A stretch of 64,000 bases of DNA from Labilithrix sp. (GTDB taxonomy: Bacteria; Myxococcota_A; Polyangia; Polyangiales; Polyangiaceae). The notes beneath the pieces are model-generated. The model was not told the DNA's origin and searched no databases. It was given only the letters and a program-made list of their open reading frames with translations. How positions within the stretch are numbered: position 1 is the first letter of the stretch; each line of letters starts with the position of its first letter. The stretch covers positions 25,044-89,043 of the forward strand of contig JAHBWF010000013.1 of NCBI GenBank assembly GCA_019637105.1. The letters are read 5' to 3'. Positions 1-64,000 of this stretch are shown here, one piece after another. Made by a program: the position numbers and the translations under genes.

Positions 1-1076
1 TGCCGCGCCGCTACGGCGTCGAGATCACCCCCGGCAACTTCGGTCAGGCGGTGATCGTCAACGCCGCCGGCAACGACATCTCCGGGCTCCACGCCGTCGC
101 GACCACCGCGGTGGTCGAGCTCGACAAGCCGGAGCTCCAGGGCTCGATCGGCTACTCGTACCTCGCGCTGCCAGTCGATTTCAGCGCCACGGTGTACCGC
201 TCGATCACGCCGCGCGCCGGCTACGGCATCGGCCAGTACAAGCCGACGATCGTCCAGGAGACCGCCGGGCTCGCCACGACGCTCGCCTACGGGCAGCCGA
301 AGGCGTTCGACTCGCGCAGCTACGTCGTCACGCACAGCGTGTCGCGCGTCGGCGCCGAGCTGCCGATGCCCGTCGACAAGCTCGATCCCTACGAGACGCC
401 GAGCTTCCCCGCGCGCGGGCTGGCGAGCTCGCTGCGCTTCGCCTACGCGTTCTCGAACGCCGAGCGCTACCTGTGGAGCGTGGGCTTCGAGCGCGGCTAC
501 GCGCTCAGCCTGAGCTTCGACGTCACCGATCCCATCCTCGGCAGCGACTTCGCGGGCTTCGCGACCAACGGCGATTTCTCGACGTACTTCCTCATGCCGT
601 GGCTGAAGCACCACTCGCTCGCGCTCCACGCCGGCGGCGGGACGAGCGGCGGGAGCTTCCCCGGCCGCGGCGCGTTCTTCGTCGGCGGGTTCGTCGATCT
701 GCCCGTGGTCGACACCGTCCGGAACCTCCTCATCCAGGGCGGGATCACGCTCCGCGGCTACGCGCCCGTCGCCGTCGCCGGGCGCAGCTACGCGCTCGGC
801 AACGCCGAGTACCGGTTCCCGATCGTGAACATCGACCGCGGCGACTCCACGCTCCCGATCTTCCTCAACCGCATCACCGGGGCGGCGTTCATCGACTACG
901 GCAGCGCGTTCGACGTCTTCCGCGACGCGCGCTTCAAGACCGGCGTCGGCGCCGAGCTCTGGTTCGACACGCTGCTCGGCTACGTCGCCCCGTTCACGTT
1001 CCGCGTCGGCTACGCGCGCGGGCTCGCGAGCCTCGGGATCGACAAGCTCTACTTCGTCGCGGCCGTGCCATACTGA
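1..1076 (+). CDS. C-terminal part of an outer-membrane beta-barrel protein (BamA/surface-antigen-like), 5' end outside window
   Basis: The reading frame is open from base 3, so the true start lies upstream of the window. The visible part, about 357 residues, alternates short hydrophobic and aromatic strands with Gly/Asn/Asp turns. It contains a 'FVGG' segment and a 'TLRGY' segment followed by 'GNAEYRFPI', the pattern of the last strands of a D15/BamA-type barrel. It ends in a terminal tyrosine ('VAAVPY'), as is usual for proteins folded by the Bam machinery. In related delta-proteobacterial proteins such a barrel often follows a WD40/PD40 or peptidase-like N-terminal half, which cannot be seen here. 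The barrel call is fairly safe; substrate and role are unknown. Confidence 0.7.
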   Translation, partial: PRRYGVEITPGNFGQAVIVNAAGNDISGLHAVATTAVVELDKPELQGSIGYSYLALPVDFSATVYRSITPRAGYGIGQYKPTIVQETAGLATTLAYGQPKAFDSRSYVVTHSVSRVGAELPMPVDKLDPYETPSFPARGLASSLRFAYAFSNAERYLWSVGFERGYALSLSFDVTDPILGSDFAGFATNGDFSTYFLMPWLKHHSLALHAGGGTSGGSFPGRGAFFVGGFVDLPVVDTVRNLLIQGGITLRGYAPVAVAGRSYALGNAEYRFPIVNIDRGDSTLPIFLNRITGAAFIDYGSAFDVFRDARFKTGVGAELWFDTLLGYVAPFTFRVGYARGLASLGIDKLYFVAAVPY

Positions 1077-1113
1077 CGCGGAGCGGCGCCTCGCGCGCCT
1101 GAACGGTCGGTGA

Positions 1114-1845
1114 ATGCGCGCTCGATCTCCTCTTCGTCGTCGGCGTCGTCCGCGCTCCGCCCAGCGGCGGCGATCGTCGGCGCTCCTCGCGCTCGGCGTC
1201 GCGCTCGCGTTCGGTCCCGACTGTACGTGCCGGCGCGGCGCGAAGGTCGCTCCCCCCGTCGACGCCGCGGACGACGCCGGTGATCTCGCGACGGAGCCCC
1301 TCGTCGACGCCGCGGCCCTGGACGCCGCCCCGCCGGACACGCGGATCTACCCGTTCGAAGAGGACCGGTGGTGGGACCACCGCTACGCGAACCCGGGAGG
1401 GCCGTACGACTGCAAGCCCGGCGTTCATCGGACGACGATCGCCGGGCGGAGGGCGGTCGGCGGCCGCGAGGCCTGGCGGATGAAGACCGCGTGCGGGGCG
1501 AAGCAGGAGATCGCCGTCGCGGTCGAGGGCGACGAGCTCGCGACGTGGTTCAACGGGAAGTGGCTGCATCTCCTCCGCGCGCCGCTCCAGGACGGCGCGC
1601 GCTGGCCGTGGGCCGGCTCGAGGATGCGCCTGACGCGCGAGCCCACCCCGGTGAAGGTCGAGGCCGGCACCTTCGACGACTGCTGGACCGTGACGCTCGC
1701 GCCCGAGCTCCCGAGCGTCTCGACGACCTACTGCCGCGGCGTCGGCGTCGTGCGCGTACGCCGCGGCGGCCCGCGATCGAACTACGCCGGCAACGACGCC
1801 GAGCTCGTCGGCGCGAGCTTCCCCCTGCCGGCGCTCCCCGACTGA
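1114..1845 (+). CDS. hypothetical exported protein, Cys-containing
   Basis: This 243-residue protein matches no family I recognise. The N-terminus is extremely Arg-rich (about 20 residues) and is followed by a hydrophobic stretch 'ALLALGVALAFG' and then 'CTC', so an export signal, possibly with lipidation at the first Cys, is plausible. An Asp/Ala-rich linker (about residues 50-75) leads into a compact domain with several Trp and Cys residues, which suggests a disulfide-bonded secreted domain. It lies 37 bases after the barrel gene on the same strand and could be co-transcribed. No Shine-Dalgarno is obvious before the chosen ATG, so the start is uncertain. Confidence 0.6.
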   Translation: MRARSPLRRRRRPRSAQRRRSSALLALGVALAFGPDCTCRRGAKVAPPVDAADDAGDLATEPLVDAAALDAAPPDTRIYPFEEDRWWDHRYANPGGPYDCKPGVHRTTIAGRRAVGGREAWRMKTACGAKQEIAVAVEGDELATWFNGKWLHLLRAPLQDGARWPWAGSRMRLTREPTPVKVEAGTFDDCWTVTLAPELPSVSTTYCRGVGVVRVRRGGPRSNYAGNDAELVGASFPLPALPD

Positions 1846-1863
1846 GCACGCTCCCGGCGGAGG

Positions 1864-2481
1864 TCATTCGCTCCTGCTGCGGGCTCCGCCCGGGCCGGGC
1901 CTCATTTCACTGAGGACGTGCCACAGCCAACCTGCCACGCGCTGCGAGGAGGGCCGCGATTTCGCGCCGAACCAGTACACGAGGATCGCCACGAGCGAGC
2001 CCGCGACCGCGTAGGCCTCGACGGCGGTCGGTAATGGTCGAACGGACTTCAACGATCCGTCGCGCAGCTTCTTCTCGATCTCCTCGGCGATGCGCTGACG
2101 GAAGCCGTGCACTACCTTGGCGCTCCCGTTCGAGCTGAAGACGCGACGGTAGACGGCGAGGCGACGCTCGAGCGTCCGCACCGTCGCCAGCACGTACTTG
2201 GGAGGCTCGTCGAGCTCCGCGTCCTCGAAGATGTCGGTCCTCGAGGTCACGGCGGTCGTCAACCCCTCGAGCTCGAACTGCAGGGCCACGTCGAGGAGCT
2301 CGTCGAGACTTCGGTAGTGCGCGTAGAACGTCGCTCGGTTCACCTGCGCGCGCTCGGCGACGTCGGCGATGCTGAGCGTGTCCAGATCGCGCTCGTGGGC
2401 CAGCTCGAGGAGCGCCTCGTGCAGGATTCGGCGGGTCCGCAGCACCCGAGGGTCGCAGTCGTCGTCCGGTCTCTTGGCCAT
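1864..2481 (-). CDS. TetR/AcrR-family transcriptional repressor
   Basis: This 205-residue DNA-binding protein has the usual TetR size and layout. The N-terminal helix-turn-helix lies around residues 15-60, with the typical 'ADVAERAQVNRATFYAHYRSLDELL' character, split here as 'ADVAERAQVNRATFY' then 'AHYRSLDELL'. A helical ligand-binding C-terminal half follows. It is divergent from the efflux adaptor and RND pump, and the 101-base gap holds an 18-base perfect inverted repeat. It therefore most likely represses both itself and the pump and is released by a pump substrate. The ligand cannot be told from the sequence. The start ATG is the only one consistent with the domain. Confidence 0.9.
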   Translation of the reverse strand: MAKRPDDDCDPRVLRTRRILHEALLELAHERDLDTLSIADVAERAQVNRATFYAHYRSLDELLDVALQFELEGLTTAVTSRTDIFEDAELDEPPKYVLATVRTLERRLAVYRRVFSSNGSAKVVHGFRQRIAEEIEKKLRDGSLKSVRPLPTAVEAYAVAGSLVAILVYWFGAKSRPSSQRVAGWLWHVLSEMRPGPGGARSRSE

Positions 2482-2514
2482 GCCGTCATCCTAGGCGCTC
2501 GCGGCGCCCTCATC

Positions 2515-2568
2515 AAGCAACACATGTTGCTTAACGAACACTGGTCCGTTAGACATCACATGTTGCTT
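2515..2568. promoter_or_regulatory. operator cluster between the tetR-like gene and the efflux operon
   Basis: Bases 2515-2532 read AAGCAACACATGTTGCTT, a perfect inverted repeat of 8-base arms around a 2-base centre. An imperfect inverted repeat, AACGAACACTGGTCCGTT, abuts it at 2533-2550. The 12-mer CACATGTTGCTT occurs twice (2521-2532 and 2557-2568), 36 bases apart, so the second copy carries an operator half-site next to the adaptor gene's ribosome-binding site. The region is visibly AT-richer than its surroundings. The sites are seen directly; binding by the adjacent TetR-type protein is inferred from position. Confidence 0.75.
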
Positions 2569-2582
2569 TGTGAGGGAGCGTC

Positions 2583-3665
2583 ATGCCGTTCTTCGACTGG
2601 ACAGGGAAATGCGGCCGCGCCTGCGCGCGCATTCATTGGGGGCTGGCCCTCGGAGCCGCGACCGTCGGCTGCCGAGGCAAGGCCCCTCCGCCGGCGTCGT
2701 TCGACCCGCGCGTCACCGTCGCCGTCGTTCGAAGCAGCGAGGTCGGGAGGACCGTGCGCCTCTCGGGGACCCTCGAAGCCGACAGGACGCTGCCCCTGGG
2801 GTTCGCGCAGCCGGGCACGGTGGAGGCGGTGCTCGTGCAGGAGGGAGAGTCGGTGAAGAGGGGGCAGGCCCTCGCGCGGCTCGTGACGCGCTCTCTGTCG
2901 GACGCGCTCGGCGTCGCCGAGGCGAAGGCCGCGCAGGCCGACGACGCGGTCCGAAGGCTCGAGCCGCTGCGTCGGAACGGGACGTTGCCCGAGATCCAGT
3001 GGGTCGAGGCCGAGACCGGACGGCAGCAGGCTCGCCTCGTCGTTTCCATGGCGCAGAAGAACCTCGACGACGCCACGCTACGGGCGCCCGAAGACGGAGT
3101 CGTGTCGCGTCGCCATGTCGAGGCGGGAGCGAGCGTGCTCCCCGGCGCGCCGGCGATCACCCTGGTGAAGACACGGCGGATGCTGGCGGTCGCGCCGATC
3201 GCGGAGACGCAGATCGCCCACGTGCAGATCGGCCAGCCTGCGCGGGTGACGGTGTCCGCCACCGGCAAGAGCTTCCAGGGTGCGGTCCGCGAAATCGGCG
3301 TCCTCGCCGATCCCCTGACGCGCACCTACCCGGTCAAGATCGCGCTGGACAACGCCGACGGCGCGCTGCGCGTAGGGATGGTCGCCGACGTACACCTTCA
3401 GCAACGTGACGGAGAGAGCGCGCTCGTCGTCCCTCCAGCCGCCGTGCGGATCGACGAGCACGGCGGCACCTACGTGTACGTCGTGACGAGCGACGACAAG
3501 GCCCGTCGAGAGCCCGTGCAGATCACCGGCTTCGTCGGCGAGGACACCGCGTTGACCGGCAGGATCGTCGCCGGCGCGCGCGTGGTGACGTCGGGCACGC
3601 CCATGCTCACGGACGGGATCGCCGTACGTGTGGCGAACGACGGCAAGGCGGCGGTGGCTCCGTGA
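2583..3665 (+). CDS. RND efflux periplasmic adaptor (membrane fusion protein), lipoprotein
   Basis: This 360-residue adaptor would bridge the inner-membrane RND pump and the outer-membrane channel. The N-terminus has a short hydrophobic signal ending in 'LGAATVGC', a lipobox with Cys30 as the lipidated residue. The biotinyl-lipoyl half 'PGTVEAVLVQEGESVKRGQALARL' character is visible around residues 78-100, followed by an alpha-helical hairpin ('AEAKAAQADDAVRRLE...') and the second lipoyl half ('LRAPEDGVVSRRHVEAG') near residue 165. Beta-barrel and membrane-proximal domains complete the protein. GAGGGAG before the ATG is a good ribosome-binding site. The stop overlaps the start of the pump gene by 4 bases (GTGA), which indicates translational coupling. 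Repression by the divergent TetR-type protein is likely. Confidence 0.9.
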   Translation: MPFFDWTGKCGRACARIHWGLALGAATVGCRGKAPPPASFDPRVTVAVVRSSEVGRTVRLSGTLEADRTLPLGFAQPGTVEAVLVQEGESVKRGQALARLVTRSLSDALGVAEAKAAQADDAVRRLEPLRRNGTLPEIQWVEAETGRQQARLVVSMAQKNLDDATLRAPEDGVVSRRHVEAGASVLPGAPAITLVKTRRMLAVAPIAETQIAHVQIGQPARVTVSATGKSFQGAVREIGVLADPLTRTYPVKIALDNADGALRVGMVADVHLQQRDGESALVVPPAAVRIDEHGGTYVYVVTSDDKARREPVQITGFVGEDTALTGRIVAGARVVTSGTPMLTDGIAVRVANDGKAAVAP

Positions 3666-6600
3666 AGCCGCCGAACCCGATCGAGCGGGCGATGAAGCAA
3701 TGGCGCGTCGTCACCACCGTCGTGGTGATGCTGGTCGGCTACGGCGTCCTGTCCTTCATGACGATGCCGCGCCAGGAGTTCCCTGCGTTCACGATTCGCC
3801 AAGGTCTCGTCGTCGGCGTGATGCCGGGGGCCTCGTCGAACGAGGTCGAGGAGCGCCTGACGAAGGTGGTCGAGAGCTATCTCTTCGGCTTCAACGAGGT
3901 CGACAAACGGAAGACGCGCTCCGTCTCCCAGGAGGGGCGATCGATCGTCTTCGTGGAGCTCGACGAGAAGGTGAAGGGCCCCGACGCGCCCGCCTTCTGG
4001 GCGAAGCTCCGCCACGGGCTGAACGAGCTCAGGGCGCAGAGTCTACCGAGTCAGGTGGTGGCGCTGGTCGGCGACAACGACTTCGGGGACACCAGCGCGG
4101 TCCTGTTCACGTTGGTGTCGGAGGGACATAGTCCGCGGGACCTGGAGCGTCACCTCGAGGTGGTGGAGACCGAGCTGCGGCGCATCGGCGCGACGTCCAA
4201 GCTTCGGCGAGCGGGGATGCAGCGCGAGATCGTACGGATCACCGTCGCGCGCGAGAGGCTCGCCCGTTACGGGCTCCGCCCGATCTCGATCTGGACGGCG
4301 CTCCAGGGAATGAGCGAAGCGCCCGCTCCGGCGCGACTCGACGGCGACACCCTGGAGCTTCCCGTCCACGTCAGCAAGGGCCTCCGCACCGAGCAGGAGC
4401 TGGGGGAGCTCATCGTGTTGTCCGATCCGACGGGCCCCCACGTCAGGCTCAAGGACGTGGCCACGATCACGCGCGAGTACGGGCACGAGGACGCCTTCGT
4501 TCGATTCAACGGCAAGACCGCCATGGTGCTCTCGATCGAGATGCAGCCCGGCAACGACATCACCCACTTCGGAGAGGAGGTCGACGCCGCTGTCGAGCGA
4601 GCCAAGCGGTCTCTTCCGAAGACCGTCCAGATCGCCCGCGTCGCCGACCAGCCTCACGTCGTGAAGGAGTCCGTCAACCACTTCTTGCGCGACTTCGGGC
4701 TGGCGATCGGCTCCGTGGTCCTGGTCACGATGCTCCTCTTGCCGCTCCGCGTCGCGGCGGTCGCGGCGGTGACGATCCCCGTATGTGTGTTCATCACGCT
4801 CGGGATCTTGAGCGCGGTGGGCGTCGAGCTCCAGACCGTCTCGCTCGCGGGGCTGATCGTCGTGCTCGGCATGGTGGTCGACAACGCCATCGTCGTCATC
4901 GACGGTCACGTCGAGAAGCTCGACGCCGGCCTCGATCCCTGGACAGCCGCGTGGAAGAGCGCCCGTGAGCTCTTGGTCCCGGTCTTCACCGCGACGCTCG
5001 CGATCGTCATGGCGTACGCGCCGCTCGCGCTGTTCTTGACCGGGGTCGCGCAAGACTTCGTCGGCAGCCTCCCGATCACCATCGGTGTCGCGCTCGGGAC
5101 GAGCATGGCGTTGGCGATGCTGCTCGTCCCCGTGCTGAACACGACCTTCATCCGCGGAGGCCTGCGCGCGCATCGCGTCGAGGGTCACCGATCTCTCTTG
5201 GAGCGCGCGCAGGGCCTCTACGATCGCGCGCTCGAGGCCGCCTTTCGACGGCCGGCGGTGACGCTCTCCGTGGGCGTCACCTCGGTGCTGCTGGCGCTCC
5301 TGTTGGCGTCGAAGGTGCCCCAGCAGCTCTTTCCGAAGATGGACCGCAACCAGTTCGCGGTCGAGGTGTACCTGCCGCCGGGGCGTTCCCTCCAGCGAAC
5401 CGACTCGGTGATGCGCGAGCTCGAAGCGAGCCTCGCCGTCGACGAACGCGTCGTCGACGTGACGGCCTTCGTGGGCACGAGCTCGCCACGTTTCCACACG
5501 CTCTACGCGCCCAACATGCCGGCGCGCAACTACGGGCAGCTGCTCGTCAACACGACGAGCGAAGGAGCGACGCTCGAGGTCCTGCGAGAGTACGAAGCCC
5601 GCTTTCGCGGCGCGTTCCCCGACGCGTGGGTCCGCTGGAAGCAGCTCGACATGCAGGCCACGGCCGCTCCGATCGAGATCAGGCTCTCCGGCGACGACGT
5701 GGCGACGCTGAAGGAGCTCGCCGAGCGCGTAGAGGCGAAGGCGCGCGCGCTCCCCGGCGTCACCTGGGTGCGCAACGACTTCGAGGCGCCTCTCCTGGGC
5801 GTCGAGGTGACCCCGGACACGGACGCCGCGTCGCGGATGGGGGTCTCGCGGACGGCGCTGCAGCTCTCCTTGGCGGTCGGCACGTCACGAGGAGTGCCGC
5901 TCACCACGCTCTGGGAGGACGACTACCCCGTGCGCGTCGTGCTCGCCGACGATCGCCACGAGGCGTCGACGCTCGACGGTCTCCGGCAGCAGTACGTCTC
6001 TTCGACGCTCGCGATGGCCACCGTACCCGTCGAGCAGCTCGCCACGTTCCGACCGATGTGGACCGACGGGGTCATCGCGCGGCGCAACGGCGTACGCACG
6101 CTCACGGTACGCGTCGACGTGGGCTTCGACGCCCTCGCCTCGGACGTCCAACGGAGGCTCGGCGCCGCGCTCGCCGAGATCGAGACGCCGCCGGGGGTGA
6201 ACGTCGACTTCGGCGGAGAGCTCGAAGCCACGGCGGAGAACTACGGGCCCATGGCGAAGTCCCTGGGCGTGACCGTCGCGGTCATCTACCTCATCTTGCT
6301 GTTCCAGTTTCAGCGCCACAAAAGGGCGCTCCTCGTGATGTTGACGATGCCGCTGAGCTTGTTCGGCTCCGTGCTCGGCCTGGTCCTGACGAGCTACCCG
6401 TTCGGCTTCACGGCGTTCCTGGGCGTCATCAGCCTCATGGGCATCGTCGTGCGCAACGGCATCATCCTCGTGGGCTACGCCGACGAGCTGCGTCGTGACC
6501 ACGGGCTGTCGGTGCGGGAGGCCGCCGTCGCCGCGGGCAAACGTCGAATGCGGCCCATCTTCCTGACGTCGGTCGCGGCGGCCATCGGTGTCGTGCCGAT

Positions 6601-8140
6601 GATCCTGAGTCGCTCCACGCTGTGGGGCCCGCTCGGCTCGGTCACGGCGTTCGGCCTGGTGCTCTCGATGGTGCTCACGCTGTTCGTCGTGCCGGTGGCC
6701 TACTGGTTGATGATGCGCGGCGAAGAGCGCCGGGCGATCGGAGCCCGCGCCGCGTACGGGCCGGCGAACGTCGCCGCCGGCGCGATCGTCCTCTTCTGCT
6801 TCGCGGCGTGGCCGTCCCCCGCGCACGCACGAGAGGAGCCGCTGACGCTCGAACGCTGCCGGGCGCTCGCGCTCCGTCACAACGCACAAGTCCAGCGGAG
6901 CGCGCTCGAGGTCTCGGCGGCCGAGTCCGCTCGCGCGGCGGCCTTCACGAAGTACTTCCCGCAGATGTCCGCGACGGGGGTCGCGATGGCGGCCTCCGCG
7001 CCGCTGGTCTCGATGTCGAACCCGGGGGGCAATCTCCCCGTCTACGACGGCAACCCGGCGAACCTGGGGACGTCGGGGCAGTTCGCGTACCTGCCCGGGA
7101 GCACCCTCAGCGCCGGACGCACGATCGTGGCGGGCTCCGTGATCGCGGTTCAGCCGCTGTACGCCGGAGGCCGCATCTCGAACGGCAATCGCCTCGCCGA
7201 GACCGGCGTCGAGATCGCGCAGGATCGCGCGGCCCTCTCGCGCCGCGAGGTCGTCGCTCAAACGGACGACAAGTACTGGCGCCTGGTCGCGCTCGCCGAG
7301 AAAGCGAAGACGCTCGAGGCCTACGAGGCTTTGCTCACGGAGCTCGAGCGCCGCGCCGCGGACGCGGTCCGCGCCGGCCTGGCCACGCGCAACGATCAAC
7401 TGAAGGTCGCGCTGCAGAGGAGGCAAGCCGAGATCGACCGCATGCGACTCACCAGCGCGCGCCGTCTCTCGGCGCGCGACCTGCGGCGCCACGTCGGTCT
7501 GCCCGAGGGTGACGAGATCGCCCTCGTCGACGCTCTCGAGCGCCCCACGGATCCCGCCGCGCTCGGAGCGGGCCGCGAGAAGGGGGCGGACACGCGCGTC
7601 GAGCTGGACCTGCTGCGCAAAGCGGCGCGGGCGACCAAGCTGCAATCCGAGCTGCGGCTCGGAGAAGCGCTCCCGACGCTCTCCATCGGAGGCATGCTCA
7701 CTCACTATCGGCTGGGGGAGCTCGGCGGCACGAACAACGCCGTCGTCTTCGCGACGCTCAGCGTGCCGGTGACGCAGTGGTGGGAGCGCTCGTACCTGCG
7801 CAGGGAGCAGGAGGCGCGCGAGCACCTCGCGCAGTCGCAGCTCGAGGAGACCCGCTCGCTCGTCGGCCTCGAGATCGAGAAGGCGTGGGACGAGCTCCGA
7901 ACGGCGTGGAGCGCGTTCGAGGTGTCGGAGGAGGCCGTCACGCAAGCCGACGTGAACCTCACCGAGGCGACGTCTCGCTACGCCAGCGGCTTGATCCCCT
8001 TCTCCGACGTCCTCGAGGCCCAGGTCCTCAAGCACCAGGCGGAGGACCGCCGGATCGATGCCCGGAGCGACTACTGGCAGAGACGCTCCACCTACCTGCG
8101 CGCCGTCCACGGCAGAGAAGACGGGAGCGTGCGCAGGTAG
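3662..8140 (+). CDS. RND efflux permease fused in frame to a TolC-like outer-membrane factor
   Basis: This is one uninterrupted reading frame of 1492 codons. Residues 1-1016 are a complete RND permease with two periplasmic porter domains and twelve transmembrane helices. The TM4 proton-relay motif reads 'MVVDNAIVV' (Asp407, Asn408; AcrB has Asp-Asp). Without a stop codon, residues 1018-1056 then form a signal-peptide-like segment: basic 'RGEERRAIGAR', hydrophobic 'VAAGAIVLFCFAAW', and an 'AHA' cleavage site. Residues 1057-1492 are a full-length TolC/OEP-type factor with heptad-rich helices. The RND C-terminus is cytoplasmic, so this 13th hydrophobic segment would lead the TolC part into the periplasm, where signal peptidase could release it. 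Re-initiation at ATG 6710/6713 is an alternative. The GTG start overlaps the adaptor stop. Confidence 0.92.
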   Translation: MKPPNPIERAMKQWRVVTTVVVMLVGYGVLSFMTMPRQEFPAFTIRQGLVVGVMPGASSNEVEERLTKVVESYLFGFNEVDKRKTRSVSQEGRSIVFVELDEKVKGPDAPAFWAKLRHGLNELRAQSLPSQVVALVGDNDFGDTSAVLFTLVSEGHSPRDLERHLEVVETELRRIGATSKLRRAGMQREIVRITVARERLARYGLRPISIWTALQGMSEAPAPARLDGDTLELPVHVSKGLRTEQELGELIVLSDPTGPHVRLKDVATITREYGHEDAFVRFNGKTAMVLSIEMQPGNDITHFGEEVDAAVERAKRSLPKTVQIARVADQPHVVKESVNHFLRDFGLAIGSVVLVTMLLLPLRVAAVAAVTIPVCVFITLGILSAVGVELQTVSLAGLIVVLGMVVDNAIVVIDGHVEKLDAGLDPWTAAWKSARELLVPVFTATLAIVMAYAPLALFLTGVAQDFVGSLPITIGVALGTSMALAMLLVPVLNTTFIRGGLRAHRVEGHRSLLERAQGLYDRALEAAFRRPAVTLSVGVTSVLLALLLASKVPQQLFPKMDRNQFAVEVYLPPGRSLQRTDSVMRELEASLAVDERVVDVTAFVGTSSPRFHTLYAPNMPARNYGQLLVNTTSEGATLEVLREYEARFRGAFPDAWVRWKQLDMQATAAPIEIRLSGDDVATLKELAERVEAKARALPGVTWVRNDFEAPLLGVEVTPDTDAASRMGVSRTALQLSLAVGTSRGVPLTTLWEDDYPVRVVLADDRHEASTLDGLRQQYVSSTLAMATVPVEQLATFRPMWTDGVIARRNGVRTLTVRVDVGFDALASDVQRRLGAALAEIETPPGVNVDFGGELEATAENYGPMAKSLGVTVAVIYLILLFQFQRHKRALLVMLTMPLSLFGSVLGLVLTSYPFGFTAFLGVISLMGIVVRNGIILVGYADELRRDHGLSVREAAVAAGKRRMRPIFLTSVAAAIGVVPMILSRSTLWGPLGSVTAFGLVLSMVLTLFVVPVAYWLMMRGEERRAIGARAAYGPANVAAGAIVLFCFAAWPSPAHAREEPLTLERCRALALRHNAQVQRSALEVSAAESARAAAFTKYFPQMSATGVAMAASAPLVSMSNPGGNLPVYDGNPANLGTSGQFAYLPGSTLSAGRTIVAGSVIAVQPLYAGGRISNGNRLAETGVEIAQDRAALSRREVVAQTDDKYWRLVALAEKAKTLEAYEALLTELERRAADAVRAGLATRNDQLKVALQRRQAEIDRMRLTSARRLSARDLRRHVGLPEGDEIALVDALERPTDPAALGAGREKGADTRVELDLLRKAARATKLQSELRLGEALPTLSIGGMLTHYRLGELGGTNNAVVFATLSVPVTQWWERSYLRREQEAREHLAQSQLEETRSLVGLEIEKAWDELRTAWSAFEVSEEAVTQADVNLTEATSRYASGLIPFSDVLEAQVLKHQAEDRRIDARSDYWQRRSTYLRAVHGREDGSVRR

Positions 8141-8267
8141 CGCGCGGCGTGCTCGTGACGATCGAACGCCCGTCGTCCCCGTTCTCCGGACGCCTCCTCG
8201 CGACGCGAGCGAGAACGCGCGGCGCGCTCGCAGCATCGGATGGGGCGATCGAAGAAGCGAGAGATTC

Positions 8268-9185
8268 ATGCTTCGCTACTCGGCAGATCGGCGCACGATA
8301 GCCTTCATCGTCGCGTACTTCGTCCTCCTGTTCGGAGCGTGGACGGCGTGGGACGGCGCTCCGCTCGCCGTCAAGATCGGGCTCGTCCTCGCGCTGTGCG
8401 TCGTCGCCTGGATCAACGCGGTCATCACGCACAACACGATCCATTGCCCGATGTGGACGTCGCGGAAGCTCAACCGTGTCACCCAGGTCGTGCTCTCGCT
8501 GAGCTACGGGTTCCCCGTCAGCGAGTTCAAGCCGGGCCACAACCTCAGCCATCACCGGTTCACGCAGACGAGGCGGGACGGGATGCGCACGACCAAGCTC
8601 CGCTATAGGGCGAACATCCTCAACCTGCTCCTCTTCTTCGCGCGCGTGGGTCCGGGGGTCACCGCCCGCAACGCGGAGTACGCGCGGACGACGCCGAACC
8701 GCGCCTGGAAGAGGCAGCTCGCGCTCGAGACCGTCGTGGCGTGGGGCTTCAAGCTGGGGCTCGTCGCGCTCTGTTGGTGGAAGGGGCTCCTGCTCGTCGT
8801 CGTCCCGCACTTCTACGCCGTGTGGGGGATCACCACCGTGAACTTCATCCAGCACGACGGGTGCGACGCCGACCATCCGTACAACCACTCGCGCAACTTC
8901 GTCGGGCGCGCGTTCAACTGGCTCACGTTCAACAACGGCTTCCACGGCATGCACCACATGCAGCCGGGGCTCCACTGGAGCCTCTTGCCCGCGGCGCACG
9001 CCGAGAAGCTCGCCCCGCACGTCGATCCTCGGCTCGAGAGGCGATCGCTCGCGGCGTACCTCTTCGACGCCTTCATCCATCCAGGCACGCGGCGGCGCTA
9101 CGACGGGGAGCGCGTCGTCCTTCCGCCGGACGAGCCCGACGAGAGCTGGGTCCTCGCGCCCGCGAAGCCCTCGGGGCGGTCGTGA
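8268..9185 (+). CDS. membrane fatty-acid desaturase family protein
   Basis: This 305-residue integral membrane di-iron enzyme has the three conserved His clusters: 'HNTIH' (about residue 52), 'HNLSHH' (about residue 88), and 'GFHGMHH' near residue 225, with a further 'QHDGCD' segment before it. Four hydrophobic helices flank them, as in acyl-lipid desaturases. No cytochrome b5 or ferredoxin domain is attached. ATG 8268 is chosen because GAAGAAGCGAGAG precedes it and longer in-frame forms add only low-complexity residues. It lies 127 bases after the efflux gene on the same strand and might share its transcript, linking membrane-lipid change to the drug response. The substrate is unknown; hydroxylase or carotenoid-oxygenase activity is possible. 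Confidence 0.8.
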   Translation: MLRYSADRRTIAFIVAYFVLLFGAWTAWDGAPLAVKIGLVLALCVVAWINAVITHNTIHCPMWTSRKLNRVTQVVLSLSYGFPVSEFKPGHNLSHHRFTQTRRDGMRTTKLRYRANILNLLLFFARVGPGVTARNAEYARTTPNRAWKRQLALETVVAWGFKLGLVALCWWKGLLLVVVPHFYAVWGITTVNFIQHDGCDADHPYNHSRNFVGRAFNWLTFNNGFHGMHHMQPGLHWSLLPAAHAEKLAPHVDPRLERRSLAAYLFDAFIHPGTRRRYDGERVVLPPDEPDESWVLAPAKPSGRS

Positions 9186-9234
9186 CGAGGCGCGCGCCGC
9201 CGCGCCGGACGGCTCGTCGCTCGCTCCTCGCCGC

Positions 9235-10233
9235 TCAGGGCGCGGTCGGGGAGTCGGTGGTCACGCCGGCGCCGAACCAGGCGATCGGCGCGCCGTCCTT
9301 GTCCTTCGCGGCGAGCACGTGCGTCGAGCTGCCGGTCGCGATGTCGACCTCGTAGACGTCGCCCGAGACGGTGAAGCCGTAGGCCTTCCCCGCCCAGAAG
9401 CCCATGCCGTAGTAGCCCTTCTGCCCGGTGTCGCCGATGATCTTCAGCAGCGTGCCGGTCTTCGGATCGACCTCCGCGAGCAGGTCGTTGCCCGCGCCGG
9501 CGTCGCCGGTCACCTGCTTGATCGCCGCGTACGTCCTGCCCTGATCGCGGACGAGCGAGATGAAGTCCCCCGAGATCCCGTACTCGAGGCCGTTGAACGC
9601 GGGCGTCGGGTTGAGGTTCTCCTGGTCGGTCATCTCGCCGGTCTGGAGATCGATGCGCGTGTAGATCGTGGCGTCGTCGAAGTTGTCGAAGGCGTAGCCG
9701 ACGAGCGCCTCCTGCGTCGGATCGATGGTCCCGGCCGGGACGAACGACAGCGAGTTCGGGTACATGTTCGCCCTGGTGTCGGTGCGGATGACCTGGCACG
9801 CGCCGCTCGTCGCGTCGACCTTGATGAAGCGCCAGTACGTCGTCGCGTACATCTGGCCGGTGCGATCGAGCGCGAGGTCGATGACCGCGTCGTTCTCCGG
9901 CGTCGTTCCGAGGCCGCCGACGCCGTTCTGCGGCACGCAGCCGAAGACGCCGACCTCGACGAGCGTGTTGGCGAGCGGGTCGAACCGGTAGAGCGTGTTC
10001 TTGTCGTGCGCGTAGATCCGCCCCGGCGGCTTGCCGCCGTCGGGGAGCGGCGGATCGGCGCCGTCGGGGACCTCGTCCGTCCGCCCGGAGTCGCGTCGCT
10101 TCGCGCCGGCGTCCTCGTCGTCGTCGGTCACGGGCAGCGTGCTCACCGGGGCGGGATCGGAGCAGGCGACGAACGCGAGCGCGAGCGACGCGCAGAGGCT
10201 CGTGGCGAGGAAGAAGATCGGTAGGCGACGCAC
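9235..10233 (-). CDS. secreted lipoprotein with beta-propeller-like repeats
   Basis: This 332-residue protein has a signal peptide ending in the lipobox 'LAFVAC' (Cys24) and an Asp/Gly/Pro-rich linker of about 45 residues. The C-terminal domain contains repeated 'IYAHDKNTLYRFDP', 'MYATTYWRFIKVD' and 'YGFTVSGDVYEVD' type segments, typical of propeller blades that bind or sense a ligand. Catalytic residues are not evident. It is transcribed away from the putative iron operon, from a shared 282-base intergenic region that also carries the Fur-box-like repeat. The start codon is GTG, 9 bases after a TAAGAT hexamer and without a Shine-Dalgarno. A surface role linked to the neighbouring iron genes is only suggested by position. 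Confidence 0.65.
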   Translation of the reverse strand: MRRLPIFFLATSLCASLALAFVACSDPAPVSTLPVTDDDEDAGAKRRDSGRTDEVPDGADPPLPDGGKPPGRIYAHDKNTLYRFDPLANTLVEVGVFGCVPQNGVGGLGTTPENDAVIDLALDRTGQMYATTYWRFIKVDATSGACQVIRTDTRANMYPNSLSFVPAGTIDPTQEALVGYAFDNFDDATIYTRIDLQTGEMTDQENLNPTPAFNGLEYGISGDFISLVRDQGRTYAAIKQVTGDAGAGNDLLAEVDPKTGTLLKIIGDTGQKGYYGMGFWAGKAYGFTVSGDVYEVDIATGSSTHVLAAKDKDGAPIAWFGAGVTTDSPTAP

Positions 10234-10242
10234 GGCCCTCGG

Positions 10243-10248
10243 ATCTTA
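10243..10248 (-). promoter_or_regulatory. putative -10 box (TAAGAT) of the 9235-10233 lipoprotein
   Basis: TAAGAT on the minus strand lies 9 bases before the GTG start. A transcript from it would have almost no 5' leader. Confidence 0.35.
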
Positions 10249-10413
10249 CGCCGGCCGCGGGATGAACGCTCCCACGCGGCGCGGGCCTCGGCCGCGCGCG
10301 CGGCCGTTCGGGCGCCTCGGCTCCCCGCTCCCCGCGGGGCTTCCAGGCTTCAATCGCGAACGATTTCCACGTGAAAGGTCGTCGATAGATGCAATCGAAC
10401 GCAGCCTTCTTAA

Positions 10414-10428
10414 TGAAAACGGTTTTCA
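10414..10428. promoter_or_regulatory. Fur-box-like 7-1-7 inverted repeat
   Basis: TGAAAACGGTTTTCA is a perfect 7-1-7 inverted repeat in a markedly AT-rich island of an otherwise GC-rich intergenic region. It differs from the common Fur-type sequence TGAAAATnATTTTCA only at the two bases next to the centre. It lies 88-102 bases before the delta-60/imelysin/TonB-receptor operon, genes of the kind expected under iron control. Recognition by Fur or another metal regulator is inferred. Confidence 0.55.
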
Positions 10429-10515
10429 ACATCAGCATTGTGGGCTAGAGCCATGACCACGGGAAGGGGACCAACAACGGTTCGCCCACTTCGTCGATTC
10501 CAGGAAGGAAGAGCG

Positions 10516-11994
10516 ATGCAGCAGCGTGTCTTGATGGGTAGCTTCATGGCGCTCGCGATGAGCGCGGGGCTCGTGGTCGCCTGCGGGGACGACGACGACG
10601 CGAACACGAACGTCACGCCGGACGGCGGCACGCAGACGCCGGACGGCGGCACGACGCCGGACACGGACGGGGGGAACACCCCGGACGCGACGCCCGACAG
10701 CCCGACGTCCACGGGCGTCCCGATCACGCCGCTCACGACGACGCAGATCGTGAACGCGTTCAACCCGTACGGCCTCCTCTACGCGAGCGACGGCTTCCTC
10801 TACGCGTCGGGCTCGACGGACACCGACGCCGGCCGGCGGCTGGCGGTCTGGCGCTTCAAGGACGGCGTCCTCGACGCCACGTTCGCGACCGACGGCGTCA
10901 TCGTCCACCCGGACCTCAACGGCGCCTCGTTCGACCTCGTCGAGGTGAGCGCCGGCAACTTCGTCGTGCACGCGGTCGCGGCCAACAAGGTCTACCTCGT
11001 CAAGCTCACCAAGGCGAACGACGGGTCGTTCTCGTTCGGGGACCCGGTCTTCGTGAAGTTCGGCTACGACGAGGCCGACGCTCAGTCCTACACCTCGTGG
11101 GGCATCGGGCTCGACAAGAGCAACGCGGCCACGCCGAAGATCGTCGTGTTCGCGCACGGCACGCCGGCCGCGGCGGCGGCGCGCACCGACGCCGACCGCT
11201 GGATCACGCGCGTCGACGCGAACACGCTCGCCTTCGACACGACCTTCAACGGTGGCGCGCCTTACACCGTCGACGCCGACGGCAAAGAGCTCCCCGACAA
11301 CGCGCGGCGCGGCCTCGTCCTCGCGGACGGCAGCATCGTCTCGTCGGGATACGCGAACTTCGGGACCGGCCTCCTCAACCACGTCGTGCTCATCCGCCTG
11401 CTGCCCACCGGGGCGGTGGACACCGCGTTCGGCTTCGGCACGACCGCGCCCGGCGTGCCCGGCCAGACGAAGTTCAACCCGTTCGTCGCCAGCGGCGGGT
11501 TCGCCGAGGCCTACAACGTGGTCCGCCAGTCGAGCGGACGCTACGTCACCACGGGCTACGGCGTGTCGAACTTCGACGTCACGAGCACGGCCGTCGACCT
11601 CGTCTCCTTCGGCGTGAAGGCCGACGGCCTCGACACGACCTACGGCCGGCAGGGCTCGTTCGCGTGGCAGAGCGAGGAGGACAAGAGCGCGGGCCTCGGC
11701 GCGAACCCGTTCATGGATCGCGGCCGCGACATGGCCGTCCTCCCCGACGACCGGCTCGTCCACGTCGGCGTCTACGACGACTACGCGAGCGTCTTCGTCA
11801 CCGACAAGGACGGCAAGCCCGATCCGAACGTCGGCGCCGGCGGCCTCCTCGAGTACTCCTTCCCGACCGCCTTCTTCAAGGTCACGGTCTCGCCCGACGG
11901 CAAGCAGATCGCGGCGACGACCCAGAGCACGAACCTGGCCGACGGCGGCACGACGCAGCGCGCGGTGCTCGCCACGCTGAAGGTCGGGCAGTAG
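10516..11994 (+). CDS. delta-60 repeat lipoprotein, first gene of the putative iron operon
   Basis: This 492-residue protein starts at ATG 10516, chosen because GGAAGAG lies just upstream and the next residues form a clean signal peptide with lipobox 'GLVVAC'. A long Asp/Thr/Gly/Pro linker (about residues 25-70) tethers the folded part. The body has repeats around 'DGVLDATFATDGVI', 'FDTTFNGGAPYTVDADGK', 'VDTAFGFG' and 'LDTTYGRQGSF', which match the delta-60 repeat that forms propellers in myxobacterial surface proteins. The imelysin gene begins 13 bases after its stop, so it very likely shares the operon. Its role there (surface binding, or docking of an iron source) is not known. Confidence 0.7.
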   Translation: MQQRVLMGSFMALAMSAGLVVACGDDDDANTNVTPDGGTQTPDGGTTPDTDGGNTPDATPDSPTSTGVPITPLTTTQIVNAFNPYGLLYASDGFLYASGSTDTDAGRRLAVWRFKDGVLDATFATDGVIVHPDLNGASFDLVEVSAGNFVVHAVAANKVYLVKLTKANDGSFSFGDPVFVKFGYDEADAQSYTSWGIGLDKSNAATPKIVVFAHGTPAAAAARTDADRWITRVDANTLAFDTTFNGGAPYTVDADGKELPDNARRGLVLADGSIVSSGYANFGTGLLNHVVLIRLLPTGAVDTAFGFGTTAPGVPGQTKFNPFVASGGFAEAYNVVRQSSGRYVTTGYGVSNFDVTSTAVDLVSFGVKADGLDTTYGRQGSFAWQSEEDKSAGLGANPFMDRGRDMAVLPDDRLVHVGVYDDYASVFVTDKDGKPDPNVGAGGLLEYSFPTAFFKVTVSPDGKQIAATTQSTNLADGGTTQRAVLATLKVGQ

Positions 11995-12007
11995 TAAGGG
12001 ATCGACC

Positions 12008-13297
12008 ATGACCGTACGTTCCCCCTCCAAGCCCGTCGTCTTCGCCAGCATCGCGGGCGCCGCGCTCGCCGCCGTCACGGCGGTGGTCGCGTGCTCCACC
12101 GACGATCCTCGCGCCGGCACGGGGACAGGATCGAGCAGCAGCGGGGGAACGTCGTCGTCGGGCGGCAGCAGCAGCGGCGGCCTCGACGCGACCGCTCCGG
12201 ACGGCCCCATCGAGTGTGGGGCCGCTCCGGGCGCGGACGCGCCGTTCACGAAGCAGGCGCTGCTCTCGGCGGCGAGCAAGTGCGCGGCGTGGCACGCCTG
12301 CGAGTTCCAGAACGCCGCCACGGCGCTCCGGGCCAGCGTGCGCGATCACGCCGCCGCTCCCGACGAGGCCAAGCTCACCGCGGCGCGGACGGCGTGGTCG
12401 AACGCGATGGAAGAGTGGTCCAAGATGGAGCTCTTCCAGTTCGGCCCCGTCGGCAGCAAGGCCGTCGACCAGTACCACGGGCGCGGGCTCCGAAGCTTCG
12501 TCCACCCGTGGCCCGATCACAACCGCTGCCAGGTCGAAGGGCAGATCGCCTCGAAGGGCTGGCAGGCGGGCATGGACGCCGTGCTCCCGAGCGCCCGCGG
12601 CCTCTACGCGCTCGAGTACGTCCTCCACTACCCGGGGAGCGACCACGTGTGCCTGCCGGCCTCGGCGACGGGTCAGGCCTGGGACGCGCTCGGCCCGGCC
12701 GATCTGGCGAAGGCGAAGAACGACTACGCCGTCGCCGTCGCCGACAACGTCGTCGCGCTCGCGCTCGAGATCCGCAACGTCTGGCTCCCCGAGGGCGAAG
12801 ACTTCGAGAAGAAGCTCCTCGCGTTCGACGGGTACGGCAGCGAGCAAGAGACGCTGAACGTCGTCGCCTGGTCGCTCTTCTACGCCGAGAAGGAGATCAA
12901 GGACTTCAAGCTGGGCAGCCTCTCCGGCGCCCAGGCGCGCGCGTACGTCCCCGAGACGCCGTTCGGTCCACGCGAGATCGAGAACATCCGCGCGAACCTC
13001 CGCGCGTTCCGCGCGCTCTACCAGGGCTGCGGCGCCAACGGCGTCGGCGTCGGGTTCGACGACTGGCTCGTCGCGGCCGGGCAGGCCGATCTCGCGAACG
13101 ACTTGCTGGCCGCGCTCGCGCAAGCCGAGACCGCCGCCGACGGATTCCCCGCCTTCGCGCAGGCGACGGAGGCCCAGTTTCTCGAGCTCTACAACGCGAT
13201 CAAGCCGCTCAGCGATCTCCTGAAGACGCGCTTGTTCGGCTCCGCGAGCCCGCTGAACCTGAAGCTCCCCGCCAGCGCCGCCAGTGACACCGACTGA
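12008..13297 (+). CDS. imelysin-family lipoprotein (peptidase M75-like)
   Basis: This 429-residue lipoprotein has a signal peptide ending in 'TAVVAC' and a Ser/Gly-rich spacer (about residues 38-60). An all-helical imelysin domain follows, in two pseudo-symmetric halves. The signature region reads 'RGLYALEYVLHYPGSD'. Many family members have GxHxxE here; in this protein the His position is Tyr, while the Glu is kept. Imelysins are periplasmic or surface proteins, often iron-regulated and encoded with TonB receptors, that are thought to bind iron or iron complexes rather than to cleave protein. The next gene overlaps its 3' end by 14 bases, so translation is coupled with the membrane protein behind it. 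Confidence 0.88.
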   Translation: MTVRSPSKPVVFASIAGAALAAVTAVVACSTDDPRAGTGTGSSSSGGTSSSGGSSSGGLDATAPDGPIECGAAPGADAPFTKQALLSAASKCAAWHACEFQNAATALRASVRDHAAAPDEAKLTAARTAWSNAMEEWSKMELFQFGPVGSKAVDQYHGRGLRSFVHPWPDHNRCQVEGQIASKGWQAGMDAVLPSARGLYALEYVLHYPGSDHVCLPASATGQAWDALGPADLAKAKNDYAVAVADNVVALALEIRNVWLPEGEDFEKKLLAFDGYGSEQETLNVVAWSLFYAEKEIKDFKLGSLSGAQARAYVPETPFGPREIENIRANLRAFRALYQGCGANGVGVGFDDWLVAAGQADLANDLLAALAQAETAADGFPAFAQATEAQFLELYNAIKPLSDLLKTRLFGSASPLNLKLPASAASDTD

Positions 13298-14828
13298 GCT
13301 GCCGCTCTCTTCGTTCGAGGGCCGGGCGCGATCGACCGTCGCCGCCCGCTCGGAGGCCGGCCGCTCGCCTAGGATCGATTTCGTGGGAACGCTCGGCGTC
13401 CTCTTGCGACGCGTGGAGGCCGCGCTCCTTCGCCCGGTCGACGTCGCGTGGCTCGCCGCGTACCGGATCCTCTTCGGGCTCGCGCTCGCGATCTCGATGG
13501 AGCGCTTCCTCGCGTACGGGTGGGTCGACACGCTGCTCGTCGCGCCGCGCTTCCGCTTCCGCTACTGGGGCTTCGCGTGGGTCGAGCCGCTCTCGTCGGG
13601 CGCGATGCACGCGCTCTTCTGGTGCCTCGCCGCCCTCGCCCTCGCGACGGCCGCGGGCCTCGCGTTCCGCCTCACCGCGCCGCTGTTCGCCGCGGGGCTG
13701 ACGTACATCCAGCTCGTCGACGTCTCGACGTACCTGAACCACTACTACCTCGCCGGTCTCCTCGCCTGGCTCCTCGCGCTCTCGCCCGCGAACCGCGCGT
13801 GGTCGGTCGACGCCTGGCTCCGCGCGCGCTGGAACGCGCGGCGCGGGCGGCCGCGCGCGGACGACCGCGAGGTCGCGACGGCCTGGCTGATCCTCTTCCG
13901 CGTGCAGGTCGGCGTCGTGTACTTCTTCGCCGGACTCGCGAAGGCGCAGAGCGACTGGCTCCTTCACGGTCAGCCGCTCGGCATCTGGCTCGGCGCGAGC
14001 ACCGAGCTGCCGCTCCTGGGCAGGCTGTTCACCGTCCCCGGCGTCCCGCTCGCGATGAGCTGGTGCGGCTTCTTGTTCGACACGACCGTCGTGCTCTGGC
14101 TGTCGTGGCGCAGGACGCGGCCGTGGGCGTACGCGGTCGTCGTCGTCTTCCACGTGATGACGCGCCTGCTCTTCGACATCGGGATGTTCCCGCTCATCAT
14201 GAGCCTCTCGGCGCTCGTGTTCTTCCATCCGAGCTGGCCGCGCGCGCTCGCCGCGCGGCTGCGCCGGTCGCCTCGCGACGCCGGCCCGCCCGCGCCCTCG
14301 GTCGCGCCGCCTCCGGCCGCCCGGCCGTCGCCGTGGCGCGCGCGCCTCACCCGCGCGGCCCTCGGCGCCGGCGCGATCTACTGCGTCGTCCAGGTGCTCA
14401 TGCCGCTCCGCTGCCACCTCTACGGCGGAAACGTCCTGTGGCACGAGCAGGGGATGCGCTTCTCCTGGCGGGTCATGGTCCGCGCGAAGGGCGGCGCGAA
14501 CACGTTCCTCGTTCGCCAGAAGGAGACGGGCCGCGTCTTTCACGTCCCGCCGCACGAATATTTGACCCCGTACCAGGAGAACGAGATGTCCGGCCAGCCC
14601 GACCTCGTGCTCCAGCTCGCGCATCACATCCAACGCGACTTCGAGGAGCGCGGCTTCGGTCCGGTCGAGGTCCGCGTCGACTCGCAGGTCTCGCTCAACG
14701 GCCGGCGCGGCGCGCCGCTCGTCGACCCTCGGGTCGATCTCACCACGATCGAAGACGGCCTCGCCCCCGCGACCTGGCTCCTCCCCGCCCCCAACGAAGC
14801 GCCTCCCCCTACCCGCCCCGTGCTGTGA
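13284..14828 (+). CDS. HTTM-domain (vitamin-K-dependent gamma-carboxylase-like) membrane protein
   Basis: The protein is up to 514 residues, with a multi-helix N-terminal half starting at 'RPVDVAWLAAYRILFGLALAI'. It contains the family-typical 'LNHYYL' segment near residue 152, and 'RVQVGVVYFFAGLAK' and 'WCGFLFDTTVVLW' helices. These are hallmarks of the HTTM/VKGC-like family. The C-terminal third is soluble. The frame opens with GTG at 13284, inside the imelysin gene. A later GTG (13383) would remove about 33 low-complexity residues, so the start is uncertain. The TonB-receptor gene starts on its stop codon (GTGA). Related proteins are often found beside imelysins and TonB receptors, suggesting a part in metal uptake; the chemistry is unknown. 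Confidence 0.8.
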   Translation: MTPTELPLSSFEGRARSTVAARSEAGRSPRIDFVGTLGVLLRRVEAALLRPVDVAWLAAYRILFGLALAISMERFLAYGWVDTLLVAPRFRFRYWGFAWVEPLSSGAMHALFWCLAALALATAAGLAFRLTAPLFAAGLTYIQLVDVSTYLNHYYLAGLLAWLLALSPANRAWSVDAWLRARWNARRGRPRADDREVATAWLILFRVQVGVVYFFAGLAKAQSDWLLHGQPLGIWLGASTELPLLGRLFTVPGVPLAMSWCGFLFDTTVVLWLSWRRTRPWAYAVVVVFHVMTRLLFDIGMFPLIMSLSALVFFHPSWPRALAARLRRSPRDAGPPAPSVAPPPAARPSPWRARLTRAALGAGAIYCVVQVLMPLRCHLYGGNVLWHEQGMRFSWRVMVRAKGGANTFLVRQKETGRVFHVPPHEYLTPYQENEMSGQPDLVLQLAHHIQRDFEERGFGPVEVRVDSQVSLNGRRGAPLVDPRVDLTTIEDGLAPATWLLPAPNEAPPPTRPVL

Positions 14829-17104
14829 AACGCCTCCGCTCCCCCCTCCCCCTCTCCTTCACCTGTCTCGCTGCAGTGAGCTTCGTCCTCGCGTCCCCGC
14901 GCCGCGCGGCGGCTCAAGCGGCGCCGAGCGATCCGTCGGCGCCCTCGGCCGAGCCGTCCGGCGCGGCCGGCGCGCCCGCGGCGCCCGCCGGCGCGACGCC
15001 GGCGAAGTCGAGCGATCCCGACGAGGTCTACATCGGCGGCACCGCGCTCTCGCACACGGCCGGCTCGGCGCAGGTCATCAAGAAGGACCAGCTCGATCGC
15101 TTCGAGTACGACGATCCGACCGCGACCTTGATGCAGGTCCCGGGCGTCTACATCCGCGGCGAGGACGGCGTCGGCCTCCGACCGAACATCGGCATCCGCG
15201 GCGCCAACCCGGACCGCAGCAAGAAGCTCACGCTGATGGAGGACGGGATCCTCTTCGGGCCCGCGCCGTACTCCGCGCCGGCCGGCTACTACTTCCCGCT
15301 CGTCACGCGCATGACGCAGATGCGCGTCGTCAAGGGCCCCGCGGCGATCGCCTACGGCCCCAACACGGTCGGCGGCGTGATCGACTTCATCTCGCGCCCG
15401 ATCCCGACGCGTACGAGCGGCGCCGTCGATCTCGCCGCGGGGCAGTACGGCTACGGCAAGGCTCACGCTTGGTTCGGAAGCAGCGACGGCCGCCTCGGCT
15501 TCCTCGTCGAGGGGGTGCGCCTGCAGAACACCGGCTTCGCCGAGCTCCCGAGCGGCGCCGACACCGGGTCGACCCGCAACGACTGGATGATCAAGACGGC
15601 GTACACGATCGATCCGGACGCGCCGACCAAGCACCGGCTCCAGCTCAAGCTCTCCTACGCCGACGAGGTCTCGAACGAGACGTACCTGGGCCAGACCGAC
15701 GCCGACTTCCGCACGAACCCGTACCGGCGCTACCCCGCGAGCGCGCTCGACCAGATGAAGAACAACCGGACGGGCATCGTGGCCTCGCACACGATCGAAG
15801 GTCCGGGGTCCTCGTACCAGATCAAGACGAGCGCCTACCGGTTCGACTACCAGCGCAAGTGGACGAAGCTGAACCACCTCGGCGGCGCCGCGGCGTCGAC
15901 GGTCCTCGCCAACCCCGACGATCCCAGCTTCACCGGCTACTACGCCGTGCTCACGGGACGAAACGACAGCGGCTCGGCCTCCGACACGCTCTTCATCGGC
16001 CCGAACGATCGCTCGTTCGTGAGCCAGGGGGTCCAGAGCGTGCTGTCGACGTCGGTGAACACCGGCCCCGTCGAGCACAAGCTCGAGTCCGGGATCCGCT
16101 TCCACTACGATCACATCAAGCGCCTCCACACCGAGTCGGCGTTCTTGATGCAGAACGGCGCGCTGGTCTCGGCGGGCGAGCCCGTCCTCACGACGAACGA
16201 CAACTTCGCGAGCACCCACGCGGTCGCCCTCCACATGACCGACGCGATGACCTGGCGCGGGCTCACGGTCACGCCGGGCGCGCGCGTCGAGCTCATCGGC
16301 TCGCGGACCGAGGACTACCTCACCAACGTGGACAACGACCGCCTCGTCGCGGCCGTGATGCCGGGCATCGGCGCGTACTACGAGCTGCTCCGGAGCCTCG
16401 GCCTCCTCGCGGGCGTCTACCGCGGCTTCAGCCCGCCCGCGCCGGGCGCCGACCGGGCGACGCAGCCCGAGTACAGCGTCAACTACGAGGCCGGCGCGCG
16501 CTACACGCGCGGGGCGTCGCGCGCCGAGCTCATCGGCTTCTACAACGACTACTCGAACCTCACCGACACCTGCACGTTCGCGAGCGGCTGCGTCGACGCG
16601 AACTTCGACCGCCAGTTCGACGCCGGCAAGGCTCGGATCTACGGCCTCGAGGCCTTCGTCGCGCACGAGCAACGCGTGGGGGACTTCAGGCTCCCGGTGA
16701 CCGCCGCGTACACGCTCACGTACGGCGAGTTCGGCAGCGACTTCACCTCGCAGGATCCGATCTACGGCGTGGTTCGGGCCGGCGACGAGCTGCCCTACAT
16801 CCCGCGCAACCAGCTCAACCTCACCGCCGCCGTCGAGCACGCGCGCGCGGGGCTCAACGCGGCGTTCAACTACGTCGCGCCGATGCGCGAGCAGGCCGGC
16901 AACCTCCCGATCGAGCGCACGGTCGCGACCGACGAGCAGGTCTGGGTGGACTTCGGCGGCTACGTGAACGCGCTGCGCTGGCTCCGGATCTACGCGAACC
17001 TGCGCAACGCGTTCGGCGCCGAGAACATCGTGGGCCGTCGCCCCTACGGCGCGCGCGCGAACGCGCCGCGTTGGCTGCAGGTCGGCATGAAGGTCCAGTT
17101 CTGA
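14825..17104 (+). CDS. FecA-like TonB-dependent outer-membrane receptor
   Basis: This 759-residue receptor starts at GTG 14825, which overlaps the previous stop by 4 bases and gives a signal peptide ('CLAAVSFVLASPRRAAA|QA'). After a Pro/Ala-rich linker comes a possible TonB box ('DEVYIGGTAL'). The plug domain has 'IGIRGANPDRSKKLTLMED', 'PYSAPAGYYFPL', 'VVKGPAAIAYGPNTVGGVIDFI', closely following the ferric-citrate receptor pattern. The remaining ~550 residues form a 22-strand-type barrel ending in Phe ('GMKVQF'). It would import a ferric chelate with TonB energy. It is the last gene of the four-gene operon behind the Fur-box-like site. FecA-like is safe; the exact substrate is not. Confidence 0.92.
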   Translation: MKRLRSPLPLSFTCLAAVSFVLASPRRAAAQAAPSDPSAPSAEPSGAAGAPAAPAGATPAKSSDPDEVYIGGTALSHTAGSAQVIKKDQLDRFEYDDPTATLMQVPGVYIRGEDGVGLRPNIGIRGANPDRSKKLTLMEDGILFGPAPYSAPAGYYFPLVTRMTQMRVVKGPAAIAYGPNTVGGVIDFISRPIPTRTSGAVDLAAGQYGYGKAHAWFGSSDGRLGFLVEGVRLQNTGFAELPSGADTGSTRNDWMIKTAYTIDPDAPTKHRLQLKLSYADEVSNETYLGQTDADFRTNPYRRYPASALDQMKNNRTGIVASHTIEGPGSSYQIKTSAYRFDYQRKWTKLNHLGGAAASTVLANPDDPSFTGYYAVLTGRNDSGSASDTLFIGPNDRSFVSQGVQSVLSTSVNTGPVEHKLESGIRFHYDHIKRLHTESAFLMQNGALVSAGEPVLTTNDNFASTHAVALHMTDAMTWRGLTVTPGARVELIGSRTEDYLTNVDNDRLVAAVMPGIGAYYELLRSLGLLAGVYRGFSPPAPGADRATQPEYSVNYEAGARYTRGASRAELIGFYNDYSNLTDTCTFASGCVDANFDRQFDAGKARIYGLEAFVAHEQRVGDFRLPVTAAYTLTYGEFGSDFTSQDPIYGVVRAGDELPYIPRNQLNLTAAVEHARAGLNAAFNYVAPMREQAGNLPIERTVATDEQVWVDFGGYVNALRWLRIYANLRNAFGAENIVGRRPYGARANAPRWLQVGMKVQF

Positions 17105-17197
17105 GCCCGCGGGCGCGAGCGCTCCGGCGGCCGCCGCGCGGTCGTGGGACGTCGAGCGCCCCCTGACGCGCGAGGCGGCGCGCGCCCGCGGCGACCG

Positions 17198-18685
17198 TCA
17201 GAACACCTCCGAGCGGTTCACCTCTCGCACGGGAGCGGGCGGCGACGGGATCGGCGCCGCGGCGGGAGGCGCCGGATCGGCGGGGAGCGACGCCGTCGTC
17301 GTCACGACCTGCGGCGCGCGCGGCGCGGGCCGCGGCGGCGGCGCCGTCGGGAGATCCGCCGGCCGCAACGCCGGCGGGGGCGGCTCGGGCGGCGGGATCT
17401 CGTCGCGCCCCTCGGGGCTCTCGGCCGCGATGCCCGTCATGCTGGCGCCGGTGGTGAGCGAGCTCGACGGCCGGGTCTCGCGCGCGAAGTACACCGAGAG
17501 CGTCGACGCGGTGAGGAAGAGCACCGCGAGGACGACCGCGCCCGCGACGACGCGCGGCCACAGCCTGCGTCTGCCGGGGACGCCCGCGGCGATCATCGAG
17601 CTCTCCACGATCGCCGGGGCCCGCCGCGGGCTCGGGCCCTCGGCCGGCGCCCGCGGAGCGACGACCGCGCTCGGGGGCGGGAGCGAGATCGCGCTCATCG
17701 GCCGCGGGGCGGCGCGGCCCGCCCGCCTCTGAAGGGTGTCGAGCTGCTCGAGCGCGCCCGCGAAGGCGACCGCCGACTGGAACCGCTCGTCGATCCGCTC
17801 CGCGAACGCGTGGGTGAACAGATCGACCACGATCGGCGGGAGATCCGGCCGCCACGTCGAGATCGGCGTCGGCTCGACGCGGCAGAGGCGCGCGAAGAGC
17901 TCCTCGGGCGTCTCGCCGTCGAACGGGAACTCGCCCGTCAGGAGGTGGTACGCGATCACCGCGAGCGCCCAGACGTCGGCGCGGTGATCGATCGGCTTGC
18001 CCCTCGCCTGCTCCGGGCTCATGTACGCGGGCGTCCCGAGGAGGAAGCCGCGCAGCGTGGAGTGCTTCGCGTCCGCCACGCTCGCGGGCGCGCGCCGCGA
18101 AGTCGCGCGGAGCTTCGCGATCCCGAAGTCGAGGATCTTGATGAGCGCCTTGCCCTCCTCGTCGACCGTGACGAAGACGTTCGACGGCTTCAGATCGCGA
18201 TGAACGACGCCGTCGGCGTGGGCGACGGCGAGCGCCCGCGCGATCTGGTAGACGAGCGGGACCACCTTCTCGAGCGGCATCGGCCCGCTGCGCGCGAGGC
18301 GCACGTCCAGCGACTCGCCGGCGAGCAGCTCCATGACGAGGTACGCGAGCGGCCCGTCCTCGCCGTGATCCGTCACCGAGACGATGTGCCGCGTCTTGCG
18401 CGAGAGCTGCGACGCGATGCGCGCCTCGAGGAGGAAGCGGCTGTCCGCCGACGAACCGTCGCCGTGCGCGACGTCGCGGAGCACGATCTTGATCGCGACC
18501 TCCTCTCTCAACGAGACGTGCTGCGCGGCCCAGACCTCCCCCATCGCGCCCGCGCCGACCTTACGGCGGAGCTCGTACTTGTCCGCGATGCGCATCCCCG
18601 GCTCGAGGTTCGGCGGGACCGACGAGCGCGGCGCGGACACGGCGTCGGGCGACGACGAGCCGAAGAAGTCGCTCTCACTCTCCAT
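17198..18685 (-). CDS. membrane-anchored Ser/Thr protein kinase
   Basis: This 495-residue Hanks-type kinase starts at ATG 18685. The longer frame adds only codons overlapping the promoter. The glycine loop 'VGAGAMGEVWAAQ', the VAIK motif ('VAIKIV'), catalytic 'HRDLKPSN', 'DFGIAKL' and 'TPAYMSPEQARG' are all intact in residues 35-300, so it should be active. A Pro/Ala linker and one transmembrane helix ('VVAGAVVLAVLFLTASTLSVYF', about residue 385) lead to a ~90-residue Pro-rich extracytoplasmic tail with no recognisable sensor fold. It is convergent with the iron operon and divergent from the CapK-like gene. Many such kinases occur in myxobacteria; its targets are unknown. Confidence 0.93.
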   Translation of the reverse strand: MESESDFFGSSSPDAVSAPRSSVPPNLEPGMRIADKYELRRKVGAGAMGEVWAAQHVSLREEVAIKIVLRDVAHGDGSSADSRFLLEARIASQLSRKTRHIVSVTDHGEDGPLAYLVMELLAGESLDVRLARSGPMPLEKVVPLVYQIARALAVAHADGVVHRDLKPSNVFVTVDEEGKALIKILDFGIAKLRATSRRAPASVADAKHSTLRGFLLGTPAYMSPEQARGKPIDHRADVWALAVIAYHLLTGEFPFDGETPEELFARLCRVEPTPISTWRPDLPPIVVDLFTHAFAERIDERFQSAVAFAGALEQLDTLQRRAGRAAPRPMSAISLPPPSAVVAPRAPAEGPSPRRAPAIVESSMIAAGVPGRRRLWPRVVAGAVVLAVLFLTASTLSVYFARETRPSSSLTTGASMTGIAAESPEGRDEIPPPEPPPPALRPADLPTAPPPRPAPRAPQVVTTTASLPADPAPPAAAPIPSPPAPVREVNRSEVF

Positions 18686-18691
18686 CCTCTT

Positions 18692-18697
18692 AATATA
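18692..18697 (-). promoter_or_regulatory. putative -10 box (TATATT) of the Ser/Thr kinase gene
   Basis: TATATT on the minus strand is separated from the kinase ATG by six bases (AAGAGG). The spacing suits a leaderless transcript starting at the ATG, although AAGAGG also resembles a short Shine-Dalgarno. Confidence 0.5.
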
Positions 18698-18777
18698 CCT
18701 GTCGGGATTATCGACGCCACCCTCCGCCCCGCCCGCGGGCGCGCGCCGCGCGACGTGACGCAATGCGCCGGAGGTGT

Positions 18778-20142
18778 ATGTCTTCTCTACGCTTTCGGGC
18801 CCTGCTAAGCAGCAACCCGATGCCGTTCGACGGAGCCCTCCGCCGCGATCCCGAGCACGAAGGCCGAGCGGTCGACGCCGTCCGGCGCGCGCTCCGATCG
18901 GTCCCCTTCTACGTGAAGCAGGATCTCGCGCGCGTCGTCGCGGACGACGCGCCGCTCGACGACGTGCTCGCGCGCCTGCCGCTCCTGACGCGCGCGCGGG
19001 TCCGCCCGACGCTGCCGAAGATGTGGTTCCCCGAGGGCCGCGACGCGCGGGCGGAGCTCGCGTCGGGCGCGATCTCCGTCGTCGACACGGGCGGCGCGGA
19101 CGCGCGCGTGCGCGTCTTGTTCGACGCGAAGTGGTGGCGCGCCCAGGAGCGCCGCGCGCTCGCGATCCACCCGCGCGCGCAGGCCGCGCTCGCGGGCGAG
19201 CTCGGCGCGTTCCGTGACGCCGTGCTCTGGGTGCCGGAGCGCGGGACGGGCTCGTGCGGCGCCGGCGATCCGGGCTACGAGGAGCGGCTCGAGGGCGCGC
19301 GGCTCCACCTCAACTCGCGCCAGGATCCGACGTTCTGGACCGAGCCGGTGATGACGCGGATGCTCGACGAGCTGTCGACGCACGAGACGACGGCGCTCTT
19401 GGCCGATCCGTTCTACCTCGACGTGCTCGCGCGCCACGCGGCGATCCTCGGCCGCCGCCTCGACGTGCGCGGCTTCGTCGTGACGACGCGCGCGCGCGCG
19501 ACGCGGGCGCACCGCGAGGCGCTCGCGCGCGTCTACCGCGGCGCGGTCGTCGACGCGCTCGGCGCGCGAGAGGTCGGCACGCTCTTCGTCGAGGGAGAGG
19601 ACGGCCTCATGCACCACGCGCCCTTCTCGACGCACGTGGAGCTCCTCCGCGCGAAGGTCGCCACGCCCGGCGCGGAGGACGTCGCCCTCGTGGTCGTGAC
19701 CACCCTCGAGCGCGACGTCCAGCCGCTCGTACGCTACGTCCTCGGCGATCTCGTGCAGGTCGCGCGGGGCTCGGAGCCACGGCGCGACGGGCGCTTCACG
19801 AGCGTCCCGTCGATCGCGTCGGTGGAGGGCTCGATCGACGACGCGCTCGTCCGACCCGACGGCGCGCTCGTGACGCCGGGCGCGATCGACCGCGCGATCG
19901 GCGGCGGCGGGCCGCGCGCCTACCAGGTCGTGCAGGTCGACCCCGGCGCGGCCGAGGTCGAGATCGTCGGCGGCTCGCCCTCGCACGTCGAGCAGGCGCT
20001 CGCGCCGCTGCTGACCGGGATGCGCGTCACGGTCCACCGCGCGACGGCGATCGGCGCGGAGCCGAGCGGGAAGTACCGAACGACACGGCGGCGACCGCCC
20101 CTCGCCCTCTCCGCCGTCTTCGACGCATGCGAAGGAGTCTGA
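18778..20142 (+). CDS. CapK/PaaK-like adenylate-forming enzyme, divergent
   Basis: This protein is about 454 residues. 'RSVPFYVKQDL', 'LPLLTRARVR', 'VVDALGAREVG' (the place of the YGxTE motif) and 'PLVRYVLGDLVQV' match the phenylacetate-CoA ligase/CapK family. The phosphate-binding loop, normally TSGTTGxP, is reduced to 'DTGGADARVRV', so ATP use may be altered or lost. The C-terminal domain keeps 'GKYRTTRR', which contains a Lys at the expected place. ATG 18778 is preferred because GGAGG lies 3 bases before it; ATG 18763 and 18820 are alternatives. The cysteine desulfurase gene starts three bases after its stop, so the two very likely act together. The substrate is unknown. Confidence 0.7.
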   Translation: MSSLRFRALLSSNPMPFDGALRRDPEHEGRAVDAVRRALRSVPFYVKQDLARVVADDAPLDDVLARLPLLTRARVRPTLPKMWFPEGRDARAELASGAISVVDTGGADARVRVLFDAKWWRAQERRALAIHPRAQAALAGELGAFRDAVLWVPERGTGSCGAGDPGYEERLEGARLHLNSRQDPTFWTEPVMTRMLDELSTHETTALLADPFYLDVLARHAAILGRRLDVRGFVVTTRARATRAHREALARVYRGAVVDALGAREVGTLFVEGEDGLMHHAPFSTHVELLRAKVATPGAEDVALVVVTTLERDVQPLVRYVLGDLVQVARGSEPRRDGRFTSVPSIASVEGSIDDALVRPDGALVTPGAIDRAIGGGGPRAYQVVQVDPGAAEVEIVGGSPSHVEQALAPLLTGMRVTVHRATAIGAEPSGKYRTTRRRPPLALSAVFDACEGV

Positions 20143-20145
20143 GCG

Positions 20146-21369
20146 ATGAAGGACCAGATCAGCCACGTTGCCTCCCGCGTCCGTTCGCAGATCCCGCTGC
20201 TCGCGCGCGAGCTGGGCGGTCGGCCGCTCGTGTTCCTCGACAACGCGTCGACGACGCCGAAGCCGCGCGCCGTGATCGACGCGGTGGTCGGCTACTACGA
20301 GACGTCGACCGCCAACGTCCACCGCGGCGTCCACTCGCTCGGCGAGGAGGCGACGCGCCTCTTCGACGACGCCCGGCGCGAGGTCGCCACGCTCATCGGC
20401 GCGTCGCCCGCGGAGATCGTCCTCGTCCGCGGGACGACCGAGGCGATCAACTTCGTCGCCAACGGCCTCGAGCTCGGCCCCGAGGACGAGGTCGTCTTCC
20501 CCGCCAGCGAGCACCACGCCAACTGGATCCCGTGGCGCGTTCACGGCAAGCCGGTGCCGATGCCGATCGACGACGACGGCCTCCCGCGCTGGGAGACGCT
20601 CGAGTCGCTCATCACGCCCAAGACGAAGCTCGTCTCCGTCGGCCACGTCTCCAACGTCACGGGCGCCGTCGCCCCGGTCGAGGAGGTCGTGCGGATCGCC
20701 CACGCGCGCGGCGTCCCCGTGCTGCTCGACGCGGCGCAGTCGCTCTCCCACCTGCCGCTCGACGTCACGCGCCTCGGCGTCGATTTCCTCGCCGCGTCGA
20801 GCCACAAGGCGTTCGGCCCGTCCGGCGTCGGCATCCTCTGGAGCAAGAAGGAGTTCCTCCAGAAGTGTCCGCTCTACCAGGTGGGCGGCGGGATGATCTC
20901 GCTCAACAACGACATCGACGTCGGCGGCTTCGTCCCGCGCGACGCCCCGTTCAAGTTCGAGGCGGGCACCCCGGCGATCGAGGCGACGATCGGCTTCGGC
21001 GCGGCGGTGAAGTGGATGCGCGGCGTCGGGATGGACGCGATCCGCGCGCACGATCTCGCCATGAGCCGCTACCTCATCGACGGGCTCGCCGACATCCCCG
21101 GCGTGCGGGTCCTCGCGAAGGACCTCCCGGCCGAGAAGCGGATCGCGCTCGCGACGTTCGTGGTCGACGCGCCCGCGATGACCCAGGAGAGCGTCGCGCG
21201 CGCCCTCTGCGACATGTTCGCGGTCTGCGTCTCGGCGGGCTTCCACTGCACCCACGTGCTCCACCACCGCGCGCACCTCCCCGGGACGGTCCGCGCGAGC
21301 CCGCACGTCTTCAACACGATCGAGGAGATCGATCTCTTGCTCGAAGGCGTCCGCGAGATCGCGAGCTGA
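20146..21369 (+). CDS. SufS-like cysteine desulfurase (class V aminotransferase fold)
   Basis: This 407-residue PLP enzyme carries 'FLDNASTTPKP', 'TEAINFVANG', 'EHHANWIPW', the PLP-lysine segment 'SSHKAFGPSGVGILW' and the C-terminal 'GFHCTHVLHHRAHLPGTVRAS'. That last segment aligns with the SufS active-site loop (GHHCxxP) and keeps the catalytic Cys. It would draw sulfur from cysteine as an enzyme persulfide. No SufE, SufBCD or IscU partner is nearby, so it is unlikely to be the housekeeping Fe-S enzyme. The direct partner appears to be the CapK-like protein upstream (3-base gap). A GGAG lies before the ATG. Selenocysteine lyase activity is an alternative. Confidence 0.88.
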   Translation: MKDQISHVASRVRSQIPLLARELGGRPLVFLDNASTTPKPRAVIDAVVGYYETSTANVHRGVHSLGEEATRLFDDARREVATLIGASPAEIVLVRGTTEAINFVANGLELGPEDEVVFPASEHHANWIPWRVHGKPVPMPIDDDGLPRWETLESLITPKTKLVSVGHVSNVTGAVAPVEEVVRIAHARGVPVLLDAAQSLSHLPLDVTRLGVDFLAASSHKAFGPSGVGILWSKKEFLQKCPLYQVGGGMISLNNDIDVGGFVPRDAPFKFEAGTPAIEATIGFGAAVKWMRGVGMDAIRAHDLAMSRYLIDGLADIPGVRVLAKDLPAEKRIALATFVVDAPAMTQESVARALCDMFAVCVSAGFHCTHVLHHRAHLPGTVRASPHVFNTIEEIDLLLEGVREIAS

Positions 21370-21455
21370 CGGCGGCGTCCCGCGCGATCGCGGGGCCGGC
21401 GGCGCTCCCGCGGCCCGCCGCGCGGCGTGAGCGCGCGTCTCGCCGGCGTTCGGGG

Positions 21456-21461
21456 TACTCT
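21456..21461 (+). promoter_or_regulatory. putative -10 box (TACTCT) of the yaeQ gene
   Basis: TACTCT lies six bases upstream of the yaeQ ATG and no Shine-Dalgarno is present, fitting a leaderless message. Confidence 0.45.
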
Positions 21462-21467
21462 CCGGCG

Positions 21468-22013
21468 ATGGCGCTGACGGCGACGGTCCATCACTTCGAG
21501 GTCTCGCTCTCCGACGTCGATCGCGGCGTCTACGCGAGCCTCGACTTCCGCGCGGCGCAGCACCCGTCGGAGACCACGCGCTGGCTGCTCACGCGGACGC
21601 TGGCGTATTGCCTCTCGTACGAGGACGGGATCGCGTTCAGCAAGGGCGGCCTCTCCTCGACCGACGAGCCGCCGATCGCGATCCGCGACGCGACGGGGCG
21701 GCTCGTGTGGTGGATCGACGTCGGCGCGCCCTCCGCCGAGCGGCTCCACAAGGCGTCGAAGTCCGCCCGCGTGGCCGTCTACACGCACGACCTCGCGCAG
21801 CTGCGCCGTCAGACCGAGGGGCGGGACATCTACGAGGCCGAGGCGATCGAGGTGTGGTCGCTCGATCCGTCCTTCCTCGACGCCCTCGCGGCGAAGGTCG
21901 GACGGCGGACGCGCCTCGAGCTCACGCGGACCGACGGCGCTCTCTACGTCGCGATCGACGGGGTCACGCTCGAGACGACGCTCACGCGGACGACGCTGTC
22001 GCCGGAGGCGTGA
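21468..22013 (+). CDS. yaeQ: YaeQ family protein
   Basis: This 181-residue protein has the same length as E. coli YaeQ and its pattern throughout: 'HHFEVSLSDVDRGVYASLDFRAAQHPSET', seen here as 'HHFEVSLSDVDRGVY' and 'RAAQHPSE', then 'RTLAYCLSYEDGIAFSKGG', 'VWWIDVGAPSAERLHKASK'. YaeQ has a PD-(D/E)xK nuclease-like fold. E. coli YaeQ was first reported as a suppressor of rfaH-type defects, but its biochemical role is not settled. The gene stands alone: a 98-base gap follows the desulfurase gene and a repeat-containing gap follows it. The ATG has a TANNNT hexamer immediately upstream instead of a ribosome-binding site. Confidence 0.88.
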   Translation: MALTATVHHFEVSLSDVDRGVYASLDFRAAQHPSETTRWLLTRTLAYCLSYEDGIAFSKGGLSSTDEPPIAIRDATGRLVWWIDVGAPSAERLHKASKSARVAVYTHDLAQLRRQTEGRDIYEAEAIEVWSLDPSFLDALAAKVGRRTRLELTRTDGALYVAIDGVTLETTLTRTTLSPEA

Positions 22014-22114
22014 CCGACGGCGCGGGCCGCCGTCCCTGCCGGCGTGGGAGCGAGGCGAGAGCCGCCGTCGCCGGACGGCGACGACGCGGGACGAGCGAGG
22101 TCACGAAGCCGTTC

Positions 22115-22208
22115 GCGCTCGAGCGCGGCAGAGCTGTCGTCGCCGGATCGACGACGTCGCGGCCCGAGCGCGATCGCGGCGCGGTCGCGCTCGAGCGCGG
22201 CAGAGCTG
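22115..22208. repeat. two copies of a 22-base repeat with a palindromic core
   Basis: GCGCTCGAGCGCGGCAGAGCTG occurs at 22115-22136 and at 22187-22208, 72 bases apart. Each starts with the perfect 12-base palindrome GCGCTCGAGCGC. Both lie in the 265-base gap between yaeQ and the zincin-like lipoprotein gene, which otherwise shows nothing recognisable. The same palindromic core opens the repeat pair at 25009-25120. Confidence 0.6.
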
Positions 22209-22278
22209 CGCAAAAAAGACGTCTCGGAGCTCCGGACGGGTTGGGGGATCCACGTCGCGCGTGCGATGAGCCGCGGCC

Positions 22279-23379
22279 ATGAAGAAGCACGTGAAGGCTC
22301 TCGGGATCGCTACGCTCGGGCTCGTCGCGTTCGCGTCGCTCGCGAGCGCCGGGTGTGGATCGACCGACGCGCAGGCGGGATCGAACGCGGCAGGAGAGCC
22401 GCCCGCCGTCCCGGGCGGCGGCGAGATCACGGGGCACGACGACGACGCGAGCGGCGGCGGAGGCGGCGGAGCCACGGACGCGCCCGCGCCCGCGCCCGCG
22501 AAGCCGGGCTGCGCCGCGTACGAGGAGGCGCTCCCGACGCAGGCGAGCCTCGCCGGGCTGACGTTCTCGCGGGAGACGGCGAAGGACTATCTCCTCGGCG
22601 CGCTCGCGCTTCGCTATCCGGTCGGCAAGGCCATCGTCGAGGGCGGCATGTCGAGCGAGGGCCCGCTCGGCGACTGCCTCGACGTCTTCCTCGCGAACAA
22701 GTCGAGCGCGGAGGCGGTCCTCCGCGGCGCGTCGACGACCGTCCACGAGTGTGGCCACTTCTACGACATGGGGCTCTCGAAGGGCGCTACGTCGAGGTAC
22801 GTCATCCGGCCGGACCTCGCGTTCGCGTGCGAGGGCGGCGACACCACGAGCCGCAAGGGAAAGACGTTCGCGCGCAGCCTCATCAAGACCGACGCGCACT
22901 ACGCGAAGCGGAAGGCGTGCGCGAGCCGCACGGGCGGCAAGGGCTGCGACTCCTACGCGCCGATCTACCTCGACGGCAGCCCGACCGACGGGAAGTTCGA
23001 CAGCGGCGACCAGGGTTACAGCTCGGTCCTCGAGGAGGCGGCGCAGTACGTGAACTCGCTCGCCACGGCGCTCGCGTTCCAGGAGCGGTACGCGGGGTCG
23101 AGGGCGAGCGAGCGCGACGGCATCCTCACGTTCCTCTGGTACGTCGAGCGCTACCTCGCGATGGCGCGCGCCGACTACCCCGAGGCGTACCAGCTCATCA
23201 GCGAGGACGAGTGCTGGCGGAGGGCGACGCTCACGATCTGGGACCGCGGCCGGCTCTACCTCGACGCGACCGACGGGATGAGCACCCTCGGGATCGAGGA
23301 CGCCGAGCTCGCGGCGCTCGTGGACGATCCGGCGCTGACGGCCGAGATCGACGCGCTCCGGAAGATCGAGTGCGAGTGA
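22279..23379 (+). CDS. putative zinc metalloprotease-like lipoprotein
   Basis: This 366-residue protein has a signal peptide with lipobox 'ASAGC' and a Gly/Asp/Pro linker to about residue 75. The folded part contains 'TTVHECGHFYDMG', an HExxH zinc site (His156, Glu157, His160), and about 95 residues later 'LEEAAQYVNS', where Glu252 or Glu253 could be the third ligand, as in gluzincins. Several Cys pairs suggest disulfides. The overall sequence matches no named peptidase family that I recognise, so the activity is predicted only from the motif. It has no obvious Shine-Dalgarno and no operon partner. A surface or secreted protease role is likely. Confidence 0.6.
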   Translation: MKKHVKALGIATLGLVAFASLASAGCGSTDAQAGSNAAGEPPAVPGGGEITGHDDDASGGGGGGATDAPAPAPAKPGCAAYEEALPTQASLAGLTFSRETAKDYLLGALALRYPVGKAIVEGGMSSEGPLGDCLDVFLANKSSAEAVLRGASTTVHECGHFYDMGLSKGATSRYVIRPDLAFACEGGDTTSRKGKTFARSLIKTDAHYAKRKACASRTGGKGCDSYAPIYLDGSPTDGKFDSGDQGYSSVLEEAAQYVNSLATALAFQERYAGSRASERDGILTFLWYVERYLAMARADYPEAYQLISEDECWRRATLTIWDRGRLYLDATDGMSTLGIEDAELAALVDDPALTAEIDALRKIECE

Positions 23380-23401
23380 ACGCGCGGGCCTCCTCGCGCG
23401 C

Positions 23402-24091
23402 TCATCCGGCGCCGAGCGACGCCTTCGGGGGCAGCGAGAACAGGCCGGCGAGCTGCTTGGCCCGGGCGCGGCTGCCCTCGAGGACGAGCAGCCCGGAGGC
23501 CTCGGCGTCGGCGAGCGGCAGGCCGCCGTAGACCACGGCCGCCAGCGTGGCGGGCGCGCAGACGAAGAGGACTTCGGCGCGCGCGGGCTCGCCTCGTTCG
23601 ACGTGGATGGCGCCGTGATCGACGGTCGCCACGAACGCGTCGTCGGGGAAGCGGAAGCCGAACGTCGCCGTCACGCGCGCGGCGCGCTTCACGTCCAGCA
23701 TGGTGCGGAACGACATCATGAGCGTCGCCGGGCTCAGCGGCCGAGAGGGATCGTGCGTGGGCGAGCGAGCCGCCCACCGCCCCATCGCCTGCAGGATCGG
23801 CTCGCTCTCGTACCCCCACGCCGTGAGCTCGTAGACCTGCGCGTTGGCGGGCGACGGCAGCCGGCGTCGAACCACGATCCCTTCACGCTCGAGCCCTTCG
23901 AGGCGCTGCGTGAGCACGTTGGCGCTGATGCCGGGGAGGCCGGCGCGGAGCTCGCCGAAGCGTCGCGGGCCGAACATCAGCTCGCGGACCACGAGGAGCG
24001 CCCAGCGCTCCCCCACGAGCTCGAGCGCGTGCGCCATCCCGCACGCGTCGTCGTACCAGCGCTCTCGCGCGCCCGAAATGTCTTTGGTCAC
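23402..24091 (-). CDS. HxlR-family transcriptional regulator with SCP2-like C-terminal domain
   Basis: This 229-residue protein has an N-terminal ~105-residue winged helix with the HxlR pattern: 'CGMAHALELVGERWALLVVRELMFGPRRF', visible as 'ALELVGERWALLVVREL', 'GISANVLTQRLEGLEREGIV' and 'YELTAWG'. The C-terminal ~110 residues ('MLDVKRAARVTATFGFRF') resemble the sterol-carrier-like domain found on a subset of these regulators, which may bind a small hydrophobic ligand. The start is GTG 24091, with AGGAG nine bases before it. It is divergent from the VOC and DUF1428 genes across an AT-rich 104-base gap and probably controls them. Confidence 0.88.
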   Translation of the reverse strand: MTKDISGARERWYDDACGMAHALELVGERWALLVVRELMFGPRRFGELRAGLPGISANVLTQRLEGLEREGIVVRRRLPSPANAQVYELTAWGYESEPILQAMGRWAARSPTHDPSRPLSPATLMMSFRTMLDVKRAARVTATFGFRFPDDAFVATVDHGAIHVERGEPARAEVLFVCAPATLAAVVYGGLPLADAEASGLLVLEGSRARAKQLAGLFSLPPKASLGAG

Positions 24092-24195
24092 TTTTGTTAA
24101 CTCCTAGCTTGCTTAAATTAACTAACAGGCCCATGCTCGTCAAAGTCGAAGGTCGGGGCGTCGCTCCCTGCCTTCCCACCCCCGAGGAGCAGACC
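24092..24195. promoter_or_regulatory. divergent control region of hxlR-like and VOC genes
   Basis: This gap is unusually AT-rich in its first 35 bases. It carries the tetramer pair GTTA...TAAC and two TTAACT elements (24097-24102 and 24117-24122), a likely regulator site overlapping the hxlR-side ribosome-binding site. GAGGAGC before ATG 24196 serves the VOC gene. No exact promoter can be fixed. Confidence 0.4.
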
Positions 24196-24630
24196 ATGGC
24201 CAAGATGATCTTCGTGAACCTCCCCGTCGCCGACGTCGCCAAGTCGACGGCCTTCTACGAGGCGCTCGGCGCCAAGCGCGACCAGCGGTTCTGCAACGAG
24301 ACGACGTCGATGATGGCCTTCTCCGAGAACATCTACGTCATGCTGCTCAGCCACGAGCGCTTCGCCGACTTCACCACGAAGAAGATCGCCGACGCCAAAC
24401 AGACCGCGCAGGTCCTGATCTGCTTCTCCGAGACGAGCCGCGAGGCGGTCGACGCCACCACCGAGAAGGCCGTGGCCGCGGGCGGAAAGGGAGATCCCAG
24501 CCCGAAGCAGGACTACGGCTTCATGTACGGCCGCAGCTTCGAGAATCTCGACGGCCACGTCATCGAGGTGACGTGGATGGACGTCGAGAAGGCCATGGCC
24601 GCGACGACGCCGCAGGCCGCGCAGGCCTGA
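24196..24630 (+). CDS. VOC/glyoxalase-family protein
   Basis: This 144-residue single-domain VOC protein has 'MIFVNLPVADVAKSTAFYEALG' at the start (read as 'VNLPVADVAKSTAFYEALG') and 'FENLDGHVIEVTWMD' at the end, where the Glu of 'IEV' is the usual metal ligand. This subgroup ('lactoylglutathione lyase' in many annotations) is common beside HxlR regulators and DUF1428 genes. Its real substrate is unknown. ATG 24196 is chosen for the GAGGAGC upstream; the longer frame adds codons inside the promoter. The DUF1428 gene follows after 28 bases. Confidence 0.85.
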   Translation: MAKMIFVNLPVADVAKSTAFYEALGAKRDQRFCNETTSMMAFSENIYVMLLSHERFADFTTKKIADAKQTAQVLICFSETSREAVDATTEKAVAAGGKGDPSPKQDYGFMYGRSFENLDGHVIEVTWMDVEKAMAATTPQAAQA

Positions 24631-24658
24631 GCCACCCCTTTCCGACGAGGAGGACGTC

Positions 24659-25006
24659 ATGCCGTACATCGAAGGTTTCGTGACACCGGTCCCCGCGAAG
24701 AACCGCGCCGCGTACGAGAAGGTCGCCAAGGAGGCCGTCGTGCTGTTCAAGAGGCTCGGCGCGACGCGCGTCGTCGAGTGCTGGGGCGACGACGTGCGCG
24801 CGGGCGAGACCACCGACTTCGCCCGAGCGGTGAAGGCCCAGCCGGACGAGGTCGTCGTCTTCTCCTGGGTCGAGTACCCGTCGAAGGAGGTGCGCGACGC
24901 CGCCAACGAGCAGATGAAGTACGACGCCGCGTCGATGGGCGAGGCCATGCCCTTCGACGCGAAGCGCATGATCTTCGGCGGCTTCAGCGTCATCGTCGAC
25001 GATTGA
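24659..25006 (+). CDS. DUF1428 family protein (YbaA-like)
   Basis: This 115-residue protein matches DUF1428 over its whole length: 'YIEGFVTPVPAKNRAAYEK', 'WGDDVRAGETTDFARAV', 'VVFSWVEYPSKEVRDAANE', 'PFDAKRMIFGGFSVIVD'. The fold is a ferredoxin-like dimer related to antibiotic-biosynthesis monooxygenases, but no activity is established. AGGAGG before the ATG is a strong ribosome-binding site. It is second in a probable two-gene transcript with the VOC protein under the HxlR-type regulator, which suggests a shared response to a small reactive compound. Confidence 0.9.
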   Translation: MPYIEGFVTPVPAKNRAAYEKVAKEAVVLFKRLGATRVVECWGDDVRAGETTDFARAVKAQPDEVVVFSWVEYPSKEVRDAANEQMKYDAASMGEAMPFDAKRMIFGGFSVIVDD

Positions 25007-25008
25007 CG

Positions 25009-25120
25009 GCGCTCGAGCGCGCCGGTCTGCACCTCGCCGGCGTGGAGCGGTCGCGTCGACGAAGGGACCGCGCTCGAGCGCGCCGGTCTGGTCTTCGCCG
25101 GCGTGGGGCGGTAGCGTCGC
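25009..25120. repeat. tandem pair of ~61-base intergenic repeats with palindromic core
   Basis: GCGCTCGAGCGCGCCGGTCTG is at 25009-25029 and again at 25070-25090. The following ~30 bases (TCGCCGGCGTGG...) are also nearly repeated, giving a unit of about 61 bases. Both copies open with the 12-base palindrome GCGCTCGAGCGC seen at 22115 and 22187. The second copy runs into the methyltransferase start and contains its TAGCGT hexamer. Confidence 0.6.
25112..25117 (+). promoter_or_regulatory. putative -10 box (TAGCGT) of the methyltransferase gene
   Basis: TAGCGT lies six bases upstream of the GTG start. It sits in the second repeat copy; the first copy has TCGCGT here, losing the A. Confidence 0.4.
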
Positions 25121-25123
25121 GGC

Positions 25124-25858
25124 GTGGCGGCCTTCTCGATCGACGACGTGCGCGCGGTCGTTCACCGCCTGTTCATCGCGTCCGCCGACGCTTCGCTCCG
25201 CAAAGAGGACGAGCAGAAGAGCCGGGAGGTCGCGGCGCTGCTCGGCCGCCTCGCGCGCGTCCGCAAGGGGGCGCGCCTCGTCGACGCGGCGGCCGGCAAG
25301 GCGAGCGTCGGCCTCGTCGCCGCCGAGCTGCTCCCGATCGCGACGCTCACCGTCCTCGAGCGCGATCCGAGGCGGGTCGAGGCGTGCCGGAGGGCCACGG
25401 CGAGGCTGACGCGCTCGCTCGAGGTCGACGTCCGCCACGCCGACGTCGCCGACGACGACGCCTGGCCCGAGGCTCCCGACGCGGTCGTCGCGCTCCACGC
25501 GTGCGGGCCCGCGGCGGATCACGTCATCGATCAGGCGATCCGCGCGCGAGCGCGCTTCGTCTTCGTCGTCCCGTGCTGCTACGGCGAGGCGCTCCCGTTC
25601 TTCGCGCGAGCGGACGCGGTCGTCCGCGAGCAGGCGTACGTCGCCGACGATCTCCTGCGCCGGCGCGTCCGCGCGTCGCTCATCGACATGGAGCGCAAGC
25701 TCCGCCTCGAGGTCGCCGGCTACGCGACCGAGCTCGAGGAGCTGGTCGGTCCGACGGTGACGCCGCACAACCTGATCTTCCTGGCGCGCCGGGCGGGCGA
25801 CGCGGTCCGGATCGAGCGGGCCGCCGCCCGCCTCGCGGTGCTCCGAGGGACACGATGA
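25124..25858 (+). CDS. SAM-dependent methyltransferase (Methyltransf_32-like)
   Basis: This 244-residue protein has 'RLVDAAAGKASVGLVAAELL' as the SAM-binding first motif, an acidic end of the second strand ('VLERDPRR'), then 'VVALHACGPAADHVID' and 'FVVPCCYGEALPF'. The HACGPAxD and PCCYG elements are the hallmark of the family that includes METTL25 and GSTCD methyltransferase domains. In bacteria its substrate (RNA or protein) is not known. The start is GTG with no Shine-Dalgarno and a -10-like hexamer at the leaderless distance. It stands alone, convergent with the amidase-like gene. Confidence 0.8.
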   Translation: MAAFSIDDVRAVVHRLFIASADASLRKEDEQKSREVAALLGRLARVRKGARLVDAAAGKASVGLVAAELLPIATLTVLERDPRRVEACRRATARLTRSLEVDVRHADVADDDAWPEAPDAVVALHACGPAADHVIDQAIRARARFVFVVPCCYGEALPFFARADAVVREQAYVADDLLRRRVRASLIDMERKLRLEVAGYATELEELVGPTVTPHNLIFLARRAGDAVRIERAAARLAVLRGTR

Positions 25859-25897
25859 TCGACGGCCCTCGGGAGGGCCGCGACCGCCCGGCGACGG

Positions 25898-26608
25898 TCA
25901 GAGCGCGTGGGCGTACCCGTGCGTGGGGGAGCCCGGCTGCCAGAACGGCGCCGTGTAGAAGCACGTCACCGGGTTCGCCTGATAGAGGCCCATCGTGTTC
26001 GCCACGGTCTCGAAGTGAATGCACCCGCCCATCTGGATCCCCGTGGTGTTCGCGTTCCACTGGAGGTTGTGAATCAGGTGGGGAGTGCCCGCGGCGTCGT
26101 TGCCGACGAAGATCGCGACGTGATCGATCTCTCCGCGGTTCACGTTGAAGAAGCTCAGGACGTCCCCGGGCGCCGGCGGATGCGCCGGCGGCGGGTTCGC
26201 GAGGTCGCGGTGCGTGCCGAAGAGCTGCGTGAGCTTGGCGGCGTGGTGCCCCTGGTTCGTGTACAGGCGACGGATCTTGTTCGTCGAGAGCGCGCCGCAC
26301 TGATAGGCGAGGTAGAGGACCGCCTCCCAGCAGTTCATCTGGAGGTACTCTTCCGCGGCGGTGCTCCGGTTCGTCTTTCTCCACTGCTGAATCGAGTGCG
26401 GCGCTTGCCTCGCGGCGAGCTCGGCGCACGCGCGCCAGTAGAGCTTGCCGACGCGCCAGTACATCTTCTTGAGAAGGCGCCGCGTGGTGGCGTTGCCCAC
26501 GGTCCCGAGTTGCCCGATGAAGTGCGTCTGCAACGTGGCCTGACGCAGCGCCTCGACCGGTTGTCCATTGTTGAAGCGCTGGTTCAGCCACACGTCCGCG
26601 GTCGGCAT
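25898..26608 (-). CDS. possible NlpC/P60-like cysteine amidase/peptidase
   Basis: This 236-residue protein has a helical N-terminal part (about 85 residues) and then 'MNCWEAVLYLAYQCG' (Cys93), 'PGDVLSFF', 'IDHVAIFVGND' (His163) and 'HLIHNLQW' (His180). The Cys-helix followed by a strand-borne His and a further polar residue is the order found in papain-like NlpC/P60 and CHAP amidases. No signal peptide is visible, so it may be cytoplasmic, released by lysis, or exported by a type VI-like route. ATG 26608 is chosen over 26626 because TATGCT lies exactly six bases before it. Base composition is less GC-rich than its neighbours, hinting at acquisition. Family membership is tentative. Confidence 0.55.
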   Translation of the reverse strand: MPTADVWLNQRFNNGQPVEALRQATLQTHFIGQLGTVGNATTRRLLKKMYWRVGKLYWRACAELAARQAPHSIQQWRKTNRSTAAEEYLQMNCWEAVLYLAYQCGALSTNKIRRLYTNQGHHAAKLTQLFGTHRDLANPPPAHPPAPGDVLSFFNVNRGEIDHVAIFVGNDAAGTPHLIHNLQWNANTTGIQMGGCIHFETVANTMGLYQANPVTCFYTAPFWQPGSPTHGYAHAL

Positions 26609-26614
26609 CGACCG

Positions 26615-26620
26615 AGCATA
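26615..26620 (-). promoter_or_regulatory. putative -10 box (TATGCT) of the amidase-like gene
   Basis: TATGCT on the minus strand is six bases before ATG 26608. It overlaps the alternative upstream ATG region, which argues for the shorter protein. Confidence 0.5.
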
Positions 26621-26691
26621 CGGCATTCGCGCGGCTTCGTGGCGACGCGCGCCGACCGCGCCGACGGCGAGGCGGCTCTTGCGCGACCGCG

Positions 26692-28212
26692 CTACGGCGC
26701 GTCGATGAGCGCGATCCCGATCGCCTTCTTGCCCGGGATCTGCTCCGCGGCGCGACGCACGTCGCGCGCGGTGGACCCGCCGGCCCGGACCGCGAGCAGC
26801 GTGGCGTCGGCGATGGACACGAGCTGGCTGACGAACGGCGTCCCGCGCAGCGCGGGCGTGTCGATGAGGATGTAGTCATAGCTCACGCGCACGAGCCGGT
26901 CGATGAGCGCCTCGAAGCGCTGCTGCTCGAAGCGGACCTGCGGAGCGCCCGGCGGATGCACGATCCCGGCGACGTGGAGCTGCGGGCTGACCTCGACGAG
27001 CTTGTACGGAGCGAGCCAGGAGACGCTCTCGGCCGGGACGCTCGACGGGAACCGATCGAGCGCGAAGATCTTCGCGAGCGCGGGATCGAAGTAGTTCGCG
27101 TCGACGAGGAGCACGCGCGTCGACGACTGCTCGGCGAGGGCCAGCGCCAGGTTCACCGCGCAGGTCGTCTTTCCCTCGTTCGGCGCGCCGCTCGAGACCG
27201 CGAGGACGCGCGGCATGCTCTTGGCGACGAGCGCGTCGCGCAGGATCCGGTAGCTCGTCGCGCGATCCGAGTTCGGCTCGTTGATCATCACGAGCCGGCC
27301 GTCGTGCGGCCCCGGCAGCGCGTGGAGCGGATACGGATCGTGAGGTCGGAGCGCGAGCGCCGCGCCCGGCGCGCCCTCCGCGGCGGGCGGCGGCGAGCTC
27401 GGCGTCGCCGACGTCGCCGGGACGGGATAGACGGACGCCCGCTGGGCGGCAGGCTGCAGCGTGACCACGGGCGGCGCCGTGACCACGGGCTGCGCGGGCG
27501 GCGCCGTGACCACGGGCTGCGCGGGCGGCGCCGTGACCGCGGGCTGCGCCGCGGCGGCCTGGTGCATCCGCGCGGTGTTGGGCGCCGCCTCCATGACCTC
27601 GGTCGTCACCGCCGGAGACGCCGGCGTCGATTCGGTGCGGACGATCTCGGCGTCCGCGACGTCGTGGACGTCCCAGCCGCTCGCGGCCGGGAGCCGGCGG
27701 TCGGACGACGTGGGCCGACGCGGCTCGCCGGTCAGGCTCCTTGCCCCGGGCACGTTCGCGGGGAGGCCGATGTACGTCTCTTCGATGATCTGCTTCTGCG
27801 GGGCGTCGTCGCCCGCCGCGTGGCCCTGCCGGAGCGGCGCGGCCGGCTTCACGTCGTTCGGCGGCGGCGCGACCGAGTACGGAGGCGGGAGCGGCTCGAT
27901 CGAGCCGGAGGACGTCGCGCGCGGCGGCGGGCCGGTCACCGCCCGCGGCGGCGGGCCCGTCTCGGCGCCCGGCGGAGGCTTGGAGTCCATCGCGGCGATC
28001 CGCGCGAGCACGCGCTGCTTGCGCGCCTCCGCCTCGGTGAGCGGATCCTTGTTCGCGCCGCCGAGGTGAGGAGCAGGCGCGAGGCCCATGACCGTCTGGC
28101 GCATCCGCAGGCCGGGCGGATGGAAGAGCGGATCGGACGCGCCGGCCTTCGGCGCTTCCCCCCCCTCAGGCGCCTTCGGAGGCCCCCCACCGTGGGGCGG
28201 AGACTCGGACAT
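26692..28212 (-). CDS. CpsD/CapB-type BY-kinase-like ATPase with long Pro-rich N-terminus
   Basis: The protein has 506 residues. Residues 1-280 are low-complexity Pro/Ala/Val/Thr-rich, probably disordered. Residues 300-506 form a P-loop ATPase: Walker A 'SSGAPNEGKTT', Walker A' 'VLLVDANYFD', Walker B 'YDYILIDTP'. It resembles the cytoplasmic kinase half of Wzc and CpsD, partners of chain-length proteins. The C-terminus ends soon after 'AIGIALIDAP', and the Tyr cluster that BY-kinases autophosphorylate is missing, so it may switch oligomeric state by nucleotide alone. The chain-length protein (41891) is a separate gene. It begins the EPS locus, read leftwards. Confidence 0.82.
   Translation of the reverse strand: MSESPPHGGGPPKAPEGGEAPKAGASDPLFHPPGLRMRQTVMGLAPAPHLGGANKDPLTEAEARKQRVLARIAAMDSKPPPGAETGPPPRAVTGPPPRATSSGSIEPLPPPYSVAPPPNDVKPAAPLRQGHAAGDDAPQKQIIEETYIGLPANVPGARSLTGEPRRPTSSDRRLPAASGWDVHDVADAEIVRTESTPASPAVTTEVMEAAPNTARMHQAAAAQPAVTAPPAQPVVTAPPAQPVVTAPPVVTLQPAAQRASVYPVPATSATPSSPPPAAEGAPGAALALRPHDPYPLHALPGPHDGRLVMINEPNSDRATSYRILRDALVAKSMPRVLAVSSGAPNEGKTTCAVNLALALAEQSSTRVLLVDANYFDPALAKIFALDRFPSSVPAESVSWLAPYKLVEVSPQLHVAGIVHPPGAPQVRFEQQRFEALIDRLVRVSYDYILIDTPALRGTPFVSQLVSIADATLLAVRAGGSTARDVRRAAEQIPGKKAIGIALIDAP
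27461..27550. repeat. 27-base tandem repeat inside the CpsD-like gene
   Basis: A 27-base unit is present twice exactly (27479-27505 and 27506-27532), with degenerate partial copies on both sides. It encodes the nine-residue period 'APPAQPVVT' in the Pro-rich region of the CpsD-like protein. Such in-frame repeats change length by slippage without breaking the gene. Confidence 0.8.
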
Positions 28213-28315
28213 GGCTCGTTCTGGCTATCACATCCGCCGCGGGGTGTCAGGCTCGGGGCTAGCTCATCAACGCGCCGTACGCGACGCGCGCGCGCGTGTC
28301 GTCGCGCGCGCGCCG

Positions 28316-29671
28316 TCAGCCGTCCTGCAGGATCACCTGACGCTTGCCGTTCCGCCCCGCGGGGATGTCCTCGAGGAACTCGCTCGTGACGGGCACGCCC
28401 TCGAGGTACCGCTCGAACCCGTCGAGGAGATAGCGGTGCGCCGTCTCGTCGAACGTGGCGCTCTTCACGAGACGGAGCGTCACCGCGCCGTCGGCGCGCT
28501 GAACGGCCTGGAACCCGCGGAACGCGTGCCCGACGTGCGCCAAGAGCGCGTGCACGAACAGCCCCGCGACGGGCGCGCCGGCGCGATCGCGGAGCATCGC
28601 GGTCACGCGCCCCTCGATCGACTTGAGCCGCGAGAGCTGCCTCTGGCAACCGCAGCGCGTCGTGTCCCCGGCGACCGCGCGATCGCCGTTGAGGTAGCGG
28701 ATGAACGGCATCGCGCGGTTGTGCAGGTCCGTGACCGCGACCTCTCCCACCTCTCCGGGCGCCGCGTGCCGGACGGCGTCGCCGTCGCGGACCACGACCT
28801 CGACGATCACGTTCTCCATCTGGACGTGGAGCCCGTCGTGCTCCGCGCACTCGCTCGCCATGAGCATCACCTCGCGCGAGCCGTAGGTCTCGAAGACCGC
28901 CGGACCGAACGCGTCTTCCATCACCGCGCGATCGGAGGGGAGGAGCGCCTCGGCCCCGCAGATGACCGGGATCGTCCCCCAGGACCGCGCCCCCGTCTCG
29001 AGGACGCGACGCGCGAGCGCGCCGCCGGCGCTCGCGAAGCACACGATCACGTCGGGCCGGAAGCGCTTCACGTGCTCGATCGCCGCGTCGAGCCGATCGG
29101 GCGATCGGACGGTGCAGTCGAAGTAGCGCTCCCGCCGGAGCAGGTGGTCGAGCTCGACCTTCGCGCCGCGGAGGCCCTTCTGGCGAGCGCCCGGCCCCCA
29201 GAAATGGAACGCGCGTACGCCGGGGCGGTACCCGGCCCACCCGTAGCCGCGCAGGCGGACGGCCTGCCGCCACGTCTCGGAGTCCATCTCGTAGCCGAAC
29301 GACACGGGCAGCCCGAGCGTCCCGCTGGTCGCCTTGTGGATCGCGACGAACGGCGGCGCCGTCGACCGGCGCGTCTCGGAGGAGCCCTGCGCGTCCGCCC
29401 GCGTGAGGAGCGGGACGCGGAGCAGATCGGCCGGCTCCCGGATCGCGTCGACGTCGACGTCGCGCAGCCGCTCGCGGTAGTACGGCACGTTCCGTCGCGC
29501 GTGCGCGAGCAGGCCGCGCAGGGCCTCGAGCTGCATCGCGAGGAGAGCGTCGAGCGAGTACCACTGCGTCTGCTCGAGCACGCGAAGGCGGCTCAGCGTC
29601 GGCCGCCGCCGCACGACGCCCTCCCAGAACGGAAGGAGAGCGCCACCGAGGAGACGTCCATATGCGTCCAT
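28316..29671 (-). CDS. CapK/PaaK-like adenylate-forming enzyme of the EPS locus
   Basis: This 451-residue protein has 'ARRNVPYYRERL', 'LRVPLLTRADAQ', the phosphate loop 'ATSGTLGLPVSFG', 'VFETYGSREVMLMASEC', 'FIRYLNGDRAV' and C-terminal 'AGRNGKRQVI', so all core motifs of the CapK group are intact. CapK-like proteins occur in many capsule and EPS loci and probably activate a carboxylic acid for transfer to sugar or lipid, but few have been characterised. It is divergent from the glycosyltransferase at 29698 with only 26 bases between starts. The ATG lacks a Shine-Dalgarno and has TATGCT eight bases upstream. Confidence 0.85.
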   Translation of the reverse strand: MDAYGRLLGGALLPFWEGVVRRRPTLSRLRVLEQTQWYSLDALLAMQLEALRGLLAHARRNVPYYRERLRDVDVDAIREPADLLRVPLLTRADAQGSSETRRSTAPPFVAIHKATSGTLGLPVSFGYEMDSETWRQAVRLRGYGWAGYRPGVRAFHFWGPGARQKGLRGAKVELDHLLRRERYFDCTVRSPDRLDAAIEHVKRFRPDVIVCFASAGGALARRVLETGARSWGTIPVICGAEALLPSDRAVMEDAFGPAVFETYGSREVMLMASECAEHDGLHVQMENVIVEVVVRDGDAVRHAAPGEVGEVAVTDLHNRAMPFIRYLNGDRAVAGDTTRCGCQRQLSRLKSIEGRVTAMLRDRAGAPVAGLFVHALLAHVGHAFRGFQAVQRADGAVTLRLVKSATFDETAHRYLLDGFERYLEGVPVTSEFLEDIPAGRNGKRQVILQDG

Positions 29672-29679
29672 CGCGAGGC

Positions 29680-29685
29680 AGCATA
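29680..29685 (-). promoter_or_regulatory. putative -10 box (TATGCT) of the capK-like gene
   Basis: TATGCT lies eight bases before the capK-like ATG. Its last two bases overlap the opposite-strand hexamer of the divergent glycosyltransferase. Confidence 0.5.
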
Positions 29686-29689
29686 CCGT
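29684..29689 (+). promoter_or_regulatory. putative -10 box (TACCGT) of the 29698 glycosyltransferase
   Basis: TACCGT lies eight bases before the glycosyltransferase ATG and shares two base pairs with the minus-strand box, so the two promoters could not both be occupied at once. Confidence 0.45.
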
Positions 29690-29697
29690 AGAGGCGC

Positions 29698-30867
29698 ATG
29701 GACACGCCCCAACAGCGGCTCGCTCCCCCCGCTCGCCGATCGCCGCGGGCGAGCGCGGCGCGCGTGAGCGTCTGCCACGTGCTCTCGTCGTTCGGGCTCG
29801 GCGGCATGGAGCGCGTCGCGCTCGATCTCGCCGCGGGCCTGGTGGAGCGGGGCGGCAGGGCGATCGTCGTCGCGCTCGGCCCGGAGGGGCCCATCGCGCG
29901 CGAGCTCCGGAGCGCGGGGATCCGCGCCCACGCGCTCGAGCGGCGGCGACGCGGTTACGACCTCGGCCTGGTGATGCGCCTCCGGCGGCTCTTGCGCGCC
30001 GAGCGCGTCGACGTGGTCCACACGCACAACCCGCACGCGCTGCTCTACGGCGCGGTCGCCGGTGAGCTCGCGGGTTGCGGCGTCGTCCACACCAAGCACG
30101 GGAAGAACCCGAGCACCGCGGCGGAGCTCGGGCTCCGGCGCCAGGCGGGGCGCCTCGTCGACTGCTACGTCGCCGTCTCGAACGCGACGGCGGTGGTCGC
30201 CCTGGAGAAGCGCGAGACCGACGCGGCCCGCCTGCGCGTGATCCCGAACGGGATCGATCTCCGCCGGTTCGCCGCCAGCTCGGGCGAGCGGAGCCGCCTG
30301 CGCGCCGCGCTGGGCGTCCCCGACGACGCCTTCGTGTTCGGCACCGTCGGCCGCCTCGTCCCCGAGAAGGACCAGGCGACGCTGATCCGCGCGGCCGCCC
30401 CGCTGCTCGGCGAGCGCTGCCGCCTGCTCCTCGCCGGCGACGGCCCCGAGGCGGCGGCGCTGCGCGCGGTCGCGGACGCGGCGCCGAACGGCGGCTTCGT
30501 GCACTTCCTCGGCGCGCGCTCCGACGTGCCCGCGGTGCTCGCCGCGATGGACGTCTTCGTCCTCACGTCCGAGACCGAAGGCCTCCCGCTCGCCTTGCTC
30601 GAGGCGATGGCGGCCGGGCTCCCGATCCTCTCCACGCCCGTCGGAGGGATCGCCGAGGTCGTGCGGCCGAACGTGTCCGGGCGCCTCTTCCCGGTCGGCG
30701 ACGTCGAGGCCCTCCGGCGCGAGCTCGACGCGCTGCGATCGCGCCCGGCCGAGGCGCGGCGGCTCGGCGCGGAGGGCCGCGCGTTCGCCCACGCGATTTA
30801 CTCGCGGGACGCCGCGGTCGACCGCTACCTCTCCGCCTACGCGACCGCGATCGAGGCGCGGCGCTGA
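29698..30867 (+). CDS. GT4-family glycosyltransferase
   Basis: This 389-residue GT-B enzyme has an N-terminal acceptor domain with 'SSFGLGGMERVALDLAAGL' and 'VVHTHNPHALLYG'. The C-terminal donor domain has 'GTVGRLVPEKDQATLIRA', 'LLAGDGPE', and 'VLTSETEGLPLALLEAMAAGLPILSTPVGG', containing the E-x7-E signature of retaining GT4 enzymes. It would add one sugar to the lipid-linked EPS repeat unit on the cytoplasmic face; the donor is unknown. It is divergent from the capK-like gene, with a possible shared promoter, and convergent with the next gene. Confidence 0.92.
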   Translation: MDTPQQRLAPPARRSPRASAARVSVCHVLSSFGLGGMERVALDLAAGLVERGGRAIVVALGPEGPIARELRSAGIRAHALERRRRGYDLGLVMRLRRLLRAERVDVVHTHNPHALLYGAVAGELAGCGVVHTKHGKNPSTAAELGLRRQAGRLVDCYVAVSNATAVVALEKRETDAARLRVIPNGIDLRRFAASSGERSRLRAALGVPDDAFVFGTVGRLVPEKDQATLIRAAAPLLGERCRLLLAGDGPEAAALRAVADAAPNGGFVHFLGARSDVPAVLAAMDVFVLTSETEGLPLALLEAMAAGLPILSTPVGGIAEVVRPNVSGRLFPVGDVEALRRELDALRSRPAEARRLGAEGRAFAHAIYSRDAAVDRYLSAYATAIEARR

Positions 30868-30916
30868 TCCGGCCCCACGGGCGGCCGGCCGTCCGCGCGC
30901 GCGGACTCCGGCGGCG

Positions 30917-32032
30917 TCACGCCGAGGCGATCGGCGGCGGCGAGAGGACGTGATCGCGGAACGCGTTCGGATCGCCCGTCCGCCCCTGCATCGCCGCGAC
31001 GGCGACGTTGAACATCTCGCGCGCGGTGACGTAGTGGAGGATGAAGCGCTCTCCGTCGTTGTAGCGCGACGTCAGCGCGCGATGCAGCGCGTGCCCGCCG
31101 TCGCCGAGCAGCGACCGCGCCTCCGCGTCGGGCGCGCCGTGGGTGTGGAGCTTGATGAACACCCACTCCGGCCTGCCCGCGACGTGGACGTGCTGGCGGA
31201 TCCAGCTCCGCACGCGCGCGGGAGACGCCGGATCGTTGCCGCGGAGCTCCGCGCTCTCGATGCGGATCGCCAGCTTCCCCGGCCGGCGCGTCAGCGCCAG
31301 CGGCCCCTGGATCATCAAGAGGCGATCGTCGCGCACCTCGCCGACGCGCGCCGGCTCGCCCGACTCGTAGCAGCGCTTCGCCGAGAGGTCCCCCGTCGGC
31401 CAGTAGATCTCGTTGACGATGTTCGGCTGGCACTCGTCCGGCGCGGCCGGGAAGGTGAAGTCGGCGAAGCACCCCGTGCGGAAGAGCAGCGGCAGCTCCT
31501 CGTCGACGCCGCACCAGCGGCCGTCGCGGCGCGCGTTGGCGAGCGCCCAGTTGCCGTGGATGAACGCGTAGCGGAGGCGGCCGCCTTCGTCGCGCGCGAG
31601 GTGGCCGTGACGCGCGAAGCTCGCGAGCGTCTCGTTGAGCTGCGCCTCGAGCGACGCGGCCGTGTCGCCGTCGTGGTGGAGGTGGACCTCGACCTCGCCG
31701 AAGCCGCGACGCGCGAGATCGGCGAGCGAGTCGAGGAAGCTCGGGTGGTACTGCTCGCCCGGGAAGAAGAACGAGTGCCGCGGCGGCCGGCCGTCGGCGT
31801 CGCGGTACTCGCCCGCGAGCCGCGGGTAGCCCTCGTGCCACGCGCGGACGCGCTCGAGGCCGCGCGCGTGATCGGCGCCGTGCCACAACGGCTCGTAGTG
31901 ATCGCAGACGGCGACGAGGAGGTGGCGCGGCCCCTCGAACCGAGGCTCGAGCGCGCGACGCCCGCGGCGGCGGAGCCAACCGGACAGCCAGCGGTCGAGG
32001 TGCTTGTCCTTGATCTTTTGCAAGGCGCCCAT
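30917..32032 (-). CDS. polysaccharide-deacetylase-like EPS protein without classical catalytic motif
   Basis: The protein is about 371 residues. 'LLVAVCDHYEPLWHG', 'RHSFFFPGEQYHPSFLDSLADL', 'EVEVHLHHDGDT', 'FTFPAAPDECQPN' and 'KLHTHGAP' suggest a NodB-like barrel with several clustered His residues, but the canonical TFDDG motif is absent. Similar hypothetical proteins occur in EPS loci, so a role in polymer modification is likely but the chemistry is open. ATG 32032 ('MGALQKIKDKHLDRW') is preferred to ATG 32050 because the latter overlaps a TATGCT promoter hexamer. It is divergent from wzy (32 bases between starts). Confidence 0.65.
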   Translation of the reverse strand: MGALQKIKDKHLDRWLSGWLRRRGRRALEPRFEGPRHLLVAVCDHYEPLWHGADHARGLERVRAWHEGYPRLAGEYRDADGRPPRHSFFFPGEQYHPSFLDSLADLARRGFGEVEVHLHHDGDTAASLEAQLNETLASFARHGHLARDEGGRLRYAFIHGNWALANARRDGRWCGVDEELPLLFRTGCFADFTFPAAPDECQPNIVNEIYWPTGDLSAKRCYESGEPARVGEVRDDRLLMIQGPLALTRRPGKLAIRIESAELRGNDPASPARVRSWIRQHVHVAGRPEWVFIKLHTHGAPDAEARSLLGDGGHALHRALTSRYNDGERFILHYVTAREMFNVAVAAMQGRTGDPNAFRDHVLSPPPIASA

Positions 32033-32045
32033 GGACTTTTGGGGC

Positions 32046-32051
32046 AGCATA
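32046..32051 (-). promoter_or_regulatory. putative -10 box (TATGCT) of the 30917-32032 gene
   Basis: TATGCT lies 13 bases before ATG 32032, leaving a leader of only about six bases. The alternative ATG at 32050 falls inside this box. Confidence 0.4.
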
Positions 32052-32064
32052 GCAGACGAGTCTC

Positions 32065-33450
32065 GTGGCCTTCTTCGCGACGCTGGTGCTGGTCGTCCTG
32101 TCGATCATTCGGCCCGCCGAGATCTGGCCGTTCCTCGAGCCGCTCCACCTCCTCGACCTCTGCATCCTGCTCGCGGTCGTCGGCGTCACCTTCGACGTCG
32201 CCACCGGCAAGGAGAAGGACCTCGGCTCGCCGCAGCTCGTCTTCCTCCTCGGCTTCATCGTCACCTCCTACACCTCGTCGATAAAGGCGGTCGGCTTCGA
32301 GGGGTTCAAGATGGCGACGCTGCGGACGGTGATCTCCGCCGTCTTCATGCTGATCGTCATGTACGGGACGCGCACGCTCCAGCGCCTGCGCACGCTGATC
32401 GTCCTGTTGATCCTGATGTGCGTCTTCGTGTCCGCGGTGGCGGTCCATCAGGGCTCGCAGACGCCGACCTGCATCGAGCTGCCGCCCGACGCCGAGGACA
32501 TCGGCTCGGTCGAGAGCGACGAGATCAACTCGGACGGCCGCGAGTGCGAGACCCCGAGCGAGTGCTACCGGAACGGCGGACGCGGCGACGTCGAGTACGC
32601 CTGCGAGGCGGAGGGCCTCTTCAAGACCGTGACGATCGTGCGCCGCGTGCGATGGCGCGGGCAGCTCGCCGATCCGAACGAGCTCTCCGTCTACATCGGC
32701 GTCTGCGTCCCGTTCATGCTCATGATGATCGGGACCAGGCGGCGCTGGCTCAGGGCGCCCGTCGCGCTCGCGGCCATCGGCCTCGGCCTCTGGGCGATCG
32801 TCCTCTCGAAGTCGCGCGGCGGCCAGCTCGTGACCGCGGCCGTGTTCGCGCCCTACTTCCTCGCCCGCTACCGCTGGAAGGGCCTCGTGGTCGGCGCGCT
32901 CGCGGCGGCGCCGATGTTCTTCCTCGGGGGGCGCGAGGACTCGGAGGGCTCCGCCGAGGAGCGCACGGAGCTACTCTACAACGGCGTCACCTACGTCGCC
33001 CACCACCCGTTCTTCGGCATGGGCCTCGAGCAGTTCGCGGAGATGGAGGGCCACACCGCGCACAACTCGTACCTGCTCGCCGCCGCCGAGATGGGGATGC
33101 CCGGCTTCTTCGCGTGGACGGGCCTCATGTGGGCGTCGATCAAGATCCCGCTCACCGTGGCGAGGCGCCCGGCGGGCACGTTCGAGCCGGGGCTCCGCGA
33201 GCTGTCGACCGCGCTCGTCGTCTCGTTCGTCGGAATGAGCGTCGGGATCTTCTTCCTCTCGTTCACCTTCAAGCAGCTGCTCTTCGTCTGGCTCGGGATG
33301 AGCGGCGCCGTCTACGGGATCGCGCGCAAGCAGGACCCCGCGTTCTCGGTGAAGCTCGGGCGGAGAGACCTCGTCGGCCTCTTCGTCTTCGACGTCCTCG
33401 TCCTCGTCGCGATCTACGTCTACACGCGCTTCAAGGCGGGCGCCGGCTGA
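32065..33450 (+). CDS. O-antigen ligase/polymerase-family protein (Wzy-like)
   Basis: This 461-residue integral membrane protein has about ten helices and the family-typical large periplasmic loop ending in 'HHPFFGMGLEQFAEMEGHTAHNSYLLAAAEMG', seen as 'HPFFGMGLEQFAE' and 'HTAHNSYLLAAAEMG'. The GxG-[x]n-HNxxL pattern is characteristic of Wzy/WaaL proteins. It would polymerise flipped repeat units in the periplasm. An unusual earlier loop (about residues 130-195) is acidic and holds four Cys. The start is GTG 32065; no Shine-Dalgarno is evident. The stop codon is directly apposed to that of the convergent glycosyltransferase. Confidence 0.85.
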   Translation: MAFFATLVLVVLSIIRPAEIWPFLEPLHLLDLCILLAVVGVTFDVATGKEKDLGSPQLVFLLGFIVTSYTSSIKAVGFEGFKMATLRTVISAVFMLIVMYGTRTLQRLRTLIVLLILMCVFVSAVAVHQGSQTPTCIELPPDAEDIGSVESDEINSDGRECETPSECYRNGGRGDVEYACEAEGLFKTVTIVRRVRWRGQLADPNELSVYIGVCVPFMLMMIGTRRRWLRAPVALAAIGLGLWAIVLSKSRGGQLVTAAVFAPYFLARYRWKGLVVGALAAAPMFFLGGREDSEGSAEERTELLYNGVTYVAHHPFFGMGLEQFAEMEGHTAHNSYLLAAAEMGMPGFFAWTGLMWASIKIPLTVARRPAGTFEPGLRELSTALVVSFVGMSVGIFFLSFTFKQLLFVWLGMSGAVYGIARKQDPAFSVKLGRRDLVGLFVFDVLVLVAIYVYTRFKAGAG

Positions 33451-33458
33451 TCAGCCGG
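33443..33458. other. 16-base perfect palindrome across two convergent stop codons
   Basis: CCGGCTGATCAGCCGG joins the TGA of the Wzy gene (33448-33450) and the stop of the opposing glycosyltransferase (33451-33453) with no spacer. It could form a short hairpin in both transcripts but lacks a U-tract. Confidence 0.6.
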
Positions 33459-34656
33459 TCGCCCCGCGCGACCGCGAGAGCTTCCGCTCCTTCACGCGGA
33501 GGACGACGTCGCCGAGCTGCTCGACCTTCTTCTCCCAGGTCTCGAGCTTCATCGCCTCGGAGCGGCGCGCCCGCGCCTCGGGGGAGTCGTCGCGGAGCGC
33601 GCGCACGACGGCCTCGTGGAACGCCTCCTTCGTCCGCGCGACGTAGCAGGCGTTCGCGAGCGGGCCGCGGTCGATCTCGGCGTACTCGACGACCGCGGGC
33701 ATCGGGCTCGAGACGCACGGCAGCCCCGCCGAGAAGTACTCCCGCAGCTTGATCGGGTTGACGTTGCGCGTGAGCTCGTTGATCTCGAACGGGATGAGCG
33801 CGACGTCGAAGCCCTTGCAGTACTCGGGGAGCGACGCGTACGGCTTGCGGCCGAGGACGTGGACGTTCGCGTACTTGTCGAGCCGCGACAGGTCGACCTT
33901 CGACTTGCCGATGAGCACGATCGACCAGTCCGCGCGGCGCTCGGCGAGGTGCGCGATCGTGTCGAGGTCGACCCAGTCCTCGATGAGCCCGATGAAGCCG
34001 AGGATCGGGCGCGGGAGCTCGGCGATCTCCTTCGCCACCGGGGTCGCCGGATCGAGCGCGCGCGCGAAGTGCGCCTGGTCGACGCCGTGGAGCGCGAGGT
34101 GCGTCTCGGGGTTGTGGACGCGCTTGCGCTCGAGCAGCGGCTTCGACGTCGTGAAGACGACGTCGGCCCGCTGGAGGAGGTCCTTCTCCATGTCGACGAT
34201 CTGCCGGCCGACGGCGGTGAAGTGCGAGAACTCGTCGGTGACGTAGTAGACCGAGAGCGACTCCCCGAGGCGCCCGACGTAGGGCGCGGCGGTCGGGAGG
34301 AACGTCCAGAGCTGGAAGTCGCTCATCCCGCGCGACCGGCGGAGCGCCCCGACGCTCGCGCGGAGGATCTGGTGGTTGACCTTGCCCGCGAGGCGGCTGT
34401 GGGGGAACGGCAGGACGATGGGCGTGTAGACGTCGAGCCGCGCGTCGACGCGCTTCGGGCCGCGGGCGAAGCTCTTCAGCTTCCGGACGATCTTGGAGAC
34501 GTCTCCCTTGTCCGTGAAGCTCGGCTGGCGCGTCGCGATCGAGTTCAGCCAGACGACGCGGTTGTCCCGCGCGAGGATCCGCATCACGTGATTGTTGCTC
34601 GTCGGGTCCTCGCTCCAGTCCTTCGCGAAGCAGACGATGTTCTCTCCACGCATCAT
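33451..34656 (-). CDS. GT-B glycosyltransferase (GT4/GT1-like)
   Basis: This 401-residue enzyme opens with 'IVCFAKDWSEDPTSNNHVMRIL' ('FAKDWSEDPTSNNHVMRIL'), typical of EPS transferases of this subgroup. The donor domain has 'ILGFIGLIEDWVDLDTI', 'SIVLIGKSKVDL', 'ALIPFEINELTRNVNPIKLREYFSAGLPCVSSP' (seen as 'NPIKLREYFSAGLPCV') and 'VVEYAE'. It should transfer a sugar to the growing repeat unit. GGAGG lies seven bases before the tandem ATG-ATG start. It is the last of the leftward group 34656-38448 (wzx, deacetylase, epimerase), 51 bases after wzx, and may have its own promoter, since a TATA-rich stretch is present in that gap. Confidence 0.88.
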   Translation of the reverse strand: MMRGENIVCFAKDWSEDPTSNNHVMRILARDNRVVWLNSIATRQPSFTDKGDVSKIVRKLKSFARGPKRVDARLDVYTPIVLPFPHSRLAGKVNHQILRASVGALRRSRGMSDFQLWTFLPTAAPYVGRLGESLSVYYVTDEFSHFTAVGRQIVDMEKDLLQRADVVFTTSKPLLERKRVHNPETHLALHGVDQAHFARALDPATPVAKEIAELPRPILGFIGLIEDWVDLDTIAHLAERRADWSIVLIGKSKVDLSRLDKYANVHVLGRKPYASLPEYCKGFDVALIPFEINELTRNVNPIKLREYFSAGLPCVSSPMPAVVEYAEIDRGPLANACYVARTKEAFHEAVVRALRDDSPEARARRSEAMKLETWEKKVEQLGDVVLRVKERKLSRSRGATG

Positions 34657-34707
34657 GCTCGATCCTCCAACCCCGCGCGCGTCGATCGACCCGCGCGTGA
34701 CGGTATA

Positions 34708-36258
34708 TCAGGTCTCCTCGGGCGTGGGCCGGCGACGCCGCTTCTCGAGGCGCTCGCGGAGCTCGGCGCGCGCCTCCGGGACGAACGCGAGCGCGAGGAG
34801 CGCGAAGACCAGCACGCACGCGCTCCCCAGCAGGACGAAGCGCCCGTACGTCGGGATCGGGACGAACGCGAGGCCCCCGACGACGACGAGGAACGCGAGC
34901 CCCAGCGAGACGGCGCGCGCGTTCATCCGGACGTAGTCGCCCGGCGTCACGCCGATCTCCTTCTTCAGGAGCCACGGGAACCCCACGCCGTGGAACAGCA
35001 CGAGCGGGATCGCCGTGCCGAGGGTCACGCCGTACAGGCCGAGCGGCTTGATGAGGACGACCGTGAGGACGAAGTTCACCAGCGCCTCGCAGGTCGTCAG
35101 GATCGTCAGCCCGCGGAGCTTCCCGCGCCCGATGAGGAGGCTCGTGCTCGGGCCGGCCAGGACGCCGACGTAGTACGCCGGGAGCATGATGAGGAGGATC
35201 TTCCCGCTGGTCTCGACCCACGGTTTCTTCAGCCAGAGGAAGAGGAACTGCGGTCCGATGACCCCGATCGTCACGAGGACGAGCGACGCGACGAGCCCGG
35301 TGACGAGGTTCGCCTTCCGGAGCAGCTTGATGAGCCCCTCCTTGTCCCCCGTCTCGGAGAGCCCGGAGAACCGCGGCATCAGGACCGAGCCGATGACGCC
35401 GATCGCGGTGAACGCGATGCTCCCGAGGCGCGTCCCGACGCCGAAGATCGAGATGTCGAGCGGATCGTCCGGCATGAAGTAGCCGATCACCGCGGCGTCG
35501 AGCTGGAAGCGCACGACCTCCGAGACGGTGATGATCGTGATCGCGATCCCCATGCCGGCGAGCTTCCGCCCCATCGCGCGCTCGGCGCGGAACGGGTTCA
35601 TCGAGCGCGACGGAGGGACCAGCGTGAGCGCCGCGGTCGCGACGAGGACCGTCCGGATCACGGTCTCGGCGAGCGTCAGGACGGCGAGGAGCCCGTAGGT
35701 CAGCGTGCGCGTATACGCGAAGTAGAGGACCAGCCCGAGCTTGAAGATCGCGTACGAGACGATCTCGATGGCGTCGTGGACGAAGTGGAGCGACCGCATC
35801 CGGATCGTCGCCGAGAACGAGCGGAAGGTGAGGTCGAGCGCGATCGCCCCGCCGAGCGTCAGGATCGCGGCGGTCTCACCCGCCGCGACGTTGGGGTAGA
35901 CCCGCGGCAACGTCCACGCCATCGCGAGCGTCCCGGTGAGCGCGATGAGCCCGAGCACGCCGAAGACCGCCGCGGAGGTGTCGAGCACGCGCCCGAGGTC
36001 CTTCCAGTCGCCGCGCTCGTGCGCGCCCGCGCCGAACTTCACCGTCCCGGCCGACGTCCCGAGATCGAGGAAGCGCATGTAGCTGATGAGCGAGTTGATG
36101 AGGAGCCAGCCGCCGTACGCCGCGTCGCCCAGGCCGTGGAGGATCGCGGGCGTCACGATGAACGAGCCCGCCATGACGATCGCGGTGTTCGTCTGCGAGA
36201 CGACGACGTTGAGCACCGTCGTCAGGCGCGACTTGAACTTGTCGGACGCCGAGGGCAC
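34708..36258 (-). CDS. Wzx-type oligosaccharide flippase
   Basis: This 516-residue MATE/MVF-like membrane protein has about fourteen helices. The first is 'VVSQTNTAIVMAGSFIVTPAIL', and the conserved N-terminal 'GDAAYGGWLLINSLISYMRFLDLG' (as 'YGGWLLINSLISYMRFLDLG') is typical of PST-family flippases. It would move the undecaprenyl-linked repeat unit to the periplasmic face. The start is GTG 36258, two bases after the stop of the deacetylase gene at 36261; upstream in-frame codons belong to that gene's shadow frame. Tight spacing with 36261 and 37312 indicates an operon. Confidence 0.88.
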   Translation of the reverse strand: MPSASDKFKSRLTTVLNVVVSQTNTAIVMAGSFIVTPAILHGLGDAAYGGWLLINSLISYMRFLDLGTSAGTVKFGAGAHERGDWKDLGRVLDTSAAVFGVLGLIALTGTLAMAWTLPRVYPNVAAGETAAILTLGGAIALDLTFRSFSATIRMRSLHFVHDAIEIVSYAIFKLGLVLYFAYTRTLTYGLLAVLTLAETVIRTVLVATAALTLVPPSRSMNPFRAERAMGRKLAGMGIAITIITVSEVVRFQLDAAVIGYFMPDDPLDISIFGVGTRLGSIAFTAIGVIGSVLMPRFSGLSETGDKEGLIKLLRKANLVTGLVASLVLVTIGVIGPQFLFLWLKKPWVETSGKILLIMLPAYYVGVLAGPSTSLLIGRGKLRGLTILTTCEALVNFVLTVVLIKPLGLYGVTLGTAIPLVLFHGVGFPWLLKKEIGVTPGDYVRMNARAVSLGLAFLVVVGGLAFVPIPTYGRFVLLGSACVLVFALLALAFVPEARAELRERLEKRRRRPTPEET

Positions 36259-36260
36259 GC

Positions 36261-37304
36261 TCAGAGCACCGGGAGCGCGAGCGGGAGCTTCGCCTCGACG
36301 CGCTTGTACGCCTGTTCGAAGAGCCGCCTCGCCTTGTGACGGCGACGGCCGCGCGGCATCTCGGGCGGCGAGCGATCCTCGGGACGCGCGTCCCCCGCGG
36401 CGAGCCGCGCCGCGAGCGCGCCGACGGTCTCCACCTCGAAGTCGGCTGCGTTGTCGCGCAGGAACTCGGCGAGGCCGCGGAGGCGGAGGAGGTTGACGCT
36501 GTTGACGCGTCCCCGGCGCCCCTCGACCGAGTCGATGTGGCAGAGCTCGAAGGAGTGCGTCACAAGGGTGACCTCCTCGATGCCGAGGCGCCGCGCCTGG
36601 AGGAGGTGGCTCTTCATCTCGCCGAGCGAGACCGCGGTGATCTGCAGGTGCCGGTAGCCGCCGCCGCGCTCGACGAAGTTGCTGATGGGCAGCTCGTAGA
36701 CGCCGCTCTCGGCGGAGAACAGCCCAGGCGCGCTCCCGGCGAACCGCATCTTGCAGGTCTTGTCGAAGTAGCACGGGTTGTAGTTGCTGCTGACGACGAG
36801 ACCGACGTCCGCCATCGCCGCCCAGGTCTCGTTGTTCGCGCCGTAGTGCCCGGCGCGGTACGCGAGGAGCTCGCCGCGCGGCACGCCGCTCGCGACGAGG
36901 AGATCGAGGCCCTCGGCGAGCAGCTTCGCCTGCTCGGCGCGCGGGTAGTCCGCGACGCTGTCCTTCGCCGGCGCCTCGCCGAGCGTCCGGTAGCGCGCGC
37001 GCCGCTGGACGGGGTGCGTGTGGAGCTGGACGTCGTGACCGCGCCCGCGGATCTCGCCGCAGACCTCGCGGAGGCCGTCGAAGCCGAACGTGTGCGCGCC
37101 GAAGACCTCGGTGAAGAACGTCGCGCGGAGGCCGCACCGCTCGAGCTCGGTCATCAGGAGGCCGACGCCGAGGTCGCGCGACTGGTTCTCGAACCGCCCC
37201 CAGACGCGGAGGTCGTAGCCCTGCGCCGGCACGAGCCGCCCGCCGACGACGCGCTCCTCGGCGCCCTCGACGTCGACGGTCAGGTAGACTCGGGTCCGCG
37301 ACAT
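36261..37304 (-). CDS. polysaccharide deacetylase-like (NodB-fold) protein
   Basis: This 347-residue protein has 'RVYLTVDVEGAEER' (the Asp-containing first motif, TVDVE for TFDDG), 'RGHDVQLHTHPV' (metal-binding His pair), 'LLAYRAGHYGANNETW' (motif 3 with Arg) and 'LVTHSFELCH'. These fit the carbohydrate-esterase-4-like subgroup found in EPS loci. It may remove acetyl groups from amino sugars of the polymer. No signal peptide is visible, so the compartment is unclear. It starts seven bases after the epimerase stop and ends two bases before wzx, in one operon. Confidence 0.8.
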   Translation of the reverse strand: MSRTRVYLTVDVEGAEERVVGGRLVPAQGYDLRVWGRFENQSRDLGVGLLMTELERCGLRATFFTEVFGAHTFGFDGLREVCGEIRGRGHDVQLHTHPVQRRARYRTLGEAPAKDSVADYPRAEQAKLLAEGLDLLVASGVPRGELLAYRAGHYGANNETWAAMADVGLVVSSNYNPCYFDKTCKMRFAGSAPGLFSAESGVYELPISNFVERGGGYRHLQITAVSLGEMKSHLLQARRLGIEEVTLVTHSFELCHIDSVEGRRGRVNSVNLLRLRGLAEFLRDNAADFEVETVGALAARLAAGDARPEDRSPPEMPRGRRRHKARRLFEQAYKRVEAKLPLALPVL

Positions 37305-37311
37305 CGTCGCA

Positions 37312-38448
37312 TCACCCCTTCGGCTGGAAGACGTCCGCGAGCGACTGCGCGATCCGCTCGGCCGCCTTGCCGTCCCAGAAGCGCGGCGGAGCGGCGGGCC
37401 GCTCGCCGCTCGCCGCGGCGGCGAACGCGGCGAGGATCGCCTCGCGCTTCGTCCCGACGAGCCGGTTCGTGCCCTCGGTGACCGTCACGGGGCGCTCCGT
37501 GTTCTCGCGGAGCGTGATGCAGGGGACCCCCAGGACCGTGGTCTCCTCCTGGACCCCGCCCGAGTCGGTCAGGACGACCGCCGCGCTGGCGGTGAGCTTC
37601 ATGAAGTCCATGTAGCCGACGGGATCGGTGACGCACCAGCGCTCGGGCGCGAACGTGAAGCCGCTCGCCCCGAGCTGCGCCCGCGTCCGCGGGTGCACGG
37701 GGAAGACGATCGGCAGCTCGCGCGCGATCCGATCGAGGGTCTCGAGGAGCGCGCGGAGGCCGGCGACGTCGTCGACGTTGCTCGGCCGGTGGAGCGTGAC
37801 GAGCGCGTAGCGGCCGGCCACGCCGAGCGTCTCGAGGATCGACGACTTCATCGCCTCGTCCTTCGCGGCGAGGAGCGTGTCGATCATGACGTTGCCGACG
37901 AAGACGACGCGCGACTCGGGGACGCCCTCCCTCCGGAGGTTCTCGACGCCCGCCGGATCCGAGACGTAGAGCAGGTCGCTGATCGCGTCGGTCAGCTTCC
38001 GGTTGACCTCCTCCGGCATGTCGTCGTCGAAGCTCCGGAGGCCCGCCTCGACGTGGATCATCAGCGGGCGTCGGCGCTCGCCGAAGCTCGACGTGAACGG
38101 CCGCGCGAGCTGGAACTTGGCGGTGACGAGGGCGCACGCGATCGTCGAGTTCACGTCGCCCACGACGAGCACGGCCTCGGGCTGCTCCTCCTGGAGGACG
38201 TCCTCGAAGCGCCGCATGATCTCGGCGGTCTGGACCGCGTGCGAGCCCGAGCCGACCTCGAGCTCGATGTCCGGGCGCGGGATGCGGAGGTCCTCGAAGA
38301 AGACCTTCGAGAGCTTCGCGTCGTAGTGCTGGCCCGTATGGACGAGCTTCGGCGCGAAGAGCGGGCTCGCGCCGAGCGCGCGCAGGACGGGCCCGATCTT
38401 CATGAAGTTCGGGCGCGCGCCGGCGACGCAGAGGATCTTGTAAGGCAT
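37312..38448 (-). CDS. wecB: UDP-N-acetylglucosamine 2-epimerase (non-hydrolysing)
   Basis: This 378-residue enzyme opens with 'ILCVAGARPNFMKIGPVLRAL' ('AGARPNFMKIGPVLRAL') and has 'LVHTGQHYD', 'VVGDVNST', 'HVEAGLRSFDDDMPEEVNRKLTD', 'LVTLHRPSNVD', 'FPVHPRT', 'LTDSGGVQEE' and 'LRENTERPVTV', all hallmarks of WecB/MnaA. It interconverts UDP-GlcNAc and UDP-ManNAc in the cytoplasm, so ManNAc or a derivative (for example ManNAcA) may be in the EPS. No ManNAc dehydrogenase is seen in the window. The start ATG has GGCGAG upstream. It leads the wecB-deacetylase-wzx group. Confidence 0.95.
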   Translation of the reverse strand: MPYKILCVAGARPNFMKIGPVLRALGASPLFAPKLVHTGQHYDAKLSKVFFEDLRIPRPDIELEVGSGSHAVQTAEIMRRFEDVLQEEQPEAVLVVGDVNSTIACALVTAKFQLARPFTSSFGERRRPLMIHVEAGLRSFDDDMPEEVNRKLTDAISDLLYVSDPAGVENLRREGVPESRVVFVGNVMIDTLLAAKDEAMKSSILETLGVAGRYALVTLHRPSNVDDVAGLRALLETLDRIARELPIVFPVHPRTRAQLGASGFTFAPERWCVTDPVGYMDFMKLTASAAVVLTDSGGVQEETTVLGVPCITLRENTERPVTVTEGTNRLVGTKREAILAAFAAAASGERPAAPPRFWDGKAAERIAQSLADVFQPKG

Positions 38449-38564
38449 AGGTCTCGCCGAACGGACGCGAGCTGCCACGCGTGTGAAACGAGCTCGACGG
38501 CCTCGAGATTCGTACGGTGTTGCGCTTCGCCCGTCAACCGGAGGAGCGCCCCGATCCCGCCTCG

Positions 38565-39575
38565 TCAACGCGCCGGATCGAGGACGAATTCGACGAATAG
38601 CGGCAGGTGGTCCGAGGCGCCGCGCGGCCCGACGCGCGCGTCGACGAACCGGACTCCGTCGCTGCCGAAGGCGCGGTCGATCCGCATCCACGGACGCTTG
38701 GCCGGGAACGTGTAGCCGAAGCCGAGGCCCGCCTCGGCGAACGCGTCGGTGACGCCGCCGACGTGGCGCCGGGCGATCGAGCTGAGGACGGGCAGGTTCG
38801 TGTCGCCGGCCAGGATGAACGGCGGGACGTCCGATCGCGCCGCCGTGAACGCCGCCTGGATCTGGGCCTCGCGGTTCGCGATGTTGGCCTGCGTCTCCTC
38901 GCCCGAGAACAGCGCGTGACGCGGCGAGTGCGGGTGGACGTTGTAGAGGCGGAGCGCGCCCGCGGGCGTCTCGACGACGTACTTCATGAACATCACGGGC
39001 GTGTCCTCGTCGAGCTTCGGCGGGACCTCGACGCTGCGGAGCGGGTAGCGCGTGACGAGGACGAGCTCGTCCTCCTGGTGGATCGTGTGCTCCGGCAGGC
39101 GCGCGCGCAAGAGCTCCCCGAACGAGCCGTTGGCCGCCTGGACGAGGACGATGTCGGCGTTCATCGCGACGATCTCGTCGGCGAGCTCCGCTCGGCCGAG
39201 CCGGCCGAAGAACACGTTGTAGCTGGCGAGCCGGATCCGCTCGCCGTCGGCGCGCGACGGGATCGAGACCTGGAGGCCCATGACCGGGAAGAGGACGACC
39301 AGGCACACGCCGAGCTGCAGCGGCACGAGCAGGCGCCGCCGCGTGAACGGCGCCAGGAGCGCGCACAGCGCCGCGCCGGCGAGCAGCGGGTGCCGCGGGA
39401 GGTAGAGCGCGATCAGCGTGAGGCGCGAGCGCTCCCCGAGGAGGACCATCACGAGGAACGACGCGACGGCCACGAGCTGGAGCAGGACGACCGCGTAGGC
39501 GAGCTTGCGCGCGCGCCGCCGCCACGTCGGCTCGGCCGGCGCCGTCGGCGCGGGGCCCTGCGCCTCCGCCGTCAT
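38565..39575 (-). CDS. membrane-anchored endonuclease/exonuclease/phosphatase-family protein, catalytic Glu replaced
   Basis: The protein has 336 residues. Three helices (about residues 24-110) anchor an EEP domain: 'IRLASYNVFFGRLG' (Asn), 'NVHPHSP' (His), 'ILAGDTNLPV' (Asp-x-Asn) and C-terminal 'ASDHLPLFVEF' (Asp-His). The second motif, normally LQE with a metal-binding Glu, reads 'DIVLVQAANGSF', so the Glu is Ala. Activity may be reduced, or the protein may act on a different phosphodiester, such as a lipid or sugar phosphate in the periplasm. Its ATG overlaps the stop of the glycosyltransferase gene (ATGA), so the two are translationally coupled. Confidence 0.78.
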   Translation of the reverse strand: MTAEAQGPAPTAPAEPTWRRRARKLAYAVVLLQLVAVASFLVMVLLGERSRLTLIALYLPRHPLLAGAALCALLAPFTRRRLLVPLQLGVCLVVLFPVMGLQVSIPSRADGERIRLASYNVFFGRLGRAELADEIVAMNADIVLVQAANGSFGELLRARLPEHTIHQEDELVLVTRYPLRSVEVPPKLDEDTPVMFMKYVVETPAGALRLYNVHPHSPRHALFSGEETQANIANREAQIQAAFTAARSDVPPFILAGDTNLPVLSSIARRHVGGVTDAFAEAGLGFGYTFPAKRPWMRIDRAFGSDGVRFVDARVGPRGASDHLPLFVEFVLDPAR

Positions 39576-40756
39576 CGCTCCTCGTGGGCCGCGCGGAGGA
39601 CGGCGTGGAGCCGCGCCGCGCTCTCGTCCCACCCGCCGGCGACGCTGCGCGCCGCGACCTCGGCGGGGTCGTAGCTCTGCCGCGCGGCCCGGAGGAGCGC
39701 GCCCGCGAGCGCGGCGCGGTCGCGCGGCGGGACGAGCTCGCCCAGCGCCGGCTCGGTGACCAGGTCGGGCGTCCCGCCGACCGCCGTGGCGACGACGCGT
39801 CGCCCCGAGGCGAGGGCCTCGAGGACGACGTTCGGCGTCCCCTCCGCCCAGCTCGGCAGCACGAGCACGTCGCACGCCGCCATCCAGACGGCGATCTCGG
39901 CGAGCGGGCGGGCGCCGCGCGCCGTCACCCGCCCCGGGCACCGCGCGGCGACCCGATCGAGCGCGCCGCGCGCCGGCCCCTCGCCGATCATCGCGAGGTC
40001 GACGTCGTCGTGCGCGGCGGCGAGCGACTCGAACGCCGCCGCGAGATCGAGGACGCCCTTCGTCTCCTTGAAGTTGCCGACGTAGAGCGCGAGCCGCCGA
40101 TCCTCCCGCAAGCCGAGCTCGCGCCGCGCCGCGCCGCGGTCGCGCGGGTGAAAGAGACTCGCGTCGACGCCGTTTCGCACCAGCGCGAGCCGCTCCTCCG
40201 GGACGCCGAGCGCGCGGGCCTCTTCGGCGAGGCCCCGGCTCACGGCCACGACGCGACGCGCGCGCGGCAAGGACCAGCGGAGCACGCGGCGCGGCCCGGG
40301 CAGCTTCGCGATGACGTTCATGTCGCTCCCGTGGAGCTTCACCACGGCCGGCACGCCGAGCAGCGCGGCGAGCGCGACGGACGCGGCGCCGTCCGGGTAC
40401 GCCCAGGCGCCGAGCACGACGTCGACCTCTCCGCGGTACGTGAGCGCCAGCGGCGCCAGCGACGCCGCGTAGAGGCCGGCCCAGAGCCCGTGGGCGACGC
40501 GCGGGATGAAGAGCGTGCGCGGGTGGCGGACCGAGAGGCCGTCGATGACGTCGCGCCTCGGGACGGCGGCGAGCGCGCCGGCGCTCGATCGCCCCTTGAG
40601 CAGGCCCGCGCCCGGGTACCACGGGATCGTCGCGAGCACCTCGACGCCGCAAAGGCGCGCGAGCGCGGCGATCTGCTGCCGGTTGAACGACGCCGCCGTC
40701 GGCTCGACCGCGTTCGGGAAGATCTTCGTTATGACGAGGACGCGGAGCTCGCTCAC
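39572..40756 (-). CDS. GT4-family glycosyltransferase
   Basis: This 394-residue GT-B enzyme has 'VLVITKIFPNAVEPTAASFNRQQIAAL' (seen as 'ITKIFPNAVEPTAASFNRQ') and 'VVKLHGSDMNVIAK' in the N-terminal domain. The C-terminal domain has 'LYVGNFKETKGVLDLAAAF', 'MIGEGPARGAL', and 'VLVLPSWAEGTPNVVLEALASGRRVVATAVGG', with the E-x7-E signature. It should add a sugar to the EPS repeat unit. The start is GTG 40756, and the longer alternative is out of frame. It is coupled by a 4-base overlap to the EEP-family gene, an unusual pairing, and divergent from the deacetylase gene at 40849. Confidence 0.92.
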   Translation of the reverse strand: MSELRVLVITKIFPNAVEPTAASFNRQQIAALARLCGVEVLATIPWYPGAGLLKGRSSAGALAAVPRRDVIDGLSVRHPRTLFIPRVAHGLWAGLYAASLAPLALTYRGEVDVVLGAWAYPDGAASVALAALLGVPAVVKLHGSDMNVIAKLPGPRRVLRWSLPRARRVVAVSRGLAEEARALGVPEERLALVRNGVDASLFHPRDRGAARRELGLREDRRLALYVGNFKETKGVLDLAAAFESLAAAHDDVDLAMIGEGPARGALDRVAARCPGRVTARGARPLAEIAVWMAACDVLVLPSWAEGTPNVVLEALASGRRVVATAVGGTPDLVTEPALGELVPPRDRAALAGALLRAARQSYDPAEVAARSVAGGWDESAARLHAVLRAAHEER

Positions 40757-40848
40757 GGGATCATCCCTCGCGCCCGTTCGTGTAGCCGGCTTTCAGGCGG
40801 GCAACCAGGCCGTTCGCGCGATTGACACCCCGGCGCCCCTCGCGGACC

Positions 40849-41886
40849 ATGGATCCTGAGCGCTGGTCCATGAACAAACGGCAGGCGGCTTCGACCCTCG
40901 CTGCGCGGCTCAAGTTGACCTCCGTGCTGGAGCGCGTCGGGTCGCGGCCCGCGCTCGCGGTCCTCCTCTACCACCGGATCTTGAAGCCGGAGGGGCACCG
41001 CTACGACGCCGGCGTCATCGAGGCGACGCCGGAGCAGTTCGACGCGCAGATGGCGATGCTCAAGAAGCGCCACTCGGTGCTCGATCCGGACGAGCTCACC
41101 GACGTCGTCACGAACCCGCGCAAGCTGCGCCACCTCCGCGTCGCCATCACGTTCGACGACGCGTACCGCGACAACTACGACCACGCCTTCCCCATCCTCG
41201 CCTCGCACGGCCTCCGCGCGACGTTCTTCGCGCCGACCCGCTACCTCGGCACGCGCCGCATCCCGTGGTGGGACCAGATTGCGTGGGCCGTGCGCAACGC
41301 GCGCAAATCCGAGCTGCGGCTGACGTACCCCGCCGAGCTCGTCGCGCGGGTCGACGAGCGCGACCCGGAGCCGGCGATCCGCGCCGTCATCCGCGCCTAC
41401 ACGCGCGGCGGCCCCGAGGTCGACCTCGCGCGCTACCTCGCCGCCGTCGAAGAGGCCTGCGAGCTCCGGCTCCCCGACGAGGTCGACGACCGCCAGTTCA
41501 TGTCGTGGGAGGAGGCGCGGGAGATGGAGCGCGCCGGGATGGCGATCGGCTCGCACACGCACAGCCACGGCATCCTCGCGAACATGTCCGCGGCCGATCA
41601 GAAGCGCGAGTGCGAGGAGTCGCGGAGCCGCCTGAAGGAGGGCTCGCTCTCGGCCGAGACCCTCGCCTACCCCGTCGGCAACCGGAGGACGTTCTCGCCG
41701 ACGACGGTCCGATGCGCCCGCGAGGCCGGCTACCGCTGCGCGTTCTCCAACTACGGCGGGATCAACGTGCCGGACCGGATGGATCCGTTCGACGTCCGGC
41801 GCATCGGGATGAGCCTCGACGTGGACGTCCCCGAGCTCCGGATGAAGCTCGTCCTCTCCGGCCTCGCCGGGCGGGAGCTCTGGTGA
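40849..41886 (+). CDS. polysaccharide deacetylase (CE4/NodB)
   Basis: This protein is about 345 residues. 'LLYHRIL', 'VAITFDDAYRDNY' (catalytic TFDD), 'ATFFAPTRYLG', 'IGSHTHSHG' (metal-binding His pair) and 'LAYPVGNRRTFSP' show an intact carbohydrate esterase 4 domain. It most resembles the deacetylases encoded in exosortase-type and Wzy-type EPS loci. No clear signal peptide is present; the N-terminus is amphipathic. ATG 40849 and ATG 40870 are both possible starts and neither has a strong ribosome-binding site. It converges with the chain-length gene with only four bases between stops. Confidence 0.87.
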   Translation: MDPERWSMNKRQAASTLAARLKLTSVLERVGSRPALAVLLYHRILKPEGHRYDAGVIEATPEQFDAQMAMLKKRHSVLDPDELTDVVTNPRKLRHLRVAITFDDAYRDNYDHAFPILASHGLRATFFAPTRYLGTRRIPWWDQIAWAVRNARKSELRLTYPAELVARVDERDPEPAIRAVIRAYTRGGPEVDLARYLAAVEEACELRLPDEVDDRQFMSWEEAREMERAGMAIGSHTHSHGILANMSAADQKRECEESRSRLKEGSLSAETLAYPVGNRRTFSPTTVRCAREAGYRCAFSNYGGINVPDRMDPFDVRRIGMSLDVDVPELRMKLVLSGLAGRELW

Positions 41887-41890
41887 CGCG

Positions 41891-43423
41891 TCAGCTCGGC
41901 CGATCCCTCGCCGGCGGCAGCGCCGCGCGCGGGATGACGCCGAGCACCGGGAGCACGTCCATCCGCTCGATGTCGACGCGATCGTAGATCCGGTCGTCGA
42001 TGACGGCGGAGCCGATCGCGGTGCCGACGGCCAGCGCGAAGCAGAGCGCGAGCAGGCCGGCGAGCAGCGTCGTGCGCGAGCGCGAGATCGGGGCGTGCGG
42101 GAGGTAGGCGGGGTCGAGGACGGAGACCTGGATGTTGCGGTCGTTCATCACGGAGCTCGCGGTGATCGACGCCTTGAACAGCTTCTCGTCGAGCTGGCGC
42201 TGACGCTCGCGCCCCTCGTCGACCTCGCGCTGGAGCCGGCGGAGCTCGACCTCCAGCGCGACCTCCGGATCGCTCGCGGCCGCGGGCGCCGTCGCGAGCC
42301 CCGCGCCCGCGTCGCCGACCGCGGCGCCGCGGAGCGCCGCGCGCCGGCTCGCGATCATGCCCTGCAGGCTCTCGAGCTCCTTGCGCAGCGCGGCCTCGTC
42401 GCTCGCGTTCTTCGGCGGCGGCGGATCGGCCTCGGCGGCCGCGGCGCGAGCTTGCTGCGCCGCGAAGGCGTCGGCCGCGGCCTGGTTCGTCGCGGCCTGC
42501 TGCGCCTCGGCGACGCGGAGCCGCGCGCGCGCGGCGGCGACGTCCGGGTGCTTGTCGGTGTAGCGCGCGAGCTTGTCGGCCAGGTCCCGCCGCGCGGCCA
42601 CGAGCTCCGGCCCGTCGGGGGGCGGGACGAACGTGGGCCGCGGCGCGGGCGGCGGCGGCGGCGTGTTGTCGGCCCTCGCGCGGAGCTGACGCTCGATGCG
42701 CGCGGCGCGCGACTCGAGCGACGCGAGCACGGGGTCGCTCGACGTCGGCGCCGGCGTGTTGGCGCCGGGCTGCGCCGTCGGCGCGCCTTGCAGGCGCGCG
42801 GCGAGCGCCGGGTGAAGCGCCACGAACTGCGCGAGCTCGCTCTCCTTCTGCCTCAGGTCGGCCTTGTTGCGCTCGCTCTCGGCGTCGAGGAACTCCTTGA
42901 GCGTCTTGGCGTTCTCGGAGCGCCGCGAGGCCGCCTCCTGGACGATGCAGTCGCCCAGGCGCCGGGTGACCTCCTGCGCCTCCGCGGGCGTCGAGCCGAC
43001 GTACGAGATCTCGAACGTGTCGCCCTCTCGCGCGCGGAAGGTGATCTGCTTGCGCATGTCGTCGACGGCCTCGATCAGCTCCCCGCGTCCGAGCTTCGTG
43101 CCCGGCTTCGCGAAGAGGCCCAGGTCGACGATGATCGGCTCGAGGCTCGCGCGCGAGAGGAGGACCTCGCGGAGCCGGGCCCCGACGCGGCGCGCGCTCT
43201 CGCTCGAGCTCTCTCCCCCCGTGAGGTCGGTCGACCGGATCGCCTCCTGGTACATGATCACGGTCTCGGACCGGTAGGCGCGCGGACGCGTGAACACGTA
43301 GGGCACGGACGCGAGGACGCCGACGAGGAACACGACGAGCGCGCGACGCCAGAACGCGGGGCTCCGCTTGAGGAGGCTGACGGCGCGCTCGATCTGGTCG
43401 CGAGTGCTCGGCTGCGAGTTCAT
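41891..43423 (-). CDS. Wzz/GumC-type polysaccharide co-polymerase (chain-length protein), no kinase domain
   Basis: This 510-residue protein has TM1 at about residues 27-46 ('ALVVFLVGVLASVPYVF') and TM2 near residues 455-480 ('LLAGLLALCFALAVGTAIGSAVI'). A long periplasmic part lies between them, with Wzz-like 'YRSETVIMYQEA', extended Ala/Glu/Arg coiled coils, and Pro-rich interruptions ('TPPPPPAPRPTFVPPP'). 'PAYLPHAPISRSR' before TM2 is the usual Pro-rich motif. It would set polymer length with Wzy and contact the OPX protein across the periplasm. The cytoplasmic kinase is separate (26692). ATG 43423 follows GAGGCAAGG; ATG 43444 is in frame upstream but overlaps a TATGCT hexamer. Confidence 0.88.
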   Translation of the reverse strand: MNSQPSTRDQIERAVSLLKRSPAFWRRALVVFLVGVLASVPYVFTRPRAYRSETVIMYQEAIRSTDLTGGESSSESARRVGARLREVLLSRASLEPIIVDLGLFAKPGTKLGRGELIEAVDDMRKQITFRAREGDTFEISYVGSTPAEAQEVTRRLGDCIVQEAASRRSENAKTLKEFLDAESERNKADLRQKESELAQFVALHPALAARLQGAPTAQPGANTPAPTSSDPVLASLESRAARIERQLRARADNTPPPPPAPRPTFVPPPDGPELVAARRDLADKLARYTDKHPDVAAARARLRVAEAQQAATNQAAADAFAAQQARAAAAEADPPPPKNASDEAALRKELESLQGMIASRRAALRGAAVGDAGAGLATAPAAASDPEVALEVELRRLQREVDEGRERQRQLDEKLFKASITASSVMNDRNIQVSVLDPAYLPHAPISRSRTTLLAGLLALCFALAVGTAIGSAVIDDRIYDRVDIERMDVLPVLGVIPRAALPPARDRPS

Positions 43424-43501
43424 CCTTGCCTCGCGCGAGAGCATACCACGTGGGCAGCGGCGGCGCGTTCGCTCCCCCGTGAGCCTTCGCGGCAACGATG
43501 C

Positions 43502-43507
43502 TATCGT
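43502..43507 (+). promoter_or_regulatory. putative -10 box (TATCGT) of the OPX gene
   Basis: TATCGT lies nine bases before ATG 43517, with no Shine-Dalgarno between. Confidence 0.35.
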
Positions 43508-43516
43508 CCGCGTGCC

Positions 43517-44098
43517 ATGTCTCTCCGCGTGCTTCCGATCGTTTGCGCCGCCCTGCTCGTGGGCTGCGGGGCCGCCGCGCCGACGTACAACTACAAGGCA
43601 GAGCCCGATCCGCGCGGGCTCGAGTTCCAGGTGGGGCCGCTCGATCTGCTCACGGTCTCGGTCTGGAAGAACCGCGATCTCTCCGCGGAGGTCACGGTCC
43701 GCCCCGACGGCGTCGTGACGCTCCCGTTGATCGGCGACATCAAGGCCGCCGGGCGCACGCCGACGGAGATCCAGAAGGAGATCGTCACCCGGCTCGCCGA
43801 CTACCTCCGCGACGAGGAGGTCGTCGTCTCGGTCGGCGTGTCCGCCGTGAACAGCTACTACTTCACCGTCGTCGGCGCCGCCGAGCACCCCGGCTACTAC
43901 ACCGCCAGGAGCTACGTCACCGCCGTCGAGGCCGTCGCGATGGCCGGAGGTCCGAACCGCTTCGCCGGCAACGAGCTCTACATCATCCGCGGCACCCCCG
44001 CGCGCCGCATCCCGATCGACCTTCGGCGCGCGACCTCGAGCGAGCACGCGAGCGAGAACCTCGTCGTCCTCCGGGGAGACCTGATCGTCCTGCCTTGA
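43517..44098 (+). CDS. short OPX polysaccharide-export lipoprotein (Wza-like)
   Basis: This 193-residue lipoprotein has signal and lipobox 'CAALLVGC' (Cys17). The poly-export domain 'LEFQVGPLDLLTVSVWKNRDLSAEVTVRPDG' (core 'VGPLDLLTVSVWKN') and 'VTLPLIGDIKAAGRTPTEI' is followed by one SLBB domain ('YYFTVVGAAEHPGYYTARSYVTAVEAVAMAGG', core 'VVGAAEHPGYY'). It ends right after it, so the C-terminal amphipathic helix that lets E. coli Wza cross the outer membrane is absent. Such short OPX proteins need a separate barrel, and one is encoded at 47661. It is divergent from the chain-length gene (93 bases), as expected for a matched pair. Confidence 0.9.
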   Translation: MSLRVLPIVCAALLVGCGAAAPTYNYKAEPDPRGLEFQVGPLDLLTVSVWKNRDLSAEVTVRPDGVVTLPLIGDIKAAGRTPTEIQKEIVTRLADYLRDEEVVVSVGVSAVNSYYFTVVGAAEHPGYYTARSYVTAVEAVAMAGGPNRFAGNELYIIRGTPARRIPIDLRRATSSEHASENLVVLRGDLIVLP

Positions 44099-44174
44099 GG
44101 CGGCGACACCTCCGCGGGGCGCGGCTCGCGGAGGACGGAGGCGCCGCTTCGCGCGGCGGCGGCGATCGCGGCGG

Positions 44175-45956
44175 CTACGACGACTGCGCCGGCGGGTCGG
44201 GGAGCGGCGGCGGGGCCATGCTCCCGCTCCGCCGGCGCGGCTGGAGCGACGGCCGGTTGTCCATCGAGCGGTGGCAGATGAAGAGCGTCAGGTCGTCGCT
44301 GGCGACGTCCCTCGAGTACCGCTCGACGCTCCGCAGGATGCGGTCGGCGATCTCCGGCGGGCTCGTGCTCTGGATCGAGGCGAGGCACGCCTCGAGCCTC
44401 TCCGTCCCGTAGAGGCCGCCCTCCGCGCCGGCCGCCTCGACGATGCCGTCGGTGTAGAGCACCAGCGAGTCGCCGTGAGCGAGCGTGAACGCGGTCGAAG
44501 CGAAGCCCGGGTCGTCGAGGATGCCGATCGCGCTCGAGGCGCCGTCCGTGATCGGCGCGATCGTACCGTTCGAATGGCAGTAGTACGGCGACGGATGCCC
44601 GGCGTTGGCGAGGACGACCTGCCCGGTCTTCACGTCGAACGTGAAGTAGATCGCGGTGAAGAACAGCTCGGGCTGCCCGCTCGAGAGGATCGCCTCGTTC
44701 ATCGCCGACAGCACGGCGGTCGGCTCGACGTGCGCCAGGGCCGCGACGCGGAGCTCGCTCGAGATGCGCGCCATGAGCAGCGCCGCGGCGATGCCTTTGC
44801 CCGAGATGTCACCGATGAAGACCGCGAGCCGGTCCTCGCCGACCCAGAAGACGTCGTAGAAATCGCCGCCGATCGTGTAGGCCGCGCGGTACTCGGCGAA
44901 CAGCTCGACGCCCTCGACGGAGATGACCTCGCGCGGGAGGAAGCTCTTCTGGATCCGCGCCGCGAGCTCGAGGTCGTACTTCAAGCGATCGCGCTGGAGC
45001 GTCTCGTCGTGCATCCGCGCGTTCTGGAGCATCATCGCGGCGGCGGCCGCCATGCCGTTGAGCAGCTCGAGGTCGGCGGGCAAGAACGTCGGCCTGTGCT
45101 CCTCCGCGGAGACGTGGATGACGCCGAGGACCTCGCCCCGGTCGATCATCGGCGCGAACATGTTGGTGCCGCCGGCGACGCGCGACGACTCCGGCGACTC
45201 TCCGCCGAGGATGGGTCTCGGCAAGGTGAGCATCGCCTGGCTCACGTCCTCGGGGAGCGACGGCTCGTCGGACGTGATCCCGGCGCCGGAGAAATGGGCG
45301 ACCTGCAGCGCGCCTCCGTGCGCGGCGCTGCGCGTGTAGATGGCGACCGCGCGGGCGCGCGGGTACACCTCGCGGAGCTTGCTGCCGATGAGGCGGAGGA
45401 GCTCTCCGCGGTCGATCGTCGTGCCGATCGTCTGCATGAACGAGTAGATCGTCCCGAGCTTCTGGTACGCGTCCTCGAGCTGGGTGAGATCGACGAGCTG
45501 GCGCTCGCCGGAGGCGGCGGACTCGCGCGCGACGAGCATCCGCGCGACGCTCTCGGTCGCCACGAGCGTCGGCGCCTCGACGGCGTACGGCTCCGTCGAC
45601 TCGCCGGCCGGCGACTCCTCGATGCGGAACGTGTAACGGCCGAAACGGATGAGGTCGTTCGGCTGGAGCCGGTGCCGGGTGATCCCGATGCCGTTGACGA
45701 TGGTGCCGTTCGCGCTGTTGAGGTCGTAGAGGAAGGTGCCGTCCCGCTCGGGCGCGAGCCGCGCCTGCTGACGGGAGATGCGGGGGTCGTCGAGGACGAT
45801 GTGATTGGACGCGCCGCGCCCGACCAGCAGCGGCGTGTTGATGGGCAGCCGGACCTTCCGGGCTTTCCCTTCGACGCCGATCAACCAGTAAGGGGCGGCC
45901 CGCGTGCTCGATGCGTGTCCTCGGTCCATGACCACGGTGGAAGCCCCGGCTCGCAT
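44175..45956 (-). CDS. FHA-GAF-SpoIIE (PP2C-like) phosphatase, RsbU-like
   Basis: This protein is about 593 residues. The FHA domain at residues 20-105 has 'LLVGRGASNHIVLDDPRISRQQ' ('GRGASNHIVLDD') and 'NSANGTIVNG', for phosphothreonine binding. A GAF-like domain follows at about residues 150-320, then a helical linker. The SpoIIE/PP2C domain has 'IGGDFYDVFWVGEDRLAVFIGDISGKGIAAALLMA' ('GGDFYDVFW', 'IGDISGKGI'), 'LVLYTDGIVEA' and 'SDDLTLFICH', with all metal-binding Asp residues present. It would dephosphorylate an RsbV-type protein. The start codon ATG 45956 follows a G-rich run; a TTG upstream and ATG 45929 are alternatives. RsbW- and RsbV-like genes lie nearby at 46841-47634. Confidence 0.9.
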   Translation of the reverse strand: MRAGASTVVMDRGHASSTRAAPYWLIGVEGKARKVRLPINTPLLVGRGASNHIVLDDPRISRQQARLAPERDGTFLYDLNSANGTIVNGIGITRHRLQPNDLIRFGRYTFRIEESPAGESTEPYAVEAPTLVATESVARMLVARESAASGERQLVDLTQLEDAYQKLGTIYSFMQTIGTTIDRGELLRLIGSKLREVYPRARAVAIYTRSAAHGGALQVAHFSGAGITSDEPSLPEDVSQAMLTLPRPILGGESPESSRVAGGTNMFAPMIDRGEVLGVIHVSAEEHRPTFLPADLELLNGMAAAAAMMLQNARMHDETLQRDRLKYDLELAARIQKSFLPREVISVEGVELFAEYRAAYTIGGDFYDVFWVGEDRLAVFIGDISGKGIAAALLMARISSELRVAALAHVEPTAVLSAMNEAILSSGQPELFFTAIYFTFDVKTGQVVLANAGHPSPYYCHSNGTIAPITDGASSAIGILDDPGFASTAFTLAHGDSLVLYTDGIVEAAGAEGGLYGTERLEACLASIQSTSPPEIADRILRSVERYSRDVASDDLTLFICHRSMDNRPSLQPRRRSGSMAPPPLPDPPAQSS

Positions 45957-46078
45957 CCCCCCGATGGAGCCCGACCAACCGCTCGAAGGTTGGTTTGGAT
46001 CCGGTCGCAAGTCAACGGCGCTGGGCCCTCCGCGGCGTCGCTCATTCGGATGGCACGTTCCTTCTACGACTCTTGAAC

Positions 46079-46084
46079 TATGCT
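46079..46084 (+). promoter_or_regulatory. putative -10 box (TATGCT) of the sugar transferase gene
   Basis: TATGCT lies six bases before GTG 46091 with no Shine-Dalgarno, fitting a leaderless transcript. Confidence 0.5.
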
Positions 46085-46090
46085 GGTCGT

Positions 46091-46810
46091 GTGCGTCCTC
46101 ACGTAGCGCTCGTGAAGCGGCTCATCGACGTGGTGGGCTCCGCCGCCGGCCTCGCGGCGACGCTGCCCCTCTACGTCCCGATCGCGGCGGCGATCCGCCT
46201 CGACTCGCCGGGCCCCGTCTTCTTCGTCCAGCGGCGCGCCGGCCGGCTCATCGAGGACGACGGCGATACGCCCCGCTGGACGACGTTCTCGATGATCAAG
46301 TTCCGTACGATGAACGTCGACGCCGAGAAGGGCGTGGGCGCGGTCGTCGCGGCGAAGAACGACCGGCGCGTGACCCGCGTGGGTCGCTTCCTGCGCGCGA
46401 CCCGCCTCGACGAGCTCCCGCAGTTCTGGAACGTCCTCCGGGGAGACATGTCCCTCGTCGGCCCGCGGCCCGAACGTCCCGAGCTCCTCGTCAACCTGGC
46501 GATGGCCATCCCGTTCTTCGAGGAGCGCACGCGCGGGATCAAGCCCGGCCTCACCGGGCTCGCGCAGGTCTCGCTCGGCTACACCGGCGCGCCGGACGAA
46601 GACAGCGAGGTCGCCAAGCTCAAGGCGACGCTGACCAACCCGTTCGGCATCGAGGAGGCGGAGGGCGCGCTCGCGGACGACATGCGCATCAAGCTCATGT
46701 TCGACCTCTCGTACGCGGCGGCCCTCGAGGACTTCTGGTCGTACCTCCGGATGGAAGCGCAGATCCTGGTGCAGACGCCGATCGTCATGCTGCTCTCGCG
46801 CGGGCACTGA
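46091..46810 (+). CDS. bacterial sugar transferase (initiating glycosyl-1-phosphate transferase)
   Basis: This 239-residue protein has one N-terminal membrane segment ('LIDVVGSAAGLAATLPLYVPIAAAI') and the PF02397-type catalytic part: 'DSPGPVFFVQRRAGR', 'FSMIKFRTMNVDAE', 'RFLRATRLDELPQFWNVLRGDMSLVGPRPE', seen as 'LRATRLDELPQFWNVLRGDM' and 'SLVGPRPE', and 'GIKPGLTGLAQV'. It is the short PglC-like form without the N-terminal bundle of WbaP. It would attach the first sugar phosphate to undecaprenyl phosphate and so start the EPS repeat. GTG 46091 is chosen because TATGCT sits six bases upstream. RsbW- and RsbV-like genes follow 30 bases downstream on the same strand. Confidence 0.93.
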   Translation: MRPHVALVKRLIDVVGSAAGLAATLPLYVPIAAAIRLDSPGPVFFVQRRAGRLIEDDGDTPRWTTFSMIKFRTMNVDAEKGVGAVVAAKNDRRVTRVGRFLRATRLDELPQFWNVLRGDMSLVGPRPERPELLVNLAMAIPFFEERTRGIKPGLTGLAQVSLGYTGAPDEDSEVAKLKATLTNPFGIEEAEGALADDMRIKLMFDLSYAAALEDFWSYLRMEAQILVQTPIVMLLSRGH

Positions 46811-46840
46811 GCCGCGGCGGGGTCCTCCTTGTGAGGGCCC

Positions 46841-47335
46841 ATGGCCACTGTTACGCTTCGCGCTTCGGCAGTCGTGATGGCGGAAGCGGCGAAGACACGT
46901 GCGACGAAGGGCTGCGTGACGCGGATGACCTTCCAGGTCGAGGCGTCGCTGCACCAGCGGCCGCTCGCGATCGAGCTCCTCTCCACGGTCATCGGCCACG
47001 TCTACGCGACGGATCGGATGTTCCGTCACGAGATGATCACGGCGTTCGGAGAGGCGTTCAACAACATCGTCATCCACGGTTACCGCGACAAGCCGGACGG
47101 CGTGCTCGACGTCGAGGCCGAGCTCACCGCCCACGAGATGACCGTACGGCTCATCGACAACGGCCGCGCCGTCGACTTCGGCGGCCTCGAGCCGCCGGAT
47201 CTCGGGAGCATGCCCGAGCGCGGCATGGGCGTGTACATGATCCACGCGCTCGTCGACGAAGTCGCGTATAGCGGAGGGACGCCGAACGTGCTGTCGCTCG
47301 TCAAACGAACCAACACAAGGCCAGATCCGAGATGA
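46841..47335 (+). CDS. RsbW-like anti-sigma factor / serine kinase (HATPase_c)
   Basis: This protein has up to 164 residues, the first ~28 being non-conserved. The GHKL ATPase domain shows an N-box 'AFGEAFNNIVIHGYR', a G1 box 'VRLIDNGRAVDF' and a G2 box 'PERGMGVYMIHAL', as in SpoIIAB/RsbW. It would bind ATP, phosphorylate its STAS partner and hold or release a target protein. GTGAGGG precedes ATG 46841. Its stop overlaps the ATG of the STAS gene (ATGA), the classic layout for partner-switching pairs. It lies 30 bases after the sugar transferase gene, probably in the same transcript. No sigma factor is adjacent. Confidence 0.9.
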   Translation: MATVTLRASAVVMAEAAKTRATKGCVTRMTFQVEASLHQRPLAIELLSTVIGHVYATDRMFRHEMITAFGEAFNNIVIHGYRDKPDGVLDVEAELTAHEMTVRLIDNGRAVDFGGLEPPDLGSMPERGMGVYMIHALVDEVAYSGGTPNVLSLVKRTNTRPDPR

Positions 47336-47634
47336 ACTGCGTGCGGACGGATGAGAACGGCGAATCGCGGCTCGAGATCGACGGCGCGCTCGACGCGCTG
47401 ACGGTCCGCGACATTCGACCCGTCATCGACGCCGTGGTCGCGGACCGTCCGCGCCGTGTGACGGTCGACATCGAGAAGCTGAACCTCATCGACAGCTCGG
47501 GCGTCGGCGCCATCGTCTCCCTCTTCAAGAGGGTCAAGGCCAACGGCGGGGTCGTCGTCGTCGTCGGGGCGAAGGAGCAGCCGCTCGCGGTGCTCAAGCT
47601 GTTGAAGCTCGACGCCGTGTTCGGCCTGACCTGA
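47332..47634 (+). CDS. RsbV/SpoIIAA-like STAS anti-anti-sigma factor
   Basis: This 100-residue STAS protein has 'LNLIDSSGVGAIVSLFKRVKANGG', where Ser55/Ser56 of the DSSG motif is the phosphorylation site, and 'VVVVGAKEQPLAVLKLLKLDAVF' ('KEQPLAVLKLLKLDAVF'), both typical of SpoIIAA. Unphosphorylated, it would bind the RsbW-like kinase and free that kinase's client; the SpoIIE-type phosphatase at 44175 would reactivate it. Translation is coupled to the kinase gene by the 4-base overlap. The client could be a sigma factor elsewhere or an EPS enzyme, given the location. Confidence 0.92.
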   Translation: MNCVRTDENGESRLEIDGALDALTVRDIRPVIDAVVADRPRRVTVDIEKLNLIDSSGVGAIVSLFKRVKANGGVVVVVGAKEQPLAVLKLLKLDAVFGLT

Positions 47635-47660
47635 ACGTCACGCGGGTCCCCCGCCCGTCT

Positions 47661-49046
47661 TCACTCGTCGTCGTCGACCTCTTCCGGCGGGCGCGCCGGC
47701 GTGGTGTGGATCCACCGCGTCCCGTCGCCGGGCGCGCCCTCGCCGTTCGCCGGGAGCGTCTCGATCCGCCCGCCGTCGCGCTCGAGGCCCGGGTCGTCGC
47801 TCTGGTCGACGCGACGCGGGAACGTCGTCGGGACGCCCTGCGTCGCGGCGGCCGCGCCGACGGTCGGCGGGCGCGACGAGATCTGCACGCCGACGAGGAA
47901 CACGTCGCGGATCGCCGACGGGTTGACGCCCCCCACCACCTCGCCCACCTGGGCGAGCACCTGGTAGCGCGCGAAGAGCTGCATGAGCGCGGTCGCCTGC
48001 CAAGCGATCTCGACGTCGCCGAGCCCCGCCTGGAAGCGCTGATCGTTCGCCCGGTTCGCGCTGTCGATCAACGTCGCGTTGAGGTAGCCGATCGACGCGC
48101 TGCCGGAGATCCGTCGCCGGCGATCGAGGATCGTCGTGCCCCGGAGCGCCACCGTGTGCGCCTGCGCGAGCTGCGCGGTGAACGTCGGCGCCACGCCGGT
48201 CGACGCGCTCAGGTCGACGGTGGCCTCGTCGCGCGTGTAGAACACCGACGCGCGGGCGCTCGGCATGAGCAGCGGCGGGGCGCTCGGGTCGATGCTGAAG
48301 ATCGAGGTGGCTCCGGCGTTGACGAGGCTGCCCACCGTCGGGGTCCAGTCGCGTCGCCACCGCGGCCCGAGCATGATCGTCGAGAACTGGCGGTCGGGCT
48401 CGGGCGGGACCGCCTGGGTGGTCGCGTAGGACGCGCGGGTCTCGAGGCCGAGGCCGTCGCGCGGCCAGACGCGCTCGATCGCGGCGCCGACGCCGACGAC
48501 CATGGCGTCCAGCGGCGGCGACGGCGCGATGGTCGTCACCAGGTTGGCGTCGGCGGTCTGCTCGACGCGCACGCGGGGCGTGAGCTCGTGGGAGATCCCC
48601 TGCGCGACGCCGAACGTCACGAGCCGCGTCCCGAGCCCCGGGTAGAGCGTCACCGCCGTCCCCGACGCGGGCTGCGAGATGAGGAAGTTGGAGAGCGAGC
48701 TCTGCGCGGCGAAGGCCGAGAGGAGCAGCCGCGTCCGCGGGGTCAGGTCGAACGCCGCGGCGAGCGTCAGCCGCTGCGCGAGCTCGCTGGCGCCGCCGAG
48801 CGAGTGCAGCGCGCCCGTGAGGCCGTACGTGACGCTGAAGGCGCGATCCGGCTTCCCCCAGAGGTACGAGAGCTCCGGGGTCGCCATCACGAAGACGTCG
48901 TCGCGGCGCGGCTGCGGAGGCGGGAGCCCCTCGGTCGCGAACGCCGCCTGAACGCGGAGCGTCTCGGTGAGCGTGCCCTGCGCGAGCGCCGTCGACGGCA
49001 GCGTCATGAGCGCCAGGCAGATCCCCGCCGACCGCGCGCGCAGCAT
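47661..49046 (-). CDS. outer-membrane beta-barrel protein of the EPS locus (candidate OPX partner)
   Basis: This 461-residue protein has a signal peptide 'LALMTLPSTALAQ'. The body is a run of amphipathic strands with aromatic belts, such as 'FVMATPELSYLWG', 'AFSVTYGLTGALHSL', 'TVDLSASTGVAPTFT', 'DVEIAWQATALMQLFARYQVLAQV', and the C-terminal region ends in an acidic tail after 'FLVGVQISSR'. It has the character of the 16-18-strand EPS barrels (WzpX/EpsX type in Myxococcus). Given the short OPX protein at 43517, it probably supplies the outer-membrane pore for the polymer. It is convergent with the STAS gene (26 bases). Confidence 0.72.
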   Translation of the reverse strand: MLRARSAGICLALMTLPSTALAQGTLTETLRVQAAFATEGLPPPQPRRDDVFVMATPELSYLWGKPDRAFSVTYGLTGALHSLGGASELAQRLTLAAAFDLTPRTRLLLSAFAAQSSLSNFLISQPASGTAVTLYPGLGTRLVTFGVAQGISHELTPRVRVEQTADANLVTTIAPSPPLDAMVVGVGAAIERVWPRDGLGLETRASYATTQAVPPEPDRQFSTIMLGPRWRRDWTPTVGSLVNAGATSIFSIDPSAPPLLMPSARASVFYTRDEATVDLSASTGVAPTFTAQLAQAHTVALRGTTILDRRRRISGSASIGYLNATLIDSANRANDQRFQAGLGDVEIAWQATALMQLFARYQVLAQVGEVVGGVNPSAIRDVFLVGVQISSRPPTVGAAAATQGVPTTFPRRVDQSDDPGLERDGGRIETLPANGEGAPGDGTRWIHTTPARPPEEVDDDE

Positions 49047-49156
49047 CGTCCGTGGGCTACCCGCGCCGAACGCTGAAGTAAAGAGATCGATTCACGTCGA
49101 CCGCGGCCTCGCAGGCCGTCGAGAGCGCCGCGCGGAGGGCCTCGCCGCGACGCCGG

Positions 49157-50254
49157 TCACGTGTCCTCGTCGACGTCGAAGAGGTGCCACCGCCTCGTCT
49201 CCTCGAGCCGATCCCCGAGCGCGCCTCGACCGGCCTGGACGACCGCCGTACGGCTCTCCGCGCGTCGCTCGAAGCCGCGCTCCTCGAGCAGCGCCACGAT
49301 CTCCGGCGCGCCCAGGAGCCGGAGCGAGACGCTCACCGCCCCACGGCGCCAGAGCGCGGGCAGCAGGAGATCGAGGAGCGCGCCGAGGTCGCGCTTGTGT
49401 CCGAAGAGATCACGCACGTGGACGGCGCCCGTGGCGGGATCGCGCTCGACGACCGCGTAGGCGACGAGCTCGCCGCTCGTCCTCCGGACGAGCGTGGCCA
49501 CCTCCGGCGAGCGGCAGCGCCACGCGAGGAACGCGCTCGTCCGCTCCCCGACGATCTCGTACTCCGCGCGCGCGCGCTCCCAGAGCGCGTCGAAGCGCTC
49601 GTCGAAGCGCGTCTCCCAGACGAGCCGGTAGCGGACGCGCGCGCGCGCTACCGCCGGCGCGCTCATGGCGAGGCGCGCGAGATCGACGCCGACGCTGCCG
49701 ACGCGCACCAGCGCCGGGTGCTCGGCGGCGCGGAGGAGGAGCTCCGGCACGCCCTCGCGCTCCTTCAAGCGCGCGGCGTACGACGCGTGGCGCAGGACGC
49801 GCGCGTAACGCGCGGTCTTGCCGAGGACGCGGAAGCCGCCGCGCACCATCACGCCCTCGGCCTTCTTGTTGGGGAAGCCGTAGGTGACGTCGAAGTCCGA
49901 GAGCGCGAAGGCGTTGACCTCGCGGACCAGGCGGAGCGCGGGCAAGAGGCCTCGGTGGGCGGCGTCGACCGCGAGGTCGCTGGTGATGCCGGCGCGCCCG
50001 GTCGCGGCGCCGAGCTGGAAGCGCCGGACCGCGACGCCGTTGGCGCCGACGAGCGCGGCGCGACCGTCTGCGCCGCGCGCCCGGAGGACGAAGACGCTGT
50101 CCGCCGGCAGCGGCGCGTCCCGGTAGAGCCAGCGGAACTTCTCGTCGGGAGAGACGCCGAGCTTCAGGTTCTCGCGCCACAGCCGCAGGAGCTCGTCGCG
50201 GACGTCCTCGGGACGGACTCTCTCGACTTCGTAGGTGAAGCCCGGGCCGGCCAT
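49157..50254 (-). CDS. GNAT-family N-acetyltransferase (EPS-associated)
   Basis: This 365-residue protein has an N-terminal GNAT-like half: 'RLWRENLKLGVSPDEKFRWLYRDAP', 'GITSDLAVDAAHRGLLPALRLVREVNAFA' (the acetyl-CoA loop at 'VDAAHRGLLPAL'), and 'DVTYGFPNKKAEGVMVRGGFRVLG'. A second, more diverged acetyltransferase-like half carries 'LVAYAVVERDPATG' and 'LEERGFERR'. Similar proteins are common in EPS loci and probably acetylate an amino sugar or a linked amino acid. ATG 50254 is chosen over the upstream TTG because TAGCTT sits seven bases before it. It lies 33 bases after the stop-side of the lipoprotein gene at 50288 on the same strand. Confidence 0.75.
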   Translation of the reverse strand: MAGPGFTYEVERVRPEDVRDELLRLWRENLKLGVSPDEKFRWLYRDAPLPADSVFVLRARGADGRAALVGANGVAVRRFQLGAATGRAGITSDLAVDAAHRGLLPALRLVREVNAFALSDFDVTYGFPNKKAEGVMVRGGFRVLGKTARYARVLRHASYAARLKEREGVPELLLRAAEHPALVRVGSVGVDLARLAMSAPAVARARVRYRLVWETRFDERFDALWERARAEYEIVGERTSAFLAWRCRSPEVATLVRRTSGELVAYAVVERDPATGAVHVRDLFGHKRDLGALLDLLLPALWRRGAVSVSLRLLGAPEIVALLEERGFERRAESRTAVVQAGRGALGDRLEETRRWHLFDVDEDT

Positions 50255-50261
50255 GTCCCGC

Positions 50262-50267
50262 AAGCTA
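50262..50267 (-). promoter_or_regulatory. putative -10 box (TAGCTT) of the GNAT gene
   Basis: TAGCTT (in GATAGCTT) lies seven bases before ATG 50254; the alternative TTG start would lie inside it. Confidence 0.4.
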
Positions 50268-50287
50268 TCACGCGCCCAGGCGGCGGG

Positions 50288-52435
50288 TCAGAGCGGCTTG
50301 GCCTTTCGTCCCTTGCACTGGATGACGCCCCCGCGGACGCTCGGGAACGCGACGGCCGCCTCCTCGATCATGCGAAATTGCGCGAGCGAGCCGTTGAACC
50401 ACCAGGAGAGCCGCCGGGACGGGACGCTCACGTGGACGGGGTGCCCCAGGCTCTGGCGCTCGAGCCAGGCGGCCTGCGCTTTGTCGTCTCCGCGCGCGTA
50501 GCCGTCGGCGAGATCGTCGCTCTTCCACTTCCGCGGATCGCGCATCGGCCGCGTGTAGTGGCCGAACGCCCGCTTCGCGCAGTAGCTGAGCTCGTGGTGG
50601 AGGCCGACGAAGGACTCGCCCTCGGACTTGAACGGCCCCACGCCGGGGGCGTCGAACGCCCGCTGGCGCTTGAGCGCGCGGATCCCGGCGGCCGTGAGCG
50701 CGGTGGCGTCGGCGCAGTGCTCGACGTCCGACCCCTCCGCGAAGCCGCGGCGCTTGCCGTTCGGGGCGATCCCGAAGCCGTAGGCGGGGACGAGCAGACG
50801 CGCGTCGTCGAAGTCCGCGTCGGCCTCGAAGCACGCGTGCGGATCGAGGAACGGATCGCCCTTCGGCTCGCCCTCGACGACGTACTCGGCGCCCGCGTCG
50901 CGCAGCGACCGCGTGAGGCGGACGAAGATCTCGTCGACGCGCGGGTCTCCCGTCAGCTCCTGGTAGCGGAGGAGCGGGTCGACCAGCATCTCGGCCATCC
51001 ACCCCGAGCACCACGGATCGGTCGCGTCGCCCTCCGAGTGCTGCTCGGCGCTGTGGATGAAGCAGTCCTGCGGCGGGAAGCGGACCTTGGTGATCGCGGC
51101 GAGCTCGGCCGGGTTCTTCGTCGTCACGTGCCGGTAGGCCGTCTCGAAGAGCTCGCGGAACGCCGTGAGGTAGCGCGCGTCCCCGAAGAGGAGAAACCCG
51201 TAGATCATCGCCTCCATGTCGACGGCGAGGAGGCGCTCGGTCCACAGCTTGTCGGCGGCGCGCACCGAGCCCTTGCGGTACGGCAGCGCGAACGTCTGCT
51301 CGTTCAGCCACATCTCGGCGATCGCCTTCGCCGCGGCCTTCGCGGCCTCGTCGCCGGTGAGCGCGTAGTACATGTAGAGCCCGCGGACGTGCGAGTACTT
51401 CGTGTCGGGATCGGGCTTCCCCGAGAAGATCCCGGCGCGGGCTCCCGAGGTCTCGATCTTCGAGCCGTAGTAGGAGCACGACCTGAGCGCGTGGCGCAGG
51501 TGATGCGGCGCGGAGAGGTGCGCGTACGCGAGGAGGAACGTCGCGCAGCGATCGTAGAGCCAGCCCTCGTAGTTGGTCACCGGGTCGGCGACCGACTCGG
51601 GCTTGAGCGGGTAGCCCTCGCGCCCGAGCGCGGCCTCGACGAACGGCCCGAGGTTGTCCGAGAGGTACGTGAGGCCCTTGAGCGACGCGTTCGCGTCGAG
51701 GTCCTCGCGGCTCAAGAGGCCGTTCCAGACGTGCGTGTCCGTGAGGTACGAGCTCGGGAACGTCGCGAGCACCGTCGGCTCCCAGCCCGTGAAGAGCGTC
51801 TTCGTGTAGGCCTTCTTCACGACGAGCCGGTAGGGCGCCACCGGGTGCTTGTCCTTCTCGACGGCGCGCTCGGCGAGCTCGACGGTCTCCGGCGAGGCGA
51901 ACTTCACCTGCGCGTAGGGCTCCACGCCGCCCACCGGCGCGCCGGGGCCGGCGCCGCTCCAGATGACGTCGACGTCGATCGCCGGCTTGCTCATGACCGC
52001 CGCGGGGAGCTGGATCAAGAGAGAGCGCGCGCCCGCTTGCTTGCCGAGCTCGTCGTAGTCGAAGAGGATCGGGCTGACGCGCAGCCCCTCGACGTTGGCC
52101 GGCGCGCCCTTGACGCGCACGCGGACGGCCGCGGGGTCCACGCGGACCGCGCGCGGGACCGGGACGCCGAACGACACGACCTTGCCGCCGTCGGCGATGC
52201 GCTCCAGGTGCACGACGACGCTCCCCGTGAAGACGGCGCGCGCCGCGGGAGGGGGCGACGGCTTGGAGGCCCCCAGCGGTCGCGGCGGGGGCGGCGGCGT
52301 GTACGACGTCGGCGGCGCGCTCGCCGACGCGGGCCCCTCGACCGCCGGAGACGGCTTGTTGCACCCCGCGACGGCCCACGGCGCGACGGCCGCGCTGCAC
52401 GCGAGGATCGCGAGGGAGGCGTCGAAGGTGCGCAT
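50288..52435 (-). CDS. large lipoprotein with possible glycan lyase/hydrolase (alpha-toroid) fold
   Basis: This protein is about 715 residues. The signal peptide has lipobox 'PWAVAGC', then a Pro-rich linker to about residue 65. The first domain ('VVSFGVPVPRAVRVDP', 'SLLIQLPAAV') resembles the beta-sandwich of exo-rhamnogalacturonan-lyase-like proteins. The remaining ~500 residues are helix-rich with Trp, Tyr and His repeated in helix turns ('YEGWLYDRCATFLLAYAHL', 'SHVRGLYMYYALTGDEAA', 'DPWCSGWMAEML'), as in (alpha/alpha) toroid enzymes. It could cut or edit the EPS at the cell surface. ATG 52435 is chosen for the signal peptide and the TATCGT eight bases upstream. Family assignment is tentative. 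Confidence 0.6.
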   Translation of the reverse strand: MRTFDASLAILACSAAVAPWAVAGCNKPSPAVEGPASASAPPTSYTPPPPPRPLGASKPSPPPAARAVFTGSVVVHLERIADGGKVVSFGVPVPRAVRVDPAAVRVRVKGAPANVEGLRVSPILFDYDELGKQAGARSLLIQLPAAVMSKPAIDVDVIWSGAGPGAPVGGVEPYAQVKFASPETVELAERAVEKDKHPVAPYRLVVKKAYTKTLFTGWEPTVLATFPSSYLTDTHVWNGLLSREDLDANASLKGLTYLSDNLGPFVEAALGREGYPLKPESVADPVTNYEGWLYDRCATFLLAYAHLSAPHHLRHALRSCSYYGSKIETSGARAGIFSGKPDPDTKYSHVRGLYMYYALTGDEAAKAAAKAIAEMWLNEQTFALPYRKGSVRAADKLWTERLLAVDMEAMIYGFLLFGDARYLTAFRELFETAYRHVTTKNPAELAAITKVRFPPQDCFIHSAEQHSEGDATDPWCSGWMAEMLVDPLLRYQELTGDPRVDEIFVRLTRSLRDAGAEYVVEGEPKGDPFLDPHACFEADADFDDARLLVPAYGFGIAPNGKRRGFAEGSDVEHCADATALTAAGIRALKRQRAFDAPGVGPFKSEGESFVGLHHELSYCAKRAFGHYTRPMRDPRKWKSDDLADGYARGDDKAQAAWLERQSLGHPVHVSVPSRRLSWWFNGSLAQFRMIEEAAVAFPSVRGGVIQCKGRKAKPL

Positions 52436-52443
52436 CGGCTCGA

Positions 52444-52449
52444 ACGATA
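52444..52449 (-). promoter_or_regulatory. putative -10 box (TATCGT) of the 50288-52435 lipoprotein
   Basis: TATCGT lies eight bases before ATG 52435; no Shine-Dalgarno is present. Confidence 0.4.
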
Positions 52450-52571
52450 CCACGCGCCCGCGGACGTTCGAGTCACCCGAAGGAGCTCTTGCGCGGCCTC
52501 GCCTCCTCGCACGAATCTGCCACGAGCCGCCCGTTCGCGCGGCATGATGCGTCCGGCTTCGGCCCGAGCCC

Positions 52572-54221
52572 ATGAACTACAACCAGCTCTCGTTCTGGAT
52601 CTTCTACTTCACGGTGCTGGTCGCCTACTGGCGGCTGCCGCACCGGAAGCAGAACACGCTGATGCTCGTCGCGAGCTACGTGTTCTACGGCTTCTGGGAC
52701 TACCGCTTCCTCTTCCTCATCCTCGTCTCGACGGTGATCGACTTCATCGGCGGGCTCGGGGTGGCGGGGATCGAGCTCCCGGCCGGCCGGCTGCGGCGCC
52801 TCTTCTTGATCCTCGTCGGCGGCGCGCTCGTCTTGTGCAGCCACGTCGACTACCCGGCCCTCTTCGAGGCGCTGAGGCGCGGCGACGGAGGCGCCGCCGC
52901 GCTCGCGCTGCCGCGGCGGCTCGCGGACTTCTACGTCCCGATCGGCGCCGCCGTCGCGTGCGCCGGCTACGGCCTCGCGCTGCCGCGGCTCTACGCGCTC
53001 GCCGAGCGGCGGCGGCGCGTCGTCTTCCTGGCGATCAGCATGGTCGCGAACCTCGCGATCCTCGCCTTCTTCAAATACTGCGATTTCTTCATCGCGAGCT
53101 TCGTCGACCTCGCGCGCGCGCTCGGCGCGCGGGACGTGAGCGTCGGCGTCCTCGGGATCGTGCTCCCCGCGGGGATCAGCTTCTACACGTTCCAGGCGAT
53201 GAGCTACACGGTGGACATCTACCGGAAGGAGACCGAGCCCACCACGCACCTCGGTGACTTCGCGCTCTTCGTCTGCTTCTTCCCGCACCTCGTCGCGGGG
53301 CCGATCATGCGGGCGCACACGCTCCTGCCGCAGGTGCTCCGGCCGCGCAGGCTCGCGCCCGGCGCCTTCGAGGAGGGGCTCGTCCTCGTGCTCGTCGGCC
53401 TCTTCAAGAAGATGGTGATCGCCGACAACATGGCGCCCATCGCCAACGCCGTCTTCTACCGCTTCCAGGACGGCGACGCGGGCGGGATGAGCGGCGGCGA
53501 GGCGCTCGTCGGGCTCTACGCGTTCGCCTTCCAGATCTACGGCGACTTCTCCGGCTACTCGAGCATCGCGCGCGGCATCTCGAAGTGGCTCGGCTTCGAG
53601 CTCGTCGTGAACTTCCACAACCCGTACGTCGCCGTCAGCCCGAGCGACTTCTGGCGGCGCTGGCACGTCAGCCTCTCGTCGTGGCTGCGCGACTACCTGT
53701 ACATCCCGCTCGGCGGCAACCGCGGCGGGAAGCTCATGGAGTACCGGAACCTCATGCTCACGATGCTCCTCGGCGGGCTGTGGCACGGGGCGAGCTGGAC
53801 GTTCGTGGCGTGGGGCTTCTACCACGGCGCGATCCTCTGCGTCTTCCGGCTCCTGCGCGTCAAGGACCCCGCGCCGAGCGACCGGCTCCGCTGGCTCGTC
53901 CGGGTGGTCGTCATGTTCCACCTGACGTGCCTCGGGTGGCTCTTCTTCCGCGCGGACAGCTTCCGCACGGTGATGGAGATGAGCGTCCTCATCGCGACCG
54001 ATCTCCGGCTCACGCCGGCGGCGCTCGCCGCAGCCGGGCTCATCGTGTTCCACTGCGCGGCGCTCTTCGTCGTCGAGCTCTTCACGGACGGCGAGAACGC
54101 GCTCGGTCGCCTCATCCGCGCGCCCTGGCCCCTCCAGGGCGCGTTCTACTCGTACCTCGTCGCGATGATCTCCCTCTTCGGCGCGGAGCAGGCCATTGCC
54201 TTCATCTACTTCCAGTTCTGA
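52572..54221 (+). CDS. MBOAT O-acyltransferase (AlgI/DltB-like)
   Basis: This 549-residue protein has about eleven membrane helices. The core is intact: 'GISFYTFQAMSYTVDIYRKE', 'FPHLVAGPIMRAHTLLPQ', 'NPYVAVSPSDFWRRWHVSLSSWLRDYLYIPLGGNR' (seen as 'SDFWRRWHVSLSSWLRDYLY'), and catalytic 'MLLGGLWHGASWTFVAWGFYHG' ('GGLWHGASWTF'). Between helices 3 and 4 it has extra residues. It would pass an acyl group across the inner membrane to a periplasmic acceptor such as the EPS. The SGNH-like gene overlaps its 3' end by 26 bases, the standard AlgI/AlgJ or DltB/DltD-like arrangement. The start ATG has no strong ribosome-binding site. Confidence 0.93.
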   Translation: MNYNQLSFWIFYFTVLVAYWRLPHRKQNTLMLVASYVFYGFWDYRFLFLILVSTVIDFIGGLGVAGIELPAGRLRRLFLILVGGALVLCSHVDYPALFEALRRGDGGAAALALPRRLADFYVPIGAAVACAGYGLALPRLYALAERRRRVVFLAISMVANLAILAFFKYCDFFIASFVDLARALGARDVSVGVLGIVLPAGISFYTFQAMSYTVDIYRKETEPTTHLGDFALFVCFFPHLVAGPIMRAHTLLPQVLRPRRLAPGAFEEGLVLVLVGLFKKMVIADNMAPIANAVFYRFQDGDAGGMSGGEALVGLYAFAFQIYGDFSGYSSIARGISKWLGFELVVNFHNPYVAVSPSDFWRRWHVSLSSWLRDYLYIPLGGNRGGKLMEYRNLMLTMLLGGLWHGASWTFVAWGFYHGAILCVFRLLRVKDPAPSDRLRWLVRVVVMFHLTCLGWLFFRADSFRTVMEMSVLIATDLRLTPAALAAAGLIVFHCAALFVVELFTDGENALGRLIRAPWPLQGAFYSYLVAMISLFGAEQAIAFIYFQF

Positions 54222-55161
54222 CCTCGACCGGGACGCGCCGCGGTGGAGCCGGGGCACGGCCGCGCGCATCGCGCTCGTCGTGGCCGCCGTCCTCCTCGTC
54301 CTCGAGGTGGTCACGCGGACGAAGCTCTTCGCGATGTCGAAGGACTTTCGGCACTTCATGGGCTTCGCCGAGGCCGCGACGGCGCTCGATCACGGCGTCG
54401 CGTTCGTCGGCAACTCCGCGACCCGGCTCGGGGTCGACCCGGCGATCGTCGCGCGCGAGCTCGGCGACGCGAAGGGCGAGGCCGTCACCGCCGACGTCTT
54501 CACCGCCGACGCGTCGAGGATCAACACCTGGCACTACATCCTCGAGAGCACGTTCTGGCGGCCGGGGAAGAGGCCGCGCCTCGTCGTGCTCACGTTCTAC
54601 GAGGACGATCTCGCCGACGGCAACCGGATCGAGATCGGCCGCGTGGCGCAGTTCTTCACGACGACGCGCGACTGGCCCGACGTGTTCCGCGTCGACCTCC
54701 CGACCTTCGGCGAGCGCACGGAGTTCGTCGTCTCGTCGGCCTGGGCGACCTACGCGGCGCGCGCGCGCATCCGCGAGCGCACGCTCCGGCTCATCCCCGG
54801 CTACGAGCCGTACGCCGCCGCCCAGAACGACGTGGTCTTCAAGCACGAGCGCGCGCGAGAGGCCGCGGCGCGCCCGGAGCTCACGCACGTCGCGCTCCAC
54901 CGGCTCCTGCGCCGCGCCGCCGAGGAGGAGACCCGCCTCTGCTTCGTCGCCTACCCGACGCTCGAGGCGGCCCAGGGCGAGCCGTACCCGATCGACACGG
55001 CCGGGCGCGCCGCGGTCGAGGCCGCCGGCATGAGGTTCATCGACCTCCGCCGCGTCGACGGGCTCGGGCCCGAGCTCTACGACGACGACGTCCACCTCAA
55101 CGAGGCCGGGCGCGCGCTCTACAGCGCGGTCCTGGCCGACGCGCTCCGCGAGGCGCTGTGA
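54196..55161 (+). CDS. SGNH-like membrane-anchored protein (AlgJ/AlgX/DltD-type partner)
   Basis: This 321-residue protein has one N-terminal helix ('AARIALVVAAVLLVLEVVT') and then a periplasmic domain with 'HGVAFVGNSATRLGVDP', where the Ser of GNS is the expected nucleophile, and C-terminal 'DDVHLNEAGRALY', an Asp-x-x-His pair. These are the catalytic blocks of SGNH esterases and transferases. With the MBOAT it would complete acyl transfer to the polymer. The start is TTG 54196 with CGGAGCAGG upstream, inside the MBOAT gene; the next Met would remove the anchor. Diverged middle sequence prevents a finer family call. Confidence 0.75.
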   Translation: MPSSTSSSDLDRDAPRWSRGTAARIALVVAAVLLVLEVVTRTKLFAMSKDFRHFMGFAEAATALDHGVAFVGNSATRLGVDPAIVARELGDAKGEAVTADVFTADASRINTWHYILESTFWRPGKRPRLVVLTFYEDDLADGNRIEIGRVAQFFTTTRDWPDVFRVDLPTFGERTEFVVSSAWATYAARARIRERTLRLIPGYEPYAAAQNDVVFKHERAREAAARPELTHVALHRLLRRAAEEETRLCFVAYPTLEAAQGEPYPIDTAGRAAVEAAGMRFIDLRRVDGLGPELYDDDVHLNEAGRALYSAVLADALREAL

Positions 55162-55185
55162 GACGCCGAGCGCCCGGCTTCCTGG

Positions 55186-55191
55186 TAGGCT
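55186..55191 (+). promoter_or_regulatory. putative -10 box (TAGGCT) of the DUF362 gene
   Basis: TAGGCT lies seven bases before ATG 55199, with no Shine-Dalgarno. Confidence 0.4.
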
Positions 55192-55198
55192 GCCGCCG

Positions 55199-56587
55199 AT
55201 GAGCTCGGACGCTCGGCGGCGGCGACGACTCCTCTCGCGGCGCAAGGCGCTCGCGGCCGGAGCCGCGCTCGGCCTCGGCGCCTTCGCCTACGGCCTGCGC
55301 CGCCGGCTGACGTCGCGGCTCGCGTCGCTCACGCAGCTCGCGTCGTTCACGGCGACGCCTCCGCTCGTGCCGCACGACCCGACGCGCGACCGCACGCGCA
55401 TCTGCGTGGCGGAGGGCGGGACCCCGGGCGAGAACGTCGACGCCGTCCTCGCGAAGGTCGGCGGCGTCGCGGCGCTCGTGGGGACGGACGACGTCGTCAT
55501 CGTCAAGATCAGCGCGCAGTGGTGGAACCAGGGGATGACCAACGTCGCCGCGGTGAAGCGGCTCGTCGAGCGCGTGCTCGAGCGCCCCGGCTTCGCCGGC
55601 GAGGTCATCGTCTTCGAGAACACGCACTTCCGCCTCGCCGACGGCTCCGGGCTCGCGCGCGCGTTCACGCACCCGTCGGAGCGGAACGTCGACGTCCCCG
55701 GGTGGAACAAGCTCGGCGATCTGGTCGCGCACTTCCGCGAGCGGGACGCCGCGGTGAGCTTCGTCGGCCTCGTCGACGCCGGGCCGAGCGAGCTGTCCGG
55801 CGACGACTGGCACGATCGCGGCCACGCCCACGGCACGTACGGCGGCGACGGCCGCGGGCCGATCCCCGCGGGCGACGCGCGCGACGGCTACCACTGGGAC
55901 TTCGAGCGCGCGTTCCGGCTCGCGCGGAGCTGGGTCGACGAGGCGCGCACGCCCCTCACCTGGCCGCGCTTCACCTCGCCGCGCACGGGGCTCGTCGTCG
56001 ACCTCAAGGACGGCGTCATGCGGCGCACCGACGCCGGCCTCGTCCCGGCCGGCCGGAAGCTCGTGTGGATCAACATGACGACGGCGAACGAGCACACCGC
56101 CACCGGGATCACCGGCGCCTGCAAGTCCACGATGGGCGTCGTCGACATGAGCGCCGGCGCGCTCGGGACGCACCCGCTCGCGCGCGGCTACGCGTCGGTG
56201 CACTACTTCGGCCGCGGCAACCCGACGGCGAGCTGGCGCATGGCGGGCCCGCTCGCGCACTTCGCGCGCGAGGTCCGCGCGCCGGATCTGATCCTCCTCG
56301 TCGCGGAGTGGATCGCGTACGAGCCCGCCGGCTTCGACGCCGAGCGCGAGGACACGCGCCACTCGGCCGCGAGCTGCGTGAACACGAAGACGATCGTCGC
56401 CGGGACGGACCCGGTCGCGATCGACGCCTGGGCCGTGCGGCACCTGATGACGCGCGCGCCGAGCGTGAACAAGGAGACCGACCTCGATCTGGACGACCCG
56501 GACTCGAAGGTCAGCAAGTTCCTCCGCTACTACCGGCAGGTCTACGGCAAGGGCACGCTCGATCCCGCGCTCGTCGAGGTCGCCTGA
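55199..56587 (+). CDS. DUF362 family protein with twin-arginine-like leader
   Basis: This 462-residue protein starts with 'RRRRRLLSRRKALAAGAALGLGAFAYG', a basic leader with an RR pair before a hydrophobic core ('SRRKALAAGAALGLGAF'), suggesting Tat export or anchoring. DUF362 features follow: 'DDVVIVKISAQWWNQGMTNVAAVKRLVERV', in pieces 'VVIVKISAQWWNQGMTN', 'GEVIVFENTH', 'VVDLKDGVMRR', 'TGACKSTMGVVDMS' and 'TIVAGTDPVAIDAW'. No ferredoxin Cys cluster is visible. DUF362 proteins are found in several modification loci, but their activity is undefined. It is 37 bases after the SGNH-like gene and 22 before the NAD-synthase-like gene. Confidence 0.82.
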   Translation: MSSDARRRRRLLSRRKALAAGAALGLGAFAYGLRRRLTSRLASLTQLASFTATPPLVPHDPTRDRTRICVAEGGTPGENVDAVLAKVGGVAALVGTDDVVIVKISAQWWNQGMTNVAAVKRLVERVLERPGFAGEVIVFENTHFRLADGSGLARAFTHPSERNVDVPGWNKLGDLVAHFRERDAAVSFVGLVDAGPSELSGDDWHDRGHAHGTYGGDGRGPIPAGDARDGYHWDFERAFRLARSWVDEARTPLTWPRFTSPRTGLVVDLKDGVMRRTDAGLVPAGRKLVWINMTTANEHTATGITGACKSTMGVVDMSAGALGTHPLARGYASVHYFGRGNPTASWRMAGPLAHFAREVRAPDLILLVAEWIAYEPAGFDAEREDTRHSAASCVNTKTIVAGTDPVAIDAWAVRHLMTRAPSVNKETDLDLDDPDSKVSKFLRYYRQVYGKGTLDPALVEVA

Positions 56588-56609
56588 GGCGACCGGAGAG
56601 AAAGAGAAG

Positions 56610-57587
56610 ATGGCGTTTTCAGCAGACGTACTGAAGCTCGACACCAAGAGAGAGGTCGAACGGATCACCGCGGCGCTGCGCAAGCAGGTCGGGCAGGTCC
56701 TCAGGCGGCGCGGCGCCGTGATCGCGCTGTCCGGCGGCATCGACTCCAGCGTCGTCGCGGGGCTCTGCGCGAGGGCCTTCGGGCCCACGAAGTGCCAGGG
56801 GCTCCTCATGCCCGAGCGCGACTCGTCGGAGTCGACGCTCGCGCTCTCACGATCGGTCGCCGAATCGTTCGGGATCCCGTTCGTGCTCGAGGACATCTCG
56901 ACGACCCTCGACGCCATCGGCTGCTACCGGCGCCGCGACGAGGCCATCGAGCAGGTGGTCCCCGACTACGGCCCCGGCTACAAATCGAAGATCGTGCTCC
57001 CGGGCGCGCGCGCGGGCGCCGACTACAACGTCTACTCGATCGTCGTCGAGCGCCCGGACGGGACGATCGAGAAGCACCGCCTGCCGCTCGAGCCGTACCT
57101 CCAGATCGTCGCCGCGACGAACTTCAAGCAGCGCGTCCGCAAGACGCTCGAGTACTACTGGGCCGACAAGCTCCACTACGTGTGCACCGGGACGCCGAAC
57201 CGCCTCGAGTACGATCAGGGCTTCTTCGTGAAGAACGGCGACGGCGCCGCGGACGTGAAGCCGATCGCCCACCTGTACAAGACGCAGGTCTACGCCATGG
57301 CCGCCGAGCTCGGCGTGCCGGAGGCCGTGCGGAGCCGCCCGCCGACGACGGACACGTACTCCCTCGCGCAGGGGCAGGACGAGTTCTACTTCGCCCTCCC
57401 GTACGCCGAGATGGACCTCTGTCTGTACGGGAAGAACAACGGCGTCCCGCCGGCGGAGGTCGCGAAGGCCGCGAAGCTCACGACCGAGCAGGTCGAGTGG
57501 GTCTACGGCGACATCGACAAGAAGCGCGCGACGACGCGGTACCTGCACGAGCGCCCGCTCCTCGTCGAGAAGCCGCTCGAGGTGTAA
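56610..57587 (+). CDS. NAD(+) synthase-like ATP-dependent amidotransferase (ammonia type)
   Basis: This 325-residue protein has the PP-loop 'VIALSGGIDSSVVAGLCARAFG' ('LSGGIDSSVVAGL'), 'ATNFKQRVRK', 'CTGTPNRLEYDQGFFVKNGDGAADVKPIAHLYKTQV' (core 'GTPNRLEYDQGFFVKNGDG'), and 'RPPTTDTYSLAQGQDEFYF', matching NadE. No glutaminase domain is present. It is about 50 residues longer than E. coli NadE, with an insert around residues 125-160. A housekeeping NadE would not be expected here, so it may amidate a different adenylated carboxylate in EPS modification, with the asparagine-synthase-like protein. GGAGAGAAAGAG is the ribosome-binding region. Confidence 0.82.
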   Translation: MAFSADVLKLDTKREVERITAALRKQVGQVLRRRGAVIALSGGIDSSVVAGLCARAFGPTKCQGLLMPERDSSESTLALSRSVAESFGIPFVLEDISTTLDAIGCYRRRDEAIEQVVPDYGPGYKSKIVLPGARAGADYNVYSIVVERPDGTIEKHRLPLEPYLQIVAATNFKQRVRKTLEYYWADKLHYVCTGTPNRLEYDQGFFVKNGDGAADVKPIAHLYKTQVYAMAAELGVPEAVRSRPPTTDTYSLAQGQDEFYFALPYAEMDLCLYGKNNGVPPAEVAKAAKLTTEQVEWVYGDIDKKRATTRYLHERPLLVEKPLEV

Positions 57588-57647
57588 CCCGGCGTCGTCG
57601 CGATCGCCGCTCCGCGAGGCGGCGCGCCCCGGGCCGAGCCGGCGCGG

Positions 57648-57908
57648 TCAGGCGCCGTTCTTCTTGTTCACGACGAACTTCGCGATCGACGCGATCGAGC
57701 CGAAGTTCTCCGCCGCGAGCTCCTCGTCCGCCGTCTGGATCCCGAAGCTCTCCTCGAGGAACGAGACGATCTCGAGGATCCCGGTGGAGTCGACCAGACC
57801 GCTCTGCACGAGCTGCTGGTCGGGGGACGGCGCCGCCGAGGCGTCCCCGAAGAGGAAATTCTCGACGATGAACCTTCCGATTTGCCCCTGGACCTCGACG
57901 TCGTTCAC
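57648..57908 (-). CDS. acyl carrier protein (phosphopantetheine carrier)
   Basis: This 86-residue, acidic, four-helix carrier has 'QSGLVDSTGILEIVSFLEESFGI'; Ser41 in 'VDSTGI' is the phosphopantetheine attachment site. It is slightly diverged from fatty-acid ACP, which has DSLDxVE here, and closer to the carriers of DltC-like and EPS-linked systems. It would hold the acyl or aminoacyl group activated by the AMP-dependent ligase at 59884. It is divergent from the asparagine-synthase gene, with 32 bases between starts. The GTG start has TATACT six bases upstream and no Shine-Dalgarno. Confidence 0.92.
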   Translation of the reverse strand: MNDVEVQGQIGRFIVENFLFGDASAAPSPDQQLVQSGLVDSTGILEIVSFLEESFGIQTADEELAAENFGSIASIAKFVVNKKNGA

Positions 57909-57914
57909 GCGCTG

Positions 57915-57920
57915 AGTATA
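57915..57920 (-). promoter_or_regulatory. putative -10 box (TATACT) of the carrier-protein gene
   Basis: TATACT on the minus strand lies six bases before the GTG start. The opposite strand reads TATATC at 57917-57922, so the divergent asnB-like gene may use an overlapping promoter. Confidence 0.55.
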
Positions 57921-57940
57921 TCAAAACCGCAGACCAGAAC

Positions 57941-59887
57941 ATGTGTGGCGTCGCCGGCATCGTCCATCTCCCGTCGATCGCGGCGCGCGCCACGAGCGAC
58001 CCGCGGCCCACCGCCGACGCGCTGCGCGCCATGGCGTCGGCGCTGAAGCACCGCGGCCCGGACGGCGACGGCGTCCTCGTCGACGGCGACGCGGGCCTCG
58101 CCCACACCCGGCTGGCGATCATCGATCCCGCGGGGGGCGCGCAGCCGATGCAGCTCCCGGAGCGGAGGCTCGCGCTCGTCTTCAACGGCGAGGTCTACAA
58201 CTACGTCGAGCTGCGGGGAGAGCTGACGAAGGCCGGCCACGTCTTCCGGACGAAGAGCGACACCGAGGTCGTCCTCCGCGCGCTCGCCGAGTGGGGCGAC
58301 GACGCGCTGACGCGCTTCAACGGCCAGTGGGCGATCGCGCTGTGGGACGGCGCGCGACGGCGGCTGCTCCTCGCGCGCGATCGCGTCGGCATCCACCCGC
58401 TCTACTACGCCGAGGCGGCCGAGCGCGTCGTCTTCGCGAGCGAGGTCAAGGCGATCTTCGCGGCCGATCCGGCGCTCCGGCGCGGGATCGATCCGATCGG
58501 CCTCGACCAGACCTTCACGTTCTGGGCGGCGATCGCCCCGCGGACGGTCTTCCGCGGCGTCTCCGAGCTCCCGCCCGGACGCGTCCGCGTCTACGAGGAA
58601 GGCCGCGTCGCGGAGCGGGCCTTCTTCCGACACGATTTCACGCCGCGCTTCCAGGGATCCATCGCGGACGCGGAGGCCGCCGTCCAGGGAGCGCTCGAGA
58701 AGGCGACCGCGCTCCGCATGCTGCGCGCCGACGTGCCCGTGGGCTGCTACCTCTCGGGCGGGCTCGACAGCTCGCTCGTCTCGGCGCTCGGCCTGCGCGC
58801 GAAGGGCGAGCGCTTCCACACGTTCTCGCTCCGGTTCGCCGACGCCGAGTTCGACGAGACCGAGTACCAGCGCGCGGTGGCGCGCGCGCTCGGCACCGAG
58901 CACCACGAGGTCGTGGTCACCCGCGAGGACATCGCGCGCGTCTTCCCGACGGTCGTGCGTCACGCCGAGCGCCCGCTCCTGCGGACGGCGCCGGCGCCGC
59001 TCCTCCTCTTGTCGAAGCTCGTCGCGGACCTCGGGACGAAGGTGGTGCTCACGGGCGAAGGCGCCGACGAGGTCTTCGGCGGCTACGACCTCTTCCGCGA
59101 GGGCCGCGTGCGGCGCTTCTGGGCGCGACACCCGGAGTCGAAGCTCCGCCCGCTCCTCCTGCAGCGGCTCTACCCGTACCTCGCGCGCTCGCCGGTGGCG
59201 CAGCGCTCGATGGCCGTGCAGTTCTTCGGCCGCGACCTCGCCTCGTACCGCGAGCCCGGCTTCGCGCACGGCACGCGCTGGAGCACCACCGCCGCGCTCA
59301 AGCGCATGGTCGCCCCCGACCTCCGGCCGCCGCCGGGGACCGACGCGGTCCGGGCCCTCCGCGACGAGCTCCCGGCGGAGCTCGCCGGCTGGACCCCGCT
59401 CGCGCAGGACCAGTACATCGAGATCCTCACGCTGCTCGGCCCCTACCTGCTCGGCTCGCAAGGCGACCGGATGCTCATGGCGAGCTCGGTCGAGGGGCGC
59501 TTTCCGTTCCTCGATCCCGACGTGGTCGATCTCGCCAACAGCCTCCCGGACGCCTACAAGCTCCGCGTCCTCGACGAGAAGCACGTGCTCAAGCGCGTCG
59601 CGGCGCCGCTCGTTCCGCGCGAGGTCGCCGCGCGCAAGAAGCAGCCCTACCGCGCGCCGGACGCGACGTCGTTCGTCACCCCGAGCGCCCGCGCCGAGAT
59701 CGACGAGCTCCTCTCGCGCGAGGCCGTCGCGAAGAACGGCGTCCTCGACGCCGGCGGCGTGCAGGCGCTCTGGAAGAAATGCAAGGCGAACGCCGGCGGC
59801 GGCGCGTTCTCGAACACCGACAACATGGCGCTCGTCGCCGCCGTCTCCACCCAGCTCCTGTGCCGCGAGCTGCTCGGGGCGTCGTGA
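57941..59887 (+). CDS. asparagine-synthase-like glutamine amidotransferase (AsnB family)
   Basis: This 648-residue protein begins 'MCGVAGIVHLP', with the catalytic Cys2 of the glutaminase domain, followed by 'LKHRGPDGDGVLVDG', 'RLAIIDPAGGAQPMQL' and 'LVFNGEVYNYVELR'. The synthetase domain has the PP-loop 'VGCYLSGGLDSSLVSAL', 'LTGEGADEVFGGYDLF' and 'SVEGRFPFLDPDVVDLA'. All catalytic parts are intact. In EPS loci this family amidates activated carboxylates (uronic acids or amino acids) rather than making asparagine for the cell. It is coupled to the AMP ligase by a GTGA overlap and divergent from the carrier-protein gene. Confidence 0.93.
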   Translation: MCGVAGIVHLPSIAARATSDPRPTADALRAMASALKHRGPDGDGVLVDGDAGLAHTRLAIIDPAGGAQPMQLPERRLALVFNGEVYNYVELRGELTKAGHVFRTKSDTEVVLRALAEWGDDALTRFNGQWAIALWDGARRRLLLARDRVGIHPLYYAEAAERVVFASEVKAIFAADPALRRGIDPIGLDQTFTFWAAIAPRTVFRGVSELPPGRVRVYEEGRVAERAFFRHDFTPRFQGSIADAEAAVQGALEKATALRMLRADVPVGCYLSGGLDSSLVSALGLRAKGERFHTFSLRFADAEFDETEYQRAVARALGTEHHEVVVTREDIARVFPTVVRHAERPLLRTAPAPLLLLSKLVADLGTKVVLTGEGADEVFGGYDLFREGRVRRFWARHPESKLRPLLLQRLYPYLARSPVAQRSMAVQFFGRDLASYREPGFAHGTRWSTTAALKRMVAPDLRPPPGTDAVRALRDELPAELAGWTPLAQDQYIEILTLLGPYLLGSQGDRMLMASSVEGRFPFLDPDVVDLANSLPDAYKLRVLDEKHVLKRVAAPLVPREVAARKKQPYRAPDATSFVTPSARAEIDELLSREAVAKNGVLDAGGVQALWKKCKANAGGGAFSNTDNMALVAAVSTQLLCRELLGAS

Positions 59888-61401
59888 CGACGCTCTACGA
59901 CCTGCTCGAGCGCCACCGGCGCGCGGGGGCCGATCGGCCGCTGCTCGTCACGCCCGACGGCGCGTACAGCTCCGACGACGTCGAGAGAGAGAGCGCGCGC
60001 GTGGCCGCCTGGCTGCGCGACGCGGGGCTCGCGCCGGGCGATCGCGTCGTCGTCGACCTGAAGAACGGCTTCGACGCCGTCGCCGCGCTCTTCGGCGCCT
60101 CGCGCGCGGGCGCCGTCGTCGTCGGCGCGACGCCGCAGTGGACGGTCCCGCAGATCGCCCACGTCGTCGCCGACAGCGGGGCGCGCTTCCTCGTGACGAA
60201 CGACCTCCGCGCGAAGCAGCTCGGCGCGAAGCGCCCGCCGAACGTGCTCGTCCGCGGCGCGACGACGGACGGCGTCGTGCCGTGGGCGTCGCTCACGGCG
60301 TCGTGGGACGGACAGGCGCCGACCGACCCGAGCTCCCCGGCGATCCTGATCTACACCTCGGGCTCGACCGGATCGCCGAAGGGCGTCGTGCACCCGCACG
60401 CGAACCTCGTCGATTTCGCGCGCATCGTCTCGGGCTACCTCGAGAACACGGCCGACGATCGGCTGATGTGGCTGCTCGGCTGGAGCTTCGGCTACGGGCT
60501 CTCGCAGCTCTTGACGATGTGCGCGACCGGCGGCCGCCTCATCGTCCCCGCGTCGATGCTCGCGGCCGACGTCGTGAAGGCGCACGAGGAGCACGCCGCG
60601 ACGGCGATCGCGCAGGTGCCGCACGGCTGGGACCAGCTCGTCGGCTTCCTCGAGAAGACCGACCGGCGGCTCGCCGGCCTCCGCTACGTCACGAACGCCG
60701 GCGACGGCCCCTCGCTCGCGCTGCTCGACCGCCTCGAGCGCGCGCTGCCGGGCGCGAAGATCGTGCTGATGTACGGCCAGACCGAGTGCCTGCGCACGAC
60801 CTACCTGCCGGCCGATCGCTTCGAGGACAAACGCGGCGCGATGGGCTTCCCCGTCCCCGGCGTCGACGTCTTCGTCGTCGACGAGCGCGGCGAGCTGTGC
60901 GCCGACGACGAGCCGGGCGAGCTCCTCCACCGCGGCGCGCTCCTCTCGGCCGGGTACTGGAACGCCCCCGAGGCCACGGCGGCGAAGATCCGACCCGAGC
61001 CGTGCCTCCGCGATCGCATCGGCGACGAGCCCGTGCTTCATACGGGCGACGTCGTCCGCCGCGACGCCGACGGCTGCCTCTGGTACGTCGGGCGCTCGGA
61101 GCGGATGATCAAGTCGTCGGGGTTCCGCTTCGGGCCCTCGGAGATCGAGGCGATCCTCCTCGCCGCCCCGGAGGTGCGCGAGGCGCTCGTCTTCGGCGTC
61201 GACGATCCCACGCTCGGCCAGGCCGTCGAGGCCGCCGTGGTCACGTCCGAAGGCAGCGCGGACGCGGGCGCGCTCCTGCTCGAGGCTCGGAAGCAGCTCC
61301 CGCGCTACATGGTCCCGCGCCGCGTCCACTTCGTCGCCGAGATCCCGCGGAACGCCAACGGCAAGGTGAGGCTCGACGCCCTCCGCGCGCTCGCGCGCTG
61401 A
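59884..61401 (+). CDS. AMP-dependent acyl/aminoacyl ligase (EPS-associated)
   Basis: This 505-residue ANL-superfamily enzyme has the P-loop 'LIYTSGSTGSPKGVVHPH', 'VLMYGQTECLRT', 'VLHTGDVVRRDADGCLWYVGRSERMIKSSGFR' (core 'HTGDVVRRD', 'GRSERMIKSSGFR') and the C-terminal catalytic Lys in 'NANGKVRLDAL'. It would adenylate a carboxylic acid and load it onto the carrier protein at 57648 or CoA. With the MBOAT and SGNH-like genes it supplies the DltA-like step. The start is GTG 59884, overlapping the asnB-like stop by 4 bases. It is the last gene of the EPS locus and converges with a lipoprotein gene, 40 GC-rich bases away. Confidence 0.93.
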   Translation: MTTLYDLLERHRRAGADRPLLVTPDGAYSSDDVERESARVAAWLRDAGLAPGDRVVVDLKNGFDAVAALFGASRAGAVVVGATPQWTVPQIAHVVADSGARFLVTNDLRAKQLGAKRPPNVLVRGATTDGVVPWASLTASWDGQAPTDPSSPAILIYTSGSTGSPKGVVHPHANLVDFARIVSGYLENTADDRLMWLLGWSFGYGLSQLLTMCATGGRLIVPASMLAADVVKAHEEHAATAIAQVPHGWDQLVGFLEKTDRRLAGLRYVTNAGDGPSLALLDRLERALPGAKIVLMYGQTECLRTTYLPADRFEDKRGAMGFPVPGVDVFVVDERGELCADDEPGELLHRGALLSAGYWNAPEATAAKIRPEPCLRDRIGDEPVLHTGDVVRRDADGCLWYVGRSERMIKSSGFRFGPSEIEAILLAAPEVREALVFGVDDPTLGQAVEAAVVTSEGSADAGALLLEARKQLPRYMVPRRVHFVAEIPRNANGKVRLDALRALAR

Positions 61402-61441
61402 CGGCGCGCGAACGCCGGGTCGGCCGGCGCCGGCGGGCGCG

Positions 61442-62707
61442 TCACGGGAAGGGGCGCCCGCCCGGTCTGGGCTCCGGCTGCGGGGTGTTCGGGTCGAACG
61501 GCGGCGGGGGCGGCGGCAGCACGAAGATCGGACCGCCGAACTTATCGAGCCCCATCACGATGATCGCGTTCAAATCGGGACGCCCGTCTCCCGGGATCCT
61601 GAGCGACTGCGTGCAGCTCGCCTGTCCCGGATCGACGTAGGCTTGTGGGTTGTTGCAGAGGCCGCCAGGCCCTCGGTAGTAGAGGCCGGACTTGTCGATC
61701 GACAGCGGCTCGCACGGGTTGTCGCCGCCCGGTCCGTACTTCACGCGCTCCTCGCACTGCGCGACCGCCGCGGCGCGGACGGCCTCGGGATCGGGCTTGT
61801 CCCCGCAGGAGTAGCCCTGCTCCGGATCGACGAGGATGAGCGCCGGATCGGGGCAGCCGTTCATCTGCGCCCGGAGCTTCTGGCAGGCGTACGTCTTCCA
61901 ACCCGTGCGGTGACACTCGCGAAGGAGCTCGCGCGCGGCCGCGAGGGTCTGGCTGCAGGGCGACTCGCCGCGCACCGTCGACGAGAAGACCGGGCCCTTC
62001 AGGTTCGGATCTTTGCGGGCCTTCTCGCTCGCGTCGAGCGCCTTGCCGGCGGCGTCGACGGCCTTCTTCGAGGCCTCCTTGTAGGCCTTCTCGGCGGCGG
62101 CGATCGCGGCGGAGTCGCCGGACGCCTTCGCGGCGTCGAGGTTCGCCTTCGCGATGTCGGCCGATAGCTCGAGCTCCCTGAAGCGAAGATCCAGCTCGAG
62201 CGCCTCCTGGATGGCGATGTCCTTCTCCCGGCGGGACTCCTCGAACGTCAAGCCGCGGTAGTGCGCGGGGTCACCGCCCCAGCTGTACTCGCCCCAGCCC
62301 TTCGTCGTTCGCACGCCCGAGGACTGCGCGAGCGTGGGATCGCCGGTGGAGCACGCCGAGGTGATCGTGCCCGGATCGAAGGGCGCGCTGTCGTGCATCC
62401 CGAGGCTGTCGATCGAGCCGAAGCCGGTCGCGTCGTCCTCCAGGAGCTTGATCTCGCACTCCTCCATCGCCTGGCCGATCGGCAGGCCCTGCATCAGGCC
62501 GTGCAGGAGGCACGAATAGAGGCTGTCCTCGGCGAACGGGCCGACGCGCACGAGGATCTCCGTGGTCTTCTCCCGGAGCGTCCCGCCGAGCGCCGAGCGG
62601 CTCGCCCCGTACACGGCGGCGGGCTCGTCGACGGAGTCGGGTGAAGGAGCGCTGCAGGCCAAGAGCCCGAGGGGCACGCAAGACACGAGCAGACGTGAAA
62701 TTCGCAT
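61442..62707 (-). CDS. hypothetical Cys-rich lipoprotein with helical central region
   Basis: This 421-residue protein starts at ATG 62707, chosen because it gives a clean signal peptide with lipobox 'PLGLLAC'. Residues around 160-240 are Ala/Lys/Glu-rich ('AEKAYKEASKKAVDAAGKALDASEKARKD' type), likely a coiled coil. The second half has about eight Cys ('SPCSQTLAAARELLRECH', 'YACQKLRAQMNGCPDP', 'DNPCEPL', 'GLCNNP'), so a disulfide-knit domain is probable, and the protein ends in a Pro-rich tail. No family is recognised. It is convergent with the AMP-ligase gene and does not look like part of the EPS pathway. Confidence 0.6.
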   Translation of the reverse strand: MRISRLLVSCVPLGLLACSAPSPDSVDEPAAVYGASRSALGGTLREKTTEILVRVGPFAEDSLYSCLLHGLMQGLPIGQAMEECEIKLLEDDATGFGSIDSLGMHDSAPFDPGTITSACSTGDPTLAQSSGVRTTKGWGEYSWGGDPAHYRGLTFEESRREKDIAIQEALELDLRFRELELSADIAKANLDAAKASGDSAAIAAAEKAYKEASKKAVDAAGKALDASEKARKDPNLKGPVFSSTVRGESPCSQTLAAARELLRECHRTGWKTYACQKLRAQMNGCPDPALILVDPEQGYSCGDKPDPEAVRAAAVAQCEERVKYGPGGDNPCEPLSIDKSGLYYRGPGGLCNNPQAYVDPGQASCTQSLRIPGDGRPDLNAIIVMGLDKFGGPIFVLPPPPPPFDPNTPQPEPRPGGRPFP

Positions 62708-62856
62708 GGCTCGCGGGTGGAGCAAGGAGCAGGCCGCTCGACGTTCACGCGTCGTCGGCAGCTTCCGGCGCAGCGCGCGACCGGTTGCGCAGATCTCACG
62801 CAGCCGTCGCGCGATCATGGCCCAGCCGGAACCGTCGCGGACGGGGGGGTGGTCGT

Positions 62857-62960
62857 CTGCGACGGCTCGGTCCGAGCGACGGCGAGGACGACCGGCCTGC
62901 GACGGCTCGGTCCGAGCGACGGCGAGGACGATCGGCCTGCTACGCTCGATCCGAGCGACG
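62857..62960. repeat. 40-base tandem repeat, about 2.6 copies
   Basis: The unit (starting CTGCGACGGCTCGGTCCGAG) is at 62857-62896 and 62897-62936, identical except one base, with a degenerate partial copy at 62937-62960. Each copy contains the small inverted repeat CTCGGTCCGAG. The array fills the middle of the 296-base gap between the lipoprotein and the last membrane-protein gene, where nothing else is evident. Confidence 0.7.
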
Positions 62961-63003
62961 ACGAAGGGTGGTCTTCGTTCGGGGAGGCTCGGGCTGACCT
63001 GCC

Positions 63004-64000
63004 ATGCGCGCGCCGTACCGCGAATCGCGAGCCGACACCGACCTCGAGGCGGAGGCGGCGCGCCTGCGCGCCGAGGCCGCCCGACGCGCGCAGGTGAGGA
63101 CGACGGCCGTCGCGGCGACGGCCGCCCCCGTCGTCTTCGTCCTCCCGGCGATCGTCCTGGTCGTCTCCAAGCTCGGCGTCGACGCCGAGGGCGGGCGTTG
63201 GAGCGTCATGGCGACGATCACGGTGAGCGGCGTCCTTCTCCTGCTCGCGCATCGGGCCCTCGTCGTCATGGCCCAGGCGCCGAGGGGATCGATCGTGGCG
63301 TCGCTCGCCCTCGGTTCGCTGGCTCCGCTCTTCGCGTTCGCCGGCGGGCGCTTCGCCCTCCTCCCCGTCGTCCCCGCGCCGCCCGGCGGCATCGAGAAGC
63401 TCGTCCTCGGCGACTACCCGCTCCTCCCGCCGAGGCCGGACGGATTCGCCGGGCTCTCCGCCGAGGCGCTCACCGGCGCCACCCTCGCGCTCCTCGTCGT
63501 CGGCTTCGTGATCGGAGGACGGCTCGCCGTGGCGCGCCGCCTGGAGCCGCTCGCGTGGACCGCGCGGGTCGCCACGGCCGGCTGCGTGCTCGTCGCGGCG
63601 CTCACGTTCGCGCCGGCGGACGCGCGTGACGCGGACACCTTCCTGAGCGCGCTGCCGGCGAGCGAGCTCGAAGCGTGGCCGAGCTATCGGGGGGCCGCGC
63701 CGATCTCCGTCCGTGTCGGGGCCCGGACGCTCCGGTACGTGGATCGCGCGCCGAGCGCGGACGTGCTGGCGAACGGGGACCTGCCGGCGGACGGGAGCCC
63801 GCCGGCGGACGGGGACGTGGAGCGCGTGGGGATCTTTCCGGTCGTGTGCTCGCTCGAAGGGCTCGCCGCTCCGGTCCGCGCGACGAAGCGGATGGAGTGG
63901 TGCGTGTCCCTTCAGGTCCGGGTCGACGAGGAGGCCGACGCCGGCGTCGTCGAGTGGCTCCTCGGCACCGGGCCGACCTTCGCGCCGGCCGCGGCGTTTC
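63004..64000 (+). CDS. hypothetical membrane protein, 3' end outside window
   Basis: The frame opens at ATG 63004 and stays open to the window edge (332 codons visible). An Arg/Ala/Glu-rich N-terminus (about 30 residues) precedes hydrophobic helices at about residues 35-56 ('AATAAPVVFVLPAIVLVV'), 68-83 ('MATITVSGVLLLLAH'), 95-115 and 160-175 ('GATLALLVVGFVIGG'), with another near residue 190. The rest is soluble, with a short repetitive 'NGDLPADGSPPADGD' loop and 'GIFPVVCSLEGL'. No family is recognised. Codon bias (G/C at third positions) supports a real gene. No ribosome-binding site is evident at the chosen ATG. Confidence 0.65.
   Translation, partial: MRAPYRESRADTDLEAEAARLRAEAARRAQVRTTAVAATAAPVVFVLPAIVLVVSKLGVDAEGGRWSVMATITVSGVLLLLAHRALVVMAQAPRGSIVASLALGSLAPLFAFAGGRFALLPVVPAPPGGIEKLVLGDYPLLPPRPDGFAGLSAEALTGATLALLVVGFVIGGRLAVARRLEPLAWTARVATAGCVLVAALTFAPADARDADTFLSALPASELEAWPSYRGAAPISVRVGARTLRYVDRAPSADVLANGDLPADGSPPADGDVERVGIFPVVCSLEGLAAPVRATKRMEWCVSLQVRVDEEADAGVVEWLLGTGPTFAPAAAF

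Follow-up and report, generated by a model that had tools for sequence, protein, structure and literature searches.

In the Dlt system, DltA, DltB, DltC and DltD bring about the D-alanylation of teichoic acids. PatA-type MBOAT proteins carry a fused acyl-shuttle motif, and their shuttle mechanism is described in PMC12148441. For the vicenistatin starter unit, the scheme of VinN, VinL and VinO has VinN loading methyl-aspartate onto a carrier and a VinO-type PLP decarboxylase working on the carrier-bound acid (PMC11284099). Further points of comparison are the XrtA set, an EPS ligase, ACP and decarboxylase group associated with exosortase A and represented by the models TIGR03098, TIGR03099 and TIGR03108, and the NH3-dependent NadE enzymes. 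Two asparagine synthetase genes occur in a conserved exopolysaccharide (EPS) cluster of floc formers, according to PMC9012009. The text of PMC1569441 makes no mention of a ligase, amidotransferase, NAD synthase, carrier protein, asparagine or decarboxylase, and our literature search, whose coverage of subscription journals was poor, listed no paper on the four-gene unit that concerns us here; judged by title and opening of the abstract, the papers listed appeared unrelated or dealt in general terms with exosortases, EPS or organisms.

We focus on a window of 64,000 nucleotides from Labilithrix sp., the whole stretch of DNA that was analysed. An initial annotation had described a six-gene group together with a DUF362 protein and a CapK enzyme, and all of these genes are found where it placed them, with coding-like GC3 in the measured set, that is, all named genes except the ligase. 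They are listed below along with further neighbours.

28316-29671, minus strand: 'CapK' gene, with a sub-threshold match to PF00501 (18 bits vs 29.9)
49157-50254, minus strand: GNAT-like protein, a candidate for acyl transfer in the cytoplasm within the core module
50288-52459, minus strand: secreted lipoprotein-like protein without a family match
52572-54221, plus strand: MBOAT O-acyltransferase, facultative neighbour (PF03062, 81.5 bits)
54196-55161, plus strand: SGNH-like membrane-anchored protein, facultative neighbour (GNS at 72-74, D297, H300)
55199-56587, plus strand: DUF362 protein (PF04015, 40.8 bits)
56610-57587, plus strand: NadE paralog, NadE2 (NF002048/PRK00876, 502 bits)
57648-57908, minus strand: ACP, core module (Ser41 in the motif DSTG; weak ACP-family matches)
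57941-59887, plus strand: AsnB-type glutamine amidotransferase, core module (TIGR01536, 476 bits)
59884-61401, plus strand: stand-alone AMP-forming ligase, core module (PF00501, 246 bits; VinN/TIGR03098-like)
Genes of the EPS setting elsewhere in the window: sugar transferase at 45995, glycosyltransferases at 29698 and 39572, Wzy_C at 32065, deacetylase at 40822

The last of these lines bears out the proposed EPS setting. A CapK enzyme had also been proposed further left, where the gene is indeed present but its family assignment stays below threshold.

The locus contains two modules side by side, rather than one Dlt-like cassette. The first, composed of AsnB, ACP, ligase and NadE2, is a strongly co-conserved unit. 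When loci were sought with the NadE paralog alone, and the best 80 of 563 confirmed relatives were chosen by similarity to an alignment from the window's order, AsnB, ACP and ligase genes were all found within 10 kb of NadE2 in 59 of these 80 loci, several of which are short contigs, across many phyla, compared with none of 20 arbitrary 20-kb stretches, hand-chosen in genomes of the window's order and not from all phyla, which yielded a single weak hit to the ligase, at 24 bits. All three partners are likewise present in 43 of the 55 loci that extend more than 7 kb beyond NadE2 on both sides and in 12 of 20 same-order loci (several again being short contigs); five of the 80 have no partner above threshold, two of these being short contigs with partial matches. 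L068 and L024 are one contig, so that the 100 loci comprise 99 distinct ones, and both are counted in the residue-conservation, pocket, distance-matrix and neighbour-cluster figures. Protein distance matrices for 66 loci correlate (r = 0.71 for NadE and AsnB, 0.46-0.49 for pairs that include the ligase), values that were reached by 0 of 2000 permutations, which do not control for host relatedness. By their titles, the records that contain NadE2 come from myxobacteria, planctomycetes, acidobacteria, verrucomicrobia, alphaproteobacteria and actinobacteria. The ACP gene lies on the strand opposite to its neighbours in the window and opposite NadE in 3 of 47 ACP matches elsewhere (the 55 well-flanked loci), and an AcpS-like gene is present in 9 of the 80 loci. 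The co-conservation and its controls lend backing to the earlier proposal of acid activation, possible amidation and carriage on the ACP. The co-occurrence check suggested for the whole six-gene group, on the other hand, gave a divided outcome, with the MBOAT and SGNH genes scattering while ligase, ACP, AsnB and NadE stay together.

Around this core, the most frequent other cluster, seen in 28 of 100 loci, resembles a sugar transferase. An EPS marker gene is found in only 40 of the 80 loci (31 of the 53 that span at least 18 kb), and in some loci the acceptor may thus be something other than EPS. Neighbour clusters were named by reading representatives, and family scans agree for those scanned, namely exosortase, FemAB, nucleotide-sugar dehydrogenase, AcpS, FabH-like, HemK-like methyltransferase and GNAT. 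All neighbour counts are drawn from a cleaned clustering because wrong-frame shadows spoilt the first clusterings; what had seemed to be a GNAT cluster, in 62 loci, consisted mostly of NadE read in other frames and was discarded.

AsnB, which lies well above the TIGR01536 cut-off of 267, has the Cys2 and SGGLDS of an AsnB-type enzyme, with Cys2 present in 78 of the 78 sequences having that column. The ACP has D40 and S41 in all 83 sequences (window included), with T42 in 82 and G43 in 81; it shows weak similarity to the ACPs of ornithine lipids and cispentacin, and its matches in the PDB run from a PCP (2e-13) through several ACPs to DltC chains, the latter weakly (E 0.008-0.5). NadE2, above its family cut-off of 313, is an N-type ATP pyrophosphatase without a glutaminase domain. 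It keeps the P-loop SGGxDS and the motif GFF.K.GDGA.D of NH3-dependent NadE. Unlike those enzymes, it has a family-specific insertion of about 50 residues after residue 102, which includes conserved residues (PDB alignment to 2e18), and it is accessory and linked to the ligase and ACP.

The best NCBIfam model for the ligase is TIGR03098, at 424 bits and below the cut-off of 592. In the PDB, VinN is the nearest solved relative of its pocket region (E 7.4e-23, next protein 5.9e-11), as it also is for the ligase of L097 (1.2e-37, next protein 3.1e-19), and VinN and the window ligase have the motif MYGQTEC-R in common. With the VinN pocket residues taken from PMC11253843, the corresponding positions in the window are Gly203, Leu303 and Arg304. 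Arg304 is the counterpart of VinN Arg331 in the beta13-beta14 loop and is Arg in 84 of 84 family members, Leu replaces VinN K330, and the amine-binding Asp230 is replaced by Gly203 in the window and in its two nearest relatives (L021, L022), so that the Asp typical of VinN is lacking. Across the 84 ligases, position 203 is Asp in 37, Val in 14, Cys in 12, Gly in 11, Asn in 4, Ser in 3, Thr in 2 and Ala in 1. Because VinN and DltA hold the amine with an Asp (in DltA D197, the equivalent of GrsA D235) and the window ligase has Gly at this position, D-alanine-like aminoacylation appears unlikely, and the pocket comparison with DltA that had been proposed as a check thus goes against the Dlt analogy. 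The substrate in the window and the two nearest relatives is probably a dicarboxylic acid without an amine, since the invariant Arg304 fits a second acidic group and the amine-binding Asp has become Gly. Arg304 was also considered as a sign of amidation and dropped, because ligases of decarboxylase loci have it too. The ligase pockets differ between loci, and it is thus not certain that there is one common amidated product; the amidotransferases could also act on something other than the carrier-bound acid.

The likeness to VinN/VinL/VinO thus extends to the pocket region, the shared motif and a stand-alone ACP. Here, on the other hand, two amidotransferases replace the decarboxylase, the two pocket substitutions set the ligase apart, and no PKS gene was recognised nearby. 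The XrtA set provides the best model for the ligase and, in TIGR03108 (389 bits, cut-off 817), the second-best NCBIfam model for AsnB, whereas the window proteins fall below the curated cut-offs and NadE2 stands in place of a decarboxylase. In the genus, ligase and ACP also occur with a TIGR03099-like decarboxylase, in G006 and in contig C266 of the window's own genome, where they lie beside an XrtA-type PLP decarboxylase; by analogy, the C266 set would represent a VinO-like alternative fate of the carrier-bound acid. Over the order, TIGR03099 gives hits at E<=0.001 in 138 of the 145 genomes, mostly with unrelated decarboxylases and in no case above cut-off, and eight neighbourhoods of its high-scoring group (one a short contig, the others incomplete) hold an ACP in all eight, a ligase in five, AsnB in one and NadE2 in none. 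Exosortase (TIGR04178) has no match at E<=1 in the window's own genome, an assembly that is 91.5% complete.

The second module, as judged by its motifs, appears to be a common O-acylation pair that stands beside the core. The MBOAT and SGNH genes overlap by 26 bp; the SGNH gene has a TTG start just 5' of the MBOAT motif codons, and its first codons overlie the motif. The MBOAT protein has WHG at 404-406 and ends in FIYFQF (from 544, the last six residues), and FxYxxF stands at the extreme C-terminus in 12 of the 12 MBOATs of L145-L156, window included. The SGNH-like protein is identified by GNS at residue 72 and DDVH at 297, motifs that two homologues also conserve, and has an N-terminal hydrophobic anchor. 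With a catalytic His, a fused C-terminal FxYxxF and an overlapping gene for an anchored protein with S, D and H (SGNH by motif only), the pair resembles those of the PatA-PatB/AlgI type and has the features of the PatAB/AlgIJ kind, although Pfam and PDB searches with the window SGNH protein gave no match. MBOAT matches occur in 57 of 59 genomes and SGNH matches in four (own genome included in both, one SGNH match being weak). Among the loci examined, the pair lies beside the core in the window and in its nearest relative, G004, only; neither the other 19 same-order loci nor the 80 further loci have it, the latter searched with single-sequence HMMs at E<=1e-3, of which the MBOAT HMM detects diverged MBOATs at 286-512 bits and the SGNH HMM could overlook remote homologues. 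In 16 of the 80 loci there is an SGNH-like protein of a different kind, and an extracytoplasmic acyl step may thus be more general than the MBOAT-SGNH module alone. The lipoprotein-like gene at 50288..52459, for which Pfam and NCBIfam searches gave no family, accompanies the pair in the window and G004 and is missing at the G007 locus; among 20 same-order loci it has a homologue in L021 alone.

The four-gene core probably makes an amidated decoration for surface polysaccharides. What we observe is which genes are present, how they are co-conserved, their motif and pocket residues and the lack of the MBOAT-SGNH pair at related loci; every catalytic step of the scheme, the order of the steps, the substrate and the acceptor are inferred. 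By homology to VinN/VinL, the ligase would adenylate a small acid and load it onto the ACP; AsnB would amidate it from glutamine and NadE2 from ammonia, possibly channelled from AsnB, to yield a carboxamide; and the amidated acyl group would pass to an EPS sugar, plausibly via the GNAT-like protein. Separately, the MBOAT protein would take an acyl donor at the cytoplasmic side and park the acyl group on the Tyr within the FIYFQF at its own C-terminus, from where the SGNH protein would hand it to the polysaccharide. We give this reading, with a probably dicarboxylic acid as substrate and a general O-acylation pair alongside, an even chance of being correct. More tentatively, and with rather less confidence, the core may represent an undescribed, phylum-spanning pathway in which an NAD synthase put to a new use amidates an acid tethered to the ACP, as the amide counterpart of VinO/XrtA decarboxylation, and the acyl group goes to surface polysaccharides; in the genus it adjoins a shuttle-bearing MBOAT-SGNH pair, possibly as the first ACP-fed Dlt mechanism of a Gram-negative. 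NadE2, named NAD(+) synthase in NCBIfam, is in either case linked to a carrier protein, ligase and amidotransferase, often in polysaccharide loci; if the reading holds, amidated substituents of surface glycans would form a class that is widespread yet has gone unread, and the NCBIfam annotation would be corrected.

The initial annotation had likened the locus to Dlt, and a true Dlt-like route would have the ligase load the ACP, the MBOAT protein draw the acyl group from that carrier and the SGNH protein esterify EPS, with AsnB and NadE2 only tailoring the acyl group. The four roles do lie side by side in two genomes, the MBOAT protein reaches 150 bits against the DltB model (TIGR04091) and about 1e-28 against solved DltB, and the ACP matches DltC weakly, behind a PCP and several ACPs. 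We nevertheless consider this route improbable. No component passes a Dlt family test: the MBOAT score is below the cut-off of 375, the ligase has 121.7 bits against TIGR01734 (cut-off 559.9), the ACP is not among the four genome matches to TIGR01688 (cut-off 52.4) at E<=10, nor is DltC in its family list at E<=0.001, and PF04914, for DltD, has no match in the genome at E<=10. The shuttle motif is fused to the MBOAT protein, as in CoA-using systems, while in Dlt it resides on a separate microprotein, DltX; the ligase lacks the amine-binding Asp; and the pair is not conserved with the carrier, being absent from the otherwise syntenic G007 locus (L022) and present in G017 without a full-length NadE2. 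Given the family tests and the co-occurrence data, we reject a Dlt cassette as one unit, and the resemblance amounts to an adjacency found in two close relatives.

For O-antigens there are known uronamide synthases of the AsnB type, and AsnB and NadE2 might instead amidate a uronic acid of the sugar, with ligase and ACP adding an unrelated acyl group and the two activities linked via the same decorated sugar. Consistent with this, NadE and AsnB distances correlate best while the ligases diverge and change their pockets, and of the 100 loci, 10 (9 of them distinct, the one in L024 confirmed by family scan) carry a nucleotide-sugar dehydrogenase cluster and 10 an epimerase-like cluster. Most loci with the module, however, lack the dehydrogenase cluster, and no such enzyme is among the 37 Pfam-scanned window proteins, a part of the window's genes; we therefore regard this reading as unlikely, though worth keeping in view. 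A diffusible small molecule or lipid, with the EPS position incidental, seems quite improbable: the VinN-like ligase is known from an antibiotic pathway, the ACP has its weak lipid and cispentacin likenesses, a FabH-like protein occurs in four loci and half of the loci lack an EPS marker, yet no PKS/NRPS megasynthase was recognised among 38 recurring clusters named by reading, and the commonest of the non-core clusters is sugar transferase-like. That NadE2 is an ordinary NAD synthase, by chance in EPS loci, would fit its NCBIfam name and retained motifs, but the genome has another NAD-synthase match (C212), NF002048 is above cut-off in only 18 of 235 genomes of the phylum, and the conserved insertion and cross-phylum linkage to ligase, ACP and AsnB make this very improbable.

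Two further neighbours deserve mention. The window GNAT-like protein gave no family match in family scans; it has homologues near NadE2 in L021, L022 and 7 of the 80 loci, of which that in L065 exceeds the PF13527 threshold by 0.6 bit and that in L085 reaches PF00583. The DUF362 protein, with a Tat-like N-terminus as judged by eye, has a counterpart at the corresponding position in G004 and G007 (L021 and L022) and occurs in 2 of the 80 other loci.

Translation and family scans placed every gene named in the initial annotation, which had proposed a Dlt-like cassette built into an EPS locus, where it had been reported, 'CapK' aside: a gene does lie at that place further left, with a family match that is sub-threshold only.

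Features at the right end of the EPS locus, by translation and family scan (the SGNH-like protein by translation)
52572-54221, MBOAT
54196-55161, SGNH-like protein
55199-56587, DUF362 protein
56610-57587, NadE-like protein (NadE2)
57648-57908, minus strand, carrier protein (ACP)
57941-59887, AsnB
59884-61401, AMP-ligase

NadE2 was used as the bait for neighbourhood comparison because its family, NF002048, is distinctive; 59 genomes hold 21 full-length copies, both counts including the window's own. The 20 other same-order neighbourhoods, several of them short contigs, were compared by tblastn and HMM searches: 15 have AsnB, 15 have ACP and 14 have the ligase, 12 carry the full set of three, and 3 carry no partner at all. 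A genome-contig scan supplied 80 further loci from many phyla, the best 80 of 563 relatives, in which AsnB occurs in 69, ligase in 69 and ACP in 67 at match thresholds of 300, 350 and 60 bits, respectively. All three accompany NadE2 in 59 of these 80 (none in 5), versus 0 of 20 arbitrarily chosen 20-kb stretches of related genomes, where AsnB, ACP and ligase were each absent at these thresholds and one weak 24-bit ligase match was seen. Among the 55 loci with over 7 kb of sequence on each side of NadE2, 43 have the complete trio. The distances of the four module proteins correlate over 66 loci, most highly for NadE2 and AsnB (r = 0.71), with host relatedness not controlled. A ligase-ACP module with amidotransferases is thus well supported as a unit, and we infer that its function is amidation. 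A literature search did not find the four-gene unit described.

The Dlt reading itself is not supported, since among the loci compared MBOAT and SGNH stand beside the module only in the window's genome and its sister G004. MBOAT, window-type SGNH and a secreted lipoprotein occur in 1 of the 20 same-order loci (L021, from G004, 90-93% identical to the window), and neither MBOAT nor window-type SGNH was found in the best 80 of 563; DUF362 and GNAT are present in 2 and 3 of the 20, and in 2 and 6 of the 80. In the related genome G007, the order is GNAT, DUF362, NadE2, ACP, AsnB and ligase; 137 bp separate the GNAT match from the DUF362 match, at the point where the two sister genomes carry lipoprotein, MBOAT and SGNH. 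MBOAT matches occur in 57 of the 59 genomes, the window's own included; among the matches listed, none lies on the NadE2-bearing contig of any other NadE2 genome. The closest MBOAT-SGNH pair beyond the sister genomes, on contig C259 of G017 (MBOAT 54%, SGNH 32%), shows no module genes in the 12.4 kb compared, where the contig stops roughly 1 kb beyond the MBOAT side, and full-length NadE2 was not found in that genome. Seven further MBOAT neighbourhoods, some contig-cut and one around another MBOAT of the window's genome, likewise contain no module genes. In the loci compared, the four Dlt-like genes thus lie together in two closely related genomes, and the pair is facultative beside the module.

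The arrangement of the pair also differs from Dlt. DltB is reported to take D-Ala from a carrier and to work with DltX, a separate protein bearing FXYXXF, whereas other MBOAT-SGNH systems are described as carrier-less, with the hexapeptide fused to the MBOAT C-terminus, and Tyr acetylation from acetyl-CoA has been demonstrated for PatA (PMC12148441). The window MBOAT ends in FIYFQF, fused as in PatA-type MBOATs, and FxYxxF closes 12 of 12 MBOATs compared, the window's included. The SGNH gene has a TTG start just ahead of the motif codons, which its first codons overlap; the G017 homologue has identical first residues, but after ATG. Judged by these features, the window pair has the PatA/AlgI arrangement.

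The ligase points away from D-alanine. Its best NCBIfam match is TIGR03098 (424 bits, below the cut-off of 592). At full length against the PDB, the highest-ranked entries are NRPS chains with two domains, each credited with a summed score (LgrA, 263.9 bits, best single domain 149.1; 8xjz, 223.9 bits across two stretches), followed by VinN with 201.5 bits within one stretch. With the pocket region alone, VinN comes first, both for the window (E 7.4e-23, next protein 5.9e-11) and for the ligase of NadE2 locus L097 (1.2e-37, next 3.1e-19); MYGQTECLR in the window corresponds to MYGQTECKR in VinN. The amine is bound in VinN by D230, and a shortened loop contains K330/R331 (PMC11253843). Arg304, corresponding to R331, is invariant over 84 ligases, the window's included, and we infer that it reads a second carboxylate. 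At position 203, corresponding to D230, 37 of the 84 have Asp and 11 have Gly; the ligases of the window, G004 and G007 belong to the Gly group. In DltA, D197, among others, coordinates the D-Ala amine, and we take it to be equivalent to position 203. With Gly in place of the amine-holding Asp, the window ligase is unlikely to load D-alanine.

The remaining module proteins retain their characteristic motifs. DSTG is common to the module ACPs, with Thr42 in 82 of 83; the best PDB match of the window ACP is the peptidyl carrier protein 2my5 (2e-13), and DltC chains match at E 0.008 to 0.5. AcpS-like genes occur in 9 of the best 80 loci. AsnB keeps Cys2 in 78 of 78 and SGGxDS in 79 of 79. NadE2 retains SGGIDSS and GFFVK.GDGA.D; its two stretches aligning to NadE 2e18 are separated by an insertion roughly 50 residues long, in which Y106 and K127 are invariant (48 of 48). 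NadE2 is accessory: within the phylum, 18 of the 235 genomes exceed the cut-off, and the window's genome has another NAD-synthase match, on contig C212.

A second ligase-ACP set in the window's genome, on contig C266, comprises an ACP, a ligase that matches TIGR03098 at 581 bits and a PLP decarboxylase resembling TIGR03099 (418 bits); neither NadE2 nor AsnB was matched in the 19.8 kb compared. VinN loads methyl-aspartate on VinL, where VinO decarboxylates the acid (PMC11284099). Similar ligase-ACP pairs thus occur either with a decarboxylase or with AsnB and NadE2, which suggests, by analogy, that an acid on the carrier may either lose its second carboxyl or have it amidated. In our main proposal, AsnB and NadE2 would amidate the second carboxyl of the ACP-bound acid; on the alternative branch, the decarboxylase would remove it, as VinO does.

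EPS marker genes, named by reading cluster representatives, occur in 40 of the best 80 loci and, among the 53 long loci, in 31; EPS is the setting most often visible around NadE2, not one seen at every locus. A different type of SGNH-like protein turns up, without MBOAT, in 16 of the 80 (for example, L058:2668-3912). A D-x-x-H-L-N-like end motif is found in 15 of the 16 and the block-I pattern tried in 2, and a Pfam scan of the one protein tested, from L058, gave no hit; this unnamed family is possibly SGNH-like, a guess from these motifs. In the window, Wzy_C, sugar transferase, glycosyltransferase and deacetylase genes left of the module mark the EPS locus by family scans, with a Wzz-like protein at 41891 recognized by reading, without a Pfam hit.

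At 44175-47634, an FHA-GAF-SpoIIE phosphatase, an RsbW-like HATPase and a STAS protein flank the EPS sugar transferase and together form a predicted partner-switching regulator within the locus; a cluster resembling FHA-SpoIIE proteins occurs in 17 of 100 NadE2 loci, one a duplicate. At 3662-8140, a single frame of 1492 aa has an ACR_tran match at 15-1017 and an OEP match at 1312-1481, apparently an RND pump fused to its own outer-membrane channel, and at 12008-14828, an imelysin-like peptidase M75 adjoins an HTTM/vitamin K-dependent gamma-carboxylase-like protein. Locus L120, from a record titled Bacillus subtilis SK6B4, carries the NadE2 module with the ligase pocket of Pseudochrobactrum L110; the contig is probably mislabelled or contaminated.
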